From contig CADBYM010000006.1 of assembly GCA_902798915.1 (NCBI GenBank), positions 62,001 to 126,000 of the forward strand: a stretch of 64,000 bases of DNA, written 5' to 3'. Position numbers and translations under genes: made by a program. This document shows positions 1 through 64,000 of the stretch, in pieces (within the stretch, counting starts at the first letter, position 1; each line of letters starts with the position of its first letter). Source of the DNA: an uncultured Coriobacteriaceae bacterium. Lineage in GTDB: Bacteria; Actinomycetota; Coriobacteriia; Coriobacteriales; Atopobiaceae. The notes beneath the pieces were generated by a model. The model did not search any database and was not told where the DNA came from. It worked only from the letters and a program-made list of their open reading frames with translations.

Positions 1-338
1 ACCGCATACTCAGAGAGTCCCACGGCACCCAGTCGGCCATTAATGATAGAGACCGCAGCTCCTTGCTCCTCGGGGCTAAGTCCCTTATCTGCCTTCATGG
101 TCTGTGCCGTGCCCCCCTTGAACCACAGGCCACGTGCGATTCGTTCCTGTACGGGCATCGCAAAGACGATGCTGGCGACACTACACACCAGCACGAACGC
201 GATGACCGCCATACGCCGACGACGGTCGGCGGCAGTGCGCTTACCACGGTCCTGAGACGAGCGTCTACCCGTCCCCTCAGCCTCATTCCAGCCTGCGACA
301 CCCGTCTTTCGGGTCGAGGCCTCATTGCTTCGAGCCAT
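1..338 (-). CDS. secD: Protein translocase subunit SecD, N-terminal part (runs off the window start)
   Basis: Only the first 112 codons are in the window. A GAGGGA ribosome binding site lies 6 bases before the ATG at 338. The visible protein has a basic cytosolic head of about 45 residues, one membrane segment (MAVIAFVLVCSVASIVFAMP), then the periplasmic start of SecD: a GLWFKGG stretch matching the GLDLxGG region and INGRLGAVGLSEY matching the family's NRVNALGVSE region. SecD with SecF helps complete Sec-dependent export using the proton gradient. It follows tgt on the same strand, as in the common tgt-yajC-secD-secF order, but no yajC is present in the 180-base gap. Family assignment rests on a short stretch, so it is good but not certain. 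Confidence 0.8.
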   Translation of the reverse strand, partial: MARSNEASTRKTGVAGWNEAEGTGRRSSQDRGKRTAADRRRRMAVIAFVLVCSVASIVFAMPVQERIARGLWFKGGTAQTMKADKGLSPEEQGAAVSIINGRLGAVGLSEYA

Positions 339-518
339 TGCAGTCCCTCTTTCGCATACAATAGTCCCTCATATGAGTAACTTATGGAGTTTAGCATGCG
401 TAGCATGGAAGACACAAGTGCCATTTCGTAAGCCTACATTTTGAGGCGCCTCTATGTGGTTGCCCCCATGGGTAGTGTGTGGAGGACCCGCAACCAGAAC
501 CCATGGCGCACGGTCTCA

Positions 519-1658
519 CTAGAAATCATTCACGGCAGCACTCTGCTCCCAATCGTCCACGAAGGAGGCGTACGTCCCTTTGATGATTGCCTCGCGTGCG
601 CGTCTCATAAGATCGAGCAGGTAGTATATGTTGTGCTGCGAAAGCAGCTGCGCGCCGACCATCTCGTGCTGCTTCACCAGATGATGCACGTATGCCCGCG
701 AGAAGCCGCCCGCACAGGCAGGGCATGAGCAGTGCTCGTCAAGCGGACCCGCATCATGCGCGAAGCGTGCGTTCTTGAGGTTCAGGCGCCCCTCACTCGA
801 GAACGCCGTCCCCATTCGCGCGGTCCTAGTGGGCAGCACACAGTCGAACATGTCGATGCCGCAGGCGACTCCGCGAACAAGCGTCGTGGGGTTGCCCACC
901 CCCATGAGGTAGCGAGGCTTTCCCTTTGGCATATGCTCGCTCACGAGCGGGGTCAGAGACTCGAACATCGTCTCGTGGCTCTCCCCGACGGAATACCCGC
1001 CTATGCCGTAACCCGGGAAGTCACCGCACTCCTCAAGATGCGCCAGAGAACGAAGTCGCAAGTCGAGGTCCATGCCACCTTGCACGATGCCGAAGAGCGC
1101 CTGATCCCTTCGCGTGTGGGATGCATAGCAGCGCTCAGCCCAGCGGCTCGAGAGCTCTACCGCACGTTCGACGTATGCACGCGGCGACGGGTAGCCCGGG
1201 CACTGGTCGAGCTGCATGACAATATCTGCACCGAGCAACTGCGCGATGCGCATGTTCTCCTCGGGGGTCCAGCGCATGCGCTCACCGCCATAGTCGACCG
1301 CCCTAAACTGCACGCCGTCTTCCGAGAGCTTGAAGTGGTCGCCCAGGCTAAACACCTGAAATCCGCCCGAGTCCGTAAGGATTGGCCCGTCCCAGCGCAT
1401 GAACCCATGCAGTCCACCCATCTCCGCCACGAGCTCCGCCCCGGGTCGCACCGAAAGGTGATACAGGTTTGCAAGCAGAATCTGCGTCCCCAGCTCCTTG
1501 AGCTGGGCAGGCAGCAGCCCCTTCACCGTTGCCTTGGTGCCTACGGGCATGAAGATGGGCGTGGGAACGTCTCCATGGGGTGTGTGGAACACGCCCGCGC
1601 GCGCACTCGTCTTTGAGTCCTGCGCAATGACGTCGTACGTGAACCACTTCTCAGACAT
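519..1658 (-). CDS. tgt: Queuine/preQ1 tRNA-guanine transglycosylase
   Basis: Exchanges guanine-34 of tRNA Asp, Asn, His and Tyr for preQ1 in the bacterial queuosine pathway. At 379 residues it has the normal length. Visible hallmarks: DSGGFQVFSL near residue 96 (substrate-binding Asp), GGYSVGE, the DCVLPTRTARMG block carrying the nucleophilic Asp, and the C-terminal zinc site HCSCPACAGGFSRAYVHHL. The ATG at 1658 overlaps the end of the upstream HAD gene by 8 bases, so the two are probably translationally coupled in a ptsH-HAD-tgt operon. queA and queH, acting later in the same pathway, lie 2.8-6.3 kb away. Confidence 0.97.
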   Translation of the reverse strand: MSEKWFTYDVIAQDSKTSARAGVFHTPHGDVPTPIFMPVGTKATVKGLLPAQLKELGTQILLANLYHLSVRPGAELVAEMGGLHGFMRWDGPILTDSGGFQVFSLGDHFKLSEDGVQFRAVDYGGERMRWTPEENMRIAQLLGADIVMQLDQCPGYPSPRAYVERAVELSSRWAERCYASHTRRDQALFGIVQGGMDLDLRLRSLAHLEECGDFPGYGIGGYSVGESHETMFESLTPLVSEHMPKGKPRYLMGVGNPTTLVRGVACGIDMFDCVLPTRTARMGTAFSSEGRLNLKNARFAHDAGPLDEHCSCPACAGGFSRAYVHHLVKQHEMVGAQLLSQHNIYYLLDLMRRAREAIIKGTYASFVDDWEQSAAVNDF

Positions 1659-2610
1659 ACCTAGTCCCCTCCTTAAGCCCGCCAGACGCGAGCATATTCT
1701 CTATCCATACCGCGACTCCGTCTTTGTCGACGGATGGGCATACCTCATAAGCCGCATTCTTCAACGCGTCATCCGCGTTGTCCACGGCAACGAATCGCCC
1801 CACTGCAGAGACGAGCGGCAGATCGTTGCCCCCGTCACCGAATGCGACGACATGCGCTGGGTCGACACCGAGCAGGTCCATGAGCGCCCGTGCTCCCGCG
1901 CCCTTGGTGACCCCCCGCGCGGTTATCTCGAGCTCGGTGCTACCCATGCGAACCACCTCGAACCGCCCGTCAGCACGCAGGCGTTCTGCCGCCTCCGCGC
2001 ACGCGGACGCATCGAGTATGCTGCACCCCATCTTCTCCACGCCCCCCGTCGCCTTCTGAAGCTGGGGGCCAACGCTCACCACCTGGCGTATTCTGCCACG
2101 CGTAACCATACGCACCGCATAGCGCATGCCTCGCCGCGCCATCCGCAGCAAGTGGCGCACCCTACCACCATCAGCAGACGCATAGCGACTCGTCCTTGCG
2201 ATGGCGCCCGTCCTACCCGTAAGCATGTATGAGGCACCCTTCCACTCGAAGTAGGCCCTCCCGCCAAAGAAGGCATTCCATGCCGGACGGAACTCCCGCA
2301 GAAGCTCATAGCAGTCGAGTGCGTCATGCTTGGAGAGGTTATGGCTGAAGAGGCATCCTTCCTCACGCAACGAGACCACACGCGCCCCGTTCGAGCACAC
2401 GGCGAAGTCCATGACCCCAGACGATAGGATGCTCCGATTCACCATGCAAAGCGCTCTGCCCGATGAGATGGAGAGCAAGAAGCCAGCATCATGGGCACGG
2501 CGAAGTGCGTCGAGCACCCGCTTCGAGACGACGGATCCAGCCTGCACAATCGTGTCGTCCAAATCGAACAAGAGAAGCCCGACACCGTTATGGTGCCGGG
2601 CATCTAGCAC
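1651..2610 (-). CDS. Cof-type HAD family phosphatase
   Basis: HAD-superfamily hydrolase of the Cof type (class IIB cap), 319 residues from the proposed start. Motif I is FDLDDT with the nucleophile Asp about residue 16, motif II is SSGR, and motif IV is GDGGNDLPLV. Such enzymes dephosphorylate sugar phosphates or other small phosphorylated compounds; substrate cannot be told from sequence. An ATG at 2715 would overlap the whole 3' end of ptsH, so I prefer the GTG at 2610, 28 bases after ptsH stops; a GAAGGA lies upstream but with a long spacer, so the start is uncertain. It sits between ptsH and tgt on the same strand. Confidence 0.85.
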   Translation of the reverse strand: MLDARHHNGVGLLLFDLDDTIVQAGSVVSKRVLDALRRAHDAGFLLSISSGRALCMVNRSILSSGVMDFAVCSNGARVVSLREEGCLFSHNLSKHDALDCYELLREFRPAWNAFFGGRAYFEWKGASYMLTGRTGAIARTSRYASADGGRVRHLLRMARRGMRYAVRMVTRGRIRQVVSVGPQLQKATGGVEKMGCSILDASACAEAAERLRADGRFEVVRMGSTELEITARGVTKGAGARALMDLLGVDPAHVVAFGDGGNDLPLVSAVGRFVAVDNADDALKNAAYEVCPSVDKDGVAVWIENMLASGGLKEGTRYV

Positions 2611-2638
2611 AAGTGCTAAATCGCGTCCTTCTGTAGGA

Positions 2639-2911
2639 CTACTCACCAAAGCCGCTGTCCACGAGGGCAATGAGGGCGTCGAGAGCAGCCTGCTCGTCGG
2701 GACCATCGCAAGCAATCTCGACCTTGGTGCCAGAGCCCATGCCGGCAGCCAGGATCATCATGATGGACTTAGCGTTGACAGGAGCGGAACCCTTGTCGAC
2801 GTCCTTGATGGTGACGGAGCTCTCGTACTTCTTGGCCTCGGTCACGAAGACGGAAGCGGGGCGGGCGTGCAGGCCGGTAGCGTTAACGATGGACGTCTGC
2901 TTAGAAACCAT
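2639..2911 (-). CDS. ptsH: Phosphocarrier protein HPr
   Basis: Small cytosolic phosphate carrier of the PEP:sugar phosphotransferase system. The 90-residue product carries TGLHARPAS, with the phosphorylated His at residue 15, and KSIMMILAAG, whose Ser49 corresponds to the regulatory Ser46 of Gram-positive HPr. The frame stays open further upstream, but AAGGAGC before the ATG at 2911 and the family length fix the start. No ptsI neighbour is visible, so HPr is encoded apart from enzyme I. A good promoter lies upstream, and the HAD and tgt genes follow closely, so HPr is probably the first gene of the transcript. Confidence 0.96.
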   Translation of the reverse strand: MVSKQTSIVNATGLHARPASVFVTEAKKYESSVTIKDVDKGSAPVNAKSIMMILAAGMGSGTKVEIACDGPDEQAALDALIALVDSGFGE

Positions 2912-2979
2912 GTGATGCTCCTTCGACTCGAACGAACTGAGAGTGGCCCCCATGGCCACTTCCCACGACACTAGAGAGG

Positions 2980-3010
2980 AGACTACCACACACGACGCCC
3001 AATTTGTCAA
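2980..3010 (-). promoter_or_regulatory. Putative sigma-70-type promoter for ptsH
   Basis: On the minus strand a perfect TTGACA (3005-3010) is followed after 19 bases by TAGTCT (2980-2985), preceded by TGTGG that could add extended -10 contacts. It lies about 70 bases before the ptsH ATG. The spacer is longer than the ideal 17. Confidence 0.5.
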
Positions 3011-3125
3011 GCAACTCGCCGACTTGGCCCACTTGTTCGTTGAGCGTGCAATTTCACGCCGTGCACGGCACACGCGAATAGGGTTACAATCAGTGCGGGC
3101 ATACCACGCGAAAGGATTTTTGGGA

Positions 3126-4436
3126 ATGCAAGACACGATGGGCACCGATTTCGAGCGTGAGTCAAAGGACGCATACGTAGATGACCCTCACACGGAGGAC
3201 GCCATGGCGCAGGACGAGGCGACCGACAAAGAGGCAGCGGAGGACGAAGCGGTCGGTGATGCGTTGCTGAAGGTCGGCAACTCGGCGCGCTCTGCGGCCC
3301 AAGGGGCGGGACGATCATTCGCAGGAGGCCTCAGCGCACTTCGTCAGGTGCGGCAGGCTTCAAAGATGCGCTTGGACGCCGAGGCGGACGTACGCGAAAT
3401 CGAGCTAGGCCTTGAGGAAGACCGCACCGAGCTCGCTCACCGCGAGGACGTGGAACGCAACTATCACGAAATCGTCCAGGATCAAGAGGCAGAACTCGAG
3501 GATGCCCATGCCGTCAAGTCAGATGCAGAGACGCAGATCGATTCCCAGCGAGCAGAGGTCAAGCGCCTCGAAGCCGAGCTGAGGGCGATGCGCGAGCAGC
3601 ATGAGCAAAAGCTGCGGCCCTACCGCAACCTGATGGACAGCTCGCGAGGACGCTCCGATGACGCCGCAAAGTCCCTCGCAGGCATTCGCCGCGACGTGCG
3701 CAACGCCGAGCGCGCTCTGAGCGAGGCGACGAAGAACCGCGACGCTCGCATCTCTGCCGCGCACCGCGCCGTCGACGCGGCTCAGGAACGCGTGGGAGCC
3801 GTGGAGACGGAGCTCAACGCACTCCTTGCAGAGGCAGATGGAGTTGGGGCGTCGAACACCCTGGCAAAGATGGAGGGCGAACTTGCTTCTAATCGCGCGA
3901 CTTTGGAGTCGGCACGCTCTGACGTCGTGCTCATCACGCAGGAGGCGCAAGAAGCGGTCGACCAAGCACAGCGCAGACTGCTCTCGCTCCAACGGGACCA
4001 AGCACAGGCCGAAAAGCTCGCCGAGACGACCAAGGCAGAGGCAACCGCACGAAAGAACGAGTACGACGGCATGTATCGTGCGGCACAGACGAAGGAGCGG
4101 GCACACGAGGACGCCATCAAGTCGTGCGAGGCGCGCATCCGCGACCTGACGACGACGCGCAAAGAGGCCCTTGGACGCATCGAGGACGCCCGGGACATGC
4201 TCGAGGAGGCGCACGAGATTCATGCCCACCCCGAGACCACCGAAGAGTTGCGACAGCGCATCGCAGACGAGGAGGCAGACCTCCTCGACGCCCAAGCGGA
4301 ACTCGACGAACTTCTCGAGTCCGAACGGGAGCTGCGACGTTCGACGCGAACCTCACGCCTCATCGTTATCGCCGCCGCGGTCGTGGCAGTCGTAGTGATT
4401 GCCCTGCTCGTTTGGCACTTCTTCTTGCGCGGCTAG
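3126..4436 (+). CDS. Tail-anchored long coiled-coil protein
   Basis: Unrecognised protein of 436 residues. The ATG at 3126 follows AAAGGA at 9 bases and a TACAAT -10-like element at 3085-3090. After an acidic head (residues 1-50) and a short Ala/Arg stretch, residues about 75-400 are almost entirely Glu/Ala/Arg/Lys-rich heptad-like sequence, expected to form a long coiled coil. Residues about 409-433 are one hydrophobic segment (LIVIAAAVVAVVVIALLVW) ending in HFFLRG, so the protein should be C-terminally anchored with the coil in the cytosol. No catalytic motif is seen. It converges on queA with a 14-base gap. The architecture suggests a scaffold or envelope-linked structural role, which is only an inference. 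Confidence 0.8.
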   Translation: MQDTMGTDFERESKDAYVDDPHTEDAMAQDEATDKEAAEDEAVGDALLKVGNSARSAAQGAGRSFAGGLSALRQVRQASKMRLDAEADVREIELGLEEDRTELAHREDVERNYHEIVQDQEAELEDAHAVKSDAETQIDSQRAEVKRLEAELRAMREQHEQKLRPYRNLMDSSRGRSDDAAKSLAGIRRDVRNAERALSEATKNRDARISAAHRAVDAAQERVGAVETELNALLAEADGVGASNTLAKMEGELASNRATLESARSDVVLITQEAQEAVDQAQRRLLSLQRDQAQAEKLAETTKAEATARKNEYDGMYRAAQTKERAHEDAIKSCEARIRDLTTTRKEALGRIEDARDMLEEAHEIHAHPETTEELRQRIADEEADLLDAQAELDELLESERELRRSTRTSRLIVIAAAVVAVVVIALLVWHFFLRG

Positions 4437-4450
4437 TTGCTCGTTGATCG

Positions 4451-5539
4451 CTACAGGATGAGCATGGCGTCCCCAAAGGAGAGCATGCGATAGCGCTCCT
4501 CGATCGCCTCCTCGTACGCCGCCATTATCTGCTCGCGCGTGGCAAAGGCAGAGACGAGCATCATGAGCGTGGAGCGAGGCACGTGGAAGTTCGTGACCAT
4601 CGCATCAACCACATGAAACTCTGAGCCCGGCATGAGAAACAGGTTGGTCGTGGCGTTCTGGCGAGCTACGATCGTACCTGCTGAGGCATCCCACGCGCTC
4701 TCGAGCGAGCGGACGCTCGTAGTGCCGACGGCCACGACGCGATGCCCTGCCTCATGCGTCGCACGCACGGCATCAACCACGTCTTGCCCCACGTGGTAGC
4801 GCTCCGTATGGATGATGTGATCGCGTGGATCGTCCTCCTCGACCAGTCGGAAGGTGTCGATTCCCACCTCGAGCTCGACCTCGGCCCAGCGCACGCCGTC
4901 CGCCTTGAGCTTCGCGAGCAGGCCCGGCGTGAAGTGCAGCCCCGCCGTCGGCGCAGCGGCCGAGTGCTCTTCTCGCATGGCAAAGACGGTCTGGTACTTC
5001 TCGGGATCTCCCTCGTAGTCGGTGATGTAGGGAGGCAGCGGCACATGTCCGACAGCATGTATCGCATCGTCGAGCGTGCGTCCTCCCCGAGGTTCGAAGC
5101 GGACGATGCGGCCTCCCCTGCTGCCCTCCACGAAGTCGAGCACCGTACCGACGAGCACCGTCTCGGCCGCATCCGGAGCAAGGAGTCCACCGGCCCTGAA
5201 CTCCATCGTCGCCCCCTGCCGCAGTCGTCTGCCTGGATGCACAAGGCACTCCCAGGTCGTGCCCAGCGGATCCAAGTCCTCCCGCCTGCGCAGCAGCAGC
5301 GCCTCGACGACGCCTCCCGTCGGCTTGCGGCCTACCAACCGCGCGGGCAGCACCCGCGTGCGATTTGCGACGAGCAAGTCGCCTGCATCGAGGTACTCGA
5401 TCAGGTCGGTGAACCTGCGGTGCTCAATGGTGCCATCCTTGCGGTGCAGGACCAGGAGCCGACATGAGTCACGCGGCTCCACCGGTGCCTGCGCGATCAG
5501 CTCCTCGGGAAGGTCGTAGTCAAAGTCGTCGGTTCTCAT
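4451..5539 (-). CDS. queA: S-adenosylmethionine:tRNA ribosyltransferase-isomerase
   Basis: Transfers and isomerises the ribosyl part of S-adenosylmethionine onto preQ1-modified tRNA, giving epoxyqueuosine. The 362-residue product begins MRTDDFDYDLPEELIAQ after an AGGAGA site, and contains RDSCRLLVL, APTAGLHFT, VGTTSVRSLE and the C-terminal TNFHVPRSTLMMLVSAFA block typical of QueA. The reading frame extends upstream, but the family start is the ATG at 5539. The zinc-ribbon gene and queH precede it on the same strand, with a 37-base gap, so queH, the zinc-ribbon gene and queA may be co-transcribed. Confidence 0.97.
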   Translation of the reverse strand: MRTDDFDYDLPEELIAQAPVEPRDSCRLLVLHRKDGTIEHRRFTDLIEYLDAGDLLVANRTRVLPARLVGRKPTGGVVEALLLRRREDLDPLGTTWECLVHPGRRLRQGATMEFRAGGLLAPDAAETVLVGTVLDFVEGSRGGRIVRFEPRGGRTLDDAIHAVGHVPLPPYITDYEGDPEKYQTVFAMREEHSAAAPTAGLHFTPGLLAKLKADGVRWAEVELEVGIDTFRLVEEDDPRDHIIHTERYHVGQDVVDAVRATHEAGHRVVAVGTTSVRSLESAWDASAGTIVARQNATTNLFLMPGSEFHVVDAMVTNFHVPRSTLMMLVSAFATREQIMAAYEEAIEERYRMLSFGDAMLIL

Positions 5540-5576
5540 CTGCTCTCCTGTCTTGCGTTTGATGTTACGCCGTCGC

Positions 5577-7316
5577 TCACGCGCGCGGAATCTCGGTCCA
5601 GTCGGCACCAGGGTCGAAGCCGCCGGACCCACCGATCACGTCACCAGCTTGGTTCTCGTACGCACGGTCTGCCGAGACGTCCAGCTCGACCTCGCGCCCA
5701 TCGGACGTGACGAACGTGTTGACGCCGCGAATGGCCTCTGACCAGTCGCCGACGCCCCCGCCAGTGCTGCTTCCCCGAAACTCCGCGTTGGTCCGCTCGC
5801 GAAAGGCGGCGTGATGCGCGTCACTCTGGGCATGCCACGAGGCGAGCTGCGCGTCGAACGCCGCCTGACGCTGCCGATCGGCTGCGAGCGCCGCCTGCGT
5901 CTGGGCGTTCATCCGGGAGATTTGCTGGTTGGTGGCTTGCTGCATGGCTGCCGCATCTTGTCGGGCATCCGCCTCGGCAAGCGAGATGAGCTCCTCGTGT
6001 AACTCGAAGTCGCTCACCAAGGGGACGAACGCCTGCTGATAGAGCCGCTCGAAGGTGCGCACGGGTGAGAAGAGCACGGCGACGCCAGCCACGTCCCAAT
6101 AGATGCTGCCCGAGCGGCGGTAGGACTCGAACTCCGGCAGGCTCCACGCGCCTGTGGCGCCCGCAGCAGAGCCACCACGCGCGTCCTGCGCGCCTTTGCG
6201 CTTGCCCCGACGCCCCAACAGGCCGCCCACCGCCGAACCAAGCCCCACGACCATGCCTGCAGGATTCAGCATGTCGACGCCGGAGGCGTCACGGATGGCG
6301 TACAGACGCACGTAAGCCGCCAGCCTCCACTCGATCTGCCGATACGAGAACTCATAGATGCGCGTGAGCTCGGCCGCGAAGGGGTCTTTGAGCAGCGCGC
6401 CGCCAGACGATCGCGCGGCACGCTTGAACCGGGCATGGCCCATCTGCTGGAGCTGGCCAAGGCGCGTTGAGCCCACCTCACGCACGAGTCGCACGCCAGC
6501 TCCGACGGTCTCTTTCGTGATGTGGCGCATGGCGTCATCGGCAAGCTCGCGCGGGTCGGGCACCTCGGCGTAGTTGGTACGATCCACCCCCGCAAGGGCG
6601 GCACCATACATGGCCATGGTCGCCCGCATGCTCTCGCTCATGCGCATGCCCGCATCACCGAGCTCAAGGTTCATCTGGCCGCCCTCGCCATCGCCAAAGC
6701 TCGCCCGCGCGAGGTACGGCCGTGAGCTTGAGCCGCCGCGCAGCAGTGCTGCCTCACTCAGCCGCCAGTTCGTGGGAAGCGTCACCAAGAAGAGCCCCCG
6801 GCCGCTCGCAGAGTCGCGTACGACCGCATTGCGCCGGTATTGGGGCTGCGCAGCCTCGCGTGCGGCAGCCTCGCGTGCGGCCTGCTCCCGAGCCGCGGCC
6901 TCGCGTGCGGCTTGCTCCCGGGCCGCCCGCTCCCGAGCTGCCTCGCGCGCAGCCCGCTCTCGCTCGGCAGCCTCGCGTTCCGCCTGCTGTCGGGCCTTTT
7001 CAGCCCTCCATGCCTCCTCTTGACGACGCATCTCCTCCTGCTGCGCCTCGAACGCGGCGCGCTGCTCCTCGGCCTGCCTCTTGGCCTCCTCGGCATCGCG
7101 CTCGGCTTGTCTGCACGTCTTCTCGGCCTGCCGCGCCGCCTCTTGGGCCTCGCGCATCGTCGCCTGTGCGGCGCGCAGCATCCCCTCTATCGCCCGCGCC
7201 TGCGCGATGTCCACCGGCTTTCCGCAATGCGGGCAGAAGCACCGCGCGACCTCCGCACGCGGCATGAAGCGCTCCCCGCACGCGGGACACATCAACGGAT
7301 TCTCGGACTCGCTCAT
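5577..7316 (-). CDS. Zinc-ribbon and coiled-coil protein of unknown function, coupled to queH
   Basis: Unrecognised, 579 residues. The N-terminus is a zinc ribbon: CPAC at residues 10-13 and CPHC near 29-32. Residues about 45-165 are a highly charged Ala/Arg/Glu/Gln coiled coil with runs of the repeat unit AAREQ/AAREA, which also makes the DNA locally repetitive at 6841-7000. The remaining 400 residues form one or more soluble domains without a motif I know; short Gly/Arg-rich stretches occur near residue 390 and 530. Its ATG overlaps the stop of queH in an ATGA junction, and it precedes queA by 37 bases. Zinc-ribbon proteins often bind nucleic acid or act as scaffolds; a role in tRNA modification is suggested only by position. 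Confidence 0.85.
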   Translation of the reverse strand: MSESENPLMCPACGERFMPRAEVARCFCPHCGKPVDIAQARAIEGMLRAAQATMREAQEAARQAEKTCRQAERDAEEAKRQAEEQRAAFEAQQEEMRRQEEAWRAEKARQQAEREAAERERAAREAARERAAREQAAREAAAREQAAREAAAREAAQPQYRRNAVVRDSASGRGLFLVTLPTNWRLSEAALLRGGSSSRPYLARASFGDGEGGQMNLELGDAGMRMSESMRATMAMYGAALAGVDRTNYAEVPDPRELADDAMRHITKETVGAGVRLVREVGSTRLGQLQQMGHARFKRAARSSGGALLKDPFAAELTRIYEFSYRQIEWRLAAYVRLYAIRDASGVDMLNPAGMVVGLGSAVGGLLGRRGKRKGAQDARGGSAAGATGAWSLPEFESYRRSGSIYWDVAGVAVLFSPVRTFERLYQQAFVPLVSDFELHEELISLAEADARQDAAAMQQATNQQISRMNAQTQAALAADRQRQAAFDAQLASWHAQSDAHHAAFRERTNAEFRGSSTGGGVGDWSEAIRGVNTFVTSDGREVELDVSADRAYENQAGDVIGGSGGFDPGADWTEIPRA

Positions 7317-7933
7317 CTCGCACTCTCCTCCGCCGTCATTCCCGCACGCACCATCTTCTTCGCCGCCTTCCGCGCATCGCGACGCTCATGCCGCTCGATG
7401 GCAGCCTCGGCCGCGCTGAAGCGGCAGCCGCAGTAGTTCTGGCGATACATGCCCAGCTCGCGCGAACGCCTCGTCGCCTCGGGATAGCGTGGCCGGAAGT
7501 CGCGCACCACCGGAATCAGTCCATGCCGCTCTGCGAGTGTGACCAGCACCTCGTTGCATGTCTCGAAGAGCTGGTAGGGCGAGACGGCAAGCGTGGTCGA
7601 GATGTGCTCGAATCCCCGCTCGCTGGCCACGCGGCAACTCTCCGCAAGGCGAATCGCATAGCAGGCACGACAACGACGCTCCCGGTCGAAGCCGGCCGGC
7701 GCCGCACCGCGCTCCCATGCCGCGCGGTCGTCTGCCGCCACAATCACCTCGACGTGCGCCACGTCACGCGCCCAGTCGAGCAGCGTCCGCAGGCGCAGGT
7801 CATGCTCGGTGAGCGGTTGGATGTTTGGATTTGTCCAGCAGATCGTCGGCTCGAAGCCCTCCTCGCGAAGCAGCCGCAGTGGCTCGAGCGAGCACGGGCC
7901 GCAGCAGGCGTGCAAGAGAAGCGGTATGCACAT
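7313..7933 (-). CDS. queH: Epoxyqueuosine reductase QueH
   Basis: Reduces epoxyqueuosine in tRNA to queuosine, the last pathway step, by an iron-sulfur enzyme unrelated to cobalamin-dependent QueG. The 206-residue product starts MCIPLLLHACCGPCSLEPL after AAGGAGAG, and shows the family Cys sets: CCGPC near residues 10-14, CRACYA in the middle, and YCGCRFS near the C-terminus. With tgt and queA within 6 kb, the window holds the tRNA-level half of the pathway. No preQ1 synthesis genes (queD, queE, queC, queF) are visible, so the precursor may be made elsewhere in the genome or salvaged. The stop is overlapped by the start of the zinc-ribbon gene. Confidence 0.95.
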   Translation of the reverse strand: MCIPLLLHACCGPCSLEPLRLLREEGFEPTICWTNPNIQPLTEHDLRLRTLLDWARDVAHVEVIVAADDRAAWERGAAPAGFDRERRCRACYAIRLAESCRVASERGFEHISTTLAVSPYQLFETCNEVLVTLAERHGLIPVVRDFRPRYPEATRRSRELGMYRQNYCGCRFSAAEAAIERHERRDARKAAKKMVRAGMTAEESAR

Positions 7934-8093
7934 GGACTCTCCTTCGAGCGACGGAACAGAACGCATCAGTCGCGCAGAATGATACCCCATGTATAACGTG
8001 CTGCGGGGGATTTGCCGCGGGGGACACGTCCGGGCGCGACATATCTCGGGGCAGACCGCGCGGGATACACCTCGCAGAACCTACCGGCCTTCG

Positions 8094-8774
8094 CTAGCGC
8101 TCGTCCACGAAGGAGAGGGCAACGACCGCGAAGACAGCATATATGACGGCAAAAACCAACAGAATGAGCCACAGCCCGAGCAGGTTTCCCGTGGTGGAGG
8201 CCTGTTCCTCGACCCTGCCATAGAGGTAGGAGTCAAACATGTCGTTGGCGTGCGCGCTCGCGCAGATGGCGGCAAGACCCCAGCGGCTGATGGTGACGCT
8301 CGACAAGGCCTTGAGGGCGCCGTCCAACTCAAAGATCGCCCCGGACATCACGAGCTGCACGATCAGCACGAAGGGCATCACCGTCATGGCCGTGTTTTCG
8401 CTCGACACGATGGACGAGACGAGCAGCCCCAATGCGTCGGCCGAGAAGGTCACGAGGAAGAACGTCACGTACATCTCCACGACAGGCGGCAGGAACACCC
8501 CCTCTTCGATGAAGTGATCGAGGCTCATGATGCGCGTGATGACGGTAACGACCAGGGCCTCGACGGCACACAGGCACCCTTCGTACAACCAGTGCGCCAC
8601 CACGTACGAGCGCAGGTTGAGCCCAGTACGAAACTCTCTGCGCACGATGTCGCGCTCACGGCACACGGTACGGATGGAATTGAAAATGCCGATCCAAATG
8701 CACGCACTCACCAAGGCAAAGGAGCCGTTCTTGGTGTCTACGTAATTCAACATTGAGCAGATCGTCATGCGCAC
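8094..8774 (-). pseudogene. Remnant of an ABC-2 type exporter permease (C-terminal half only)
   Basis: The open frame encodes about 220 residues matching the C-terminal membrane half of large ABC-2/FHA-type exporters: ACIWIGIFNSI, then CRERDIVRREFRTGL, then five or so membrane segments ending AVVALSFVDER. The ATP-binding domain and the first part of the membrane domain are missing. Upstream, in another frame, the DNA encodes the start of a Ser/Thr kinase (8762-8862), so a deletion seems to have joined two genes out of frame around 8750-8775. A short product could still be made, but as a transporter it should be non-functional. Confidence 0.75.
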
Positions 8775-8862
8775 GCCACGTCTCTCCGAAGCCGCCCGCC
8801 CCTATCCGCTCAAGCAAGACATAGCGGTCGTCAATCTTCTCGCCCGATGATATGTGCTCCAT
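8762..8862 (-). pseudogene. Remnant 5' end of a Ser/Thr protein kinase
   Basis: A GGAGA site precedes the ATG at 8862. The first 34 codons read as the start of a Hanks-type kinase: DDRYVLLERIGAGGFGETW, with the glycine-rich ATP loop, then RAHDDLL. The usual VALK strand with the catalytic Lys does not follow; the frame enters the permease remnant out of register and ends at 8656 after 68 codons. In Coriobacteria such kinases often neighbour FHA/ABC proteins, so a deletion within that kind of locus is the simple explanation. Confidence 0.75.
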
Positions 8863-8927
8863 ACCGTCTCCCGTCGTAGCCCGCCAGATGCGGGTCGCAC
8901 ATTACCACGCAAACCAAAAGCACGTGC

Positions 8928-9533
8928 TTACACAACCAAGGCCGCCTTGAACGCGGCGAGCAGCTCGTCGAACTCCTCGTACGCAGGAATCTCCGGATAA
9001 TCAGCCTTTATCTGCTCGGTGCTGCGGAAGAGGAATCCCGCCTTGCTCGCACGAATCATCGCAAGGTCGTTGAACGAGTCGCCGGTGGCGATGGTATCGA
9101 ACCCCATGCCCTGCAGGCCACGTACCGTCGTGAGCTTGGACTCGGGGCAACGCATCCGCACGCCCACAACCATGCCCTCGGCGTCGATCTCCAGCGAGTT
9201 GCAGAAGAGCGTGGGCCACCCCAGCTTGGCCATGAGCGGCTTCGCGAACTCCTCGAAGGTGTCGGAGATGATGATTACCTGGCTCAGCATGCGCAGCTCG
9301 TCGAGGAACTCACGAGCACCGGGCAGCGGGTCGATGGTGGCAATGACGTCCTGAATCTGCCTGAGGCCCAAACCGTGCTCGCGCAGGATGTCCATGCGGA
9401 AACGCATGAGCTTATCGTAGTCCGGCTCGTCGCGCGTCGTGCGCCGCAGCTCCGGAATACCCGTTGCCTCCGAGAACGCAATCCAAATCTCTGGGACGAG
9501 CACGCCCTCCATATCGAGACAGCAAACGTTCAT
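8928..9533 (-). CDS. thrH: Bifunctional phosphoserine phosphatase/homoserine phosphotransferase ThrH
   Basis: HAD-family enzyme of 201 residues with the ThrH hallmark start CCLDMEGVLVPEIWIAF, carrying the nucleophile Asp in DMEG, then IIISDTFEEF (motif II) and GDSFNDLAMI (motif IV). Characterised ThrH removes phosphate from phosphoserine and can pass it to homoserine. This gives the cell a final step of serine synthesis and a side entry to threonine. AGGAGA lies before the ATG. The window also has two serA-like genes 40 kb away, which supply the first step of the same pathway. The gene appears monocistronic. Confidence 0.93.
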   Translation of the reverse strand: MNVCCLDMEGVLVPEIWIAFSEATGIPELRRTTRDEPDYDKLMRFRMDILREHGLGLRQIQDVIATIDPLPGAREFLDELRMLSQVIIISDTFEEFAKPLMAKLGWPTLFCNSLEIDAEGMVVGVRMRCPESKLTTVRGLQGMGFDTIATGDSFNDLAMIRASKAGFLFRSTEQIKADYPEIPAYEEFDELLAAFKAALVV

Positions 9534-9644
9534 GGTTCTTCTCCTCCCGAATGGTGTTTAGCGTGCCCTACTCTAGCGCAAAACGCGACGGAAGAACACC
9601 GGAGGTCCAATCGGGATCACCCCTCAGTGAGCCCAACGAAGCGG

Positions 9645-11345
9645 TCACAGGCTGCGGTAATAGTCCTCCAGATGCGGACGGGCGGCGAGGTAGGCCTCCT
9701 CAAGGCCCTTGTCGAACTGTGTGCCCATCCCCTCCATGATGATGGCGTCTGCCTTCTCGAACGACATCGCCTCTTTGTAAACACGCTTGCTCACCAGCGC
9801 GTCGTAGACGTCCGCGATTGCCATGATGCGCGCCTCAAGCGGAATGTCCTCCCCCGCCAGACCCTCGGGATACCCCGAGCCATCCCAACGCTCGTGATGA
9901 TAATGCGCCACGTTCTCGGCGATATGATGGAAGTCCTCGTCGTCGGTGTTCTTCAAGATCTCGTGCACGATGCGGGCGCCCTCAGCCGCATGCGCCTTCA
10001 TCTTCTGGAACTCCTCGGGCGTGAAGCGCCCCGGCTTACGCAGTACGGCATCATCGACGGCGATCTTTCCCAAGTCGTGCATGGGTGCCGCCTTGATGAC
10101 GTCGCGACAGAAGTCATCTGCGAGCTCATAGGCACCACTCGAACGCATCTGCTCGATGAGCAGCCGCACACCCTCGCTCGTGCGCTTGATGTGCCCACCT
10201 GTTGAGTTGTCGCGGCTCTCGACCATCATCGCCATTCCCATGATGAGGTTGTCGTGCATCTCCACGATGTGTGCGGTCTTCTTGCTCACCTCGTCCTGCA
10301 ATGTGGCGTTGAAGGTGTTGAGCAGCTTGATGTAGCGCTGCTCCTCGGTATCGTCCACAACAAAGAGCTGGTAGCCGCGCTTGTGCTTCCCGCTAAAGAG
10401 GTGCTGCACGGTCACGCGATAGGTGCTCTCGCCTTGCTCGTACATCGAGCTCGCCTCGTTCTCGTCAGCCTCGAACGCCTCAATCCAAGGGAGCATCGTG
10501 GCCTCTATGCTGGCGTCCTGTGCAAGGGGCTTGTCGACCGTCAGCTCCTCGAGCTGAGGAAACACACGCTTCGCGATTGCGTTGCTGCCCAGGTAGTTGA
10601 GCTTGTGGTCGAAGGAGACGAAGCCCGTCTCGCCCGTCTGCACAAGGGAGTCTATGGCAGAGTCCGTCACGTCATACAGGCTGATGCGATACGCGATGAC
10701 CAGGTACAGAACCAACGCGATGTCGTAGGCCGCGGGCAAAAGCTCCACCGTCGGCACGACGCGCCTCCCCCCAAAGAAGGAGAGCATGGCAACGACCTCG
10801 GTGAGGAAGAGCAGAAAGAGCGTCTTGCGCGAGACCTGCTTCTTGTGACGATAACTGTAGATGATGGCCACCATGCTCGCACAGACGTAGACGATAACAA
10901 GTACGATGAAGGCCGTGTGCATGGGTCCGTACACTTTAGTGAGCACCGGCACGCCATCGACGAAGTCGATGGTCACGTCACGGTAGAAGGATGTGGAGAA
11001 GGGCACGGATGTTCCCACAGCAAGCGCCGAGGCATAGACGACGGTACTTACCACAAAGAACGCGACGCGCATGCGGCGGCTCACATCAATCGTACACAAG
11101 CTGAAGACAGCAAGCATAAGAATGAGGGTCAGATAGCATCCCCCTACATAGGAGAGCTTGTTTGCGATAATCGCCTCTCCCAAGGTCCGCGCGCTCGCCA
11201 GGAGCACATAGCCAAGATTCGTTACAGGAACGAGCGCAAAGATGAGCGTGATGTGGATGTCGAGGTGTTTGTGCCAGATGTAGAGATAGGCAATCATGAG
11301 GAGCATCGCCACCACGAAGACACTCACGTAATACCAAGCTACCAT
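9645..11345 (-). CDS. Seven-transmembrane HD-GYP domain protein (probable cyclic-di-GMP phosphodiesterase)
   Basis: About 566 residues from the ATG at 11345. Residues 1-220 hold seven membrane segments resembling the N-terminal 7TM region of some histidine kinases. A PAS-like linker follows (GFVSFDHKLNYLGSN), then a short coiled coil and an HD-GYP domain: TGGHIKRT, PMHDLGKI and HHERWDGSGYPEGL, which are the full HD..GK and HHExxDGxGYP signatures. Such enzymes hydrolyse cyclic di-GMP or cyclic GMP-AMP. It is likely a membrane sensor feeding a second-messenger enzyme. The frame stays open to 11432; GGGAG nine bases before 11345 supports the shorter start, but this is not decisive. Confidence 0.9.
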   Translation of the reverse strand: MVAWYYVSVFVVAMLLMIAYLYIWHKHLDIHITLIFALVPVTNLGYVLLASARTLGEAIIANKLSYVGGCYLTLILMLAVFSLCTIDVSRRMRVAFFVVSTVVYASALAVGTSVPFSTSFYRDVTIDFVDGVPVLTKVYGPMHTAFIVLVIVYVCASMVAIIYSYRHKKQVSRKTLFLLFLTEVVAMLSFFGGRRVVPTVELLPAAYDIALVLYLVIAYRISLYDVTDSAIDSLVQTGETGFVSFDHKLNYLGSNAIAKRVFPQLEELTVDKPLAQDASIEATMLPWIEAFEADENEASSMYEQGESTYRVTVQHLFSGKHKRGYQLFVVDDTEEQRYIKLLNTFNATLQDEVSKKTAHIVEMHDNLIMGMAMMVESRDNSTGGHIKRTSEGVRLLIEQMRSSGAYELADDFCRDVIKAAPMHDLGKIAVDDAVLRKPGRFTPEEFQKMKAHAAEGARIVHEILKNTDDEDFHHIAENVAHYHHERWDGSGYPEGLAGEDIPLEARIMAIADVYDALVSKRVYKEAMSFEKADAIIMEGMGTQFDKGLEEAYLAARPHLEDYYRSL

Positions 11346-11473
11346 ATCGCAACGACTCCCACCCTCGACCATACGCTGCGACCCATTGTAGTACGACCGG
11401 GTACCCAGACACGCCACTAGAAGCGATGCCAAATGGTGAGTATCTGCTCAGCACTCCCACCCAGCGCCATCAA

Positions 11474-12016
11474 TCAGGCATCATAGAAGAGGGCGATGCC
11501 CCGCTCGGTGTCCTCCACATAGGTCGCCTTCGGCTCACGCCGGATTATGTGCACGTAAGCAAGGTCGCCCGTACAACCCGCAAGGTGTATGACGGCAAGA
11601 AACCACCCCAACAGCGGGAAGCCCCGCAACCACGGCACCACGAGCAGCGCGGTGGTGACAAGCACTGTGGGAGCGAGCAGCACGGCGCAGAAGCGACGCC
11701 GACGCAACATCGTCCCCGCCGCCGACGTATAGAGCATCCAGTCGGTAAACCCGAAGCGTATGCGTGCGGTAAACCCCGTCAGCAACATGAACGCCCCAGC
11801 ATGCACCAGCTCGTGGACCGGCAGCGCCACAACGCTGAGGAACGCGAGCGCCACGAACCAGAGCGGACCCACCACCTCGTGAGGAAGGGCAAGTGCCGCT
11901 ATCACGCCAATGACAACACCGAACCCAAGGATGCTCATGCTCGCCCACACCATCTGCTGCTGCAGGGCACGGTCGTCGAGCAGTTCTATGTCTGTCAACC
12001 TTCTCATGCGCTGCAT
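11474..12016 (-). CDS. DUF3267-type membrane zinc metalloprotease
   Basis: About 180 residues with four membrane segments and the motif VHELVHAG in the second one, i.e. the HExxH zinc signature within DUF3267. FGFTDWMLYTSA and GCTGDLAYVHII follow, the latter with the Asp expected to complete the zinc site. The family is thought to include site-2-like intramembrane proteases, but substrates are mostly unknown. No strong ribosome binding site is visible; the ATG codons at 12016 and 12007 are both possible. The gene stands alone, between the HD-GYP gene and the divergent beta-lactamase-fold gene. Confidence 0.8.
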   Translation of the reverse strand: MQRMRRLTDIELLDDRALQQQMVWASMSILGFGVVIGVIAALALPHEVVGPLWFVALAFLSVVALPVHELVHAGAFMLLTGFTARIRFGFTDWMLYTSAAGTMLRRRRFCAVLLAPTVLVTTALLVVPWLRGFPLLGWFLAVIHLAGCTGDLAYVHIIRREPKATYVEDTERGIALFYDA

Positions 12017-12180
12017 GGTAAAGCACTTCGCGACATGCCTCAAGGGTATTTCGGTTGTGTACAATCTATTTGCGCAACAGAGGGTGCGCACGTGAGGCCG
12101 CCACGAGCGACGACGCTACCGGAGAGTCCCTCCGTGGTCAATCCTCCGTGGCAGTGGCGCGGGCTATGGAGGACCGACTG

Positions 12181-12933
12181 ATGGCAGACAGGTTATGGGT
12201 GCTGGGCAGCGCCGGATGGATGCCCGCCGCAGGCCGCGAGACAAGCTGCCTGCTCGTGGAGCTCGGCGACGAGCTGGTGATGCTCGACGCCGGCACGGGC
12301 GTGGCCAACCTTGCACTCGCCTCTGAGGTGCTCGAGCGGCACGATCGCCTGGGCATCGTACTCTCGCACTACCACCTCGACCATGTGGTCGGCCTCATGT
12401 ACCTCAAGCGTTTCGTGGCCGAGATGCGCGTGGACGTATACGGGCCGGGCATCCCTGTGTATCCGCGCAGTACCGCGGCCTACGTCGCAGACCTACTGCA
12501 AGACGCCTTGTACTCCGCCGGCAGCGAGGGCTTTGCCCGAGAGGTGCGCTACCACGACTACGCCGGTCGCGACTTTTGCGTGGGAAACATCCCCATAGCC
12601 GTGCGCGCGCAACACCATTCCGCCCCCTCGTTCGAGCTGAGGCTTGCCGACGCCGTGACCTACGCCACCGACACAGCCTTCCGCGCCTCGGACTGGCACA
12701 CGGCAGCGCCCACGAAGGTGCTTCTCCATGAGTGCTGGCAGGTGGAAGACAAAGACCCGCGGCACACAAGCGCCGAGGCGTTGGCAGCTGGGCTGCCAAC
12801 CAACCGATTCGAACGCACGCTGCTCGTACACCAGAACCCCGAATGGGACCAGACGGCCCGCGCAACGGTCGAGCGCATCGCGCAACGCCACGGCATGGAG
12901 CTCGCACGCGACGGCATGGTCCTCGACCTATAA
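12181..12933 (+). CDS. Metallo-beta-lactamase fold hydrolase (RNase Z-like group)
   Basis: A 250-residue cytosolic hydrolase. GGAGGA seven bases upstream sets the ATG at 12181. It begins LWVLGSAGWMP, with LDAGTG after the first strand pair, then the metal-binding signature SHYHLDH near residue 63 and a later ATDTA carrying the bridging Asp. The layout matches the small RNase Z/ElaC-like branch of the fold; real RNase Z usually has HxHGDH, and here Leu replaces Gly, so another phosphodiester or ester substrate is just as likely. metG starts about 90 bases downstream in the same direction. Confidence 0.85.
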   Translation: MADRLWVLGSAGWMPAAGRETSCLLVELGDELVMLDAGTGVANLALASEVLERHDRLGIVLSHYHLDHVVGLMYLKRFVAEMRVDVYGPGIPVYPRSTAAYVADLLQDALYSAGSEGFAREVRYHDYAGRDFCVGNIPIAVRAQHHSAPSFELRLADAVTYATDTAFRASDWHTAAPTKVLLHECWQVEDKDPRHTSAEALAAGLPTNRFERTLLVHQNPEWDQTARATVERIAQRHGMELARDGMVLDL

Positions 12934-13020
12934 CACAGAGGGGCCGGTCTTCGTTTTCCCTCTTTGGCCAACTTGTGCGATAATCCCTTCGACAACGAAC
13001 AACCCCACGAGAGGAGCACC

Positions 13021-15057
13021 ATGGCCTCCGACGCCCGTCCGCACTTCCCCACCCGCGCCGTCATCACCGGCGGCATGCCCTACGGCAACAAGAACCTCCA
13101 CTTTGGCCACATCGGCGGCGTGTTCGTGCCGGCCGACTTCTTTGCGCGCTTCCTGCGCGACCGCATCGGCAAGCACAACGTGCTCTTCGTCTCGGGAACC
13201 GACTGCTACGGCTCCCCCATCATGGAGGGATATCGCAAGCGCAAGGAGGCCGGCTACGAGGGCACCATAACCGACTACGTCAAGGAGAACCACAAGGCCC
13301 AGAAGGAGGCCCTTGACGCCTACGGCATCTCGCTCGACCTCTTCGCAGGGTCGGGCCTCAAACCAGCCGCCCCCTTCCATGAGGCTCTTACCGAGGACCT
13401 CATCCGTCGCCTATACGAGAAGGGCCACCTCATCAAGCTCTCCACACGCCAGTTCTACGACGTGGAGGCGGGGCAGTTCCTCAATGGCCGCCAGGTGCAG
13501 GGTCGCTGCCCCGTGCGCGGCTGCAAGAGCGAGAAGGCCTATGCCGACGAGTGTGACCTCGGTCACCAGTTCGATCCCGAGGAGCTCATCGCACCCGTCT
13601 CGCAGCTCACCGGCACCACGCCCGAGCTGCGTCCCGTCGACAACTGGTACTTCGACCTGCCCGCCTTCCGCAAGGAGCTCGAGGCGCTCATGGACGAGTG
13701 GGACGCTGACCCGCAGGTGCGCGCCGTCGTGACCAAGACCGTACGCGAGTCGCTCGCCGACCCCGTCATATACGTGCAGAACAAGTTCCGCGAGGCATTC
13801 GACGCCGCAGAGGACGACCTGCCCGACCACACGCTCCAGGAGCCGCAGGGCAACCAGCAGTCCTTCTCCGTCACCTTCGCCGACTGGCGTGCCCGCGATG
13901 CCGCCCGCGAGGTGCTCGATGCCGCAGGCGTGCGCTTCCGCACCGGCAAGACCCTGCTGCCCTTCCGCATCACCGGCAACATCGACTGGGGCGTACCGGC
14001 CCCCGACCTCGAGGGGACCCACGACCTCACCGTCTGGTGCTGGCCCGAGAGCCTGTGGGCGCCCATCTCGTTCTCCCAGACGGCCCTCGCGCTCGACGAG
14101 GAGGAGGCCTTCGAGGGTGGCACGCCGCGCTATGGCTCGCACGACTGGCGCGCTTGGTGGTGCGACGACAACGCTGCCGTGTACCAGTTCATCGGCCAGG
14201 ACAACATCTACTTCTATTGCGTTGCGCAACCCGCCATGTGGGAGGCGCTCGACTGGCTGCTGTTCCAAGACACGCCCATTGCGAACCACCACATCCTCTT
14301 CATGAACAAGAAGGCATCCAGCTCGGGCGAGATCGCACCTCCCATGGCCGCCGAGCTGCTTGAATACTACACGCCCGAGCAGCTGCGCTGCCACTGGCTG
14401 AACCTCGGCCTCGACCAGAAGGCCGTGAGCTTCTCGCCCAAGGCCTTCGACACGAGCGTCAGCCACAAGGACAAGAAGACCGGCGAGGACGTGCTCGTGA
14501 AGGACGACCCGCGCGTGGCCGACCCCGCCCTCAAGGAGAGCGCCTTCCTCACGAACATCTTCAACCGTTTGGCCCGCAGCTGCTTCTATGGTGCGCAGAA
14601 CGCCTGCGACGGGCACCTGCCCGTGGCCGCACCGCACGCCGACGTCGTGGAGGAGGCACGTGAGGTGACGCTCGCCTTCGAACGCGCGGCCTATGTGTTC
14701 GACGCGCACGGCGCCCTCAAGGTCGCCGAGGAATACGCACGCGCGGCAAACAAGCGCTGGGGCGATGCGAGCAAGGCCGCCAAGGGCGACGACGTCGCCT
14801 ATGACCAGGCCCTCGCCGACGCATTCGTCGCACTGCGCACCACCACGTTGCTCATGCACGCCGCCACGCCGTGGGGCTGCGAGAAGATCTGCGAGCACCT
14901 CGCCTTCGACCCAGAGGTGTTCTTTAGCTGGGACCACGCCTTCGAGGGACCCGTCGAGCTCGCGGCACATGCGGGACAGACGCCCGACCAGCATGCACTC
15001 GTGCCGCTCCCGCCGCGCTTCGACTTCTTCCAGAAGCATCCCACCCAAAAGCGCTGA
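13021..15057 (+). CDS. metG: Methionyl-tRNA synthetase, variant with KASSS loop and no C-terminal tRNA-binding domain
   Basis: Class I aminoacyl-tRNA synthetase of 678 residues charging tRNA with methionine. GAGAGGAGC precedes the ATG at 13021. Visible features: GGMPYGNKNLHFGHIGG, where HFGHIGG stands for the HIGH motif; a zinc knuckle CPVRGCKSEKAYADEC; a linker of about 150 residues; IGQDNIYFY; and FMNKKASSSGE, where KASSS takes the place of KMSKS. An anticodon-binding helical domain follows, without the EMAP/Trbp111 domain common in bacterial MetRS. The long central insertion and altered loop make it divergent. It could be the only MetRS or a paralog, which the window cannot tell. A strong hairpin follows the stop. 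Confidence 0.88.
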   Translation: MASDARPHFPTRAVITGGMPYGNKNLHFGHIGGVFVPADFFARFLRDRIGKHNVLFVSGTDCYGSPIMEGYRKRKEAGYEGTITDYVKENHKAQKEALDAYGISLDLFAGSGLKPAAPFHEALTEDLIRRLYEKGHLIKLSTRQFYDVEAGQFLNGRQVQGRCPVRGCKSEKAYADECDLGHQFDPEELIAPVSQLTGTTPELRPVDNWYFDLPAFRKELEALMDEWDADPQVRAVVTKTVRESLADPVIYVQNKFREAFDAAEDDLPDHTLQEPQGNQQSFSVTFADWRARDAAREVLDAAGVRFRTGKTLLPFRITGNIDWGVPAPDLEGTHDLTVWCWPESLWAPISFSQTALALDEEEAFEGGTPRYGSHDWRAWWCDDNAAVYQFIGQDNIYFYCVAQPAMWEALDWLLFQDTPIANHHILFMNKKASSSGEIAPPMAAELLEYYTPEQLRCHWLNLGLDQKAVSFSPKAFDTSVSHKDKKTGEDVLVKDDPRVADPALKESAFLTNIFNRLARSCFYGAQNACDGHLPVAAPHADVVEEAREVTLAFERAAYVFDAHGALKVAEEYARAANKRWGDASKAAKGDDVAYDQALADAFVALRTTTLLMHAATPWGCEKICEHLAFDPEVFFSWDHAFEGPVELAAHAGQTPDQHALVPLPPRFDFFQKHPTQKR

Positions 15058-15071
15058 TCATTCGGCTCTGA

Positions 15072-15112
15072 GGGACGCCCCGACGGCATACGCTGCGCCG
15101 TCGGGGCGTCCC
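15072..15112. terminator. Perfect 16-bp hairpin after metG
   Basis: Arms 15072-15087 and 15097-15112 are perfectly complementary (GGGACGCCCCGACGGC and its reverse complement) with a 9-base loop. It starts 14 bases after the metG stop and lies between metG and the convergent small gene. No T-run follows, so it may act as a bidirectional 3' end or RNA-stabilising hairpin rather than a textbook intrinsic terminator. Confidence 0.75.
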
Positions 15113-15191
15113 CCTATGCAACCTGAGTCACACGGTTGGATGGCGAGGCAGCATTCCTCACCATGGATGGCCTGACTCCACAGTCGCGAAG

Positions 15192-15440
15192 CTAGCGACC
15201 CATCACGCAGGACCCTGTGCTGGGACGGTCGCGGTCGCTCTTCACGTACTTTGTCGCGGCACCCCGCATGTTGCATTCCGCAAGCTCCAGCTCACCGTCA
15301 ATGTAGGGCTGGTACATCGCGTCGACGCCGCTCGACGAACCGGAGACGCTGTCGCAGTCATCCCCCCACGCCAAGGCACTCTGGACGATACGAATGCGCT
15401 CCTCACGCGTGGTGTCCTTTATCAGCTTGCTCCTAGCCAT
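15192..15440 (-). CDS. Small conserved protein with DTTREERI and YIDGELEL motifs
   Basis: 82 residues, with GAGGGGAG eight bases before the ATG. It reads MARSKLIKDTTREERIRIVQ, then a Gly/Ser/Asp stretch and YQPYIDGELELAECN. Short proteins with DTTxEER at the start and YIDGExEL near the end are widespread in anaerobic Firmicutes and Actinobacteria and are often mis-annotated. The middle faintly resembles VbhA-type antitoxins (short helix, then YxxGE), but no Fic gene is nearby. I do not know its function. The gene is convergent to metG and alone. Confidence 0.75.
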   Translation of the reverse strand: MARSKLIKDTTREERIRIVQSALAWGDDCDSVSGSSSGVDAMYQPYIDGELELAECNMRGAATKYVKSDRDRPSTGSCVMGR

Positions 15441-15540
15441 GCAACTCCCCTCTCACTCTGATTGCGTAGTCCGTCCTCGGGCCGTCTTCGCGTGGCGCAT
15501 CTCGCCGCATGTAGGCGGCCCGAGGGTCAAAGCGGATGCA

Positions 15541-17682
15541 TCATACCGCGTCGAGCACACCTTTGGAGCTGAGCTGCACGGTCTCGCCTGCCTCGACGTT
15601 GATGATATCGGAGGTCGAGCGGTCGCCGAACGTGTCCACGTCCACCCATCCATCACCAGAGTGGGCATACAAGAGCGTCTCCTCATCAGTCTTTACCAGC
15701 AGAAACGCCGTGTATGCGCCAGCGGGAACCGCAGCCTTGGCAAGAGTAGACCCAAGAGGCGGCCAAGTCCTGATGTCCCCGACTCCCTCTTGCGGGAAGA
15801 GGAAGAGGATGAAGCCACCCGCATCCGAAATCTCCACGTCAGGGCACTCGATGGTAATGACGCCCGCACCATCAGGAAGCTTGGTGGGAGGCTCCACGAC
15901 GGTGAACTTCGCCTCGTCAATCGCTTGCTTTACCGCATCGACATACTGCTGGTATCCGGCCTGTGCCATGCACCAAGGCATCAGCTCAGCCATCTGCGGA
16001 TAGTCTGTGTATGGCGTCATGGCAAGTGCCACATTCATCCAGAAGTAGACTTGGTCCTCGGGCGCCATGCCTGCCTGATCCAGCCGATACGAAACTCTGT
16101 TGAGCATCGACGAGTTGACATGCACCCCGCCGTAATCGTTGTCGTCGTTGCCCACATCGACCGATGGCGAGTAGTAGATGTCCCAGGCATACTCCGGCTG
16201 GCAGTAGGCGTGGGGATCGCTCATGGATCGGCTCAAGGTCATCTCGCCACCACCCTCGCCCACAAGCCATGCACCGTTGGGGTCGTCAGATATGAGCATC
16301 TCCACAAGGTTGCCCATGACGTCGCTCATGCCCTCGTTGATGGCGCCCATATCGTTCTTGTAGAGATTGGTGGTCATGGTCGTGCCGGTGACGCAGTGCG
16401 TGAACTCGTGCCCGATGACGTCGATGCACTCGCCATACGAAGCAAGCCTCGTAAAGCTGAAGGTCTGCCAGCCTCCATAGCGACCATCGTAGAGCGCGTT
16501 TTTCTCTTGCTCTCCGTTCTCGTTGACGTAGTCCATGAGCAAAAGTGACGGCGAGCCCATGTCATCCGGGCCAGTCCAGCCAATGTTCTCGAAGAAATCC
16601 CATACGCGAAGGTACGCGTCGTACACCAACAAATCTACGCTCTCGAACGTCGCGTCAGCAGAAGACAAGGGCACGACCCCGTCATCTGAATCGAAGCTCC
16701 TGTAGTCCCCGCAGAGCACCCTGCGCTTGGCATCGCCCAGGAATATCTCGTCCGTGTCCGGGTCGCGCAGTACGGGAACCGTGAGCTCCCTGGTCGTACC
16801 GTCGTGCAGAATCGCATCTCCCTTCCACTCAGTCTGCTCGTATCGATCGAAGTCGAAGGTGAGATGCGTGCTTTCGCCCGTGATCGACTCGACGTCCCAA
16901 GGCTCGAGCACAGGAATGTTGTACAGATACTTGCCATCCTCGCTCACGTAGTGAGCAACGTAGCCCATGTCCACCTCGTCGTAGTAGTTGGGCGTATAGA
17001 CGACCCAAGCGTAGATGCGGTCCTGCGTGCCGTACTCGAGCGCCAAGAGCGTCTGGTGGCTTGCGCCTGGAATCACATCGATGCCCTGCACGCCATCGGC
17101 TGCAAGCTGTTCCTGCACGACCTCCTCCGCCTGCTCCTGCGTAGTTGCCCAGCTATCCAGCCCCTCCATCATGATGTCGGGCATAATCGAGCTCACGAGC
17201 CCTATGGTCTTGTTGTCCTTGTCCACGATGAGCTTAACGGAGGCGCCGTGTACCGTAACGTCGCCGGCCTGCTGTAGGAACGAGTAGTACGTGGTGCCCG
17301 TCTCGGTAGGACGCACCGCCACGCATTCCAGCACAGTCGTCTCGTCTCCGCCGATGCGATCCATGACGCTCTGCACCGCCTTGAGCGCGTCTTCCTCGTC
17401 CTTGACTTGGTCGTCGTAGAAAGGCTCGCCAATGAACGTGGACACGATGTCCTCGCCCAAAAGCGCTTCGTCGTAGGCCTCCTGCAGCTCTGCTGAGACC
17501 TCGTCATCCGCGTCGTCCGCATCCTCAGTGACGTCCCCATCGACGGCTTCGGCTGCTTCCTGCGTCTCCGCGCCATCTGGCACGGGTTGCGGTGCACCGC
17601 ATCCACTCATACCGCCAAGCGCAAATGCCAACGCAAAGGCAGAAAGCAACGCCTTCACACCAAAGCCGTTCATGTGCCTCAT
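15541..17682 (-). CDS. M4-family (thermolysin-type) metalloprotease, predicted lipoprotein
   Basis: About 713 residues. The signal peptide has a basic start, a hydrophobic core (ALLSAFALAFALG) and the lipobox MSGC, so the mature protein should be lipid-anchored outside the membrane. An acidic Asp/Glu linker follows, then an N-terminal FTP/PepSY-like propeptide region (residues about 90-260), and the M4 catalytic domain with GHEFTHCVTG (zinc ligands and catalytic Glu), INEGMSDVMGN (third ligand) and GGVHVNSSMLNRV (catalytic His). A C-terminal beta-rich tail of about 130 residues may be a binding domain. GGAGGGG precedes the ATG at 17682; ATG 17673 is also possible. It probably degrades extracellular proteins or peptides. 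Confidence 0.93.
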   Translation of the reverse strand: MRHMNGFGVKALLSAFALAFALGGMSGCGAPQPVPDGAETQEAAEAVDGDVTEDADDADDEVSAELQEAYDEALLGEDIVSTFIGEPFYDDQVKDEEDALKAVQSVMDRIGGDETTVLECVAVRPTETGTTYYSFLQQAGDVTVHGASVKLIVDKDNKTIGLVSSIMPDIMMEGLDSWATTQEQAEEVVQEQLAADGVQGIDVIPGASHQTLLALEYGTQDRIYAWVVYTPNYYDEVDMGYVAHYVSEDGKYLYNIPVLEPWDVESITGESTHLTFDFDRYEQTEWKGDAILHDGTTRELTVPVLRDPDTDEIFLGDAKRRVLCGDYRSFDSDDGVVPLSSADATFESVDLLVYDAYLRVWDFFENIGWTGPDDMGSPSLLLMDYVNENGEQEKNALYDGRYGGWQTFSFTRLASYGECIDVIGHEFTHCVTGTTMTTNLYKNDMGAINEGMSDVMGNLVEMLISDDPNGAWLVGEGGGEMTLSRSMSDPHAYCQPEYAWDIYYSPSVDVGNDDNDYGGVHVNSSMLNRVSYRLDQAGMAPEDQVYFWMNVALAMTPYTDYPQMAELMPWCMAQAGYQQYVDAVKQAIDEAKFTVVEPPTKLPDGAGVITIECPDVEISDAGGFILFLFPQEGVGDIRTWPPLGSTLAKAAVPAGAYTAFLLVKTDEETLLYAHSGDGWVDVDTFGDRSTSDIINVEAGETVQLSSKGVLDAV

Positions 17683-17825
17683 AGCCGATCGACCCCTCCC
17701 GCATAGTTCCGGAACCGGCAAGCGCCATATCGCTGAGCCGCATTTCGGACAAGATATCACAAACTGGGGGCAGCTACGCTATGATGGGTCGATAGCGCGA
17801 GCGTGAACGAAGGAGGACACCCATC

Positions 17826-18695
17826 ATGACACCAATACCGCCCGAACCCCATTTCCCCAGCCGCTATAGTCGTCCATCCGTGGCACCCAGCATTGCCCGG
17901 CGCGTCACGACGTCCGACGGGGCACAAATCGCCACCTTCGCCTACGGCGCACCAACCCAAGAGGACACTCCCGTGCTCATGCTCCACGGCAACGGAGAAG
18001 AGCACGGCATCTTTGGTCCCATAGTGGATGTAGTCCTTGAGGCAGGGCTTTGGGTCGTCGCCATCGACTCACGGGCACAGGGGATGTCGACGCGCGGGAG
18101 CGCACCGCTCACCTACGAACTGATGGCGAGCGATGCCGTATGCGCACTCGACGCGCTTGGCGTGTCCTGTGCCCATGTACTGGGGTTCTCCGACGGCGGC
18201 ATTGAGGCATTGCTTCTGGGTCGCGACTGGCCCGAGCGCGTCGCTTCCATCACCGCACTTGGCGCAAACCTCACGCCAGACGGTGTAATTGAGGACCCGA
18301 GCTGGGACATCGAGGGATTCGTTGGACTCAATCGGAAGTGGAGCGAGTATTGGCACGATTTCGAGAACTCCAACGAGGCGCAAACAGAGGGAGACGTGGA
18401 CATCACGCTGCTCACGCCCTCCCCGGCCACAGCCTCACAGGACGCCGAGCTGCTCCAACTGATGCTTGACGAGCCGCACATCGAGGCCTCATCCTTGGCC
18501 ACCATATGCTGCCCAACCTGCATTATGGTGGGCGAGCACGACTGCATCGATCCAAGAGAGACCTGTCGCATCGTGAATGCCATACCCGGCGCACGGCTGA
18601 TCACGGTTCCGCACATAGGACACAGCCTGCCCAAGGCAGCCCCTGACGCCGTCAGCGCCCACCTGCTCGCCACCATCATGCGCGCCACTTGCTAG
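17826..18695 (+). CDS. Alpha/beta-fold hydrolase
   Basis: A 289-residue cytosolic hydrolase with AAGGAGG before the ATG. It has the oxyanion segment LMLHGNGEEHGIF, the nucleophile elbow GFSDGG (Ser near residue 122), GEHDCID with the acid Asp, and IGHSLP with the catalytic His, so the full triad is visible. Similar proteins act on esters, amides or lactones; the substrate is unknown. It is divergent from the M4 protease gene and its 3' end overlaps the end of the U32 gene by 4 bases. Confidence 0.9.
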   Translation: MTPIPPEPHFPSRYSRPSVAPSIARRVTTSDGAQIATFAYGAPTQEDTPVLMLHGNGEEHGIFGPIVDVVLEAGLWVVAIDSRAQGMSTRGSAPLTYELMASDAVCALDALGVSCAHVLGFSDGGIEALLLGRDWPERVASITALGANLTPDGVIEDPSWDIEGFVGLNRKWSEYWHDFENSNEAQTEGDVDITLLTPSPATASQDAELLQLMLDEPHIEASSLATICCPTCIMVGEHDCIDPRETCRIVNAIPGARLITVPHIGHSLPKAAPDAVSAHLLATIMRATC

Positions 18696-20245
18696 TAGTC
18701 ACCCCAAGGGCTACGCCATCGGGGATTTTCCCCCTGGCGCAGCCCGACGTGTTCGAGGGCACGTCGATAGCTCGTACGACACTCGAATGCCATTCGGTGC
18801 TCCCAGTGATCCCAGATGCATCCCCCGGCGATGCTGCGATGCACGAGCACGCGCGGCCTTCCCTCAAGGTCCCACACTGGTCGCGGCGGATTCTCGTCGG
18901 CTTCGAGGAAATGCTCGAACTCTGCTGGCCTATCGCCGCGCGTGAGCAACGGCCCTGCCGTCACCTTGAGCCTGCCTCGCCAGATGCCTCCCAAGGACTC
19001 CTCCAAGCGCCCGATCACCTGCGAAAGCTCAATGAGCGTACCAACGTCGTTGACGCAAAGGTCTACGTCAACGGGCGGAAGCGATGCGAGCGTGTCCCGC
19101 AGCAGTTGCAGCGTCTCGCACCAGCGTTGCGGCTCGTGCTCGGATTGCGAGAGCGGCCCCACCAAGAGCACCACCTCAGTCCGCACGCCCGACGCATCGT
19201 ATGCGGCGCATGTGCGAGGCAGCTCTCGAATGGCACTGCGCAACTTCGTCCCATCGCAGGCATCGCCCACATATGTACACCCCTCCCGACCGCCAGTCTC
19301 AATCGGCTCGATGGCCGTTCGGCTCTGAGTCTTTGCGCCGTAGTAGCACGCACACGCCCGACCAAAGGTCTGCCGATACAGGCGCTTGCGTGATTCGTCA
19401 CCTCGCATCCCTTCCGCAGCCTTAAGGAACGAGAGCGCACGCACACGCTCCTCAAGCGGGCGCCCGCGGCCGCCCAACTTGCCAAACTCCACGCCCGCCG
19501 CCCTCAGTCGCTCGCACTCGCATGCGGCGCACGGATACGGCTCGAGGTAGTCGCACGACCTTCCCAGGCAGGCATGCGTACGGTACGTGGTATCAAAGAC
19601 GTACAGTGGCTCGCCTTCAAGATCGGCGTCCACCCCCACGCGATCGGGATAGCTCACGCCATGGTAGTGCGTGCAGTAGCCGTCCACGAGCGGGCACTTG
19701 TCAAAGAAGACCATGCTCTCCGCCTCGACGCGCAGCCCATCGCGCGAACAAGCACGCAGCACGTCACCGACCTCCTCGGCGGCCAAGAAGCGCGGAAAGA
19801 CGACGCGTGAGACGCCAAGTCGCGCGAACGCCGCGACGCTCGGCGCGTTCGCGCAAACCGCGAGCAACGAGCACACGCGCTTGAGCCCGTTCCCGGCCTC
19901 CTCCAGCCGATAGAGCAGGCCCATATCCCGCACGATGACACCTGTCCCACCCATCTGCTCGAAGACATCGGCAAGCCTGACGAGGTAGTCGAGCTGGCGT
20001 TCGTCGTACTGGCCGTTGAGGGCAAGGTACAGTGGCAGGCCATGCGTTCGCGCCGCCTCGGCAGTCTCCGCAAGCTCCTCTCGAGAGGCGAGGTTGGCCC
20101 TGCCCTGTCGACGGCTTATGGAGTCGTGCTCCCCATACCGCTCGGTCCACCACGGCTCCTGCAAGCCACAGTACAGCTCGCCCGCCCCTGCCGCGGCAAG
20201 CGTGGAGACCTCAGAAGCTGCATTGACGGGGACGCTGAAAACCAT
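18692..20245 (-). CDS. U32 peptidase-family protein, last gene of the peptide-modification operon
   Basis: About 517 residues, AAGGGG site before the ATG at 20245. The N-terminal half is a TIM-barrel of the U32 type: ASEVSTLAAAGAGELYCGL, then RANLASREELAETAEAAR, LYLALNGQYD, GVIVRDMGLLYRLEE and VFPRFLAAEEV. A cysteine cluster (ACLGRSCDYLEPYPCAACEC, about residues 245-265) could hold an iron-sulfur cluster, as in U32 relatives acting on RNA or quinones. The C-terminal half is not recognised. It starts 19 bases after the radical SAM gene, as the sixth gene of the operon. Peptidase activity is not established for many U32 proteins; here cleavage or modification of the Cys-rich peptide is an inference from position. 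Confidence 0.82.
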   Translation of the reverse strand: MVFSVPVNAASEVSTLAAAGAGELYCGLQEPWWTERYGEHDSISRRQGRANLASREELAETAEAARTHGLPLYLALNGQYDERQLDYLVRLADVFEQMGGTGVIVRDMGLLYRLEEAGNGLKRVCSLLAVCANAPSVAAFARLGVSRVVFPRFLAAEEVGDVLRACSRDGLRVEAESMVFFDKCPLVDGYCTHYHGVSYPDRVGVDADLEGEPLYVFDTTYRTHACLGRSCDYLEPYPCAACECERLRAAGVEFGKLGGRGRPLEERVRALSFLKAAEGMRGDESRKRLYRQTFGRACACYYGAKTQSRTAIEPIETGGREGCTYVGDACDGTKLRSAIRELPRTCAAYDASGVRTEVVLLVGPLSQSEHEPQRWCETLQLLRDTLASLPPVDVDLCVNDVGTLIELSQVIGRLEESLGGIWRGRLKVTAGPLLTRGDRPAEFEHFLEADENPPRPVWDLEGRPRVLVHRSIAGGCIWDHWEHRMAFECRTSYRRALEHVGLRQGENPRWRSPWGDY

Positions 20246-20264
20246 GGAGAACCCCTTCGTTGCC

Positions 20265-21653
20265 TCAGCCAAGTGCTGCTGCACTGGCAGAAACAAACTC
20301 TCGGTAGGACTGCTCGTTCACCAAACCGAGTATTTCTCGCAGCTCTTCGAGCAAATAATGATAGTCACCTTGCAGGTATGCCCGAGCCGCCATGTAGGGC
20401 TCACGTATGGCGGCGTCAATCCACCGCTCGTGCAAATCCTGCGTTTTTGCAGAGAAGGACCGGTAAAACGCCTCCTCACGAACGCCTAACGACTCGAACG
20501 GACCATCAGGTCCCTGCAGCAACCCTAGCTCAGTTCCCGCAAATGCGATCAGACGACTCACGGCCACTTGGTGCGTGTAGATGCCGAACTCATGCAGCTG
20601 GCGCACCTCGTCAAGCGCCCCCTCGAGCGTCTGCCGTCCGTGCCACAGGATGTAGCCACACTGCAAAGCGATCCCTGCTTCGCGCACAGCACCGAGCACC
20701 TCCGGCAGGCGCCCCACATCGTAAGGCTTGCGCCAAGCACGCAGCGTGGACGGGTTCAGGGACTCCACACCCACAAAGAGCCTTGTCAGACCCGCGTCGT
20801 GCAATGCACACAGGCGCCGAGCAAGATCGGGCTGACCAATCAGTGCCGCCACACGCATCTCGCACGCCCACGCCACCCGCAGACCGCGTCGGTCCAGTTC
20901 AGCGGCAATGCCCTCAAGTCGTACCAAGGGCCCGGCATCGTCATCCACGATGTTGAAGATGGGCGGAAGATCAGCCACCTCGAGCCGTACGCACACATGC
21001 TCGATTTCGTCCACCACGAGGCGAGCATCTCGCCCTTGCCAGCGACGAAGCTCCGACGGAAGCTTCGGCGTGGCACAGAACGTACACGCACCCGGACACC
21101 CACGCGATGTTTGCAAACTGACAGCACATCCCAGCCGTGCATAGCGCTCCGCATGAGGCCGGTACGGCTCCGCCCAAGCGTCGGGCGCGAGGATGCTGTT
21201 AGCAGCCTCACCGTCTCGTGCCAGCGCCAAGAGCGCCGCCTCGCCCTCGCCACGCACCAACACACACGATCGCGGCAGCACTCGCGCCGCCTCATCCGGG
21301 GCGGTAGTCACAAAGACTCCACCCGCCACGAACGTCGCATCAGGGAATCCCGCCCTCAGGCGACTCAAGACACGCCGCGCATCGGGCACGTCGCGGCTCG
21401 TCATGAGCGAGAAGCCAATGACCTGCGGGCCATCACCATTTCTGTGCAACTCGCGCATGTCGTACCAAAAGTTCGAACTAACCCGCGAACTCACGCCAGC
21501 ACGACGCTCCGCTTCGACCAGCCGTCGGTCATATACATCTGCATGAACCCCATTTGCACGCAAGTACCCCGCCAGGCGCTCAATGCCCAGCGGTTCGGAG
21601 AACTCTGGCTCGCCGCCCTCACAGAGCGGACGTATGAGCAGCACGCGCGGCAT
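20265..21653 (-). CDS. Radical SAM enzyme with B12-binding-like N-terminal domain
   Basis: 462 residues. The N-terminal 150 residues resemble the cobalamin-binding domain of BchE-type radical SAM enzymes (PRVLLIRP, then LGIERLAGYLRANG, VIGFSLMTSR and VAGGVFVT), but the DxHxxG cobalamin His motif is not seen, so B12 may bind without a protein His ligand or not at all. The radical SAM cluster motif is CPGACTFC near residue 185, then NIVDDDAGPL and FVGVESLNP, typical of the family. Such enzymes methylate, rearrange or couple unactivated carbons. The ATG at 21653 lies 10 bases after the lipoprotein gene stop; no clear SD is seen, so translation may be coupled. Fifth gene of the operon. Confidence 0.88.
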   Translation of the reverse strand: MPRVLLIRPLCEGGEPEFSEPLGIERLAGYLRANGVHADVYDRRLVEAERRAGVSSRVSSNFWYDMRELHRNGDGPQVIGFSLMTSRDVPDARRVLSRLRAGFPDATFVAGGVFVTTAPDEAARVLPRSCVLVRGEGEAALLALARDGEAANSILAPDAWAEPYRPHAERYARLGCAVSLQTSRGCPGACTFCATPKLPSELRRWQGRDARLVVDEIEHVCVRLEVADLPPIFNIVDDDAGPLVRLEGIAAELDRRGLRVAWACEMRVAALIGQPDLARRLCALHDAGLTRLFVGVESLNPSTLRAWRKPYDVGRLPEVLGAVREAGIALQCGYILWHGRQTLEGALDEVRQLHEFGIYTHQVAVSRLIAFAGTELGLLQGPDGPFESLGVREEAFYRSFSAKTQDLHERWIDAAIREPYMAARAYLQGDYHYLLEELREILGLVNEQSYREFVSASAAALG

Positions 21654-21663
21654 ACCCGACCAG

Positions 21664-23406
21664 CTATTCGTCGAACTTGAGTTCAAGCATTTCGTTCACG
21701 AGCTCCTTGCCTTCGGCGTCGCGTATGATGAACGTTCCCGCAAGGCGCTCGACCCTGCCTTCGCGCAAATCCCCCGCATTCTTCGCGCGGAACAAGAGGT
21801 ACCGATGCCCGACCGTGCCGGTACTGAGCGGAGTGCCAGCACTCAGGAGCTCGACATCCTTGCCGTTCACCGACCATCCATCGCCATCGATGGTTACTGG
21901 CCCCTCTCCCTTATACGAGCCCTTATACTCCACAGCCACGATGCCATCACTCGCAGGCAATACCTTCTGCAATGTGACGGTCACGCCGCCCTCGTCGTCA
22001 ATCATCTTGCCGTCCAGCTCCTTGAAATGTTGCTCGGGATCAGCTTGCCACTTCAAGGGATACGAGGCCACTGGGTCCGAGCCCCAATTGCCCACACTCA
22101 TCACACAGGACAGCTGCTCGAGGTTCCCTTCGACAACCGAGACGACCTTTTCGTCCTCCGTGGAGAAGAAGTTCCCCCATGCACTATCTTGCCCCACGCC
22201 GTCGATGGTAGGCCATCCCGCCGAGAAGTTATCAATCTTCTCACCGTTGGCCGTCACATCGTGTTCCGCGAAGAAGTGGTAGCGCCCTTTCGTGTGGTTG
22301 ATGAACTCGAACTCTGCAATCGGGTTGTCTGCCGACATGTGGTAGCCCGTGAAGACGATGGTGCACACCTCGTCGTCGGCCACGACGTACGGAAGGCCCA
22401 GATGCGCCTCGATCGCAGAGAGATCAACTTCGCTCTTCTCCGCTTTCTTGGCGGGCTTGTCCTCGTCGGAAGCCTCCTTCTCGTCGGTGGCCTTCTGCTC
22501 TGCGGCGTTCTTTTCGTCGGCGGCTTCCTCGTCGGAGGCCTTCTCGTCCGCGGCCTTCTCCGCGTCCGCGCCTGTCTCCACCGCCTCCTCGTACCCAAAC
22601 TGCGTGCCCACAGCGACGAGATACGCACGCAGCGCCTGCGCGTCCTCGTCGTCCGCGAGGTCACCGTCAGCCAACTCGTCCACCGCCGTCCGCAGGCTCT
22701 TGTACACATATTCGCCGTTAGACGCCGTCCCCTGAGCAGCATCGTAGAGCTCGGTCTCGATATCATCCCAGAGCTTGTTGTACTCAAGCTCAGCTTTCAG
22801 CTTGTCGGAGAACTTCGACGACTCATCGCGCACCTTGCGCACCACGACCAACGCCGCATCCTCAAGGGCGCTTTCCGTCGAGAAGCCGCAAGCGACCGCA
22901 GCCGTCTGCACGTTGAGCTGAACCCCATCGTCCTCGGGATACAGCGCCAAGCACGCAAGCGCTTGCACCAGTGCATCATCGTTCTTCTCTTGCTGCATAA
23001 GGGCGAGGGCAAGATTGACGTTGGAGCCGTAATGCTCGGGATACGCCTCGAGAACCTCCTCGTAGCCCTTCTGCGCCTCGTCGTAGTTGCCCGCGCGGTA
23101 TGCCTCGTTGGCCGCCTTGAACGCATCCTTCTGCGCGATGGTGAGCGTGCCCTCTTCCTTCTCTTCCTCGCTCACAGCACGGCGCTCATCGCCCAACGCG
23201 AGCGCCTTCTCCACGTACTCCTCCAGTTCGGACGAATCACGCTTCTCTCGACCCTCGAACGCCCCTTCTACGGGCTCGGGCTCATGCACGGAGGCTTCCT
23301 CACCCTGATGGGAAGAGCCACAGCCAACCAGCACCACACACAGGCACATGACGGCAAGGAGAACGGTGAAGTGACGCTTGGCGACATCTCTTGAACGTCC
23401 GCTCAT
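21664..23406 (-). CDS. Large TPR-containing lipoprotein of the peptide-modification operon
   Basis: About 580 residues. A signal sequence ends at the lipobox LVGC (Cys near residue 30), so it should be anchored to the outer face of the membrane. Residues about 90-180 carry TPR-like repeats (AYRAGNYDEAQKGYEEVLEAYPEHYGS is the clearest). A low-complexity Glu/Ala/Lys/Asp spacer of about 50 residues follows, then a beta-rich C-terminal half of about 210 residues that I cannot name. GGGTGA precedes the ATG at 23406. It begins 13 bases after the Cys-rich peptide gene. Outside location plus TPR suggests it receives or presents a secreted product, which is inference. Confidence 0.82.
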   Translation of the reverse strand: MSGRSRDVAKRHFTVLLAVMCLCVVLVGCGSSHQGEEASVHEPEPVEGAFEGREKRDSSELEEYVEKALALGDERRAVSEEEKEEGTLTIAQKDAFKAANEAYRAGNYDEAQKGYEEVLEAYPEHYGSNVNLALALMQQEKNDDALVQALACLALYPEDDGVQLNVQTAAVACGFSTESALEDAALVVVRKVRDESSKFSDKLKAELEYNKLWDDIETELYDAAQGTASNGEYVYKSLRTAVDELADGDLADDEDAQALRAYLVAVGTQFGYEEAVETGADAEKAADEKASDEEAADEKNAAEQKATDEKEASDEDKPAKKAEKSEVDLSAIEAHLGLPYVVADDEVCTIVFTGYHMSADNPIAEFEFINHTKGRYHFFAEHDVTANGEKIDNFSAGWPTIDGVGQDSAWGNFFSTEDEKVVSVVEGNLEQLSCVMSVGNWGSDPVASYPLKWQADPEQHFKELDGKMIDDEGGVTVTLQKVLPASDGIVAVEYKGSYKGEGPVTIDGDGWSVNGKDVELLSAGTPLSTGTVGHRYLLFRAKNAGDLREGRVERLAGTFIIRDAEGKELVNEMLELKFDE

Positions 23407-23419
23407 TTCCGTCACCCCC

Positions 23420-23902
23420 CTAATGCACCGGCACGCAGGCGCACGGCGCACCACAATCTACCCCGCCTCCTCCCGACGGGACATTGCTCACGCAGCTGCA
23501 GCTCTGGTATCCATCACAGCTGCATACGGAGAGGCACGTGCACACGCTATCGCAGGTGCAAGGCGTCACGATGGGTGTCGGTGTCGCGACGGCATCGCAG
23601 GTGCAAGGCGTCACGACGGGTGTCGGTGTCGCGACGGCGTCGCAGGTGCAAACGCTCAGGCATGTGCAGACGGTGTGCGTGGACGTCACCATGTCACAGG
23701 TGCAATACGTGCCCATCACCTGCGACGAGTATTCGCTCTTTTCCTCGTCGTACTCGTCCACGAAGTAGGTCTTCATGCTCGGTTTGAATACGCTGTTGCC
23801 ATCCACGATAATCTCAATCTGCGGCTTGGGCAGCGCGTCATCCGACGGCTCGTTGAGTGCGCGGTCGTTGTAGCCACCCTTTGTGCTTGTGCTATCGGCC
23901 AT
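23420..23902 (-). CDS. Cys-rich repeat peptide, candidate precursor of a radical-SAM-modified natural product
   Basis: 160 residues with no signal peptide. Residues 1-67 are a hydrophilic leader without Cys (contains KPQIEIIVDGNSVFKP and YFVDEYDEEKSEYSS). The rest carries 19 Cys, 18 of them in nine Cys-x-Cys motifs: six CTC, two CSC and one CAC. Two adjacent copies of a 15-residue unit, CTCDAVATPTPVVTP and CTCDAVATPTPIVTP, sit in the middle; the tail is a Gly4 linker and CGAPCACVPVH. GGGAG eight bases before the ATG at 23902 sets the start, which overlaps the radical SAM/SPASM stop by 11 bases. Leader/Cys-rich-core layout beside a SPASM enzyme resembles ranthipeptide-type precursors, but CxC repeats of this kind match no class I can name. 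Confidence 0.8.
   Translation of the reverse strand: MADSTSTKGGYNDRALNEPSDDALPKPQIEIIVDGNSVFKPSMKTYFVDEYDEEKSEYSSQVMGTYCTCDMVTSTHTVCTCLSVCTCDAVATPTPVVTPCTCDAVATPTPIVTPCTCDSVCTCLSVCSCDGYQSCSCVSNVPSGGGGVDCGAPCACVPVH
23551..23650. repeat. 45-bp tandem repeat inside the Cys-rich peptide gene
   Basis: Units 23551-23595 and 23596-23640 differ at only two positions; the first 10 bases of a third unit follow at 23641-23650. The period is a multiple of three and encodes the 15-residue CTCDAVATPTP unit, so unit number can change without breaking the frame. Confidence 0.95.
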
Positions 23903-25283
23903 CTGCGGAGCTCCCTTCTTCCTGTGGTTCGTAACGAAGCTTGCGCTGAATCTGGTTGAGGGTAAGGGCACGGCTGATCTCGCAGCGCACCGACCCATGA
24001 TGCTCGTCCACTCCGATGCCATCGAGTACCTTGGCCGCGCAGTCGCCCGCACAGTGCCACCTGCAGAAGCAGTCGTCACAGAACCGTATATTGTGGACAC
24101 ACAGCTTGGAAAGCTCGTCGAGCTTCCTCTGGTCAAAGACGAAGCAGTCGGCCTCGGGGTCGTAGTGCCCAAAGAAGAACCGCTCGCTACGCGGATCGCT
24201 TGCATAGCTCACCTCATAGCATGCCGTCACGTCCCCGGTAGGCGTCACGGTAAACGAGCCGGAGCTCACCTTGCAGAACGTATCTGCCAACACGTCCTGG
24301 CGGGCGCCCGAGAAGACGAGCCGTACGCCTCGCTCCTCCGCCACCCGAAGCGACTCGAGGTAGCGACGCACAAAGACCTCGGAGGTAGGCATGACGTTAG
24401 ACGAGGTCTTGCAGCGACCGCACTCCCACACGGGCTCGAAGTGCAGCTGCTCGATGCCAGGGTAGTTGCTCGCCACGAACTCGACGATGTCGGGCATGGC
24501 ATCCACCATGACATCCGTGACCGTCGTGCGCACCCCGAAGCCCACCCCGGCCTCCGCGAGGCGCCGCATGGTGCGATCCACCGCTTCGAACGAGCCCTTT
24601 CCACCCGCAGTCGGACGGTTCGCGTCCTGGAATGCGGGCAGACCGTCAAACGAGACGTTGATTGATCCGAAATTCGCCACGACGAAGTCAATCTGCTCCT
24701 CCGTGAGCACGCCATTGGTCGCCGCGTTGAAGACCACCGGTATATCAAGCTGCTCAGAGACGTCCTGCCCGTACCACACAATCTCCTGAATGAGGTCGAA
24801 CGCACAGAATGGCTCGCCGTTGCCATGGATGGAGACGAGGAAGTTGTGCGTGCCGTCGCCCTCGTCGCGACGCTCGAGAGCGTTTTGTGCCACGAGGTCA
24901 ATCGCGCGCTGGGCACAGCGCAGGTCCATCCGCGTGATGGGCTCGCCGTTTCCGCCGCCCTCCCCACCAAAGGCATAGCAATAGCTGCAGCGGAGGTTGC
25001 AGTTGTTGGTGGGAAAGAGCGTCACCTGCGTCGGGCGGAATCCTCGCACGTGCTGTGGGTAGGCACGCAAGGCGAAGAATCCCCGCTCGCTCAGTGCCTG
25101 CACCACGGCCTTGCCCTCTGGGCTCATGGCATCATAGGCACGATGGTCACTCGCATAGGTGAGGGCCACGTCTGCAGCCGCGTCATTCATCCGTGCCATC
25201 AGCCTTCCGAGCGGCGCATAGAGGATGGGCCCCTCACCATCGCGGAGCACGAAGAGCTCGGGCGGCATCAGTTCTGCGCTCAT
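23892..25283 (-). CDS. Radical SAM/SPASM peptide maturase
   Basis: 463 residues. The radical SAM motif is TNNCNLRCSYCYAFGG (CxxxCxxC, about residues 95-105), with VSIHGNGEP and INVSFDGLPAFQDANRP as expected for SPASM enzymes. The C-terminal region has the cysteines of a SPASM domain binding auxiliary Fe-S clusters: TACYEVSY, then CVHNIRFCDDCFCRWHCAGDC. Residues 1-90 form an N-terminal domain that may bind the peptide leader. Enzymes of this build make thioether, C-C or similar links in ribosomal peptides. The ATG overlaps the stop of the PqqD-like gene (ATGA) and the gene runs 11 bases into the peptide gene, so the three are tightly coupled. Substrate assignment is an inference from this coupling. 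Confidence 0.92.
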   Translation of the reverse strand: MSAELMPPELFVLRDGEGPILYAPLGRLMARMNDAAADVALTYASDHRAYDAMSPEGKAVVQALSERGFFALRAYPQHVRGFRPTQVTLFPTNNCNLRCSYCYAFGGEGGGNGEPITRMDLRCAQRAIDLVAQNALERRDEGDGTHNFLVSIHGNGEPFCAFDLIQEIVWYGQDVSEQLDIPVVFNAATNGVLTEEQIDFVVANFGSINVSFDGLPAFQDANRPTAGGKGSFEAVDRTMRRLAEAGVGFGVRTTVTDVMVDAMPDIVEFVASNYPGIEQLHFEPVWECGRCKTSSNVMPTSEVFVRRYLESLRVAEERGVRLVFSGARQDVLADTFCKVSSGSFTVTPTGDVTACYEVSYASDPRSERFFFGHYDPEADCFVFDQRKLDELSKLCVHNIRFCDDCFCRWHCAGDCAAKVLDGIGVDEHHGSVRCEISRALTLNQIQRKLRYEPQEEGSSADGR

Positions 25284-25684
25284 ACAACCGTCTCCACAAG
25301 GTTCACGAGCACGGTGTTGGCAAGGTATCCCGCCTGCCCGAGCGCGACGAAGAAGGACGCCACGTCTGCCGGACGCACGGGCTGGCCCACCAAGCTCGCG
25401 AGCTCATCGATGCTCTTGCTTCCGTCCGCGAGACTCACGAGCTCGGCACCAACGGAATCCACGTCAAAGAGGTGCGTGCCTCCATGCCAGGCCTGCACCG
25501 CGTCCCACTTCGAGACCAACTCGATGCCGCCCACCATGATAGGTCCACATGCCGTCTCCGGATGAATGACCTCGGGCGTCACGAACCCCGTCGGTGCCGC
25601 CCCGTGCGTTCCAGTACCGGCCACGCACAGCGTCGCAAGCGCCACGAAGCCGAAGGCTCCCCGCAAGAACGACCTTCTTTCCAC
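25280..25684 (-). CDS. PqqD-like protein with twin-arginine signal, first gene of the operon
   Basis: 134 residues from a GTG at 25684, chosen because AAGGAGG lies six bases before it. The product starts MERRSFLRGAFGFVALATLCVAGTG-like, i.e. a twin-arginine motif RRSFLRG and hydrophobic stretch, then a PqqD-like domain: LFDVDSVGAELVSLADGS, IDELASL and FFVALGQAGYL. PqqD domains normally bind peptide leaders in the cytosol and hand them to a radical SAM enzyme, so an export signal is odd; the hydrophobic start might instead be a membrane anchor. The domain assignment rests on pattern only. Confidence 0.78.
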   Translation of the reverse strand: MERRSFLRGAFGFVALATLCVAGTGTHGAAPTGFVTPEVIHPETACGPIMVGGIELVSKWDAVQAWHGGTHLFDVDSVGAELVSLADGSKSIDELASLVGQPVRPADVASFFVALGQAGYLANTVLVNLVETVV

Positions 25685-25723
25685 GTCCCGCCTCCTTGAA
25701 TCCCTCAAAGTGATTGTGAGACG

Positions 25724-25729
25724 ATTATA
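25724..25729 (-). promoter_or_regulatory. TATAAT -10 element for the peptide-modification operon
   Basis: A perfect TATAAT on the minus strand, preceded by TG, lies about 40 bases before the GTG start of the PqqD-like gene and overlaps the stop region of the histidine kinase gene. No good -35 hexamer is seen at 17 bases, so an activator may be needed, or the operon may also be read from upstream. Confidence 0.5.
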
Positions 25730-28211
25730 CATGCCTGCTTCCCGCAATGTGCTCACGCAGAGAATCCAGCAGGTCCTCCGGGTTGAACGGCTTGGCGACG
25801 TGCGCGTTCATCCCCACTTCTATGCAATGTCTGACGTCCTCGTCATAGGCACTGGCACTCATCGCAATGATGGGCAGCGTCCGGTAATACTCCCCCTCCA
25901 GCGAGCGAATCCCCTTCGTCGACTCAAAACCGTTCATGATGGGCATCTGAATGTCCATGAGAACCGCATCGTAGTGTCCCAGCGGATGGCTCCTCACCTT
26001 CTCTATGCCGATCTTTCCGTTCTCGGCCCGGTCCGCCTCAATCCCATATTGGCCAAGGACCATGCTTGCAATCTCCGCGTTGATGTCGTTGTCCTCAACC
26101 ACCAACACCCGAAGCCCGTCGAAGTCGAATTCGTCCCCCTCAACCGGTTCGTTCTCCGCCTCGCCCTCGTCCTCCAGCGACTCCAGCTCCAACTCGACCG
26201 TGAACTCCGAACCCTCGCCTACGGTGCTCTTCACGGAAATCGTACCGCCCATCAGCTCGACGACCCTCGCCGTGATCGCCAGCCCCAGACCGGTGCCCTG
26301 TATGCGGTTGACGGTCGTCTTCTCCTCGCGGGTGAAGCTCTCGAAGATGTGCGGCAGGTATTCCTCGCTGATGCCGATGCCGGTGTCGCGGACGATGAGA
26401 CGATAACGATGCCAGTTCCCCTCGAGAGGCTCCTCCTCGGCGACCAGGTCGACCGTCTTGCCTGCCGGCGTATACTTGACGGCATTGCTCACGATGTTGA
26501 CCAGCACCTGCTCAAGTCGCAACTCGTCTGCGTTAACCCTGGTGTGCCGCACGCCCTCGTGATGATAGCTGATGATGAGCGACTTGTCCCTTGCCTGGAG
26601 CGCGGTGATGTCCTCGATGCGACGGAAGACCTCCTCCAAGTTGCACGGGCCTGGGTTGACCTGCATCTTGCCGCTCTCGATCTTCGAAATGTCCAAGATG
26701 TCGTTGATGAGCGACAGTAGGAAGTGGCTGGAGGAGCTGATCTTCTCAAGCGCATCCATGACCGCCTCCGGATCGTCCCGACGGCTCTTGGCGATGTTGG
26801 TATATCCCACGATGGCGTTCATCGGCGTCCGGATGTCGTGCGACATATTGGCAAGAAAGTCGTTGCGTGCGCTGATTCTCGCCTCCGCCATATGCTGCTG
26901 GTATTCCAACTCGCGCTTCATTTGGGCGTCTATCTTGTTCGTGCCGATGATCAGATGGCGCCCGTCCTCGTCTTCCAGAAGCGTCGCCTTCATGCTCACC
27001 CACACGGGAACACCTCCCGACATGAGTCGATACTTCATGGTGAAGCTTCCATCACGTTCCAAGATGGACATGACCTTCTCCTTGTAGAAGGTCCCCAAGA
27101 AGCGCTCCTCGTCACCACTGTATATCAGGCGCCTCATGTTCTTCCTGCTGACGTTGAAGAAGTCCTCCCCGACCCGTTCTACACCGAGGTCGTCGTGCTC
27201 CTTCGTCGCGCTGTACTCCATGAATCTGTCTGTGTCGGGATTGACTATGTAGATGCTGAAGTAGTCGCCCGCCAAGGCCTGCGCCACCTTCGCGTAGGTG
27301 ATGTGCTCGGCTGCCACCTGACGGTATTCCTCCTGCGCCCTCCACGCGTCTTCCAGCGCCTTCTTCATCGCGCGTCCCTGACGGACCTCGTCATCGACGT
27401 CCTTGAAGCCCATCGTCACGCCGATGCGGCCACCAGGCATGCACACCTTGCCGAAATCGATTCGGTAATGCCTCACGCCCGTCTCCAAGGCGCGAAGGAA
27501 GCTGACCGAGAACTGATCTTTTGTCTCGAATTGCTTCAGTATGTAGGGAAGCCCGATCTGCTCCTGCATCCGCTCTCGGTCCTGCTCTGCGACCATCGTG
27601 TCGACGTACTCCGTCTTGGTCTCCGTGTACCGGGCATGGCTCAGGGCGTTGCGAATGGCCTCCGCATGCATCTGATCCTTGTCTGTGTGATACAGGGCGC
27701 AGGTCTCCGCCACCACGTCACTGATCAGCCATACGGTGTTGTAGGAGTTGATTAGCGAGGCGATCACGGCGTCACGGGTCGCCTTGTCCGTCTCCCGTTG
27801 CTCCCGCTTTTCTGTTATGTCCGAGATGAACACGACGTAGATGCCACCGTATGCCTTCGTCTCGCAGTAGTGACCGTAGTCGTCAACCCAGCGAATCACC
27901 CCATCCTTGCGCGTGATGCGGTACTCCGCGTAGTCCATCTGTTCCGTGCTGCTTAGGACCTGACGTTCGATGGAGGCGTATACGCCATCGTAGTCATCGG
28001 CATGCACCATACCCTTGAAGGTAAAGCCCGTGAACGCCTTGAACTCTTCCAAGCTCGCGCAACCGAAGATGTCAAAGACAGGCTTGTTGGCATAGACCAG
28101 CTCCCCCGGTTCCTCAGCGCGATAGATGAAGAAGCCACCCGGCATGTGCCCGCCGATCTCCTCAATGATGGAGAGGGTGTCTTCCGTCAGCTCGAACTGT
28201 TTGCCTGCCAT
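25725..28211 (-). CDS. Hybrid sensor histidine kinase with PAS domains and a receiver domain
   Basis: 828 residues; GGAGG before the ATG at 28211. No membrane segment, so it is cytosolic. Order: PAS/PAC at residues 15-135 (GGFFIYRAEEPGELVYANK), a GAF/PAS-like middle, another PAS region to about 430, HisKA with NDFLANMSHDIRTPMNAIVG (phospho-His near 452), HATPase with NAVKYTP, DTGIGISEEYL and GTGLGLAI, and a C-terminal receiver with VVEDND, LMDIQMPIMNG (phospho-Asp) and AKPF. No DNA-binding partner lies next to it. It stops 41 bases before the start of the peptide-modification operon on the same strand, so it may be co-transcribed with or regulate it; this is a guess from position. Confidence 0.93.
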   Translation of the reverse strand: MAGKQFELTEDTLSIIEEIGGHMPGGFFIYRAEEPGELVYANKPVFDIFGCASLEEFKAFTGFTFKGMVHADDYDGVYASIERQVLSSTEQMDYAEYRITRKDGVIRWVDDYGHYCETKAYGGIYVVFISDITEKREQRETDKATRDAVIASLINSYNTVWLISDVVAETCALYHTDKDQMHAEAIRNALSHARYTETKTEYVDTMVAEQDRERMQEQIGLPYILKQFETKDQFSVSFLRALETGVRHYRIDFGKVCMPGGRIGVTMGFKDVDDEVRQGRAMKKALEDAWRAQEEYRQVAAEHITYAKVAQALAGDYFSIYIVNPDTDRFMEYSATKEHDDLGVERVGEDFFNVSRKNMRRLIYSGDEERFLGTFYKEKVMSILERDGSFTMKYRLMSGGVPVWVSMKATLLEDEDGRHLIIGTNKIDAQMKRELEYQQHMAEARISARNDFLANMSHDIRTPMNAIVGYTNIAKSRRDDPEAVMDALEKISSSSHFLLSLINDILDISKIESGKMQVNPGPCNLEEVFRRIEDITALQARDKSLIISYHHEGVRHTRVNADELRLEQVLVNIVSNAVKYTPAGKTVDLVAEEEPLEGNWHRYRLIVRDTGIGISEEYLPHIFESFTREEKTTVNRIQGTGLGLAITARVVELMGGTISVKSTVGEGSEFTVELELESLEDEGEAENEPVEGDEFDFDGLRVLVVEDNDINAEIASMVLGQYGIEADRAENGKIGIEKVRSHPLGHYDAVLMDIQMPIMNGFESTKGIRSLEGEYYRTLPIIAMSASAYDEDVRHCIEVGMNAHVAKPFNPEDLLDSLREHIAGSRHV

Positions 28212-28299
28212 TTTGACCTCCGCATCGTTGCTCGCGAAGACGTGCCATGCCACCTCGCACGCATGTCGTTTCCCGCCGTCCCAAAGAACGGCCAAACCC

Positions 28300-28327
28300 A
28301 CTATACCGTCAACGACCACGATTACAA
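28300..28327 (-). promoter_or_regulatory. Putative promoter for the histidine kinase gene
   Basis: Minus strand TTGTAA (28322-28327), a 16-base spacer and TATAGT (28300-28305), about 90 bases before the ATG. It diverges from the marR promoter in the same 270-base intergenic region. Confidence 0.4.
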
Positions 28328-28416
28328 TCGCGCCGTCCAAGCGGTAACCCCGCGCGGCCGCCCCGAGACCCCTGCGTAGGCCAGCAGGCATCATGCAGAC
28401 CGCCTTGAATTCTTTC

Positions 28417-28464
28417 GGTACCTTGACATCTGCGGAAGCGTAGCATAAGATAGCTAGGTACCTA
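28417..28464 (+). promoter_or_regulatory. marR promoter flanked by two GGTACC palindromes (probable operator)
   Basis: TTGACA (28423-28428), a 17-base spacer and TAAGAT (28446-28451) form a near-consensus promoter. A perfect 10-bp palindrome TAGGTACCTA (28455-28464) covers the expected start point, and a second GGTACC core (28417-28422) touches the -35 box. The cores are 40 bp apart, about four helical turns, which suits two repressor dimers on one face. Autoregulation by the MarR protein encoded next is the natural reading. Confidence 0.75.
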
Positions 28465-28481
28465 ATGGATTGGAGGAAGTC

Positions 28482-28961
28482 TTGGACGTCGAATACGATG
28501 TCTCGGCAGAACCGCCCGACCCCGCCGACATGCTGCATTGCCTGGGCTACTTCGGACACTACCTGCACGTACACGAGGGTGGTCGCGGCGGCAAACGGTT
28601 CGTGCTTTGCACACTTCACAAGTGCGGCGGCCTTCTTACACAGCGGGAGCTGCTCGAGCACACCCACACGAGTTCGGCCGCGCTCTCGGAAGTGCTCGCC
28701 AAGCTCGAGTCCGAGCAGCTGATTTCCCGTAAGCCCTACGAGCGCGATCGCCGGCAGCTCAGTATTGAGCTCACGTCACGGGGACGCGTAGAGGCCGCGC
28801 ACGTCCATAGCGAGCGTATGCAGTTCGAGGGCGAGGCATTCGCATGCCTCACCCCCCGCGAACAGGACATGCTTGGGCGAATGCTGGAGAGGCTCGTAAC
28901 CCACTGGAAGGAACTGGAAGAACCAAAGTCACCTGAGGTGAGCAAGGAGGTGGTCGTATGA
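28482..28961 (+). CDS. MarR-family transcriptional regulator
   Basis: 159 residues. The start is placed at TTG 28482, five bases after GGAGG; TTG 28470 is less likely. The winged-helix core reads RFVLCTLHKCGGLLTQREL, then HTSSAALSEVLAKLESEQL (recognition helix) and YERDRRQLSIELTSRGR (wing with the DRR motif). It probably represses its own operon with the two ABC genes and is released by a drug-like ligand. The stop is overlapped by the first ABC gene in an ATGA junction. Two Cys in the N-terminal half (LHCLG and LCTLHKC region) could sense oxidation, but this is only a possibility. Confidence 0.93.
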   Translation: MDVEYDVSAEPPDPADMLHCLGYFGHYLHVHEGGRGGKRFVLCTLHKCGGLLTQRELLEHTHTSSAALSEVLAKLESEQLISRKPYERDRRQLSIELTSRGRVEAAHVHSERMQFEGEAFACLTPREQDMLGRMLERLVTHWKELEEPKSPEVSKEVVV

Positions 28962-30847
28962 AGCAGGAGGACACCACGCTTTCAGACATCCCACTAAAGG
29001 AGATATTCCGCACCATCGGCCGATCGGTGAGGGAGTATAAGGCCGACTCGCTACGCGCGCCAATCTACGTTACCGGTGAGGTCATCATCGAGTGCGCCAT
29101 CCCCTTCATCACGTCACAACTCATCAACGACATGCAGGACGGCACGGAGATGCGCACCATCGGCATCTATGGCGCAGTGCTCACCGCGATGGCCCTTGTC
29201 TCGCTGTTCTGCGGCGTTCGTGCAGGCGTCGCATGCTCAGTCGCCGCCACAGGCCTTGCCCGCAACCTGCGGCACGACATGTTCGCCGCCATCCAGCGCT
29301 TCTCGTTCTCCAACATCGACCGATTCTCAACCAACTCGTTAGTCACGCGCCTCACCACCGACACCCAAAACGTGCAGATGGCCTACATGCAACTCATCAG
29401 GTCTGCGGTGCGCTCTCCCCTCATGATTGTCTTCGCGGCCGTCATGGCGTTCGTCTCGGGTGGACCCATGGCGCTCCTCTACGTATTCGTGTCGTTCCTG
29501 CTCGGTGCGGCACTCATCGGCATAGCCCGCATCGTCATGCCCATCTTCCGCCGCATCTTCCGCAAGTACGACCGCCTCAACGAGTCGGTGGAAGAGAACG
29601 TCAGCGGCATTCGCGTGGTAAAGAGCTACGTTCGCGAGGACTACGAGAAGCAGAAGTTCGAGCATGCGTCCGGCGAGCTCTTCCACGACTTCTGGGGAGC
29701 CGAGCGCATCCTCGCTTGGAACCAGCCGGCAATGACCCTCGCCGTGGACATCATCTACACCTTCGTCATCTTCTTTGGCAGCAGGGCAATCGTGACCTCT
29801 GCCGGAGCGGACATGCAGGTGGGCCAGATGTCCGCGCTCATCACCTACGGGTTCTCGATGCTCATGAGCCTCAACATGCTGTCCATGATCTTCGTCATCG
29901 TAACCATGAGCGAGGAGAGCGCCCGTCGCATCTGCGAGGTTCTCATCGAGGAACCCGACCTTGCCAACCCCGACGAACCAATCTACGAGGTGCCCGACGG
30001 CTCAGTGGACTTCGACCACGTCAGCTTTAGCTACAGCGGTGCGATGGACCGCGTCGCACTTTCCAACATCGACCTCCACATCCGTTCCGGCGAGGTCATC
30101 GGCATCATCGGAGGCACGGGTTCCTCCAAGTCCACGCTCATCCAACTCGTCAGTCGCCTCTACGACGCGACCGAGGGCACCGTTCGCGTGGGCGGCATCG
30201 ACGTGCGCGACTACGACCTCGACACGTTGCGCAACGAGGTATCCGTCGTGTTGCAACGCAACGTGCTCTTCTCGGGCACCATCAAGGACAACCTGCGATG
30301 GGGAGACCCGGACGCCACCGACGAGGAGCTCGTCCATGCCTGCAAGCTCGCCCAGGCCGATGAGTTCATCCAGCAGTTCCCCGACGGATACGACACCTAC
30401 ATCGAGCAAGGCGGCACCAACGTCTCGGGCGGCCAGAAGCAGCGACTCTGCATCGCACGTGCCCTGCTCAAGAAGCCAAAGATCCTCATCCTCGACGACT
30501 CGACGAGCGCGGTGGACACAAAGACGGACAAGCTCATACAGCAGGGATTCCGCGAGTTCATCCCCCAGACGACGAAGATCATCATCGCCCAACGCACCGG
30601 GTCGGTCGCGGACGCCGACCGCATCGTAGTGCTCGACGGCGGCGCCATCAGCGCGGTCGGCACGCACGAGGAGCTGCTCAAGACCTCGCAGATCTATCGC
30701 GAAGTGTACCTCACCCAAAACAAGGCAAGCCACGACGAGCGCATCGCCAAGGCCGCCGAGGCGCAATCGCACGAAGGGGCGACGGCGTCCCAAGAGATGA
30801 CCACCCAAGACGAGACGTTCTTGGAAGGAGGCGAGGCAGATGCCTAA
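28958..30847 (+). CDS. ABC exporter, ATP-binding and membrane subunit with degenerate catalytic site
   Basis: 629 residues: six-helix membrane domain (residues about 20-325) and nucleotide-binding domain with Walker A GGTGSSKSTL, signature NVSGGQKQRL and Walker B ILILDDSTSAVD. The residue after the Walker B Asp is Asp, not the catalytic Glu, and the A-loop glycine is Ser, so this half should be the non-canonical site of a heterodimeric exporter. It is coupled to marR (ATGA) and overlaps the next ABC gene by 8 bases. MarR-ABC-ABC operons in Firmicutes and Actinobacteria usually export drugs, lipids or peptides; the substrate is unknown. The C-terminal 40 residues are a charged tail. Confidence 0.95.
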   Translation: MKQEDTTLSDIPLKEIFRTIGRSVREYKADSLRAPIYVTGEVIIECAIPFITSQLINDMQDGTEMRTIGIYGAVLTAMALVSLFCGVRAGVACSVAATGLARNLRHDMFAAIQRFSFSNIDRFSTNSLVTRLTTDTQNVQMAYMQLIRSAVRSPLMIVFAAVMAFVSGGPMALLYVFVSFLLGAALIGIARIVMPIFRRIFRKYDRLNESVEENVSGIRVVKSYVREDYEKQKFEHASGELFHDFWGAERILAWNQPAMTLAVDIIYTFVIFFGSRAIVTSAGADMQVGQMSALITYGFSMLMSLNMLSMIFVIVTMSEESARRICEVLIEEPDLANPDEPIYEVPDGSVDFDHVSFSYSGAMDRVALSNIDLHIRSGEVIGIIGGTGSSKSTLIQLVSRLYDATEGTVRVGGIDVRDYDLDTLRNEVSVVLQRNVLFSGTIKDNLRWGDPDATDEELVHACKLAQADEFIQQFPDGYDTYIEQGGTNVSGGQKQRLCIARALLKKPKILILDDSTSAVDTKTDKLIQQGFREFIPQTTKIIIAQRTGSVADADRIVVLDGGAISAVGTHEELLKTSQIYREVYLTQNKASHDERIAKAAEAQSHEGATASQEMTTQDETFLEGGEADA

Positions 30848-32798
30848 CGCAAACGAGCAGAACAAGGGCGTACCTGGCAAGGGCAGCCGCGGGAAGCGCG
30901 CGACCAATCCTGCCAAGGTGGCAGGAGCCACACTGCGCATGGTGTTCTCGTTCTATCCTCTGCAGTTCACACTCATGATGGCATGCGTGGTCGCCGCCGC
31001 AGTGCTCTCTACCTTCCCCAGCATCATGCTCCAGAGGACCATCGACGTCATCAGCCGTACGTGGCAATCCGGAGACTGGTCGGCAGCGGCCCCCGAAATC
31101 ACGAGCATAGCCCTCACCCTCATCGGGATCTACGCGATCGCGCTCACATGCCAAATCGCACAAACCCAACTGGGAGCCTTCCTCACGCAGGGCACCCTCA
31201 AGCAGATTCGCAACAAGATGTTCGACCACATGGAAGATCTCCCCGTGCGGTTCTTCGACCAGAACCAGCGTGGAGACATCATGAGCTATTACACCAACGA
31301 CGTCGACGCGCTTCGCCAGCTCATCGGCGTGGCCTTCCCCAACTTGCTCACCATGGTCATATCCATGACGTCGCTCACCGGCATCATGCTTTGGTACTCC
31401 ATCCCACTCTCCGCCGTGGTGCTCGTCATGGTTGGCTTCATGGCATGGCTCACGCGCTACCTGGGAGGCAAGTCAGCCAGCTACTTCATCGCCCAGCAGC
31501 ATGCCATCGGCAAGGCTGAGGGCTTCGCCGAGGAAGCCATGAACGGCGAGAAGGTCATCAAGGTATTCACCCACGAGAGCCAAACCCAAGCGGAGTTTGA
31601 CAAGGTGAATGAGGAGCTGTTCGAGGCCGCAAAGCAGGCGAACATCTATTCGAATACGCTCGGACCCGTGCTCATGAACCTCGGCAACATATCGTATGTG
31701 GTGGTCGCACTTGCGGGCGGTCTGTTCCTCGGCATGAGCATCCCCAATCCCTGCATCTCGGGCATGGTCCTCTCCATAGACATCGTCATCCCCTTCCTCA
31801 ACCTCACCAAGCGCTTTGCCGGATCCATCGGCCAGATCTCCCACCAAATCAACTTCGTCGTCATGGGCCTCGCCGGCGCCGAACGCATCTTCCAGCTCCT
31901 TGACGAAGTGCCCGAGGTGGACGATGGCTACGTCGACCTCGTGCGCGTCCACATGGACGACGACATGGTCAACGTCACCGAGGAAGTGAGCCTTCAGGAC
32001 CGCACGGGCATCTGGGCATGGAAGCATCCGCACCAGGCTACGAACGAGGTGGAGTATGTGCCCGTGATGGGCGACGTAGTCCTCGATGACGTCGACTTCG
32101 GCTATGTGCCCGAGCAACTCGTGCTGCACAACATCACGCTGGACGCCTTCCCCGGCCAAAAGGTCGCCTTTGTCGGAGCGACCGGAGCTGGCAAAACCAC
32201 CATCACCAACCTCATCAACCGCTTCTATGACATAGCTGACGGCAAGATTCGCTACGACGGCATCAACATCAACAAGATAAAGAAGAGCGCACTGCGCCGC
32301 TCCCTGGGGGTCGTACTCCAAGAGGTCAACCTCTTCACCGGCACCGTCATGGACAACATCCGCTACGGACGGCTCGACGCAACCGACGAGCAGTGCATCC
32401 AGGCCGCGAAGCTAGTGGGAGCGCATGACTTCATCCGTCGCTTGCCCCAGGGATACGAGACCATGCTCACCGACAACGCAGAGAGCCTGAGCCAAGGTCA
32501 ACGGCAGCTTCTCTCCATCGCCCGTGCCGCTGTTGCCGACCCGCCCGTCATGATCCTTGACGAGGCAACGAGCTCCATCGACACACGTACCGAGCTTATC
32601 GTCAGCCGTGGCATGGATGCCCTCATGGAGGGACGAACCACGTTCGTCATCGCGCATCGACTCTCCACCGTACGCAACTCCGACGTCATCATCGTCCTCG
32701 ATCACGGTCACATCATCGAACGTGGCACGCACGACGAGCTGATCGCCGCACACGGCACCTACTACCAACTCTACACTGGCGCCTTCGAGCTGGAATAG
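30840..32798 (+). CDS. ABC exporter, partner subunit with canonical catalytic site
   Basis: 652 residues. Six-helix membrane domain, an insertion of about 40 residues between it and the nucleotide-binding domain (DDGYVDLVRVHMDDDMVNV and on), then Walker A GATGAGKTTI, signature SLSQGQRQLL and Walker B VMILDEATSSID with the catalytic Glu. It pairs with the preceding subunit, which has Asp there, to form an asymmetric exporter. The junction overlaps by 8 bases. The operon appears to end here; an imperfect GC-rich hairpin (about 32892-32913) lies before the cyclophilin gene. Confidence 0.95.
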   Translation: MPNANEQNKGVPGKGSRGKRATNPAKVAGATLRMVFSFYPLQFTLMMACVVAAAVLSTFPSIMLQRTIDVISRTWQSGDWSAAAPEITSIALTLIGIYAIALTCQIAQTQLGAFLTQGTLKQIRNKMFDHMEDLPVRFFDQNQRGDIMSYYTNDVDALRQLIGVAFPNLLTMVISMTSLTGIMLWYSIPLSAVVLVMVGFMAWLTRYLGGKSASYFIAQQHAIGKAEGFAEEAMNGEKVIKVFTHESQTQAEFDKVNEELFEAAKQANIYSNTLGPVLMNLGNISYVVVALAGGLFLGMSIPNPCISGMVLSIDIVIPFLNLTKRFAGSIGQISHQINFVVMGLAGAERIFQLLDEVPEVDDGYVDLVRVHMDDDMVNVTEEVSLQDRTGIWAWKHPHQATNEVEYVPVMGDVVLDDVDFGYVPEQLVLHNITLDAFPGQKVAFVGATGAGKTTITNLINRFYDIADGKIRYDGININKIKKSALRRSLGVVLQEVNLFTGTVMDNIRYGRLDATDEQCIQAAKLVGAHDFIRRLPQGYETMLTDNAESLSQGQRQLLSIARAAVADPPVMILDEATSSIDTRTELIVSRGMDALMEGRTTFVIAHRLSTVRNSDVIIVLDHGHIIERGTHDELIAAHGTYYQLYTGAFELE

Positions 32799-32951
32799 CC
32801 GTCCGGCCCCACATGCGCGCCCATCACAGCAGCCACAACAAAATGACCGCAACAAAAGCGTCCCATCGCGCGTTTACGGTGCAGGTGGGGCGCTTCTTCG
32901 TTCGGAAGCGCTATCATAATGAGGTTTCGTACATAGATTGGAGTAGCCAAC

Positions 32952-33674
32952 ATGAAGAACCTCACCAGACGAACCTTCCTCGGACTCGCGGGAATGGCTT
33001 CGGTGTTTCTCGGCGCGTGCGGTAACCAGACCACGACCAATGACGAAGCCTCGGCTAACGCGACTACCACAACCGACGACGCTGCCGAGTCTGACTCCAC
33101 CGACTCCCCATCCTCGGCGGAAGAGCCGGGCAAGATCGAGGACGGCGTTCTCGTGACGCCCTACGACGAGGGATACAACACGGGCAAGCATCACGCCACC
33201 ATTGAGGTGGAGGGCTTCGGCACCATCAAGCTCGAGCTCAATGCTACCAACGCGCCCGTCACCGTGAGCAACTTTGCGCACCTCGTCAACGAGAAGTTCT
33301 ACGACGGGCTCACCTTCCACCGCATCATCAAGGACTTCATGATTCAGGGCGGAGACCCCGAGGGCAACGGCACTGGCGGGTCCGACATCAACATTTTGGG
33401 CGAATTCTCCCAGAATGGCGTCGTCAACGCGATCCAGCACAAGCGTGGCGTCATCTCGATGGCCCGGTCGCAAGACAACAACTCGGCGAGCTCTCAGTTC
33501 TTCATCGTACACAAGGACTCAGAGCACCTCGACAACGCCTATGCGGCCTTCGGCAAGGTGACCGACGGAATGGACGTGGTAGACGCCATCGCGGAGGTCC
33601 CCGTCGAGGATGGCAACGGCACGGTAAAGCCCGAGAACCAGCCCGTCATCAAGTCCATCGTGATGGACGACTAG
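32952..33674 (+). CDS. Peptidyl-prolyl cis-trans isomerase, cyclophilin type, exported lipoprotein
   Basis: 240 residues, GGAG site before the ATG. The N-terminus reads NLTRRTFLGLAGMASVFLGACG: a twin-arginine-like RRTFLG motif followed by a lipobox LGAC with Cys near residue 22, so it should be exported (Tat possible) and lipid-anchored. A Thr/Asp/Ser-rich linker of about 45 residues follows. The cyclophilin domain shows FYDGLTFHRIIKDFMIQGGD, GVISMARSQDNNSASSQFFI and LDNAYAAFGKV, with the active-site Arg and Phe/Gln set. It folds proteins outside the membrane. It appears monocistronic and ends at a strong hairpin. Confidence 0.95.
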   Translation: MKNLTRRTFLGLAGMASVFLGACGNQTTTNDEASANATTTTDDAAESDSTDSPSSAEEPGKIEDGVLVTPYDEGYNTGKHHATIEVEGFGTIKLELNATNAPVTVSNFAHLVNEKFYDGLTFHRIIKDFMIQGGDPEGNGTGGSDINILGEFSQNGVVNAIQHKRGVISMARSQDNNSASSQFFIVHKDSEHLDNAYAAFGKVTDGMDVVDAIAEVPVEDGNGTVKPENQPVIKSIVMDD

Positions 33675-33687
33675 CACCAACGAAGTA

Positions 33688-33715
33688 TCCCATAGGGGGA
33701 TGGCCCCCTATGGGA
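33688..33715. terminator. 12-bp hairpin between convergent genes
   Basis: Perfect arms 33688-33699 (TCCCATAGGGGG) and 33704-33715 with a 4-base loop, 13 bases after the cyclophilin stop and 40 bases before the GH36 stop on the other strand. No T-run on either side; it is likely a shared bidirectional 3' end. Confidence 0.75.
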
Positions 33716-33755
33716 CGCCCAAACAGCAACTACGAATCGCCTGCCGATGGCCTAT

Positions 33756-35366
33756 CTAGAGTCCGTTGTGCGAACGAAACCGCTCGATGGCCTCGTGATA
33801 CTTGTCTAGCTGTGCGGTACCCCATGCGCCCATGTCGTCAGACGTGAGCAGCACGCCACCACACGTCGTATCGGTCACGAACATCTCCACTCGATGGGAC
33901 GCGCTGAGCGAGACGCCCTCCTGACGCAGGAACATGACGTCGGGATCGCAGCGAAACGCCTTGCCATCAAGATGCGCACGCCCACGGGCGTTGGCAAGCG
34001 AAAGCTTGGTGCTCACGCGCTCGCGGTGCAACAACCGCCGATGCGGTCTGTCGTCCCAGTCCAGGCCAACGTCTTGCCCCACGCGACAATACTCGCATCG
34101 GCCGAACGCCGAGACGAGGGGCACGCCACAGAACAGCAGCTTGGTTCCGTCCGCCACACTCTCGCGCAGCAGGTCCAGCGCATCAGCCATGAGCTGACCG
34201 CGATTCAGCCCATCATGGGGTACCATGCATGCAGCGTACAGGAAGTCAAGCTTGAGCAGGCCGAACCCCCAATCCTGGGTCACCGTACGCAACACCGTAC
34301 GAATGTGACGTCGCACGTCCTCGTTGCGCGTGTCGAGCGCGACCGCTCCGCTCCACTGGCTTCCCGTCGTCACAAGCTCGCCCGTATCGCTATGCATCAA
34401 CCAATCCGGATGCTCGGAGAAGACCTTCGAGTCACGCTCACACACAAAGGGCGCAAGCCAGAGCCCGGGCACGAACCCATGCTCCCGTACGTCGTCGGCC
34501 AATGCGGCCATGCCATCGGGAAAGCGCGCACAATCATGCTCAAGCCAGTCGCCCACCTTGGCGTACCCATCATCAATCTGGAACACCGGCAGCAACCCGG
34601 TGAGGTCAATTCCCTCGGCCACGCTTGCGAGCCCCTCGAGGTCCTTCTTCAGCTTCCACGCATCAATATTCCCATAATGGCGATACCAGCTCGTGAACCC
34701 CACGACCGGTGCCACCTCGCGTGCATGGATTCCGCTGAGCGCAAGCCAGCGACTTACCGCCTGCTCCAACGTGCCGCCCGTCAACACAAGCGAGAGCAGC
34801 TCCACACGCGCCCCGCCTCGAATTGGCGACGCCGGAGGCTCTTTGGTGAAGGTGAGCGTCTGCAGCCCCAAATCCTCCTGGATGAGGGTGAAGCCAGAGT
34901 CCTCGTCAAGGGAGCCGAAGAGAAGGACCTCCTCACCCTTGCGCAGGTATCCATACCCGAAGCCGTGCTGCCTGCCAGGGCGCGCATCCTCAGGCACGAA
35001 CCGATAGTCGCCGCTCGCGTCAAGGATGTACTTGTCGACCACCGCTCGAGGGGCACGTGTGAGTCCCCACATGCGATCGTCGGGCGTGCGCTCCACGCTG
35101 TCCGTCCACGAGTTGTATCCGTTGAGGTACAAGGCGTCCGCATCCTCGATTGCGACACTCATCGTCGCCTCTACGGAATCGATTACCACCGTACGATTCG
35201 GCGTCACGAAGACCCTGCGAACTTCCTCGTTTCCCCGAACCTCGACGCCAAGCTCGCGCACGTCGTTTCCGCCTAGAGCGCTACCGTCCCCGGCAATGCG
35301 CACCCAACAAATCCGGTCGACACCGGGAACATGATACGCAATGCGAATCTGTGGGCCCAAAGACAT
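33756..35366 (-). CDS. Alpha-galactosidase-type glycoside hydrolase, family GH36
   Basis: 536 residues, cytosolic (no signal peptide). AGGAGG nine bases before the ATG at 35366, 4 bases after the symporter stop. GH36/clan-D signs: GFTSWYRHYGNID, FQIDDGYAKVGDW, GLWLAPF, the nucleophile in LLKLDFLYAA, and the acid/base region CEYCRVGQDVGLDWDD. The N-terminal 170 residues form the beta-sandwich, shorter than in tetrameric GH36 enzymes (about 720 residues). It should cleave alpha-galactosides such as melibiose or raffinose brought in by the symporter encoded just upstream, but related GH36 enzymes have other alpha-linkages. Confidence 0.87.
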   Translation of the reverse strand: MSLGPQIRIAYHVPGVDRICWVRIAGDGSALGGNDVRELGVEVRGNEEVRRVFVTPNRTVVIDSVEATMSVAIEDADALYLNGYNSWTDSVERTPDDRMWGLTRAPRAVVDKYILDASGDYRFVPEDARPGRQHGFGYGYLRKGEEVLLFGSLDEDSGFTLIQEDLGLQTLTFTKEPPASPIRGGARVELLSLVLTGGTLEQAVSRWLALSGIHAREVAPVVGFTSWYRHYGNIDAWKLKKDLEGLASVAEGIDLTGLLPVFQIDDGYAKVGDWLEHDCARFPDGMAALADDVREHGFVPGLWLAPFVCERDSKVFSEHPDWLMHSDTGELVTTGSQWSGAVALDTRNEDVRRHIRTVLRTVTQDWGFGLLKLDFLYAACMVPHDGLNRGQLMADALDLLRESVADGTKLLFCGVPLVSAFGRCEYCRVGQDVGLDWDDRPHRRLLHRERVSTKLSLANARGRAHLDGKAFRCDPDVMFLRQEGVSLSASHRVEMFVTDTTCGGVLLTSDDMGAWGTAQLDKYHEAIERFRSHNGL

Positions 35367-35370
35367 ATCG

Positions 35371-36747
35371 TCACGCCTCCTCGTCAGAAACCGAACGGGC
35401 ATCGATGACGTCAAGTACTCTCCGCTCACGATAGCGAAGGAACACCAAGCCACCCATCAAGCAGAAGAGCGTCGCTACGACTGCCGTCACGCGGTATCCG
35501 AAGCCGCCGGAGCCGATGGTCGCAATGGAAGAGAACAAGATCATGGCAAGGGATTGTCCGAGGGTCATGGAGAAGGTGCGTGCCGCATAGAACATGCCCT
35601 CTCGGTTCTCCCCCGTCTCGATGGCATCCGACTCCGCGATGTCGGCCAATACCGCCTGCGGCAGGATGCCGAGAACGGCCATGGGAATGGCGGCTAGAAT
35701 CGCGACCAAGGCACCCCATGCCAGCTCGGGAACGCCAAATTGCCCGCACACGCTCGTGACGCCAAAGGCGAGGCAGAAGAAGAAGAACGCGAACGCGACG
35801 AGCCGCTTCTTCCCCATGCGCTTCGCGAGGATGTTGACGGGGCCATAGAAGACGAGGCTGATCACCGTCATGCCGGCGAACAGGATGAAGTTCCATGAGC
35901 TGTCCAGCCCCATGAGGCTCGTCACGTAGAACGGCATGCCCGTCTGGAACATGGTGATGGCCACCCAGTACAGAATGTCCGAAATCTCGAAGACTTGGAA
36001 CTCCTTGTTGCGGAAGGTCTTTACCACCGAGGCGCCCATGGGCGTCGTGGAAGGCTCCGTCTCGGCGTAGGCGTTCTCGTCGATGGTGAAGGCGGGCAGA
36101 AGCATGCAGGCGATAGCGATGACGGCAAGGATGGCGATGGTGATGCGATACGCATTCGCGATGCCCACCGAACCCTCCATGAACCCTGCGATGGTCGGCA
36201 CAAGGTACGCGAAGGCGGTGCCAAGGAAGTAGGTGACCGAGATGTAGGTGGAGAGGTTCACCCGCAGTTCCTGCGTGCGCCCGAGTTCGGGAATGAGCGC
36301 ATTGAATGGCGTGCAGTACAGCGAAAGAGTGATGTAGAAGAGCACGAGGCACACGAAGAGGGCGATGTCGTTGAAGAGCTCGCCGCCCATGCCCGGCAGG
36401 GTGAACACCACGACGCACATGACACCGAACGGAACGGCGGCCCACCTCATGAAGGGAATGCGCCGGCCGAGCCTGTGGTTGAGCGAATCCGACCTGCTTG
36501 CGATGAAGGGGTCAATGAAGCCGTCGACCAAACGGCAGAACGCCGTGATGAGGCCGATGATCGTCATGCCTGCGAACACGATCCCCTGCGTGATGAACAA
36601 GGGCATGCCTGCGGCAATCGTCTCTTCGCTGGGCATGTAGAAGTACAGCAACCAGTTGGACACCACTCCCGAGAGCATCGCCCAACCCAATTGTCCAATC
36701 GCGAAGTTGCGCATGACACGCCCATCCGCGAGCTTCTTCTCGGCCAT
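35371..36747 (-). CDS. Glycoside-pentoside-hexuronide (GPH) family sugar:cation symporter
   Basis: 458 residues with about 12 membrane segments. The MelB/GPH pattern is clear: early GQLGWAMLSGVVSNWLLYFY, then FCRLVDGFIDPFIASRSDS with the loop LNHRLGRRIPFMRWAAVPFG, and a repeat in the second half (YGPVNILAKRMGKKRLV). Such transporters import di- or trisaccharides with Na+ or H+. It is followed after 4 bases by the GH36 gene, so this is an import-and-cleave operon for an alpha-galactoside. GAGGGGG precedes the ATG. No repressor is adjacent; the 113-base AT-rich region upstream is shared with the divergent glycosyltransferase-like gene. Confidence 0.93.
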   Translation of the reverse strand: MAEKKLADGRVMRNFAIGQLGWAMLSGVVSNWLLYFYMPSEETIAAGMPLFITQGIVFAGMTIIGLITAFCRLVDGFIDPFIASRSDSLNHRLGRRIPFMRWAAVPFGVMCVVVFTLPGMGGELFNDIALFVCLVLFYITLSLYCTPFNALIPELGRTQELRVNLSTYISVTYFLGTAFAYLVPTIAGFMEGSVGIANAYRITIAILAVIAIACMLLPAFTIDENAYAETEPSTTPMGASVVKTFRNKEFQVFEISDILYWVAITMFQTGMPFYVTSLMGLDSSWNFILFAGMTVISLVFYGPVNILAKRMGKKRLVAFAFFFFCLAFGVTSVCGQFGVPELAWGALVAILAAIPMAVLGILPQAVLADIAESDAIETGENREGMFYAARTFSMTLGQSLAMILFSSIATIGSGGFGYRVTAVVATLFCLMGGLVFLRYRERRVLDVIDARSVSDEEA

Positions 36748-36860
36748 GATCCCCCTCTTCCGTCGAGTTGGAGAGCCCAGCCTCGCAACTCACACAACCG
36801 GTACCATTGATGTCTATACTTATGTTATCTATTTGATTATGGCACAGATTGGAGCCATCC

Positions 36861-38336
36861 ATGGACGCATCGACCGATCGGGCAAGAATCATCTTTGGCA
36901 ATAGCATCGGCGAGAAGGCCTATGCGGACGCGGCAAAGGCAAAGGATCGCTTCGTGCACAAGTTCGGCGACGATTCAGACGCCATCTATCACCTTGCCGC
37001 AAACGACGTGCCGGTTATCGGGGAGCGCCTCGGCGTGCACGGTCTCTCGCTCGCCGGCGAGGGCGCGGAGCCGCTCGCGTTTGCCGAGGGGGAATCGCCC
37101 GTCATCGTGGGCAACATCCGCATGGGTTTCGGCCATTACCGCATCTCCATGGCGATTGCCAGCGCGGCGCACGCCCTCGGTCACACGCCCTACTGGTTCG
37201 ACCTCGCATCCTTCAGCGAATCCACCGTATCGAAGGTCATCGCTCACCAGAACGATCTCTACTCTCTCGGTTCGCGCCTCTCCCAACGCGTAAGCGCCTT
37301 CGACCGCCTGTATTGGGAACCGCTGAACTCGGAGGGGTTCCGACAGCTCACCTACAATGCCGGCGACCAGAAGACCATGGAGCTTGGCAAGCCACTCTTC
37401 GCCGACCTCCCGAAGGACGTCCCCTACGTCGCCACGCATGCGTGGCCGGCGCAGGCAGCAGTGCACGCCGGCCTCACCCACGTGGTCAATGCCATCCCCG
37501 ACAACTGGCCCATGGCGCTGCACCTCGCCGAAGGGGCCATCCATGCCGTTCAGACCCCGTCGGCCTACCTCGGGTATCACCAGCTCCGCGGCATGGACAA
37601 GAAGCGCCAGCTCAAGCCCATGCCCCTCTCTGCCATCCGGCAATGCGGGCACTACATCGACCATGAGCTCGTCTCAAACATCGAACGCGACTGCGCAGCT
37701 CGCCGCAACCGGCTCCTGGGCGGCGGTCCCGTCCGTTGGCTGCTCTCCGTAGGCGGGGCAGGCGCCCAGCAGGAGCTCTTTGCGGCCATCGTGGCGCATC
37801 TGCTACCCTACGTGCAGACGAAGCAGGCGGTGCTGCTCGTCAATGTCGGCGACCACAAGGACGTATGGGATGCCCTCGAACACGACGTGCCCAGCCTCGC
37901 CTCGGCCACACAACGCCACTTCAACGACTTCGACGAGGTGGCACGCATGGCCGACACGGCGCTCGACGGAGACCTCGAGGGCGTCCACGCCTTCTGCAAC
38001 GACGACATCTTTGCCGCCGTATACTCCTCGAACTTGCTCATGCGCTGCTGCGACGTCCTTGCGACCAAGCCCAGCGAGTTCTCGTTCTACCCCGTCCCGA
38101 AGCTCATGATCCACCGCGTGGGCGGACACGAGGCCTGGGGCGCCATTCGAGCCGCAGAAGTCGGTGACGGCACCTACGAGATTGACGACACCAACGAGGT
38201 GTTGGCTATGATCGACGCATTCCAGTACGACCGTGAGCTCGTGGCGTCAATGTGCAACAACATCGAGCGCGCCAACAGCATAGGCATCTACGACGGAGCC
38301 TACGAGGTCGTGCGCCTCGCCGTGGAGGGCGCATAG
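36861..38336 (+). CDS. GT-B-like conserved protein (probable glycosyltransferase)
   Basis: 491 residues from the ATG at 36861 (GGAG six bases before). I do not recognise a characterised homolog. Near residue 85 it has IVGNIRMGFGHYRISMAIAS, like the GxGHxR nucleotide-sugar enzymes of the monogalactosyldiacylglycerol synthase/UDP-GlcNAc transferase type, and further on RWLLSVGGAGAQQELFAAIV, like the start of the second Rossmann domain, then PVPKLMIHRVGGHEAWGA, resembling the donor-binding end. No membrane segment or signal. A soluble glycosyltransferase is the best inference. It is divergent from the GPH/GH36 operon and ends at a strong hairpin. Confidence 0.65.
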   Translation: MDASTDRARIIFGNSIGEKAYADAAKAKDRFVHKFGDDSDAIYHLAANDVPVIGERLGVHGLSLAGEGAEPLAFAEGESPVIVGNIRMGFGHYRISMAIASAAHALGHTPYWFDLASFSESTVSKVIAHQNDLYSLGSRLSQRVSAFDRLYWEPLNSEGFRQLTYNAGDQKTMELGKPLFADLPKDVPYVATHAWPAQAAVHAGLTHVVNAIPDNWPMALHLAEGAIHAVQTPSAYLGYHQLRGMDKKRQLKPMPLSAIRQCGHYIDHELVSNIERDCAARRNRLLGGGPVRWLLSVGGAGAQQELFAAIVAHLLPYVQTKQAVLLVNVGDHKDVWDALEHDVPSLASATQRHFNDFDEVARMADTALDGDLEGVHAFCNDDIFAAVYSSNLLMRCCDVLATKPSEFSFYPVPKLMIHRVGGHEAWGAIRAAEVGDGTYEIDDTNEVLAMIDAFQYDRELVASMCNNIERANSIGIYDGAYEVVRLAVEGA

Positions 38337-38367
38337 CGGATTGCCTCCCATCAGCCCAGCCAAAGAA

Positions 38368-38394
38368 GGCCCGCGAGGGTTTTCCTCGCGGGCC
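38368..38394. terminator. GC-rich hairpin after the GT-B-like gene
   Basis: Perfect 11-bp arms GGCCCGCGAGG (38368-38378) and 38384-38394 around the loop GTTTT, 31 bases after the stop, between convergent genes. Only short T tracts follow. Confidence 0.75.
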
Positions 38395-38448
38395 GTTCGT
38401 CAATCGCGTTTGGGTGGCCTGATGCGCACGCCTCGCTGAATCCGCAGG

Positions 38449-39657
38449 TTACCAGATGCGCCTGATGGCCAAGCCGCTTTGCAGCTTGGGGTCAAACCAC
38501 GTGGACTTGGGAGGCATGATGCCGCCCTCGTCCGCGACGACCATGAGCTCGTCCATCGAGGTCGGAAAGAGGGCAAACGCGACGGCATGGTCGCCAGCCC
38601 TGCGCTCGAGCTCCGATGCGTCGACACCACCGACGAAGCTCGCCCGCTCGTCGGTGCGGGGATCGACGATTCCCAGCAGGGGCTCCAGAACTTGGTCTTG
38701 CAGCACCGTCACGTCGAGCTCGTCCGTCGCGCCACGCCAACGGAGCTCGCGCCAGATCCCGCGTACGTACATCCCAAACACGCCCTTTTCCGAGGGAATC
38801 ACAGCCTCCTCGCGAGCATCGCCACAGGAGAATCCCGCCGCATCGAGTGCGGATACAAACGTCTCCTCGTCAAAGCCCTCAGGAAGCTCGACGATCCGGT
38901 TGTAAGCCAGAATTCGCAGCTGGCTCGCCGGGAAGAGCACCGCCAAGAATGCCTCTGCGGGATCATCGGTGCGTCCCTCTGCCCGTCGCTTCTCGCAGAT
39001 TGCGGCCGCGGCCGCCGCACGATGATGCCCGTCGGCGATGTAGGCGCGCTCAATCGTCGAGAAGGCCACGCTCAACGCCCCGACGCCCACCTCACGGGCC
39101 ACGCGCCACACGCGCTGCCGCACGCCGTCGGACGCGACGAAGTCATAGATCGGCTCACCCTGCTTCGCGGCACCCACGATGACATCTATCGCCATGCTGT
39201 CGCGGTATGCCACGAACACCGGACCCGTCTGCGCCCGCAGCCCCTCAATGTGCCGCACGCGGTCGGTCTCCTTCTGGGGAAGCGTAAGCTCGTGCTTGCG
39301 CAGCGTCCCATCAAGGTAATCGTCGGCAGCGATGGCACCGAGGACGCCCGTCTGACGATGGCCATCGGGCGACGTCAGCTCATACAGGTACAGGCAGGGC
39401 TTCTCGTCGCGGATCAGCGTCCCGTCGAGCTGTCGCTCGCGCAGGAGCTTCGCGGCGTACTCATATACCTCGGGTGCCTGCGCGTCGCATCCCACGTCGA
39501 AGCCCGTCTCGGGCCGGTCGATGGCAAGGAACGAGGTGGGATGCTCCCCCACGTAGGCGCGCGCCTCCTCGTCGGTGAAGACGTCGTAGGGTAGCGAGGC
39601 GAACTCGGCCGCATGCTCGGGGGCGGGACGCAGGCAGGTGATAGGTTCTACGTGCAT
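38449..39657 (-). CDS. DUF1015-family protein
   Basis: 402 residues; AAGGAGA before the ATG at 39657. DUF1015 features: PYDVFTDEEARAYVGEHPTSFLAIDRPE at the start, RHELTLPQ-like segment RKHELTLPQKETDRVRHIE, the signature ADGHHRAAAAA, and LLGIVDP near the end. The biochemical role of the family is not settled; it often neighbours serA and other serine genes in Clostridia, and this window has two serA-like genes 10 kb away, so a link to serine or phosphoserine metabolism is plausible but not shown. It is transcribed alone. Confidence 0.85.
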   Translation of the reverse strand: MHVEPITCLRPAPEHAAEFASLPYDVFTDEEARAYVGEHPTSFLAIDRPETGFDVGCDAQAPEVYEYAAKLLRERQLDGTLIRDEKPCLYLYELTSPDGHRQTGVLGAIAADDYLDGTLRKHELTLPQKETDRVRHIEGLRAQTGPVFVAYRDSMAIDVIVGAAKQGEPIYDFVASDGVRQRVWRVAREVGVGALSVAFSTIERAYIADGHHRAAAAAAICEKRRAEGRTDDPAEAFLAVLFPASQLRILAYNRIVELPEGFDEETFVSALDAAGFSCGDAREEAVIPSEKGVFGMYVRGIWRELRWRGATDELDVTVLQDQVLEPLLGIVDPRTDERASFVGGVDASELERRAGDHAVAFALFPTSMDELMVVADEGGIMPPKSTWFDPKLQSGLAIRRIW

Positions 39658-40124
39658 GCTCAACTCTCCTTTAGGAGGGACAGATTCCGTGACATAGTAC
39701 ACCCCATGCCTTGCATCCGCGCATTTTCCAAAGTGTTGCTGTGGTACCTGAACTTTCTATGACTATCCCACCTATAACTGGGAGCCACCGAGCCACATGG
39801 AGGGCTGAGAGACACACCCCGTCCCACACGTCGATAGAGCGCTACGACGCGGTGACAATCTCCGTCAATCGCCACCACGAAGGTGACGACGAGGTCCTTG
39901 CACTCGATGCCCAGGGACGCGCGACCATGTGTGGCGCAGGCCGCAGCTACCCATGGGACAACTGGAACGACTAGGCAACAAGGTCGCTGGCGAACGTGTG
40001 CGCCTCTTCTCCACACCTTCCGTCGAAGACTCAAAAAACCGCGCATGAGCAAACGCAAAGTCGGGTACAACTATGTTCATGGGCAAGAACGGGCCATGCA
40101 CCTACATAAGGAAAGGGGTTTATC
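39658..40124. other. 467-base intergenic region; one weak small open frame
   Basis: No recognised gene, RNA or repeat. The only candidate is a plus-strand frame 39759-39974 (71 codons, ending WDNWND). Its last 40 codons show GC-rich third positions like real genes, but there is no ribosome binding site and no known homology, so it may be a gene remnant. A TACAAC -10-like element near 40067 could serve the phasin gene. A CTGAGA within 39800-39820 recalls TPP riboswitches, but the other conserved parts are missing. Confidence 0.4.
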
Positions 40125-40490
40125 ATGGCAGCATTTGACTTTGGCGAGGGCGTCCGCAAGATCTTCCTGATTGGCATCGGCGCCGTCGCAACCGGAGCCG
40201 AGAAGTCCCAGCAGCTCATTGAGGAGCTCGTAAAGAAGGGCGAGCTCACCGTCGAGCAGGGCAAGGACCTCAACGAGGAGCTCACGCGCAAGGCGGCCAA
40301 GGCGGCCAGCAACACGCACGAGTCCTTCATCCGCTCACGCATGGAGAGCATGACGGCCGAGGAGCGCGCAGCCTACGCGAAGCGCGTCTCCGACATCGCG
40401 CGGGAGATTGACGAGCGTGCCACGACGGTCGACGCAGAGGTCGAGGACGCCGAGGACGAGGCAGCGGACGAAGGCAGCGCCGAGGAGTAA
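40125..40490 (+). CDS. Phasin-family-like small protein
   Basis: 121 residues, AAGGAAAGGGG before the ATG. It is helical and amphipathic: KIFLIGIGAVATGAEKSQQLIEELVKKGELTVEQGKDLNEELTRK, then a Lys/Ala/Arg helix and a very acidic C-terminal tail. This is the pattern of the phasin/PhaF-like family also found in organisms without polyhydroxyalkanoate, where it neighbours UbiB/ABC1 kinases. The UbiB gene starts one base after the stop, so the pair is an operon; a role as partner or regulator of the kinase, or at membrane lipids, is the best inference. Confidence 0.8.
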   Translation: MAAFDFGEGVRKIFLIGIGAVATGAEKSQQLIEELVKKGELTVEQGKDLNEELTRKAAKAASNTHESFIRSRMESMTAEERAAYAKRVSDIAREIDERATTVDAEVEDAEDEAADEGSAEE

Positions 40491-42266
40491 GTGCGAGGCG
40501 TGGAGCAACGGCCACATATCGCGGACGAGCGCGTAGATCAGACAGGCGCAGACGACGGCTTCGACGAGGATGCCGCTCGTCTGCGCGCGTGGTATAAGGA
40601 CGTCGCGGGCGATGTGCCCACGCGCGAGGAGACCATTGGCCTCCTCGGTGGAAGGCCGGATGGAATTGGCAGTTATGGCCTCAACCGAAGGGCACGTCTC
40701 ACCCGCGTCATGCAGATTCTCTCGATTGTACGCAAGTACGATATCTTGCATGGCCTCACGCCCACCACGATGCGCATCATGCTTGAGGAACTCGGCCCGA
40801 CCTTCGTGAAGGCCGGACAGATTCTCTCGATGCGCTCCGAAATCCTGCCCGAGTCGTTCTGCCGTGAGCTGAGCAAGCTCCGCACCGAAGTCGAACCCAT
40901 GTCGCGCGAGGAGATGCTACGTACCCTGCGCGCCGAGTACGACATTCCCCTCGAGGAGATATTCGACGCCATCGACGACATCCCGCTCGGCTCCGCATCG
41001 GTGGCCCAAGTGCACAAGGCGCGCCTGGTCACGGGAGAAGACGTCGCCATAAAGATCCAGCGCCCCAACGTGCGCCAGATCATGTCTCAGGACATCTCCA
41101 TCATGCGCTCGATCGCCAAGCGTGCGACGCAGGTGATAGGCGACGATCAGTTCCTCGACATCAGAAGCGTGGTGGAGGAGCTCTGGCAGTCGTTTAGGGA
41201 AGAGACGGACTTCCTCGTTGAGGCGCACAGCCTGGACGAGTTCCGGCGCAACAACGCATCCTGCGCCTTCGTCACCTGCCCCAAGCCGTTCTCGGGCCTA
41301 TGCACGCGCCACGTGGTGGTCATGGACTACATCGAGGGAGTTCCCATCTCGCGCGTTGACCAGCTGCGCGAAGAGGGGTACGACCTCGAGGAAATCGGCG
41401 TCAAGCTCGTCGACAACTACGCAAGCCAGATGCTCGATGACGGCTTCTTTCATGCCGACCCCCACCCCGGCAACCTCGTCATCGCAGGCGGTAAGATCGC
41501 CTACCTGGACCTCGGCATCATGGGACGCCTCTCCTCGCACGACCGGAATGCCATCTCCGAGATGGTGTTTGCGGTGGGGGACATGGACACGCCACGCCTC
41601 AAGGAAGGCTTGCTGCGCTTCTCGGTGTCCACAGACCTCGGCAACATCGACCATGCCCAGCTTCTCGCCGACCTCGATGCCGTGATGCAGGACTACGGAA
41701 CCGCGACGCTCGCCGAGCTCGACCTCGGAAGGTTCCTCAACGCCATCATCACGCTCGCCCGCCGCAACAACATCGAGCTACCGAGCTCGGTGACCATGAT
41801 GGGACGCTCGCTCGTAACGCTCGAGGGCACGGTGGGCAGCCTGCTTGCCAATGAGAGCATCGTGGACATCTTGGCCAACCACATCCGCTCGCAGGTGTCG
41901 ATGCACGATGCCGCCAGGCAGGAGGCGCGGACGCTTGCCCGCGAGACACGACTTGCCACTCACAGTCTGCTCAAGGCGGCGTCACAGGCATCGCTTGCCA
42001 TGAACATGCTCACACGTGGACAGTTGCGCGTCAACATGGACATTCCCGGTTCCGACGACCCCATCGCCGACTTCTCGCACGCCTTCGATCGCCTGACCAT
42101 GGGCATCGTCATCGCCGGACTCTTCATCGGCTCGTCCGTCATCTACTACTCCGGCATCAAACCACTGCTCTTCGGTGTGCCGGTTCTCGGATTCGTGGGA
42201 TTCGTGGTCGCCTTCGCGATGGGCGTCCGTCTGATCTTCGACATCACACACGAAGACAAGCACTGA
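40491..42266 (+). CDS. UbiB/ABC1/AarF-family atypical kinase
   Basis: 591 residues from a GTG at 40491, with GAGGAG just before it. UbiB hallmarks: GPTFVKAGQILSMRSEILPE (the KxGQ inhibitory motif), PLGSASVAQVHKA (Ala-rich nucleotide loop), a TM-proximal VAIKIQRPNV with the catalytic Lys, FFHADPHPGNL and AYLDLGIMG (metal-binding Asp). Two C-terminal membrane segments (residues about 535-585) anchor it. Family members act as ATPases or lipid-linked kinases in isoprenoid lipid or quinone handling. A quinone role is uncertain in a Coriobacterium, where lipid or menaquinone functions are both possible. Confidence 0.92.
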   Translation: MRGVEQRPHIADERVDQTGADDGFDEDAARLRAWYKDVAGDVPTREETIGLLGGRPDGIGSYGLNRRARLTRVMQILSIVRKYDILHGLTPTTMRIMLEELGPTFVKAGQILSMRSEILPESFCRELSKLRTEVEPMSREEMLRTLRAEYDIPLEEIFDAIDDIPLGSASVAQVHKARLVTGEDVAIKIQRPNVRQIMSQDISIMRSIAKRATQVIGDDQFLDIRSVVEELWQSFREETDFLVEAHSLDEFRRNNASCAFVTCPKPFSGLCTRHVVVMDYIEGVPISRVDQLREEGYDLEEIGVKLVDNYASQMLDDGFFHADPHPGNLVIAGGKIAYLDLGIMGRLSSHDRNAISEMVFAVGDMDTPRLKEGLLRFSVSTDLGNIDHAQLLADLDAVMQDYGTATLAELDLGRFLNAIITLARRNNIELPSSVTMMGRSLVTLEGTVGSLLANESIVDILANHIRSQVSMHDAARQEARTLARETRLATHSLLKAASQASLAMNMLTRGQLRVNMDIPGSDDPIADFSHAFDRLTMGIVIAGLFIGSSVIYYSGIKPLLFGVPVLGFVGFVVAFAMGVRLIFDITHEDKH

Positions 42267-42297
42267 CCAACGAATCACCCGCCGTCCGAGTCGGTTC

Positions 42298-42696
42298 TCA
42301 CTCCCCCGCGTCCAGCCAACGCTTGCGGCTGAGGAAGTTCCATATCATCACGACGCCCGTCGCACACACCTTCGTCACCGTAACCGCCAGCGCGGATTTC
42401 CCCAGAATCGTTACGCCCGCCCACATGAGCGCCTCGTTGAGGAGCAACCCCACCAGCGAGAGTGCAACGAAGATGGCAAGCTCGCTCCCCCGAGAGAGGT
42501 CGTCACGCCGCCGGAACACAAACCGCATGGATGCCACGTAGTTGAACACCACCGAGATGACGAACGAGAGCGCTGCCGACACGACAGGGTCCATCCCCAG
42601 CACCTGCGAGAGCAGCATGAGCACGCCATAGTCGATGGCGAACGCCGCAAACCCCACCACCGAGAACTTCGCAACCTGAGCAATGAGCCGCCGCAT
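42298..42696 (-). CDS. GtrA-family membrane protein
   Basis: 132 residues with four membrane segments. GtrA signature: FSVVGFAAFAIDYGVLMLL, FNYVASMRFVFRR and IWNFLSRKRWLDAGE. GAGGTGGGAG before the ATG at 42696 sets the start; the frame is open further upstream. GtrA proteins are thought to flip or aid transfer of lipid-linked sugars during cell-surface glycosylation. It is convergent to ubiB and divergent from the deacetylase gene, so it is monocistronic. Confidence 0.9.
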   Translation of the reverse strand: MRRLIAQVAKFSVVGFAAFAIDYGVLMLLSQVLGMDPVVSAALSFVISVVFNYVASMRFVFRRRDDLSRGSELAIFVALSLVGLLLNEALMWAGVTILGKSALAVTVTKVCATGVVMIWNFLSRKRWLDAGE

Positions 42697-42839
42697 CTGA
42701 ACTCCCACCTCGCATGGCACGCCGAATGACTGGCCACTCATCTTTTCACAACGAGACGTCTCTTTCAACCCCACGACCGAAGCAGGAAGCCGCATCTCAG
42801 AGTGCTATAGTTGCATGACGAGCTTATTCAGGAGAACAC

Positions 42840-44351
42840 ATGGAACATCGCAGCAACCCCTATGACGAAGGGGACATCATACCGACTCCCATGAGCGGAG
42901 AGCACCGCGAGCGGCAGGAGGGTCAAGCTACGACCAGCCGGAGTCGCGTCACGCAGTCGGCGCGCGACGCTGCTGCCCGACGTCCGGCCAGCATGCGCGC
43001 GGAGTCCGGCTCGGGAAGGCAACGCCGCCAGCAGCAACGCAACCCGAGCGACCGCACGGGAATCAACGTGCAGCAGACCATTCGCAGGCGTCGCAAGATT
43101 GGCATCGGCGTAATCGTGGGATCGATCGTCACGGCCATCCTGCTGCTTACCGCATTGCTGTTCTGGATCAACCGTCCCGTTCCCATCACCGTCAACGGGC
43201 AGCCAGCAGAGGTGCGCATAGGCTCGACGCTGCGCGAGGTGCTTCACGAGACCGACGTCTCCGTCGAGCCGGGCAACTACGTTACCGTATCGGGCAACGT
43301 CATCCAAGCGAACCAGGGTCGCGCCTTCAACGCCGTCGTCAACGGGCAGCGTCTCACCCCGGAGGAGGTCGAAGACCTGCGGATCCAAGGCACCGAGGCG
43401 ATCGAGTTCAGCGACGGAGACGACATCATCGAGGAGTTCAACGCCAGCTCCGAGAACATCGAGCCCTACCTTCGGATGGAAGGCGGCGGCTACTCGTTGC
43501 AGTACGTCTCGCAGTGGGCGCGCATGGGCGAGCGGCAGTATCGTACGGGCAAGGTTTCGGGCGAGACGGCCGAGGTCATAACCATCGAGCCACGCGACTG
43601 CATAATCACGTGCCGCGATCTCTACCTCGAGCCAGGCGATGACGGCGTGAAGTACGTAGCCCTCACCTTCGACGACGGCCCTTCGGATGTGAACACCCCG
43701 CAGTACTTGGACATCTTGGATCGCTACGGCGTCAAGGCAACGTTCTACAACTTGGGCGAGAACACCCAAGCCAACCCTAACCTCGCACGCGACGTCGTTG
43801 CGCGGGGCCATCAACTATGCAACCATACCATGGCTCACAACCAGCTTACGGCAGTGGACAACGACACCATCTACCGAGAGATAACCACCTCGGCAAACGT
43901 CATAGCGCAAGTCACCGGCATCCAGACCACCCACATCCGACCTCCTTACGGCGACTTCACGGAGCGCAGCTGGCTCGCTTCGGGCGGAGCCATCACCGCT
44001 GCGGTGCGTTGGACCGGCGACTCGCAGGACTGGCGCTACACGGGGGTTGACGACGCCGAGACCGTGCAGACGATCGTGGACAACTCGTTGCTCAACATCC
44101 ACTCCGGCTCCATCATCCTTATGCACGACGGCGGTGGCGGCGGATCGCAAGATATCGCAGCGCTGCCAAAGCTCATCGAACGCCTACAGGCAGACGGGTA
44201 CACATTCGTCACCATCTCGGACCTCATGCGCCAAGCCGGCGACATTCCCGAAGAGGTTTGCTCCGGCACGGCCACGATGCCCCAGGACGCCGTGTGGCCC
44301 AAGGAAATCCATCCTGACGATATTGCCGCAGCCGCCGCGAGCACGTCATGA
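42840..44351 (+). CDS. Membrane-anchored CE4 polysaccharide deacetylase
   Basis: 503 residues; AGGAG before the ATG. An 85-residue Arg/Gln-rich cytosolic head, one membrane segment (IGIGVIVGSIVTAILLLTALLFW), then an outside region with a beta-grasp DUF348/G5-like part (PITVNGQPAEVRIGSTLREVL), and the NodB domain with TFDDGPSD, LCNHTMAHNQLT (zinc His pair), RPPYGDF, TGDSQDW and ILMHDGGG. All five catalytic motifs of family CE4 are present. It probably removes acetyl groups from peptidoglycan or another wall glycan. A TATAGT -10-like element lies near 42812. The 875-residue TPR gene overlaps its stop. Confidence 0.93.
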   Translation: MEHRSNPYDEGDIIPTPMSGEHRERQEGQATTSRSRVTQSARDAAARRPASMRAESGSGRQRRQQQRNPSDRTGINVQQTIRRRRKIGIGVIVGSIVTAILLLTALLFWINRPVPITVNGQPAEVRIGSTLREVLHETDVSVEPGNYVTVSGNVIQANQGRAFNAVVNGQRLTPEEVEDLRIQGTEAIEFSDGDDIIEEFNASSENIEPYLRMEGGGYSLQYVSQWARMGERQYRTGKVSGETAEVITIEPRDCIITCRDLYLEPGDDGVKYVALTFDDGPSDVNTPQYLDILDRYGVKATFYNLGENTQANPNLARDVVARGHQLCNHTMAHNQLTAVDNDTIYREITTSANVIAQVTGIQTTHIRPPYGDFTERSWLASGGAITAAVRWTGDSQDWRYTGVDDAETVQTIVDNSLLNIHSGSIILMHDGGGGGSQDIAALPKLIERLQADGYTFVTISDLMRQAGDIPEEVCSGTATMPQDAVWPKEIHPDDIAAAAASTS

Positions 44352-46975
44352 GACCCCTACGAAAGCTTGCCCGGGCTTTGACCCCAGCCCTCATCCTCGT
44401 GGACCTCTGCCTCACGGTGGGCGCAGCCATCACGTTGGGTCCGGCGTGGGGCATCTCGATACTGGTGGTGCAGTCATCCGTCGTCGCGCTTGTGGTCTTG
44501 GCACTCTGGCCCCGAGAAGTGCGGGGGAACGCCGAGCGCGGCACGACCGTGGTGATTGACCGTGCCGCAACCATCGAAGCGAGTACCACGGATGAGACCC
44601 CCACGCCCGCCGAGCCGGCCGCACCCCCGGCATCGATGCCATCCCCTAAGGCGGAGTCACCCGAGGAAGCAGCCGTCGAGGACGCAAGCCAGCTCACAGA
44701 CCAGGCAGTCGCCAGCACGGAGAAGACAGACGTGGGGCCCGAGTCCGCTTGCACCGAGGAATCCTTGCCCTCCGCGGCGACGAGCATCGACGGTGATGAC
44801 GCTCGGCAGAAGCCAGAACCGAAGCAAGCGGCAGTAAGGCAGTTTTCCTTCGAGGACTTCTCGACGGGCCTGCTGACGAGCGAGGAGCCGATGGGGTTCC
44901 TCGCCGACTTCTGCGAGTCAACGTCACAAAACGCCACAGCGGGTCCTCTCGAGCGCTTCCTCATGCGCCGCCTAACCGAGACGGACATCGCGTCATGGAG
45001 GCTCAGTGACGCCCCACACATAGACGTAGTCATGCTCCAGCACAGCGGCACGTTCTATCTGAGGGCGCCAGCACGCATCGAGCTCGGACGACGATTCCAA
45101 GTCCTCCGCGTCGAGGCCGCACTCAACGCGGTCGTCTTCGCCATCGACTACTATAGCGAGCCAGACAGCGTGAGCGAAGAGGAGCTGATCCGTCTTGAGC
45201 AGCGCCATGCGAACTCCATCTGCGCTCAGGTTGCAGACGTGACCTCGAGCGACTGGTCATACCTTGCCATGCCCTGGCAGACGCCATGGGGGCCGTCCGA
45301 GCGCGGCGAGTGGGCAGTCCGCAGCTCCCTCTCCGAATCCATAGAGACCCTCAAGGTGCCATATCGTCTGGAGGCGAACTTTCGGAGCAACGTTTCGGGA
45401 GGTGACGTCGCCATTGAGGTCGCGGCAATCCCCGCACGCGTCTTTCCGCGAACCGCCTTCGTCGACGGCTTGGGCATCGTTCCCACGACCTCGCACATGC
45501 GCAGCCGCGAGTCATCGCGCTATGGTGCCCGCATTGGCATCCTCCTCGCAAACTGCGCCTTTCGCGCCTCTGAACGCATCCATCGGGTATGGGTCGCCAG
45601 TGTCGAGGTGACGCCCGCATCCCGCACATGCCGCTTTTGGGCCTGCTTCGAGCGCCGAGCGTTCTCGCGCATCAGAATGGATGCCATCCCCAATCCTTTG
45701 GAGACGCTTGAGCGCCTCGGCGCGACCATGAGTCTGGAACACGAGGTGCTGCAGCCTGTCGAACAGGGGTTCTACCTTGAGGACGAGCGCTTCTGTCCGC
45801 CCCTCCGCCACGACCTCTTGCAGATGAGCGAACGGACGCTGCCTCCCGGACCCGCGCTTCACCTTGGCACGTCCCGCGTATCGGGACTCAGCATCCACGA
45901 GGAGCTGCCACGCGTGTTGGCGGCGGACGAGGCACTGCGCAACATGGGGGCACCCAACGAAGGCGATGCCACAAGTCAGTACGTGCGCTCGATTCTCGGC
46001 GCGGCAGAGAAGACGTCGGACGTGTCGGTCTGGTGCGCCGCAGAGCGCGTGGCGTCCAAGCTCGTAGACGGCACGCTCGCGCTCGACAACCAGCAACTGC
46101 TTCGCGACGAACTCATATCGGGAGATGCGCTCTCGCGCGCCGTGGAGCGCGCGCAAGGCCTCCTGCTGCGGGATGAGCCCGAGGAGGCCCTCAAGCTGTT
46201 GCAGTCCGCACTCGCACCTCTCGACAAGGCCGGAACCTACCAAGACACGCAGAGCACCGCATACCGAGCCTTCGACACGTTCGCAGAACGCGCCCTTTAC
46301 AACCGCCTCAACGCGCAGGATGACCGATGCCTCGTCCTCGTTCCCGACGCCTATGTGGTTGCGCACCTCCAAATCGTGGGCATTCTGCTTGCACGCTCAG
46401 TTGCCCGCAAGGAGACGAAGCCCGACACATCGGCTGCAATGCAACACGCTCGGCGCGCCCTTGAGGTCGCGCCGCTCTCGACGTCTGCCTACCTTGGCAA
46501 CGTGGCCTGTCTCGAGCGCTCGGGAGCACTCGATGAGGCAGAGAGGCTCTTGGTCTCCATGCTCGAGGTCGCGCACGATCCTCAGGGCGTGGCGCTCGCC
46601 TACTACCGCATGGCATCCATCCAGTGGCAGCTCGGCCATCACAGGGCATCGCTCGCCTGCTACCAGCTTGCGGCAGGCATATTCCCCCTGCTCATACCAA
46701 TGATTATGGCAGAGTGCCACGCGCTCTCGTCGACAGACCCCATCATGCGGACACCACTCGAGGCAACGGAGGTGGAAGCCGCCCTCGACGAGCACTCCAT
46801 ACCCGTCGCCCCGACGCCACGGATGTCGTTTTTGCTCTACGACTGCGCAACGGCGTCAGTCGATGCCGAGGTCTTCCCGCTCGCGCGCGACCTCATGGGC
46901 ATCCTCGAGTCGTTCACCGGGGATGACATCATCCACGGCATCCGCAACTCGCTGGAATGCGAGCCCGACGTTTAG
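44348..46975 (+). CDS. Large membrane-anchored protein with C-terminal TPR-like region, unknown function
   Basis: 875 residues, unrecognised. Residues about 10-60 hold two membrane segments (LTPALILVDLCLTVGAAITL and ILVVQSSVVALVVLALW). Residues 65-150 are a Pro/Ala/Glu-rich linker. The rest is soluble: a domain at 160-450 with no motif I know, and, from about 580, helical repeats of TPR style (LLLRDEPEEALKLLQSAL; NVACLERSGALDEAERLLVS; MASIQWQLGHHRASLACYQLA). It overlaps the deacetylase stop in an ATGA junction, so the two are probably made together, and its TPR part may recruit partners for wall modification. The 3' end overlaps the convergent M20 gene by 4 bases. Confidence 0.8.
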   Translation: MRPLRKLARALTPALILVDLCLTVGAAITLGPAWGISILVVQSSVVALVVLALWPREVRGNAERGTTVVIDRAATIEASTTDETPTPAEPAAPPASMPSPKAESPEEAAVEDASQLTDQAVASTEKTDVGPESACTEESLPSAATSIDGDDARQKPEPKQAAVRQFSFEDFSTGLLTSEEPMGFLADFCESTSQNATAGPLERFLMRRLTETDIASWRLSDAPHIDVVMLQHSGTFYLRAPARIELGRRFQVLRVEAALNAVVFAIDYYSEPDSVSEEELIRLEQRHANSICAQVADVTSSDWSYLAMPWQTPWGPSERGEWAVRSSLSESIETLKVPYRLEANFRSNVSGGDVAIEVAAIPARVFPRTAFVDGLGIVPTTSHMRSRESSRYGARIGILLANCAFRASERIHRVWVASVEVTPASRTCRFWACFERRAFSRIRMDAIPNPLETLERLGATMSLEHEVLQPVEQGFYLEDERFCPPLRHDLLQMSERTLPPGPALHLGTSRVSGLSIHEELPRVLAADEALRNMGAPNEGDATSQYVRSILGAAEKTSDVSVWCAAERVASKLVDGTLALDNQQLLRDELISGDALSRAVERAQGLLLRDEPEEALKLLQSALAPLDKAGTYQDTQSTAYRAFDTFAERALYNRLNAQDDRCLVLVPDAYVVAHLQIVGILLARSVARKETKPDTSAAMQHARRALEVAPLSTSAYLGNVACLERSGALDEAERLLVSMLEVAHDPQGVALAYYRMASIQWQLGHHRASLACYQLAAGIFPLLIPMIMAECHALSSTDPIMRTPLEATEVEAALDEHSIPVAPTPRMSFLLYDCATASVDAEVFPLARDLMGILESFTGDDIIHGIRNSLECEPDV

Positions 46976-48426
46976 CCCAAGTCGAGGTCCATGAGTCGCG
47001 ACAGGGCAACGATGTATACCTCGAGCGCCCGCTGAAGCGTCTCGACCGCAACCCCCTCGTCCGGTCCGTGCTCGGGCCCCACCCACGCGGGACCCTGCTC
47101 CTCGAAGGCCTCCAGCGGCCCGAAGGCAACCGCGCGCTCGAAATGCCGCGCATACGTACCGCCACCGATGGTGAAGGCCTCCCCCTCCTTACAACAGACG
47201 TCGCGATACGCACTCAGAAGCGTCCGCACCTCAGGGGAATCAGGAGACGTGAGGAAGGGCACCATGGCGTCGCGCGCCTCGGCCTTGCACCCATGAGCCT
47301 GCGCAACCTCGCCCAGGTGGTCGGCAATCGCCGAGTCCGTCGTCGACGGCGGATAGCGGATGTCGAGGCCCTGCACGAAGTGACGCATGCCACCCTCACT
47401 CACCGTCGTAACAACGGTACCCGCACAGGTGAGCGGGTCGAAGACCCCATCGGTAGCGTCAATGCCGAGTGCCGTTCCATAGGCATCGGCAAAGACGAGG
47501 CGCTGCAGCTCCAAGAAGGCGCGCTCATGTGACGTCCACCCGTCATGCTGCAGGAGCGCATCGCACAGGATACCAACTGCAGAGCGCGCATCCTCCGGCA
47601 TTGCCGCATGTCCGCCCTTGCCGGTGGCCACGAGCTCGCAGAGTGGCCTCCCCCACGAATCGGCCGGCAGGGCCGAGGCCTCGATGCCCGCATGCGCGGC
47701 AAAGTCCTCCGGCGAACCTACGACCACCGCCGACGCGCTCCCCACGATGGCGTTTGCAGCGTCGCCTCCACTCAGCGAGACGAGATGGGCGTCTTGGTCG
47801 GATTCGTCCAGCGAGACGAACTCCACATACACCCTGCCCTTCTCGCCACAAATCGCCGGGAAGCAGGCATCGGGGGTGAAGCAAAAGAGCGGCTGGGGAT
47901 GCGTCGCAAGGTAGTGCTCGACATCGCCCATGCCGGTCTCCTCGTTGACGCCCACGATGCAGCGCAGGGTATACGGCAGCGGTCGTCCCGACGCCTTGGC
48001 CTCCTCGGCGAGGAAGCGTGCAGCGTAGAGGGAGAGCACGAGCGGACCTTTGTCGTCGAGCACGCCACGACCAAGCAGATAGCCATCCCTGCGCGTGAGG
48101 CACAGTGGGTCAAAGTGCCAGCCGGTGCCCACCGGCACGATGTCCGCATGGGCGATGGTTGCCACGTAGCGCTCGCTCGCACCGCAAAGGTCAGCGTAGC
48201 CTATGTAGCCGTCCACGTCGTGCACTTCGAGTCCCAGCCGCTCCGCGATGGAGAGTGCCGTGCTGAGCGCCTCACGCGGACCAGGCCCAAAGGGCATGCC
48301 CTCCCCAGCGTTTGCCAGGTCTTCGACGCTTTCGATCCTCACGAGTGCGTCTATGTCACGCTCCACGTCGTCCCATACGCTCTGCACATAGGCATGGGCC
48401 TTCTCCAAAAGTGACTGCTCGCTCAT
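46972..48426 (-). CDS. M20-family dipeptidase (PepV/Sapep-like)
   Basis: 484 residues from the ATG at 48426. Zinc-peptidase motifs: ATIAHADIVPVGTGWHFDP (first ligand His and Asp), LLGRGVLDDKGPLVLSLYA (bridging Asp), GVNEETGMGDVEHYL (catalytic Glu pair) and TPDACFPA, as in the Sapep/PepV branch; the lid domain is present, and GGGTYARHF near the C-terminus supplies the last His ligand. It cleaves dipeptides in the cytosol. It is convergent with the TPR gene and divergent from the HAD gene. Confidence 0.92.
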   Translation of the reverse strand: MSEQSLLEKAHAYVQSVWDDVERDIDALVRIESVEDLANAGEGMPFGPGPREALSTALSIAERLGLEVHDVDGYIGYADLCGASERYVATIAHADIVPVGTGWHFDPLCLTRRDGYLLGRGVLDDKGPLVLSLYAARFLAEEAKASGRPLPYTLRCIVGVNEETGMGDVEHYLATHPQPLFCFTPDACFPAICGEKGRVYVEFVSLDESDQDAHLVSLSGGDAANAIVGSASAVVVGSPEDFAAHAGIEASALPADSWGRPLCELVATGKGGHAAMPEDARSAVGILCDALLQHDGWTSHERAFLELQRLVFADAYGTALGIDATDGVFDPLTCAGTVVTTVSEGGMRHFVQGLDIRYPPSTTDSAIADHLGEVAQAHGCKAEARDAMVPFLTSPDSPEVRTLLSAYRDVCCKEGEAFTIGGGTYARHFERAVAFGPLEAFEEQGPAWVGPEHGPDEGVAVETLQRALEVYIVALSRLMDLDLG

Positions 48427-48505
48427 CGGTCGCCCTTTCTCTTCTACGTCAACCTGTCCATGGTACACTCCTTGCTACGACAAAACCAACGGAAAGGGAC
48501 GCTGC

Positions 48506-49171
48506 ATGAGGGCACCACGCGAGCTTTGGCCACTTCAGGCCGACGCCGCCATCTTTGACTTCGACGGCACGCTTGCCGACACCGCGCACATCTGGCACGA
48601 CGTGGACCGCATCTTCCTGAGCAGGCGCGGCCTTCCCTTCCCCGCAGGCTACGGCGAGGCAATTGCTGCGCTCGGCTTCGAGCAAGGGGCGCGCTATACC
48701 ATCGACCTCTTTAGGCTTGACGAATCGGTCGAGGACATCTGCGACGAGTGGAATGCCATCGGACGCGAGATGTATCAACGCGAGGTCGCGCTGCGCGATG
48801 GCGCCGAGCGCTACATCCGATCCCTTCGCTCGCAAGGCATCCCCTGCGCGCTGGCAACCACCAACGATGTGCGGGTACTCTCGTCCATGCGCAACTTCGA
48901 CCCAAACGACCTCTTCGACGCCTGCGTGTATGGCGCGGAGGTCGGCAAGGGCAAGAACGAGCCCGACATCTACCTCGAGGCAGCCGCCCGGATTGGCACG
49001 AGGCCTCAGGACTGCCTGGTGTTCGAAGACATCGTCGTCGCGGTGCGCACCGCACACGACATCGGCATGCGTACTTGCGGCGTGAAGTCCTCCGACCCGG
49101 TCCAGCGAGTCGACGAGCTGCGCGACCTCGCCGACCTATGGCTCGAGGAGTGGACCGACATCGTCCTTTAG
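48506..49171 (+). CDS. HAD-family hydrolase, beta-phosphoglucomutase-like
   Basis: 221 residues. Motif I IFDFDGTLADT with nucleophile near residue 18, a helical cap (residues 25-90), motif II ALATTND, motif III Lys in GKGKNEPDIYLEAA, and motif IV VFEDIVVAVRTAHDIG. This is the subfamily of phosphoglycolate phosphatase and beta-phosphoglucomutase, with no clear substrate choice. GGAAAGGGA precedes the ATG. Monocistronic between divergent dipeptidase and convergent csp. Confidence 0.9.
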   Translation: MRAPRELWPLQADAAIFDFDGTLADTAHIWHDVDRIFLSRRGLPFPAGYGEAIAALGFEQGARYTIDLFRLDESVEDICDEWNAIGREMYQREVALRDGAERYIRSLRSQGIPCALATTNDVRVLSSMRNFDPNDLFDACVYGAEVGKGKNEPDIYLEAAARIGTRPQDCLVFEDIVVAVRTAHDIGMRTCGVKSSDPVQRVDELRDLADLWLEEWTDIVL

Positions 49172-49225
49172 AGAGAGTCGTTCCTCGGTGCACTTCTCCA
49201 CGCAATGCCCCGAGAAACGCCCATA

Positions 49226-49255
49226 ACACAAAAGAGACGGTGCCGAAGCACCGTC
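49226..49255 (-). terminator. Intrinsic terminator of the cold-shock gene
   Basis: On the minus strand an 8-bp stem GACGGTGC (49248-49255) and GCACCGTC (49236-49243) closes a UUCG tetraloop and is followed by a U-rich TCTTTTGTGTT tract. It lies 30 bases after the csp stop. The stem also reads on the plus strand but without a T tract, so it serves csp. Confidence 0.85.
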
Positions 49256-49286
49256 CCGAGTCGCCAAGTGTGTTTGGACAAAGCCC

Positions 49287-49490
49287 TTAGATCTTGCGGA
49301 CGTTCGAAGCCTGAAGCTTGCCGTTCTGACCAGTGGTGATGTCGAACTCCACTGCCTGGCCCTCATCGAGCGTCTTGTAGCCGTCCATCTGAATCTCGCT
49401 GTAGTGGACGAAGAGGTCGTCGCCACCGTCACGAGAGATGAAGCCGTAGCCCTTGTCGCCGTTGAACCACTTAACCGTACCCTGAGCCAT
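49287..49490 (-). CDS. csp: Cold-shock protein
   Basis: 67 residues, the standard size of a single OB-fold cold-shock protein. It begins [20 protein letters not shown] with RNP1 (KGYGFI) and RNP2 (DLFVHYSEI). It binds single-stranded RNA or DNA and prevents RNA secondary structure. The ATG at 49490 is preceded by AAAGAAAG. A near-consensus promoter about 80-110 bases upstream gives a leader of about 75 bases, a length often seen in cold-inducible csp mRNAs. Confidence 0.97.
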
Positions 49491-49571
49491 TTCGTGCCTT
49501 TCTTTCTTTGTCCCGCAGGACAATAAACGCTGCGCTTGCGCGCGATACCTATGGCCGCGAAGCCACGACGG

Positions 49572-49600
49572 ATATAATACCCCAATCCTCGCTCCGTCAA
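49572..49600 (-). promoter_or_regulatory. Promoter of the cold-shock gene
   Basis: Minus-strand TTGACG (49595-49600), exactly 17 bases, then TTATAT (49572-49577). Transcription from it would give a leader of about 75 bases. Confidence 0.7.
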
Positions 49601-49637
49601 CCCACCAATCTTTGCCATCGCGTTTGCGGAGAAAGGC

Positions 49638-49666
49638 TTGACTAAGCAAACCCAATGGTGTTATAA
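49638..49666 (+). promoter_or_regulatory. Promoter of the serA-like genes
   Basis: TTGACT (49638-49643), 17-base spacer, TTATAA (49661-49666), a strong sigma-70 type match. Start of transcription would be near 49674, leaving a 120-base leader. It diverges from the csp promoter with 37 bases between them. A second -10-like TAGAAT at 49753-49758 has no good -35. Confidence 0.65.
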
Positions 49667-49673
49667 ATCAACG

Positions 49674-49794
49674 CTTTTGTGCAATACCTCCTCAAAATGT
49701 ACGCGTGACCATGGAGAATTGCAATCAATTCTGCGCACACGTCGTGTCCTGCTAGAATGCTGCATGTTTTGCGAACAAGACCTGAGGAGGCAAC
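49674..49794 (+). promoter_or_regulatory. serA leader with possible SD-masking pairing and two palindromes
   Basis: CCTCCTCA at 49687-49694 is an exact complement of TGAGGAGG (49783-49790), the SD region of the first serA-like gene, so the leader can pair with and hide the ribosome binding site. Between them lie a palindrome AGAATTG-CAAT-CAATTCT (49715-49732) and ACACG-T-CGTGT (49737-49747), which can form hairpins or bind a regulator. No known riboswitch is recognised. Confidence 0.45.
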
Positions 49795-50961
49795 GTGTAC
49801 AAGGTCCATTGCATCAACAACATCGCCAAGGTCGGGACCGACGCGCTCGGCAAGGGCTTCACGCTCACCGATGACGTCAACTCCGCCGATGCCATCATGG
49901 TGCGTAGCGCAAACCTCCACGCGATTGATTTCTCACCGAATCTCCTCGCCATCGCCCGTGCGGGCGCCGGCGTCAACAACATTCCCATAGAGAAGTGCGC
50001 TGAGCAGGGCATCGTGGTGTTCAACACGCCTGGAGCAAACGCAAATGGCGTCAAGGAGCTCGTCATTGCCGGCATGCTCCTCTCTGCCCGCGACATCTGC
50101 GGCGGGATTGACTGGGTCAAACGCCATTCCGACGACCCCAATGTGGGCGCCCTCGCCGAGAAGGCCAAGAACCGCTTCGCGGGCACCGAGCTGGCGGGCA
50201 AGACGCTCGGCGTCATCGGACTCGGCGCCATCGGCGCGATGGTGGCCAACGCCGGTCGCAGCCTGGGCATGCACGTGATGGGCTACGACCCCTACCTCTC
50301 CGTCAAGTACGCATGGAGCCTCGATCGCCACGTGCGCCATGTCAACGACCTCAAGGAGATCTGGGCGAACGCCGACTACATAACCATTCACATTCCCGCC
50401 ACAAATGCCACGCGTGGCATCATCAGCCGCGAGGCAATCGCCGCCATGAAGGACGACGTCGTGGTCCTCAACTACGCGCGCGACGCACTTGTCGACGAGC
50501 GCGCCATGGCAGAGGCGTTGCAGACCGGCCACGTGGCCCGCTACATGACGGACTTCGCCAACGCGAACTCCACCCAGATGCCCCGCGCCATCGTCACGCC
50601 GCATCTGGGCGCCTCGACCAAGGAAGCCGAGGACAACTGCGCCATCATGGCCGCCAAAGAGGTGCGCGACTACCTGAGGAACGGCAACATCGAGAACTCG
50701 GTGAATTTCGAGTCCACGACGCTCGGTCCCATCGATGGCGCCATGCGTTTGGCAGTCTTCCACCAGAACGTGCCCGGCCTCATCGGCCGCATCACGTCAG
50801 CCATCTCTGCCGCAGGCGTCAACATCGAGAACATGACGGACAAGAGCCGCGGTGACGTAGCGTACGCACTGCTCGACCTCGGCGGCGAACTCAGCGACGA
50901 GCAGGTCGCCGCCATCGCCTCCGCCGACAACATCATTCGCGCTCGCGCCATTCACAAGTAG
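49795..50961 (+). CDS. serA: Phosphoglycerate dehydrogenase-like protein with ACT domain, copy 1
   Basis: 388 residues from a GTG at 49795, with GAGGAGG five bases before. D-isomer 2-hydroxyacid dehydrogenase of the serine pathway: substrate-side region ARAGAGVNNIPIEK, NAD-binding GVIGLGAIGAMVANAGRSLG (residues 140-160), NYARDALVDE with the substrate Arg, and TPHLGASTKEAE with the catalytic His. The C-terminal 80 residues are an ACT domain (LAVFHQNVPGLIGRITSAI), the usual serine-feedback site. Copy 2 follows after 48 bases. Position 2 of NYARDA is Asp where most relatives have Gly. Confidence 0.9.
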   Translation: MYKVHCINNIAKVGTDALGKGFTLTDDVNSADAIMVRSANLHAIDFSPNLLAIARAGAGVNNIPIEKCAEQGIVVFNTPGANANGVKELVIAGMLLSARDICGGIDWVKRHSDDPNVGALAEKAKNRFAGTELAGKTLGVIGLGAIGAMVANAGRSLGMHVMGYDPYLSVKYAWSLDRHVRHVNDLKEIWANADYITIHIPATNATRGIISREAIAAMKDDVVVLNYARDALVDERAMAEALQTGHVARYMTDFANANSTQMPRAIVTPHLGASTKEAEDNCAIMAAKEVRDYLRNGNIENSVNFESTTLGPIDGAMRLAVFHQNVPGLIGRITSAISAAGVNIENMTDKSRGDVAYALLDLGGELSDEQVAAIASADNIIRARAIHK

Positions 50962-51009
50962 TACGTTACGCAAGGGAAACGGTCCCCAGCGGACAAAGGG
51001 AAGGAAGCC

Positions 51010-52179
51010 ATGTACAAGGTCCACTGCATGAACCGCATCTCGCAGGCGGGCATCGAACAGCTCTACGGGAACTTTGCGCCCGCAAACGGCCTCGAAGACG
51101 CTCAGGCAGTCATGGTGCGCAGCGCCAACATGCATGATGAGGTGCTTCCGGATGGTCTGCTCGCCATCGCCCGCGCTGGCGCCGGCGTGAACAACATTCC
51201 CCTCGATCGCTGCACCGAGCAAGGCATCGTGGTGTTCAACACCCCCGGAGCCAACGCGAATGGCGTCAAGGAGATGGTCGTCGCGGGCATGCTGCTCGCT
51301 TCACGCGACATTCTCGGCAGCACCCGCTGGGTCGCCGAGCACGCACAGGACCCAGACGTTGCCGTCGCCGCAGAGAAGGCGAAGGCGCAATTCGGAGGAA
51401 TGGAGATTGCCGGCAAGACGCTCGGCGTCATCGGACTCGGCGCCATCGGGGCGATGGTTGCCAACGCCGGACGCAGCCTGGGCATGCACGTGCTGGGCTA
51501 CGACCCCTACCTCTCCGTCAAGTACGCATGGAGCCTCGACCGCCACGTACATGCCGTGCGCAACGTTGGGGAGATATACTCCCAGGCCGACTTCATCACC
51601 ATCCATGTGCCCGCCAACGACAGCACGCGCCACATGATCGGGCGCGACCAGATCGCCCAGATGAAGCGCGGGTGCGTCGTGCTCAACTTTGCGCGCGACA
51701 TCCTCGTGGACGAGGGCGCCATGGCCGACGCGCTTGCCTCCGGCCACATCGCCCGCTACGTCACCGACTTCGCCAATCCCACCACGGCACAGATGCCCGG
51801 CGCCATCGTCACCTCGCATCTGGGCGCCTCCACCGTCGAGGCAGAGGACAACTGCGCCGCCATGGCCATCTCGGAGCTGCGCTCCTATCTTCTGGAGGGT
51901 AACATCACCAATTCCGTGAACTTCGGTGACGTCGACCTCGGCCCCATAGAAACTGACGAACGCATCGTGGTGCTCCACCGCAACGTGCCAAACATGATCG
52001 GCAGCTTCTCGCAGATTCTCTCGGATGCCAAGCTCAACATAGAGAACATGGCAAACAAGCGCAGGGGCGACGTTGCGACGACGCTGCTCGAGACGAGCGG
52101 CCCCTGGGACGATGACGTCGTACGCCGCATCGCCTCCATCGACGGGGTATTCCGCGCACGCATGATTCCCGGTCGATGA
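51010..52179 (+). CDS. Phosphoglycerate dehydrogenase-like protein with ACT domain, copy 2
   Basis: 389 residues, AAGGGAAGGAAG before the ATG. It is a close paralog of the gene before it: same order of domains, with ARAGAGVNNIPLDR, GVIGLGAIGAMVANAGRSLG, NFARDILVDE, TSHLGASTVEAE (catalytic His kept) and an ACT domain (VLHRNVPNMIGSFSQIL). It differs mainly in the N-terminal substrate part and in the ACT domain, so its substrate or its feedback may differ. A 138-base central stretch is almost identical in DNA to copy 1, which points to gene conversion. A GC hairpin follows at 52262. Confidence 0.88.
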   Translation: MYKVHCMNRISQAGIEQLYGNFAPANGLEDAQAVMVRSANMHDEVLPDGLLAIARAGAGVNNIPLDRCTEQGIVVFNTPGANANGVKEMVVAGMLLASRDILGSTRWVAEHAQDPDVAVAAEKAKAQFGGMEIAGKTLGVIGLGAIGAMVANAGRSLGMHVLGYDPYLSVKYAWSLDRHVHAVRNVGEIYSQADFITIHVPANDSTRHMIGRDQIAQMKRGCVVLNFARDILVDEGAMADALASGHIARYVTDFANPTTAQMPGAIVTSHLGASTVEAEDNCAAMAISELRSYLLEGNITNSVNFGDVDLGPIETDERIVVLHRNVPNMIGSFSQILSDAKLNIENMANKRRGDVATTLLETSGPWDDDVVRRIASIDGVFRARMIPGR

Positions 52180-52261
52180 AGGCCGTGCGCTGCCGGGGTC
52201 ACTCCTCAGACACCTATGGGAGCGAGTCCGGCGGCGCATCGATGGCCCCTCTATGAAGAAC

Positions 52262-52278
52262 GGGCGGGCGTGCCGCCC
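52262..52278 (+). terminator. Possible terminator after the serA-like pair
   Basis: A 6-bp stem (GGGCGG/CCGCCC) with loop GCGTG and a weak T-containing tail, 83 bases after the second stop. Short and U-poor, so weak. Confidence 0.35.
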
Positions 52279-52328
52279 TCCGTTATACACTCTTTGCATG
52301 CGTTATCTCACCAATCGAAGGACGTACC

Positions 52329-54458
52329 GTGTCGCAGGCTGCCGCCCTCATCCCACTCGCCACATTGGCGTGGCTCGTCAAGAGTTCTCAATCTCTGCCG
52401 CGCACCCGCTCCTCATTGGCATGGGCAGCATTCCCCGCCCTCCTGCTCGTTACCCTCGCGCTTCTCGGTTTTGCCGGATTGCTTGAGGGTTTTTTCATCT
52501 TGCCAACGATGGCTGCCACTTCCGCCGCGCTCGCTTGGTGCGCGCGGACCTCGCTGACGCGCGACGCGCTTTGGCATGAGCGGGCGTCATGGGACGACCG
52601 AACGCGAAGACGTCGCGATGTCCTCTTTGTCGCGACCCTCGCGCTGCTTTGCACGCTTCTCATCGAGCTACCCTTCACGACAGTCTTCATCATCGGCGGC
52701 CCTCGTTACCTATGGCTCGAACTCCTGCTCTGTGGCTTGCTACTCGCCACCTGCTACTTCCTCGGGCAACGGCGCGGGATTGCCTGCCTTCCCGCCGTCC
52801 TTCTCTTTGCCGCCGCAGGCTTCGGACAGCACTTCGTGCGCCGCTTCAAGAATGCCGCGATTCTCCCCACGGACCTGCTGGTGCTCAACACTGCCGCGGC
52901 AGTCACCAAGGAGTACGTGTTCTCCTTCAACGAGCAGACGTTGGTGGGCTTAACCTGCCTCGCACTCGTCGTATGCGCGCTCTCGCTTCTTCCACCGCCG
53001 AAGGCCGCTGGGTCACGAGGTGCCGTCCGCTTTCTGCACAACCTTGGCGCGGCGGGCGCATCCCTCGCCGCGCTCGTCGCGCTCGTCGTCGGCCCCAACT
53101 ACATGGACCAGCTCGGCATCGAGATGCGCTATTGGTATTCCATCAACTGCTACGAAGAGCAGGGGTTCCTCCCCTCGTTCATCGCCGTTGCACAGGACAT
53201 GCCCATACGCAAGCCCGAGGGATACACCAACGAGCGTGCCCAAGAACTTGAGAAAAGCCACGCCGAATCTTGGCGGGAAAGAAGCGCGCAGAATCCGGAC
53301 CACACGATGGCCGCGCAGCAGTTCGACCAGACGAAGCCCTCGATCGTCGTGGTCATGAACGAGTCGTTCTGCGACCTCTCCGTCTACGACGGGATGCATG
53401 CCGGCTATGAGGGACCCTCATTCTTCAAGCACGGACTCACTGACGCACTTGCCTCAGGAACGCTCAACGTCTCGGTCCATGGCGCCGGAACCTGCAACAG
53501 CGAGTTCGAGTTTCTCACAGGAAACGCACTGTGCTTCGTCGGGGCAGGCAAATACCCCTACTCCATCTACGATTTGGCAGACGTTGACGCACTGCCCGCG
53601 CAGCTCAAGTCGATTGGCTATCACACGCTTGCGATGCATCCCAACTACGCATCGAATTGGAACCGGAACCGCGTTTATCCGCTCATGGGCTTCGACGAGT
53701 ATCTCTCCATCGACGACTTCGGTGGCGTTCCCGACCCTGCCATCGACACACAGACGCCCAACGAGCCCCACTGTGAGGTGTTTCATAGTGGCGTGAGCGA
53801 CGCTGCCACCTACGGCGTGGTCCTTGATCGCCTTCGCACCAGCGAAGAACCCCTCTTCGTCTTTGACGTCACCATGGCAAACCACGGATCGTACGACCAG
53901 AACAACCTGCCCAAGGCTTACCGTATGAACTTCCAGCCCGCCGACTACGCGGGAGAAGAGACACCCGAGCGACTCAACGAGTTCCTCGGATGCATCGCGA
54001 AGTCAGACGATGACCTGCGAGCGTTCGTGGAGGAGCTGCGATCGATCTCCAAGCCGGTGGTTCTCGTCTTCTTTGGGGACCATCAGCCAACGTTGAGCAT
54101 GGCCTACAACGATTACTGGTACCAAACCGAACCCGAGGACGTTCATGCGCGCCGCGCCTTCAGCACGAGCTATGCGATATGGGCAAACTACGACGTGGCC
54201 GGACGCGCACAACAAGGCATGCAGGACGAGACCAGCCTCGACCTCCTTGCCGCCCAGACGCTCGACCTCATCGGAGCACCCGTTACCGACTACCAAGCTG
54301 CGCAGCTCGACATTCGCGGGCTCATCACCGCACTTTCCAACGGAGGTTACCAGACGGCAGACCGCACGTGGCACGATACCTCCGAGGAGGGTCCTGCGGC
54401 AAAGACCTACCACGAGATGTCGCTCATCGAGTACCTCAACTTCGCCACGAGAATCTAG
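52329..54458 (+). CDS. LTA synthase-like sulfatase-family membrane enzyme, copy 1
   Basis: 709 residues from a GTG at 52329 (GAAGGA before). About six to seven membrane segments in the first 250 residues, then an outside alkaline-phosphatase/sulfatase domain from about residue 335: VVVMNESFCDLS (metal-binding Glu), GAGTCNSEFEFLTGN (nucleophile Thr near 388), HPNYASNWNRNRVYP, FVFDVTMANHGSYD and FFGDHQPTL. This matches the LtaS family, which transfers glycerol phosphate to polymer or membrane lipid. It probably makes a cell-surface polyol-phosphate polymer. The CPBP gene is convergent, overlapping by 4 bases. A second, different copy is 1.5 kb further on. Confidence 0.88.
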   Translation: MSQAAALIPLATLAWLVKSSQSLPRTRSSLAWAAFPALLLVTLALLGFAGLLEGFFILPTMAATSAALAWCARTSLTRDALWHERASWDDRTRRRRDVLFVATLALLCTLLIELPFTTVFIIGGPRYLWLELLLCGLLLATCYFLGQRRGIACLPAVLLFAAAGFGQHFVRRFKNAAILPTDLLVLNTAAAVTKEYVFSFNEQTLVGLTCLALVVCALSLLPPPKAAGSRGAVRFLHNLGAAGASLAALVALVVGPNYMDQLGIEMRYWYSINCYEEQGFLPSFIAVAQDMPIRKPEGYTNERAQELEKSHAESWRERSAQNPDHTMAAQQFDQTKPSIVVVMNESFCDLSVYDGMHAGYEGPSFFKHGLTDALASGTLNVSVHGAGTCNSEFEFLTGNALCFVGAGKYPYSIYDLADVDALPAQLKSIGYHTLAMHPNYASNWNRNRVYPLMGFDEYLSIDDFGGVPDPAIDTQTPNEPHCEVFHSGVSDAATYGVVLDRLRTSEEPLFVFDVTMANHGSYDQNNLPKAYRMNFQPADYAGEETPERLNEFLGCIAKSDDDLRAFVEELRSISKPVVLVFFGDHQPTLSMAYNDYWYQTEPEDVHARRAFSTSYAIWANYDVAGRAQQGMQDETSLDLLAAQTLDLIGAPVTDYQAAQLDIRGLITALSNGGYQTADRTWHDTSEEGPAAKTYHEMSLIEYLNFATRI

Positions 54459-55483
54459 CAACGTTGACTCCGAGGGAACGCGTCGACATCTGACTCCTTG
54501 TGGAACGCCCCTCTCTGAGGCGGCTCGCACTCATTCAGCAGAAGCACGCCACGCCAGACGATGGGCAGATACAAGACGATGATCACGCAGTAGAGAATGA
54601 TCGTGGGCAGCGCGTCGGCACCAGAGCTCACGTACTCCGCCTCGACCTTCAGGTCACCCAACCCGACGGAGGGCAGCATGAGGAAAAAGTCATCGAAGGC
54701 ATGCAGCGTCACCGCGCCGAAGATGTTATTTGTGCGCATCACCAGCGACGCCAAAAAGAAGCCATACGTGCCCGTCTGCACCGTCTTGAGAACTGCTTGC
54801 GCCACGTCGAGCGGATTGGCGTAGTCCAAATCTCCCCACGCCACATGCGCCATCCCAAACAACAGTGACGTGACGACCGCAACTACGACGATACCCGCCT
54901 TGCGCGTGCCAAACGCGCCAAGGCCTCCTCCGAGCAGCAGGCCACGAAACACCGACTCCTCATATACGCCGATTCCCAAGCATAGGAGCAGTAGGCCAAG
55001 CGTACGCAGCTGCCAGCCTTCCACGACGAGCGACTCCCCCGCCACCAGCGTTGCCACCACGTCGAAGAGGGCAAGCCCAATGCTTATCGCAACTACCCAC
55101 CAGCCTTCGCGCCAAGCACGCGCGAACGATGCGGCGTCAAGGGCAAACAGGTGTCGGCCTCCAAGGATGAGCAGCGAGACTATGCCGCCCAATGCACCAA
55201 AGACGGTAACGAGTGCGTCTAGATCCCATCCCGTGAGTTCCGATATGGCAACACCCACAATCTGGAACACGAGGACGAGGCCGATCAGAAGCAGCGAGAG
55301 AACGAGCGTCACGCCACCGCTGCGGGACTTCTTCACGTCGGGTGCGTTCGTCATCTGGGACGAGGTTGCGAGACTGCTGGCCTCGGGAACGCTCGTCGGC
55401 TGAGGCGGACCTACGGGACTTCCGCACTCCGGACAAAACGAGGCCGTGGCAGGGATATCTGCGCCACATGTATTACAATGCAT
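54455..55483 (-). CDS. Zinc-ribbon plus CPBP intramembrane metalloprotease
   Basis: 342 residues. Residues 1-25 form a zinc ribbon (CNTCGADIPATASFCPECG), then a Pro/Ser linker and about eight membrane segments with the CAAX/CPBP protease motifs: EESVFRGLLLGG (EExxxR), FGMAHVAW (FxxxH) and HAFDDFFLML (HxxxD-like). Prokaryotic CPBP proteins cleave or process membrane proteins and bacteriocin-like peptides; here the target is unknown. The zinc ribbon in front of CPBP may aid complex formation. The ATG is at 55483, and the gene is divergent from the small gene at 55572. Confidence 0.88.
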   Translation of the reverse strand: MHCNTCGADIPATASFCPECGSPVGPPQPTSVPEASSLATSSQMTNAPDVKKSRSGGVTLVLSLLLIGLVLVFQIVGVAISELTGWDLDALVTVFGALGGIVSLLILGGRHLFALDAASFARAWREGWWVVAISIGLALFDVVATLVAGESLVVEGWQLRTLGLLLLCLGIGVYEESVFRGLLLGGGLGAFGTRKAGIVVVAVVTSLLFGMAHVAWGDLDYANPLDVAQAVLKTVQTGTYGFFLASLVMRTNNIFGAVTLHAFDDFFLMLPSVGLGDLKVEAEYVSSGADALPTIILYCVIIVLYLPIVWRGVLLLNECEPPQRGAFHKESDVDAFPRSQRC

Positions 55484-55516
55484 GATGCTCCGTTCTTGTT
55501 GGACACGTGAGCACAG

Positions 55517-55522
55517 TATAAT
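55517..55522 (+). promoter_or_regulatory. TATAAT -10 element upstream of the small gene and second LTA-synthase-like gene
   Basis: Perfect TATAAT about 50 bases before the ATG at 55572, with a TTGTTG-like -35 at 15 bases, a shorter spacer than ideal. Confidence 0.5.
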
Positions 55523-55571
55523 CTACTAAGTGTGCGGAATGGACCGCACGCCCGAGCAGATGGGAGCGACA

Positions 55572-55955
55572 ATGAACGTATTGCTTGTCTATAACGATGG
55601 CCTTGTCGACTCGTTCGACACCAAGGACGACATGTCCCAGGAATACACCCACGCGAAGCTCACAACCTTTGTGGAGGAGGCGGACACCGGCGAGGACCGC
55701 TACGAAATCGGCATTGACCTCGTACCCATTATCCACTCCAACAGCCGTGACCTGCCCACCATTCGCCGCCTTTGCTCTACCACCTTCATCTCCGACTATC
55801 ACCACAGCTCTCGTCCCTCCATTGATGTCGTCTGTTCCATGATCAGCGGCCTCTCCAAGCTCATCGTCAATGGCTCGGTCATCTGGGAAGGCGAGCCTGA
55901 GCCGTACTTGGCGGACGAGTCCTACGCGAACGAGCGCGCAGAGGGTCGCATCTAG
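55572..55955 (+). CDS. Small conserved-looking protein of unknown function
   Basis: 127 residues, GGGAG five bases before the ATG at 55572 (an upstream GTG at 55530 has no such site). It begins MNVLLVYNDGLVDSFDTKDD and has a mixed alpha/beta look with a Cys pair (RRLCSTTF and VVCSMI) and an acidic end. No signal peptide, membrane segment or known motif. It precedes the second LTA-synthase-like gene by 4 bases, so the two are probably co-transcribed; a role linked to that enzyme is only positional inference. Confidence 0.75.
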   Translation: MNVLLVYNDGLVDSFDTKDDMSQEYTHAKLTTFVEEADTGEDRYEIGIDLVPIIHSNSRDLPTIRRLCSTTFISDYHHSSRPSIDVVCSMISGLSKLIVNGSVIWEGEPEPYLADESYANERAEGRI

Positions 55956-55959
55956 CTCC

Positions 55960-58005
55960 ATGCGCTTCCGACCTCGTTTGTTGATTGAGCACTGGTGCAT
56001 CTTTGCCGCGCTTATCTGGCAGGAACTGGTGCTCAAGGCGTCTACATCCGGAGAGTTTTGGCCGCAGCTGATCTTCATCATGCTCTTTTCGCTTGCGGCC
56101 TCTTTGTTTGTGCGCCTTGCGCTGACACCATGCGGCTCAAGGCGCACGAACAAGATTGCAAAGCTCATCGTGATGGTTGCGGCTGGAGCCGTGTATTCTC
56201 TCGAGTACTTCGTGTACCGTGAGTTCAAGCTGTTCTACGATCTGCCCACCGTCATCGCCGGCGCGGGCGACGCGGCAACGGGCTTCGGCGACACCGCCCT
56301 CGCGCTCGTCCTCTCCCCTACCGGCCTTCTCCACATAGCGCTCTTTATGGCACCTGCCGTCGTCTACGCCTTTCTCGGTAGAGGCGAGGACCTCGTCAAG
56401 GACGGAAGGAAGCCGCTGAGGGCGCGCATGTTCCTGCTGCGTGACGCCATCGCCGTTCAGATGGCGGCGATTCTTTGCGTCGCGGTCGTGGGCACCTATG
56501 GCCACAGTTACACCGACCAGTACAGCTTCCAGACCGCCGTAACGAATTTCGGACTGCTCACGAGCCTGCGCAAGGAGGTGAGCCGCATCACCATGGGTGC
56601 AGGCTCCAAGGTCTCGTTCACCGACAGCGACAAGCACAGGGCAACCGAGTCCGACGCGACGGCAAGCGTGTTGGCCGACTCCGCCGAGGCAGAGGCGGAG
56701 GCCGAGCAGCCCGTCGATCGAGGGCCGAATGTCATGCCGCTCGACTTCGAGGCGCTGGCCGCATCGACGGAAGGGGCATGGGCGGACCTCGACCGCTATG
56801 TGGCATCACTCACACCCAGTTCAAAGAACGAGATGACCGGACGCTTCGCCGGCTACAACCTCATCTTCATTACGGCCGAGGCGCTCTCTGCCGAAGCCAT
56901 CCGACCCGACACAACGCCCACCCTCTACCGCATGGCCACACAGGGCATTCAGTTCCTCGACTACTACCAGTTCGACACGGCGGGAACCACAGGCGGCGAG
57001 TGCGGCAACCTCTTTGGCCTGCTGCCCACCGAGGGCGGCACCTCCGTAAAGCTCACTGCCGACCACAACAACTACCTGACCATCGGTAATGCCCTCAACC
57101 GCTTGGGCTACAACGGCTGGGCATTCCACAACAACACCTTCACCTACTACGACCGAGACCTCACGCACAACAACCTCGGCTACAGCAACGGATACATGGG
57201 CTATGGCAATGGCATGGAGCAATGGGTCGAATGGCAATGGCCGCAATCCGACCTCGAGATGTTTACCGGCACCTTCGACAACATCTACGGAGGTCCCAGC
57301 CACGAACCCTTCGACGTGTACTACATGAGCGTCAGCGGACACAGCGACTACGGTCTCGACGAGAACAAGATGGCCGTAAAGAACTGGGATGCCGTGGCGG
57401 GACTGCCCTACTCGGATCCCGTTAAGGGCTACCTCGCTTCTCACATCGAACTCGACAAGGGCCTGGCCTACCTCATCGCACGACTGGAGCAGACGGGCAT
57501 GGCCGACCATACGGTCTTCGTCATAGGGGCAGACCACTTCCCCTACGGCCTCGATGACGACGGCCCACTTGGCTCGCTGCCTTATACGTCTGAGCTCTAT
57601 GGATACGAAGTCGTTACGCCCTTCCAGCGCGACCACAACCGCCTGATCATCTGGACACCCACCCTCGAGCAGCAGGAGCCCCTCGTCGTCGATACGCCCA
57701 CGAGCACCGTCGACATCCTCCCCACGCTGCTCAACCTCTTCGGCTGCGATTGGGACTCCAGGCTGCTTCCCGGGCGTGACGTGTTCTCCGAGAAGGAACC
57801 GCTCGTCTTCTCGCTCTCCTACGACTGGAAGAGCACCTTGGGTACCTACTATGCAGGCACGGGCGAGTTCGTTCCCAACGAGGGCGCACAAGTGCCCGAG
57901 GGCTATGTCGAAGCGACGAGCGCAGACGTGGCAAATCGCATCAATTACTGCCGCGGGGTGCTCACCACCGACTACTATCGCCACCTCTTCGGCGATCCCG
58001 CATAG
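55960..58005 (+). CDS. LTA synthase-like sulfatase-family membrane enzyme, copy 2
   Basis: 681 residues. Five membrane segments in the first 190 residues, an acidic Ala/Glu linker (about 240-255), then the sulfatase domain: LIFITAEALSAEAI (metal Glu), TAGTTGGECGNLFGLLPT (nucleophile Thr near 342), NNTFTYYDRDLTHNNLGYS and FVIGADHFPYG. It is only distantly like copy 1, with different membrane part and active-site neighbourhood (GADHFP where copy 1 has GDHQP), so it likely works on a different substrate or linkage. No clear SD is seen, so the ATG at 55960 may be translated by coupling to the preceding small gene. A strong hairpin starts at the stop codon. Confidence 0.85.
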   Translation: MRFRPRLLIEHWCIFAALIWQELVLKASTSGEFWPQLIFIMLFSLAASLFVRLALTPCGSRRTNKIAKLIVMVAAGAVYSLEYFVYREFKLFYDLPTVIAGAGDAATGFGDTALALVLSPTGLLHIALFMAPAVVYAFLGRGEDLVKDGRKPLRARMFLLRDAIAVQMAAILCVAVVGTYGHSYTDQYSFQTAVTNFGLLTSLRKEVSRITMGAGSKVSFTDSDKHRATESDATASVLADSAEAEAEAEQPVDRGPNVMPLDFEALAASTEGAWADLDRYVASLTPSSKNEMTGRFAGYNLIFITAEALSAEAIRPDTTPTLYRMATQGIQFLDYYQFDTAGTTGGECGNLFGLLPTEGGTSVKLTADHNNYLTIGNALNRLGYNGWAFHNNTFTYYDRDLTHNNLGYSNGYMGYGNGMEQWVEWQWPQSDLEMFTGTFDNIYGGPSHEPFDVYYMSVSGHSDYGLDENKMAVKNWDAVAGLPYSDPVKGYLASHIELDKGLAYLIARLEQTGMADHTVFVIGADHFPYGLDDDGPLGSLPYTSELYGYEVVTPFQRDHNRLIIWTPTLEQQEPLVVDTPTSTVDILPTLLNLFGCDWDSRLLPGRDVFSEKEPLVFSLSYDWKSTLGTYYAGTGEFVPNEGAQVPEGYVEATSADVANRINYCRGVLTTDYYRHLFGDPA

Positions 58006-58042
58006 CGGCCTTCTGTGGGGGTGCGCCTCCACAGAAGGCCGC
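58005..58042 (+). terminator. 14-bp hairpin at the end of the second LTA-synthase-like gene
   Basis: Perfect arms 58005-58018 and 58029-58042 (GCGGCCTTCTGTGG and its complement), starting at the last base of the stop codon. Loop of 10 bases. No T-run, so a stable 3' end rather than a textbook intrinsic terminator. Confidence 0.7.
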
Positions 58043-58144
58043 ATGCCCAGAAGTTGTACAGCCTGTAACAAAACGCAACCTCGCTTCTCTCGCGAGTATA
58101 GTGGTAAGGTCCTGTCGATCACCCATAGAAGAGAGAAGCAAGAC

Positions 58145-59260
58145 ATGAAGATTGGTTGCGTCAAAGAAATCAAGAACAACGAGTTCCGCGTGGGTCTCAC
58201 CCCCGACAACGTCAAGAGCTACGTCGCCGCCGGACACCACGTCTACATCGAGATGGGCGCGGGCATCGGGTCTGGCTTCGCCGACGAAGAATACGTTGCG
58301 GCCGGCGCGAGCCTACTCGAGGATCCGCGCGAGATTTGGCAGCTCGTGGACATGATGGTCAAGGTCAAGGAGCCGCTTCCCGAGGAATATCCCCTCTTCC
58401 GCGATGGCCTGATCCTCTACACCTACCTGCACCTAGCAGCCGACCGCGAGCAAATGGACGCGCTGCTCGCGGGCAAGGTAAAGGCCGTCGCCTACGAAAC
58501 CCTCACCGAGACCGACGGCAGCCTGCCGTTGCTCGCCCCCATGAGCCAGATTGCTGGCCGCCTTGCCGTACAGGAAGGCGCGAAGTACCTCGAGAAGACC
58601 TACGGCGGGCGCGGCGTACTTCTCGCCGGCGTACCGGGCACGCCCAAGGCCAACGTCGTCGTCCTGGGCGGCGGCACCGTGGGCACCAATGCCTGCAAGA
58701 TCGCCGTGGGCATGGGCGCCAACGTCACCGTGCTCGACATCAGCCTCAAGCGCCTCGAGCAGCTTGACGACATGTTTGGGTCTCGCGTGCAGACGCTCGT
58801 CTCCAACGACGCTAACGTCGAGCGCGCGGTCCTTGATGCGGACCTCGTCATCGGTGCCGTCCTCATCCCCGGAGGCAGCACCCCCAAGCTCTTCAAGAAG
58901 GCCTACCTCACCGAGATGAAGCCGGGCGCCGTGTTTGTGGACGTCGCCATCGACCAGGGCGGTTGTGGGGAGACTTCGCGCGTCACCATGCACGACGACC
59001 CCATCTTCGTCGAGGACGGCATCGTGCACTACTGCGTAGGCAACATGCCCGGCGCCGTGGCCCGCACCTCCACCATCGCACTCACCAACGCGACGCTCCG
59101 CTATGGCATGCAGATCGCCAACAAGGGCCTCGAGGCCGCCATCGCAGAGAGCGATGTCATCGCCTCCGGCATCAACTGCTACGACGGCAAGGTGTGCTGC
59201 AAGAACCTCGCCGACAGCTTCGATGACATAGAATACGTTGACGTAAAGACGCTCGTCTAG
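58145..59260 (+). CDS. ald: Alanine dehydrogenase
   Basis: 371 residues, exactly the family length. It oxidises L-alanine to pyruvate and ammonia with NAD, and the reverse. Visible: MKIGCVKEIKNNEFRVGLTP at the start (Arg15), MMVKVKEPLPEEY (catalytic Lys), LYTYLHLAAD (catalytic His), VVVLGGGTVGTNACKIAVGMG (Rossmann fold) and DVAIDQGGCGETSR. GAGAGAAGCAAG precedes the ATG. A TATAGT at 58097-58102 is a plausible -10 box. It ends at a strong intrinsic terminator. Confidence 0.96.
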   Translation: MKIGCVKEIKNNEFRVGLTPDNVKSYVAAGHHVYIEMGAGIGSGFADEEYVAAGASLLEDPREIWQLVDMMVKVKEPLPEEYPLFRDGLILYTYLHLAADREQMDALLAGKVKAVAYETLTETDGSLPLLAPMSQIAGRLAVQEGAKYLEKTYGGRGVLLAGVPGTPKANVVVLGGGTVGTNACKIAVGMGANVTVLDISLKRLEQLDDMFGSRVQTLVSNDANVERAVLDADLVIGAVLIPGGSTPKLFKKAYLTEMKPGAVFVDVAIDQGGCGETSRVTMHDDPIFVEDGIVHYCVGNMPGAVARTSTIALTNATLRYGMQIANKGLEAAIAESDVIASGINCYDGKVCCKNLADSFDDIEYVDVKTLV

Positions 59261-59285
59261 CGCTTGTCGCTTGGATGCACTTTGG

Positions 59286-59322
59286 GGGCGCTACGTTGGT
59301 ACTTGGCACCAACGTAGCGCCC
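59286..59322. terminator. Intrinsic terminator between ald and cca
   Basis: Perfect 15-bp stem 59286-59300 and 59308-59322 (GGGCGCTACGTTGGT and its complement) with a 7-base loop, followed by TCTTTGCT on the plus strand. Bidirectional position between convergent genes. Confidence 0.85.
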
Positions 59323-59328
59323 TCTTTG

Positions 59329-60714
59329 CTATGCAGACAACCAGGCCAGCAACGCCTCGCGTTCGTTGGGCAACTCCCCCTCCATCACCGCATTGAGCAG
59401 CACCTCAAGCTGCATGCCGACCCCAGGACCGGGAGCCATGCCGCACACACGCATGACGTCAGCACCGTTGACGGCCAGCTGACGCGTTGTGAGCGGCGGC
59501 TCATGACGGCTCTCCTGGCGGACAAGGCGCGTATAGTCATCGAGCTTGCTCGCCCACGACGCGGCGGAGGGGCACTTCGAGACCGCGTCCGCACGGCACA
59601 GGTCGAGAAGCTCGTAAGCGAGAGGAATCTCGCGTCCTGGACACGCCTTCGATAGATTCACGAGCATGCGTCGGATGGCGCGCACGGTCGCGGGTATCCG
59701 GTCGTCGTGCCAGCGAATGAGGGCAGACGCCGCGTCGATGATTTCTGTTGGTATGGCCATACGATGCATGATGGCTACCGCCATCTGCGCACCCTGCTGT
59801 GGATGGCCAAAGAAGTGCCCGTGCCCCTCCACGTCCTCGCTGTACGTCACGGGCTTCGCCACATCGTGCAGCAGAGCAGCCCATTGCAACTCCGGAGCGG
59901 CAAGGCCCGCCGTGAAGGCCTGCACCGCGTTGCACACGTGAGCGATGTGCTCGTACACGTCATAGATGTGATACACGCTACGTTGGTCGAAGTCACGCGC
60001 CATCGCAAGCTCGGGCAGGGCAGCGCACATGACCTCGGGCTGGTCGAGAAGAGCCCGCCCCGCCTTGCCCATACGCACGATCGCGTCAAGCTCCTTGCCG
60101 ACACGTTCGCTTGCCACATCAGCGACGCTCGCCGCCTGACGTCGCAGCGCACCCTGAGTGCGCGGCTCGATTTCGAAGCCCAGGCGCAACGAGAAGCGAA
60201 CCGCCCGCATGATGCGCAACGCGTCCTCGTCAAACCTTCTCTGCGGATCGCCGACCGCACGAATGACGCATGCCTGAAGGTCCTTCTCGCCCCCGAAGGG
60301 GTCGAGAAGGCCCCGCTCGGGATGCCAGGCCATCGCGTTGATGGTGAAGTCCCTGCGCGCCAGATCCTCGCGCACGTCGCGCACGAAGCGTACCTCATCC
60401 GGATGACGATGATCGGAATAGGCACCGTCCACGCGATACGTCGTCACCTCGATGGGCTCGCCCTCGCACACGGCCGTCACCGTGCCATGCGCCGTACCCG
60501 TCTGACAGACCGCGCATCCCGCCTCGCTCAGCACGAGAGCACTCTCCTGCCACGTAGCGTCAGTCGTTACGTCAATATCGTGACGAGGCATGCCGAGCAA
60601 GGCGTCGCGCACCCAGCCACCCACAACCCATGCCTCAAAGCCCGCATGCTCAAGGGCCTGAATAACACGACGCGCCGCGAGGGGAACGATCCATTTATCC
60701 CATGGTTGTGCCAT
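59329..60714 (-). CDS. cca: CCA tRNA nucleotidyltransferase with HD domain
   Basis: 461 residues. Adds or repairs the 3' CCA of tRNA. The N-terminal domain has VVGGWVRDALLG and HDIDVTTDAT (catalytic Asp pair), RRDFTINAMAW, RFDEDALRIMRAVRF (nucleotide-binding arm), and a middle HD domain (LLHDVAKPVTY, HGHFFGHPQQGAQM), which suggests phosphohydrolase activity as in HD-containing CCA enzymes. AGGAGG before the ATG at 60714. It starts 9 bases after the YigZ-family stop, so the two are an operon. Confidence 0.95.
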   Translation of the reverse strand: MAQPWDKWIVPLAARRVIQALEHAGFEAWVVGGWVRDALLGMPRHDIDVTTDATWQESALVLSEAGCAVCQTGTAHGTVTAVCEGEPIEVTTYRVDGAYSDHRHPDEVRFVRDVREDLARRDFTINAMAWHPERGLLDPFGGEKDLQACVIRAVGDPQRRFDEDALRIMRAVRFSLRLGFEIEPRTQGALRRQAASVADVASERVGKELDAIVRMGKAGRALLDQPEVMCAALPELAMARDFDQRSVYHIYDVYEHIAHVCNAVQAFTAGLAAPELQWAALLHDVAKPVTYSEDVEGHGHFFGHPQQGAQMAVAIMHRMAIPTEIIDAASALIRWHDDRIPATVRAIRRMLVNLSKACPGREIPLAYELLDLCRADAVSKCPSAASWASKLDDYTRLVRQESRHEPPLTTRQLAVNGADVMRVCGMAPGPGVGMQLEVLLNAVMEGELPNEREALLAWLSA

Positions 60715-60723
60715 CACGCCCTC

Positions 60724-61362
60724 CTACAGCTCGGCGAAAGACGGTTCGCCCACCACGCAAAGGTCCTCACCTGCAGACAGCTCGCGCATGGCGTCAACGA
60801 AGCGCGTCTCCTCGCCCGACCGAAAAGCAATCGTAAGCTGCACATCCTGCGCAAAGACCGAATCCTTGACGCGTCCACCACAGTCGCTGACGAGCCGCTC
60901 CACGCGACCATAGGAGGAATACGGAATCACGCAGGTCACGCGTGTGCACAAGCCCATGGTCACGAGGGAACCGTCACGCTCGGCCATTCCAACGGCTTCC
61001 TGAGTCGCAGCGGTATACGCTCGCTTAAGACCGCCGGGACCGAGCAGTGTGCCTCCAAAGTAGCGCGTCACCACACAACACACGTCAGCAAGCCCTGCGC
61101 CGCGCAACACCTCGAGCGTCGGCGTTCCGCCGGTGCGCGAGGGCTCACCGTCATCGGAACAGCGCTCACGTCCATCGCTGAGCACCCATGCCGGCACGTT
61201 GTGGCGCGCGTCATGATGACGGGCACGCACCTCGTCGATGAAGCCCTGCGCTTCGCGCTCGCTCTCCACATGCCTCATCTGAGCGATGAACCGACTTCTG
61301 CGATCCTCGAACTCGCCCGATGCCTCAATCCCCGCCGCAAGGGTGCGGTACTCTTCGCGCAT
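60724..61362 (-). CDS. YigZ/IMPACT (UPF0029) family protein
   Basis: 212 residues from the ATG at 61362 (GAGAGG before); the frame is open for 148 more codons upstream but nothing there fits the family. The N-terminal domain has SRFIAQMRHVESEREAQGFIDEVRARHHDARH, the DDGEPSRTGGTPTLEVL signature, and YFGGTLLGPGGLKRAY; the C-terminal domain is the short DUF1949-like fold. The IMPACT N-terminal domain may bind ribosomes or translation factors, and a link to tRNA repair is suggested by coupling to cca. Confidence 0.93.
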   Translation of the reverse strand: MREEYRTLAAGIEASGEFEDRRSRFIAQMRHVESEREAQGFIDEVRARHHDARHNVPAWVLSDGRERCSDDGEPSRTGGTPTLEVLRGAGLADVCCVVTRYFGGTLLGPGGLKRAYTAATQEAVGMAERDGSLVTMGLCTRVTCVIPYSSYGRVERLVSDCGGRVKDSVFAQDVQLTIAFRSGEETRFVDAMRELSAGEDLCVVGEPSFAEL

Positions 61363-61426
61363 GCCTGCCTGCCTCTCTCCGACCTGCACAAAACTATAAC
61401 ACGCCACCGTCCCACGAATGATTACC

Positions 61427-61466
61427 CCTTTTGCGCGCCAACGGGGACACTCTCCTTTTGCGCGCC
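61427..61466 (+). repeat. Direct repeat CCTTTTGCGCGCC upstream of the C_GCAxxG_C_C gene
   Basis: Two identical 13-base copies at 61427-61439 and 61454-61466, 27 bases apart, with GGGGACACT in between. The look resembles short interspersed (REP-like) elements seen in anaerobes, or a pair of operator half-sites. A TATGCT -10-like box lies 23 bases after the second copy. Confidence 0.5.
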
Positions 61467-61539
61467 CTCTTGGCGTGACCGGAAGCGCTATGCTAGGGTT
61501 ACCAACCATATCGGCAACAAAACACAAGGATGTGAACTC

Positions 61540-61944
61540 ATGGGCATCTACCTCGACCGCGCCCGGGCGCTTCGAGAAAGCACCGAATATCATTACAACT
61601 GTGCACAGGCCGTGCTCATCCCCTTCGCAGAGCGCGTCGGCCTCACCCTCGAGCAGGCCAACGCCGTGGCGCAGGCGTTCGGCGGTGGCATGCAGACCGG
61701 CAGCACCTGCGGTGCCGTAACTGGAGGCCTCATGGCGCTCGGCGTGCTCGGACTCGCCGACCACAGGACGGTCGTCTCCTTCATCCGCCAAATGCGCGAG
61801 AACCACGACGGCACAATCGCCTGTGCGGACCTACTACGCAAGAACGCAGCCGCAGGCGGACAAAAGAAGCCCCATTGTGATGCGATGGTCTACGAGGCGG
61901 TTGCTCTGGTAGAGGAGCTCTTGCAAGGGAAGCCCGACCAATAG
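61540..61944 (+). CDS. C_GCAxxG_C_C family protein
   Basis: 134 residues, AAGGATG before the ATG. It has the family Cys pattern: YNCAQAVLIPF, then STCGAVTGGLMALG (the GCAxxG-like core), ACADLL and PHCDAMVYEAV, five Cys in all. Proteins of this family are probable redox/iron-sulfur proteins of anaerobes, sometimes annotated as split-soret cytochromes, and their role is not known. Followed by the MgtC-like gene after 36-42 bases, so they may be co-transcribed. Confidence 0.9.
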   Translation: MGIYLDRARALRESTEYHYNCAQAVLIPFAERVGLTLEQANAVAQAFGGGMQTGSTCGAVTGGLMALGVLGLADHRTVVSFIRQMRENHDGTIACADLLRKNAAAGGQKKPHCDAMVYEAVALVEELLQGKPDQ

Positions 61945-61986
61945 ACTCACAAGTCATTCTGAATAGCTACGGAAACGGAGATGCCC

Positions 61987-62670
61987 ATGGAGCTCTTTGC
62001 CAGCCTTCGCGTGTTTGGTCTCGGAACGGTAGTCCTGCGCCTCCTCGGCGCCTTGGTGTGCGGAGCAATGGTGGGACTCGACCGCGAGATGCGCAACAAG
62101 AAGGCTGGTCTCAAGACCCATGTGTTGGTGTGTGTCGGTGCCGCACTCTGCGTAATCGTCTCGGAATGCATCATTCTCGGACGCGACGACATGACCACCG
62201 ACGCAACGCGCATTGCGGCGAACGTCGTCACTGGCGTGGGCTTTCTGTGCGCGGCAACCCTCATGACCAAGGGAAACGGCTCGCTGCATGGCCTCACCAC
62301 CGCGGCGGGCCTCTGGGCGACGGCCATCATCGGTCTTGCCTGCGGTACCGGTTGGCTCGAGGTCGGCCTGCTCGCCGCAGCCATCATTCTCGTGGTGTTT
62401 GTCGTCTTCGGCCACGTGGACAACTACATCGACCGCATCTCCCGCGGCTTCGACCTCTATGCGGAACTCGTGGACTACGAAGAGCTCCCGATGCTGCTTG
62501 ACGTGCTGCATGCGCACGAGGTGCACTTCAGCGGCCTGTGTGTAACCAAAAGTCCCGTGGATACGGTCATCGTCCAGCTAAACGCCGTCACACGCCGCCT
62601 CGGCGAGAAGGAGACCATAGCGGAGCAGCTCAGGGCACTCGCGTGCGTTCGCTACCTGGAGATATTCTAG
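61987..62670 (+). CDS. MgtC/SapB-family membrane protein
   Basis: 227 residues from the ATG at 61987 (GGAG six bases before); the ATG at 61981 is equally open. Five membrane segments (LRLLGALVCGAMVGLDREMRN first, then THVLVCVGAALCVIVSE, GVGFLCAATLM, LHGLTTAAGLWATAIIGLACG and LEVGLLAAAIILVVFVVFG) in the MgtC/SapB order, with the conserved DRE and GLTTAAGLW motifs, then a cytosolic C-terminal domain of about 85 residues like an ACT-type fold. MgtC-type proteins act in Mg2+ stress or modulate ATP synthase; the exact role here is open. Confidence 0.9.
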   Translation: MELFASLRVFGLGTVVLRLLGALVCGAMVGLDREMRNKKAGLKTHVLVCVGAALCVIVSECIILGRDDMTTDATRIAANVVTGVGFLCAATLMTKGNGSLHGLTTAAGLWATAIIGLACGTGWLEVGLLAAAIILVVFVVFGHVDNYIDRISRGFDLYAELVDYEELPMLLDVLHAHEVHFSGLCVTKSPVDTVIVQLNAVTRRLGEKETIAEQLRALACVRYLEIF

Positions 62671-62711
62671 TGGCACCGAAGGCGGCCCCGGAGACCTCTT
62701 GTCCCGGCGCG

Positions 62712-63494
62712 TCACAGCCCTAGCAGCTCACGATACAGACGCTCGTCCGTCTCGCCGAACACGTTAAAGACCACGGTCATGACTGAGTCGTGCTCGTTGA
62801 GCCATGTCTTCACGGCCCGCACGGCAATCCTCGCGGCCTCACCCTGCGGAAAGCCGAAGACGCCCGTACTGATGCAACAGAATGCCACGGAACACAACCC
62901 CTCCGCAGCAGCGGCATCAAGGCAGGCACGATAGCACGAGGCAAGCTGCACGCGATGACGCACGGTCGGAATGCCATTCGCGATGGGACCAACCGTATGA
63001 ATGATGCGATTCGACGGCAGGTTGTAGGCGTCCGTAACCTTCGCCTGCCCAGTCGGTTCCTCGTGGCCCTGCTCCCCCATAATGCGCGCGCACTCGATGC
63101 GCAGCTGCACGCCGGCAAAGGTGTGAATCGCATTGTCGATGCATTGGTGCCCAGGCGTCCAACAGCCCAGCATTTGGGAGTTCGCAGCATTGACGATGGC
63201 ATCGGCCGCAAACGTCGTGATGTCTCCGCGCCACAGGCGCATGCGTGGGTCTGCCGAGGCCTTCGCCTCGTCCACGGCATGTACGACAGCCTCGGCGATG
63301 AGTCCTTGCAACAGCTCATCTTGCTCCGCGAGGAACGTCTCGCCCACAGACCAAGGAGGACGCGTGTTGACCAGCGCGCGGAACGCCGACCACAGTTCGA
63401 CAGCGTCGCACGTTTGGGGAGGAGCCACATCGCGCTCGGCGCAGAGCGTGTCCACAAGGCCCTTCAACAACTGCAGTTTGCGCGCTTCTTCCAT
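62712..63494 (-). CDS. Zinc-type macrodomain protein-ADP-ribose hydrolase
   Basis: 260 residues from the ATG at 63494 (GGAGAGG nine bases before). N-terminal 90 residues are helical; residues about 90-250 form a macrodomain: LWRGDITTFAADAIVNAANSQMLGCWTPGHQCIDNAIH, CISTGVFGFPQGEAARIAVRAV. The GCWxPxHxCID site is the one of the zinc-binding macrodomains (SauMacro/SpyMacro type) that remove ADP-ribose from modified proteins. In Staphylococcus and Streptococcus this type sits with a class M sirtuin and lipoyl-carrier genes; none is visible here, so a partner must be elsewhere. Confidence 0.92.
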   Translation of the reverse strand: MEEARKLQLLKGLVDTLCAERDVAPPQTCDAVELWSAFRALVNTRPPWSVGETFLAEQDELLQGLIAEAVVHAVDEAKASADPRMRLWRGDITTFAADAIVNAANSQMLGCWTPGHQCIDNAIHTFAGVQLRIECARIMGEQGHEEPTGQAKVTDAYNLPSNRIIHTVGPIANGIPTVRHRVQLASCYRACLDAAAAEGLCSVAFCCISTGVFGFPQGEAARIAVRAVKTWLNEHDSVMTVVFNVFGETDERLYRELLGL

Positions 63495-64000
63495 GCCAAT
63501 CCACCTCTCCAGCTTCCACCCTTCATCCAACGCCGATTAACACCGACAGCCAGAAGAATCGAGTGCCCTGCAGCCTCAAACCCCGTTGCCAACCACCTCA
63601 CATGCCTCGGCCACAGCTTTCCACCGAAGAGTTTACGCCAAGTGCACGAGGTGGATACTCTCGACAGAGCGCGAATGCCAGAGAATGCCCCCTTTCGCAG
63701 CTTGCAGACCAAGCATTGATCCTGCGGATGGGGCTCACCACGACGTCGCTCTGCATTAGTGCACAATAAAGTATTGAACTTACTGCAAAACACCAGATAA
63801 GCGGCACTTAAGAACAAATGTTGATGTAATCATTGCTCAGTTGCTATTCTATAAACTGGCAAACGATTGCATCAAGATTCAATGCAAATCGCGCTGAGCT
63901 GGGCTTTTGCATTTAGTTGCAATAATTGTTGTGCAGTTTTGAAGAGTAGGTCCCAGATTCCGAATCACACACATCGCCAGTCTATCCTTAGAAGGCATTG
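63495..64000. other. 506-base non-coding region with TTGCA palindromes at the window end
   Basis: No supported gene. Bases 63530-63760 are GC-rich with no clear feature; from about 63760 the DNA is AT-rich. Elements seen: TTGCA-N6-TGCAA at 63907-63922, and GATTGCAT (63865-63872) facing ATGCAAATC (63882-63890) with one extra base. TTGATG (near 63824) with TATTCT about 18 bases further is a possible promoter. These would suit a regulator of a gene beyond position 64000. Confidence 0.5.

Follow-up and report, generated by a model that had tools for sequence, protein, structure and literature searches.

Our analysis of the window, a stretch of 64,000 nucleotides from an uncultured Coriobacteriaceae bacterium, revealed a conserved six-gene operon which, on balance, we read as a RiPP-like system whose Cys-rich product, probably cross-linked by thioethers, is bound for the outer face of the cytoplasmic membrane. 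The parts of this reading carry different weight: modification of the peptide by the radical SAM/SPASM enzyme of gene 2 is predicted with high confidence, a destination outside the cytoplasm is likely, thioether chemistry is reasonably probable, and co-export of the peptide with the gene 1 protein through the Tat pathway is a tentative proposal. The operon occupies positions 18692–25684 of the minus strand. Its six tightly packed genes all lie at the positions given in the preliminary description, and their coordinates, for which we made our own choice of starts, reproduce the spacings of −11 to +19 bases reported there: in transcription order, overlaps of 4 and 11 bases are followed by gaps of 13, 10 and 19 bases. 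Gene 1 starts with a GTG codon with a good Shine-Dalgarno sequence. A hybrid histidine kinase with PAS, HisKA, HATPase and receiver domains (25725–28667, minus strand) ends only 40 bases upstream of gene 1, so that the transcript may comprise more than six genes, with the kinase as a possible leading cistron. The kinase is also located directly upstream of the operon in its closest relatives (L041 and L042) and about 2.6 kb away in L070, and it is absent beside most other copies; the association could reflect a recent regulatory link. Downstream of the operon, beyond a hydrolase gene, the same strand encodes a metallopeptidase of the thermolysin-like M4 type whose N-terminus resembles a lipoprotein signal (15541–17760).

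The layout is beyond chance: of 200 related genomes, 25 contain relatives of the SPASM enzyme, 33 loci with such relatives emerged from a scan of 84,980 species, and the order RRE, SPASM, peptide, TPR, B12 enzyme and U32 is repeated at about 18 loci for which sufficient flanking sequence was available. The six-gene order which the preliminary description had proposed to look for in other Coriobacteriia is therefore shared, mostly among gut members of the class. Nearly all loci with SPASM relatives come from metagenome-assembled Coriobacteriia, several of them from the gut of sheep or goats according to their record titles; the RUG genomes among them are rumen assemblies. In a phylum-wide sample of 396 genomes, the SPASM enzyme was found in the home genome only. 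The whole gene set was also detected in a distant bacterium, UBA2214 (L071), with a SPASM enzyme of 37% identity. Two further loci (L072 and L073; 22% identity) were set aside, as they lack matching neighbours. In one locus (L065:10001-11343), the SPASM gene, also contained in genome G007, is split in two frames, and this copy may be broken or mis-sequenced.

Gene 2 (23892–25283) encodes a radical SAM/SPASM protein whose best solved relative, by sequence as well as by predicted structure, is the peptide maturase CteB. The model aligns with CteB over 405 positions (residues 7–452; Z 30.8, rmsd 4.0), including the CteB RRE, and reproduces its RRE–radical SAM–SPASM architecture. Since the match spans this domain, gene 2 is predicted to have a leader-binding domain of its own at its N-terminus, which would leave gene 1 free for another role. 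The CX3CX2C motif is present in 31 of 32 homologues, and the auxiliary Cys residues are conserved. The best NCBIfam models are those of PapB (114.9 of 340 bits) and the SCIFF maturase (107.3 of 425 bits), both far under their cut-offs. The protein falls below every NCBIfam cut-off and has no equivalog in NCBIfam or Pfam, and assignments as a PapB, SCIFF, nif11, CXXX-repeat, geopeptide or similar maturase were rejected, as all scores were far below the cut-offs. The preliminary description had stated that the system matches no class it could name; this stands insofar as no named family model fits, but by sequence and predicted fold gene 2 is clearly nearest to the SCIFF/ranthipeptide (thioether) maturases.

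The small Cys-rich precursor gene that adjoins the enzyme gene is a further feature shared with the SCIFF/ranthipeptide systems CteA–CteB and PapA–PapB (freyrasin). Gene 3 (23420–23902) encodes a peptide of 160 aa with the conserved leader LPKPQIEIIVDGNSVFKPSMKTYFVD and a CxC-repeat core ending in CGAPCACVPVH. The leader LPKPQIEIIVDG.SVFKPGMKTYFVD is common to its homologues, most of which also have the C-terminal end SCGSPCACVPVH; no family of NCBIfam, and none of Pfam with significance, matches the precursors tested. They range from 105 to 229 aa with 10–21 Cys each, unlike the precursors of the known systems, which have six Cys in 45 residues or CX3D repeats, patterns that gene 3 does not follow. 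Across 29 precursor sequences, 440 of 473 Cys residues form CxC pairs, most commonly spaced by 6, with S, T or A as the middle residue in 212 of 220 pairs. The residue after the pair is D or E in 131 cases and V or L in many others. PapB links Cys to Asp or Glu at spacings of 0–6 (PMC9413430), and linkage of this type would be compatible with the CxC[DE] pairs. Judging from the precursors, it cannot account for all CxC pairs, because many are followed by V or L.

The dominance of CxC pairs in the core also suits a metal-binding or redox domain, in which metallothionein- or ferredoxin-like repeats with few modified positions would serve metal or electron handling outside the cell. Folded, cofactor-loaded proteins are commonly exported by Tat (PMC3623810), which would agree with the export signal described below. 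We nevertheless regard such a domain as unlikely, as the combination of a SCIFF-like maturase, an RRE and a leader usually marks cross-linking of Cys rather than free thiolates (PMC8326336). A cross-linked peptide is thus our preferred reading, and the system probably works like a ranthipeptide system. It cannot be filed as one, because gene 2 fails the family cut-offs, the precursor differs and the bonds are only predicted, from the enzyme class; moreover, the known systems lack the additional exported RRE, TPR lipoprotein, B12 enzyme and U32 protein.

RREs are cytoplasmic adaptors that hold the leader for the modifying enzymes. Gene 1 (25280–25684), in addition to a domain of this kind, begins with a putative Tat signal (MERRSFLRGAFGFVALATL). 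The predicted model is a beta3-alpha3 winged helix with a pLDDT of at least 90 over the domain, and its top Foldseek matches are RREs; LynD, TruD, PbtF, lasso B1 proteins and TigE are the best structural matches. The Z values of 8.2 to TigE and 8.1 to lasso B1 (rmsd 2.8–2.9, about 80 aligned residues) are moderate for a small domain and are closely followed by those of some non-RRE winged helices. A weak match to Pfam PqqD was obtained for 26 of 27 family members, with the L071 protein exceeding the cut-off, and the family also matches the ApyI profile weakly. Based on the model, gene 1 is assigned as a stand-alone RRE of the PqqD fold, in agreement with the PqqD-like protein proposed earlier and now refined by its N-terminal export signal. 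With hhalign, homology between this domain and the N-terminal domain of gene 2 was not detected, and it is the predicted structures that identify both as RREs. While fold and profile matches are shared with the stand-alone RREs PqqD, lasso B1, ScmD and ApyI, gene 1 differs from them by its conserved Tat signal, which in some members is of the Tat-lipoprotein type, and by its position next to an enzyme already equipped with an RRE.

An N-terminal RRxF[VLIM] motif followed by a hydrophobic stretch (hydropathy 1.4–2.8) was found in all 31 gene 1 homologues, four of which also carry a lipobox. Eight of 27 family members match the Tat-signal model TIGR01409 at E up to 1, and the RRE of the distant locus L090 exceeds its curated cut-off. 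Since the motif is invariant, TatC is encoded in the home genome and the L090 signal lies above the cut-off, export of gene 1 is a well-supported prediction. The protein of the window has no obvious signal-peptidase site and may therefore remain anchored in the membrane. Furthermore, gene 4 (21664–23406) encodes a TPR lipoprotein (TPR_16 over the Pfam cut-off) with the lipobox LVGC, whose Cys is conserved in 28 of 28 homologues. The extracellular or envelope destination predicted in the preliminary description is supported.

In distant relatives, Tat signals occur on either side of the presumed pairing. Locus L090 encodes a Tat-RRE, a SPASM enzyme and a CTC-repeat peptide in that order. In two genomes related to UBA2214, the SPASM homologues adjoin WD40 beta-propeller proteins with Cys-rich C-terminal CTC tails (L094:2019-3422, minus strand; L100:10378-11211 and 11319-13025, plus strand). 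Of these, the protein from L094 and one of the L100 pair have their own Tat motif. L100 additionally encodes a putative RRE-like protein with twin arginines but without the hydrophobic part and without a family match. Screening 194 genomes for Cys tails of the WD40 type returned only the two already known. Passage of the modified part by Tat is favoured mainly because the signal sits on the binding partner in some loci and on the substrate itself in others, an argument from few loci and, for the substrate-borne signal, from two proteins only. A different conserved cluster was seen in three further loci (L098:307-5662, L099:3452-6858 and L101:3-3644), with two or three SPASM-like genes and a small protein of about 90 aa; one protein of the L098 cluster begins RRRFFRHFF and lacks a hydrophobic stretch. 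In L096 (4936-12952), several radical SAM-like genes share one packed stretch with genes resembling nucleotidyltransferases and kinases.

Tat moves folded proteins and their bound partners. In the sequence of events that we propose, the RRE of gene 2 would bind the precursor leader and the C-[STA]-C repeats would be cross-linked in the SCIFF/ranthipeptide manner, a step that builds on the enzyme class established by sequence and predicted structure. Because of this property of Tat, gene 1, a putative leader-binding protein, would then most likely escort the folded, modified peptide through the Tat translocon and keep it outside beside the TPR lipoprotein, which may help to hold or use it. Partners without a signal are known to be co-exported by Tat in Escherichia coli, where PaoB and PaoC cross as parts of the PaoABC complex (PMC4273604). 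Judging from the flanks of the homologous loci, the conserved gene set comprises neither a peptide exporter nor a leader protease, and as a protease is missing from this set, the leader may be kept on the peptide.

A general exporter encoded elsewhere could instead release the peptide, with the Tat-RRE, as a receptor or holder outside the cell, capturing it without co-export. This would agree with the separate export signal of gene 1 and with a gene 2 that needs no separate RRE, and an RRE on the outside would suit a surface complex with the TPR lipoprotein. We consider it rather improbable in view of the lack of conserved transporter and leader protease genes beside the operon and of the two distant loci where the substrate itself bears the Tat signal. 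Still less probable is an ordinary secreted antimicrobial or signalling ranthipeptide for which gene 1 is a normal leader chaperone, anchored in the membrane by chance. The enzyme class of gene 2 would fit, and work on Clostridia has connected peptides derived from SCIFF with quorum sensing (Chen et al. 2020, as cited in PMC8326336). However, the locus has no immunity gene, exporter or protease, the leader and C-terminus of the precursor are strongly conserved, the Tat signal is common to all gene 1 homologues, and WD40 proteins bear a similar Cys tail.

Whereas the first four genes, encoding the Tat-RRE, the SPASM enzyme, the peptide and the exported TPR protein, appear to form the core of the system, the last two seem to be accessories that track the core and are missing from some homologues. 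Gene 5 (20265–21653) has B12-binding and radical SAM Pfam domains, both over the cut-off; its family carries CX3CX2C in 24 of 25 members and no DxHxxG. Gene 6 (18692–20245) scores 52.0 bits with Pfam U32 (cut-off 22.4); a PDB sequence search with it returned nothing. Its family has seven invariant Cys residues and a C-terminal extension and shares with the U32 oxidases UbiU/UbiV, TrhP and RlhA the U32 domain and, of the CX6CX15CX3C Fe-S motif, the CX6C half. It differs from these oxidases by other conserved Cys, the extension, a peptide substrate gene nearby and the lack of CX15CX3C (missing in 24 of 24 members, so that the full motif occurs in 0 of 24), while a canonical U32 protein of the home genome has the full motif and another has a near variant. 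Genomes G565 and G142 keep the core without either accessory gene, and G564 keeps it without the B12 enzyme and with only a weak U32 match (E 1e-16), on which the division into core and accessories is based; these assemblies may be incomplete. The G142 locus (L040) encodes, in order, the Tat-RRE, the SPASM enzyme, the peptide and a TPR protein whose N-terminus contains a hydrophobic stretch.

These core-only genomes would be expected if genes 5 and 6 belonged to a linked lipid or cofactor pathway outside peptide maturation, as would the best NCBIfam relatives of gene 5, which are lipid and tetrapyrrole enzymes and assign it to no functional subfamily. In a test of 55 genomes, however, both genes were absent from all 19 Coriobacteriia without the SPASM enzyme and present in most genomes bearing it. 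They also remain near the core where the order is rearranged: the last two genes are swapped in L045 and L065, the U32 gene lies upstream in L052, and in G012/G566 both genes lie within about 12 kb of the core, to either side. A separate pathway thus seems doubtful to us, and we favour a role of both genes in maturation, where they would introduce additional modifications, C-methylation and oxygen-free hydroxylation being the most plausible. Since U32 oxidases hydroxylate without O2 (PMC11574389), hydroxylation of the peptide by gene 6 is a reasonable but weak inference, and by analogy the protein may possibly, though not probably, act as a hydroxylase. The most elaborate version of our model, in which the peptide is modified and folded in the cytoplasm, crosses as a Tat passenger on the exported RRE and is hydroxylated without oxygen by the U32 enzyme, is accordingly speculative and, taken as a whole, unlikely.

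Sec-exported RiPPs, with DUF2282 precursors and DUF2063-associated RREs (PMC12710340), likewise place a modified Cys-containing peptide outside the cytoplasm. The enzymes of our operon are radical SAM proteins, and its export signal is of the Tat type and sits on the RRE partner, whereas those systems carry a Sec signal on the precursor. In the open literature, with most subscription journals outside the search, we found no matching paper on U32 proteins with RiPP or radical SAM precursor peptides, on Tat with RiPPs, or on RiPPs of Coriobacteria. Within this incomplete search, a cross-linked Cys-rich peptide with a peptide-binding partner that has its own export signal had no published description.

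Overall, the conserved Tat signal on an RRE beside an RRE-bearing enzyme suggests a second role for RREs, namely carrying or holding the finished peptide outside the cytoplasm. If true, modified peptides would have a way out of the cytoplasm that needs no dedicated transporter, and gene 6 might be the first peptide-linked U32 enzyme. The combination of a Tat-RRE, a SPASM enzyme and a CxC peptide or tail provides a searchable signature, which has already been found beyond the Coriobacteriia.
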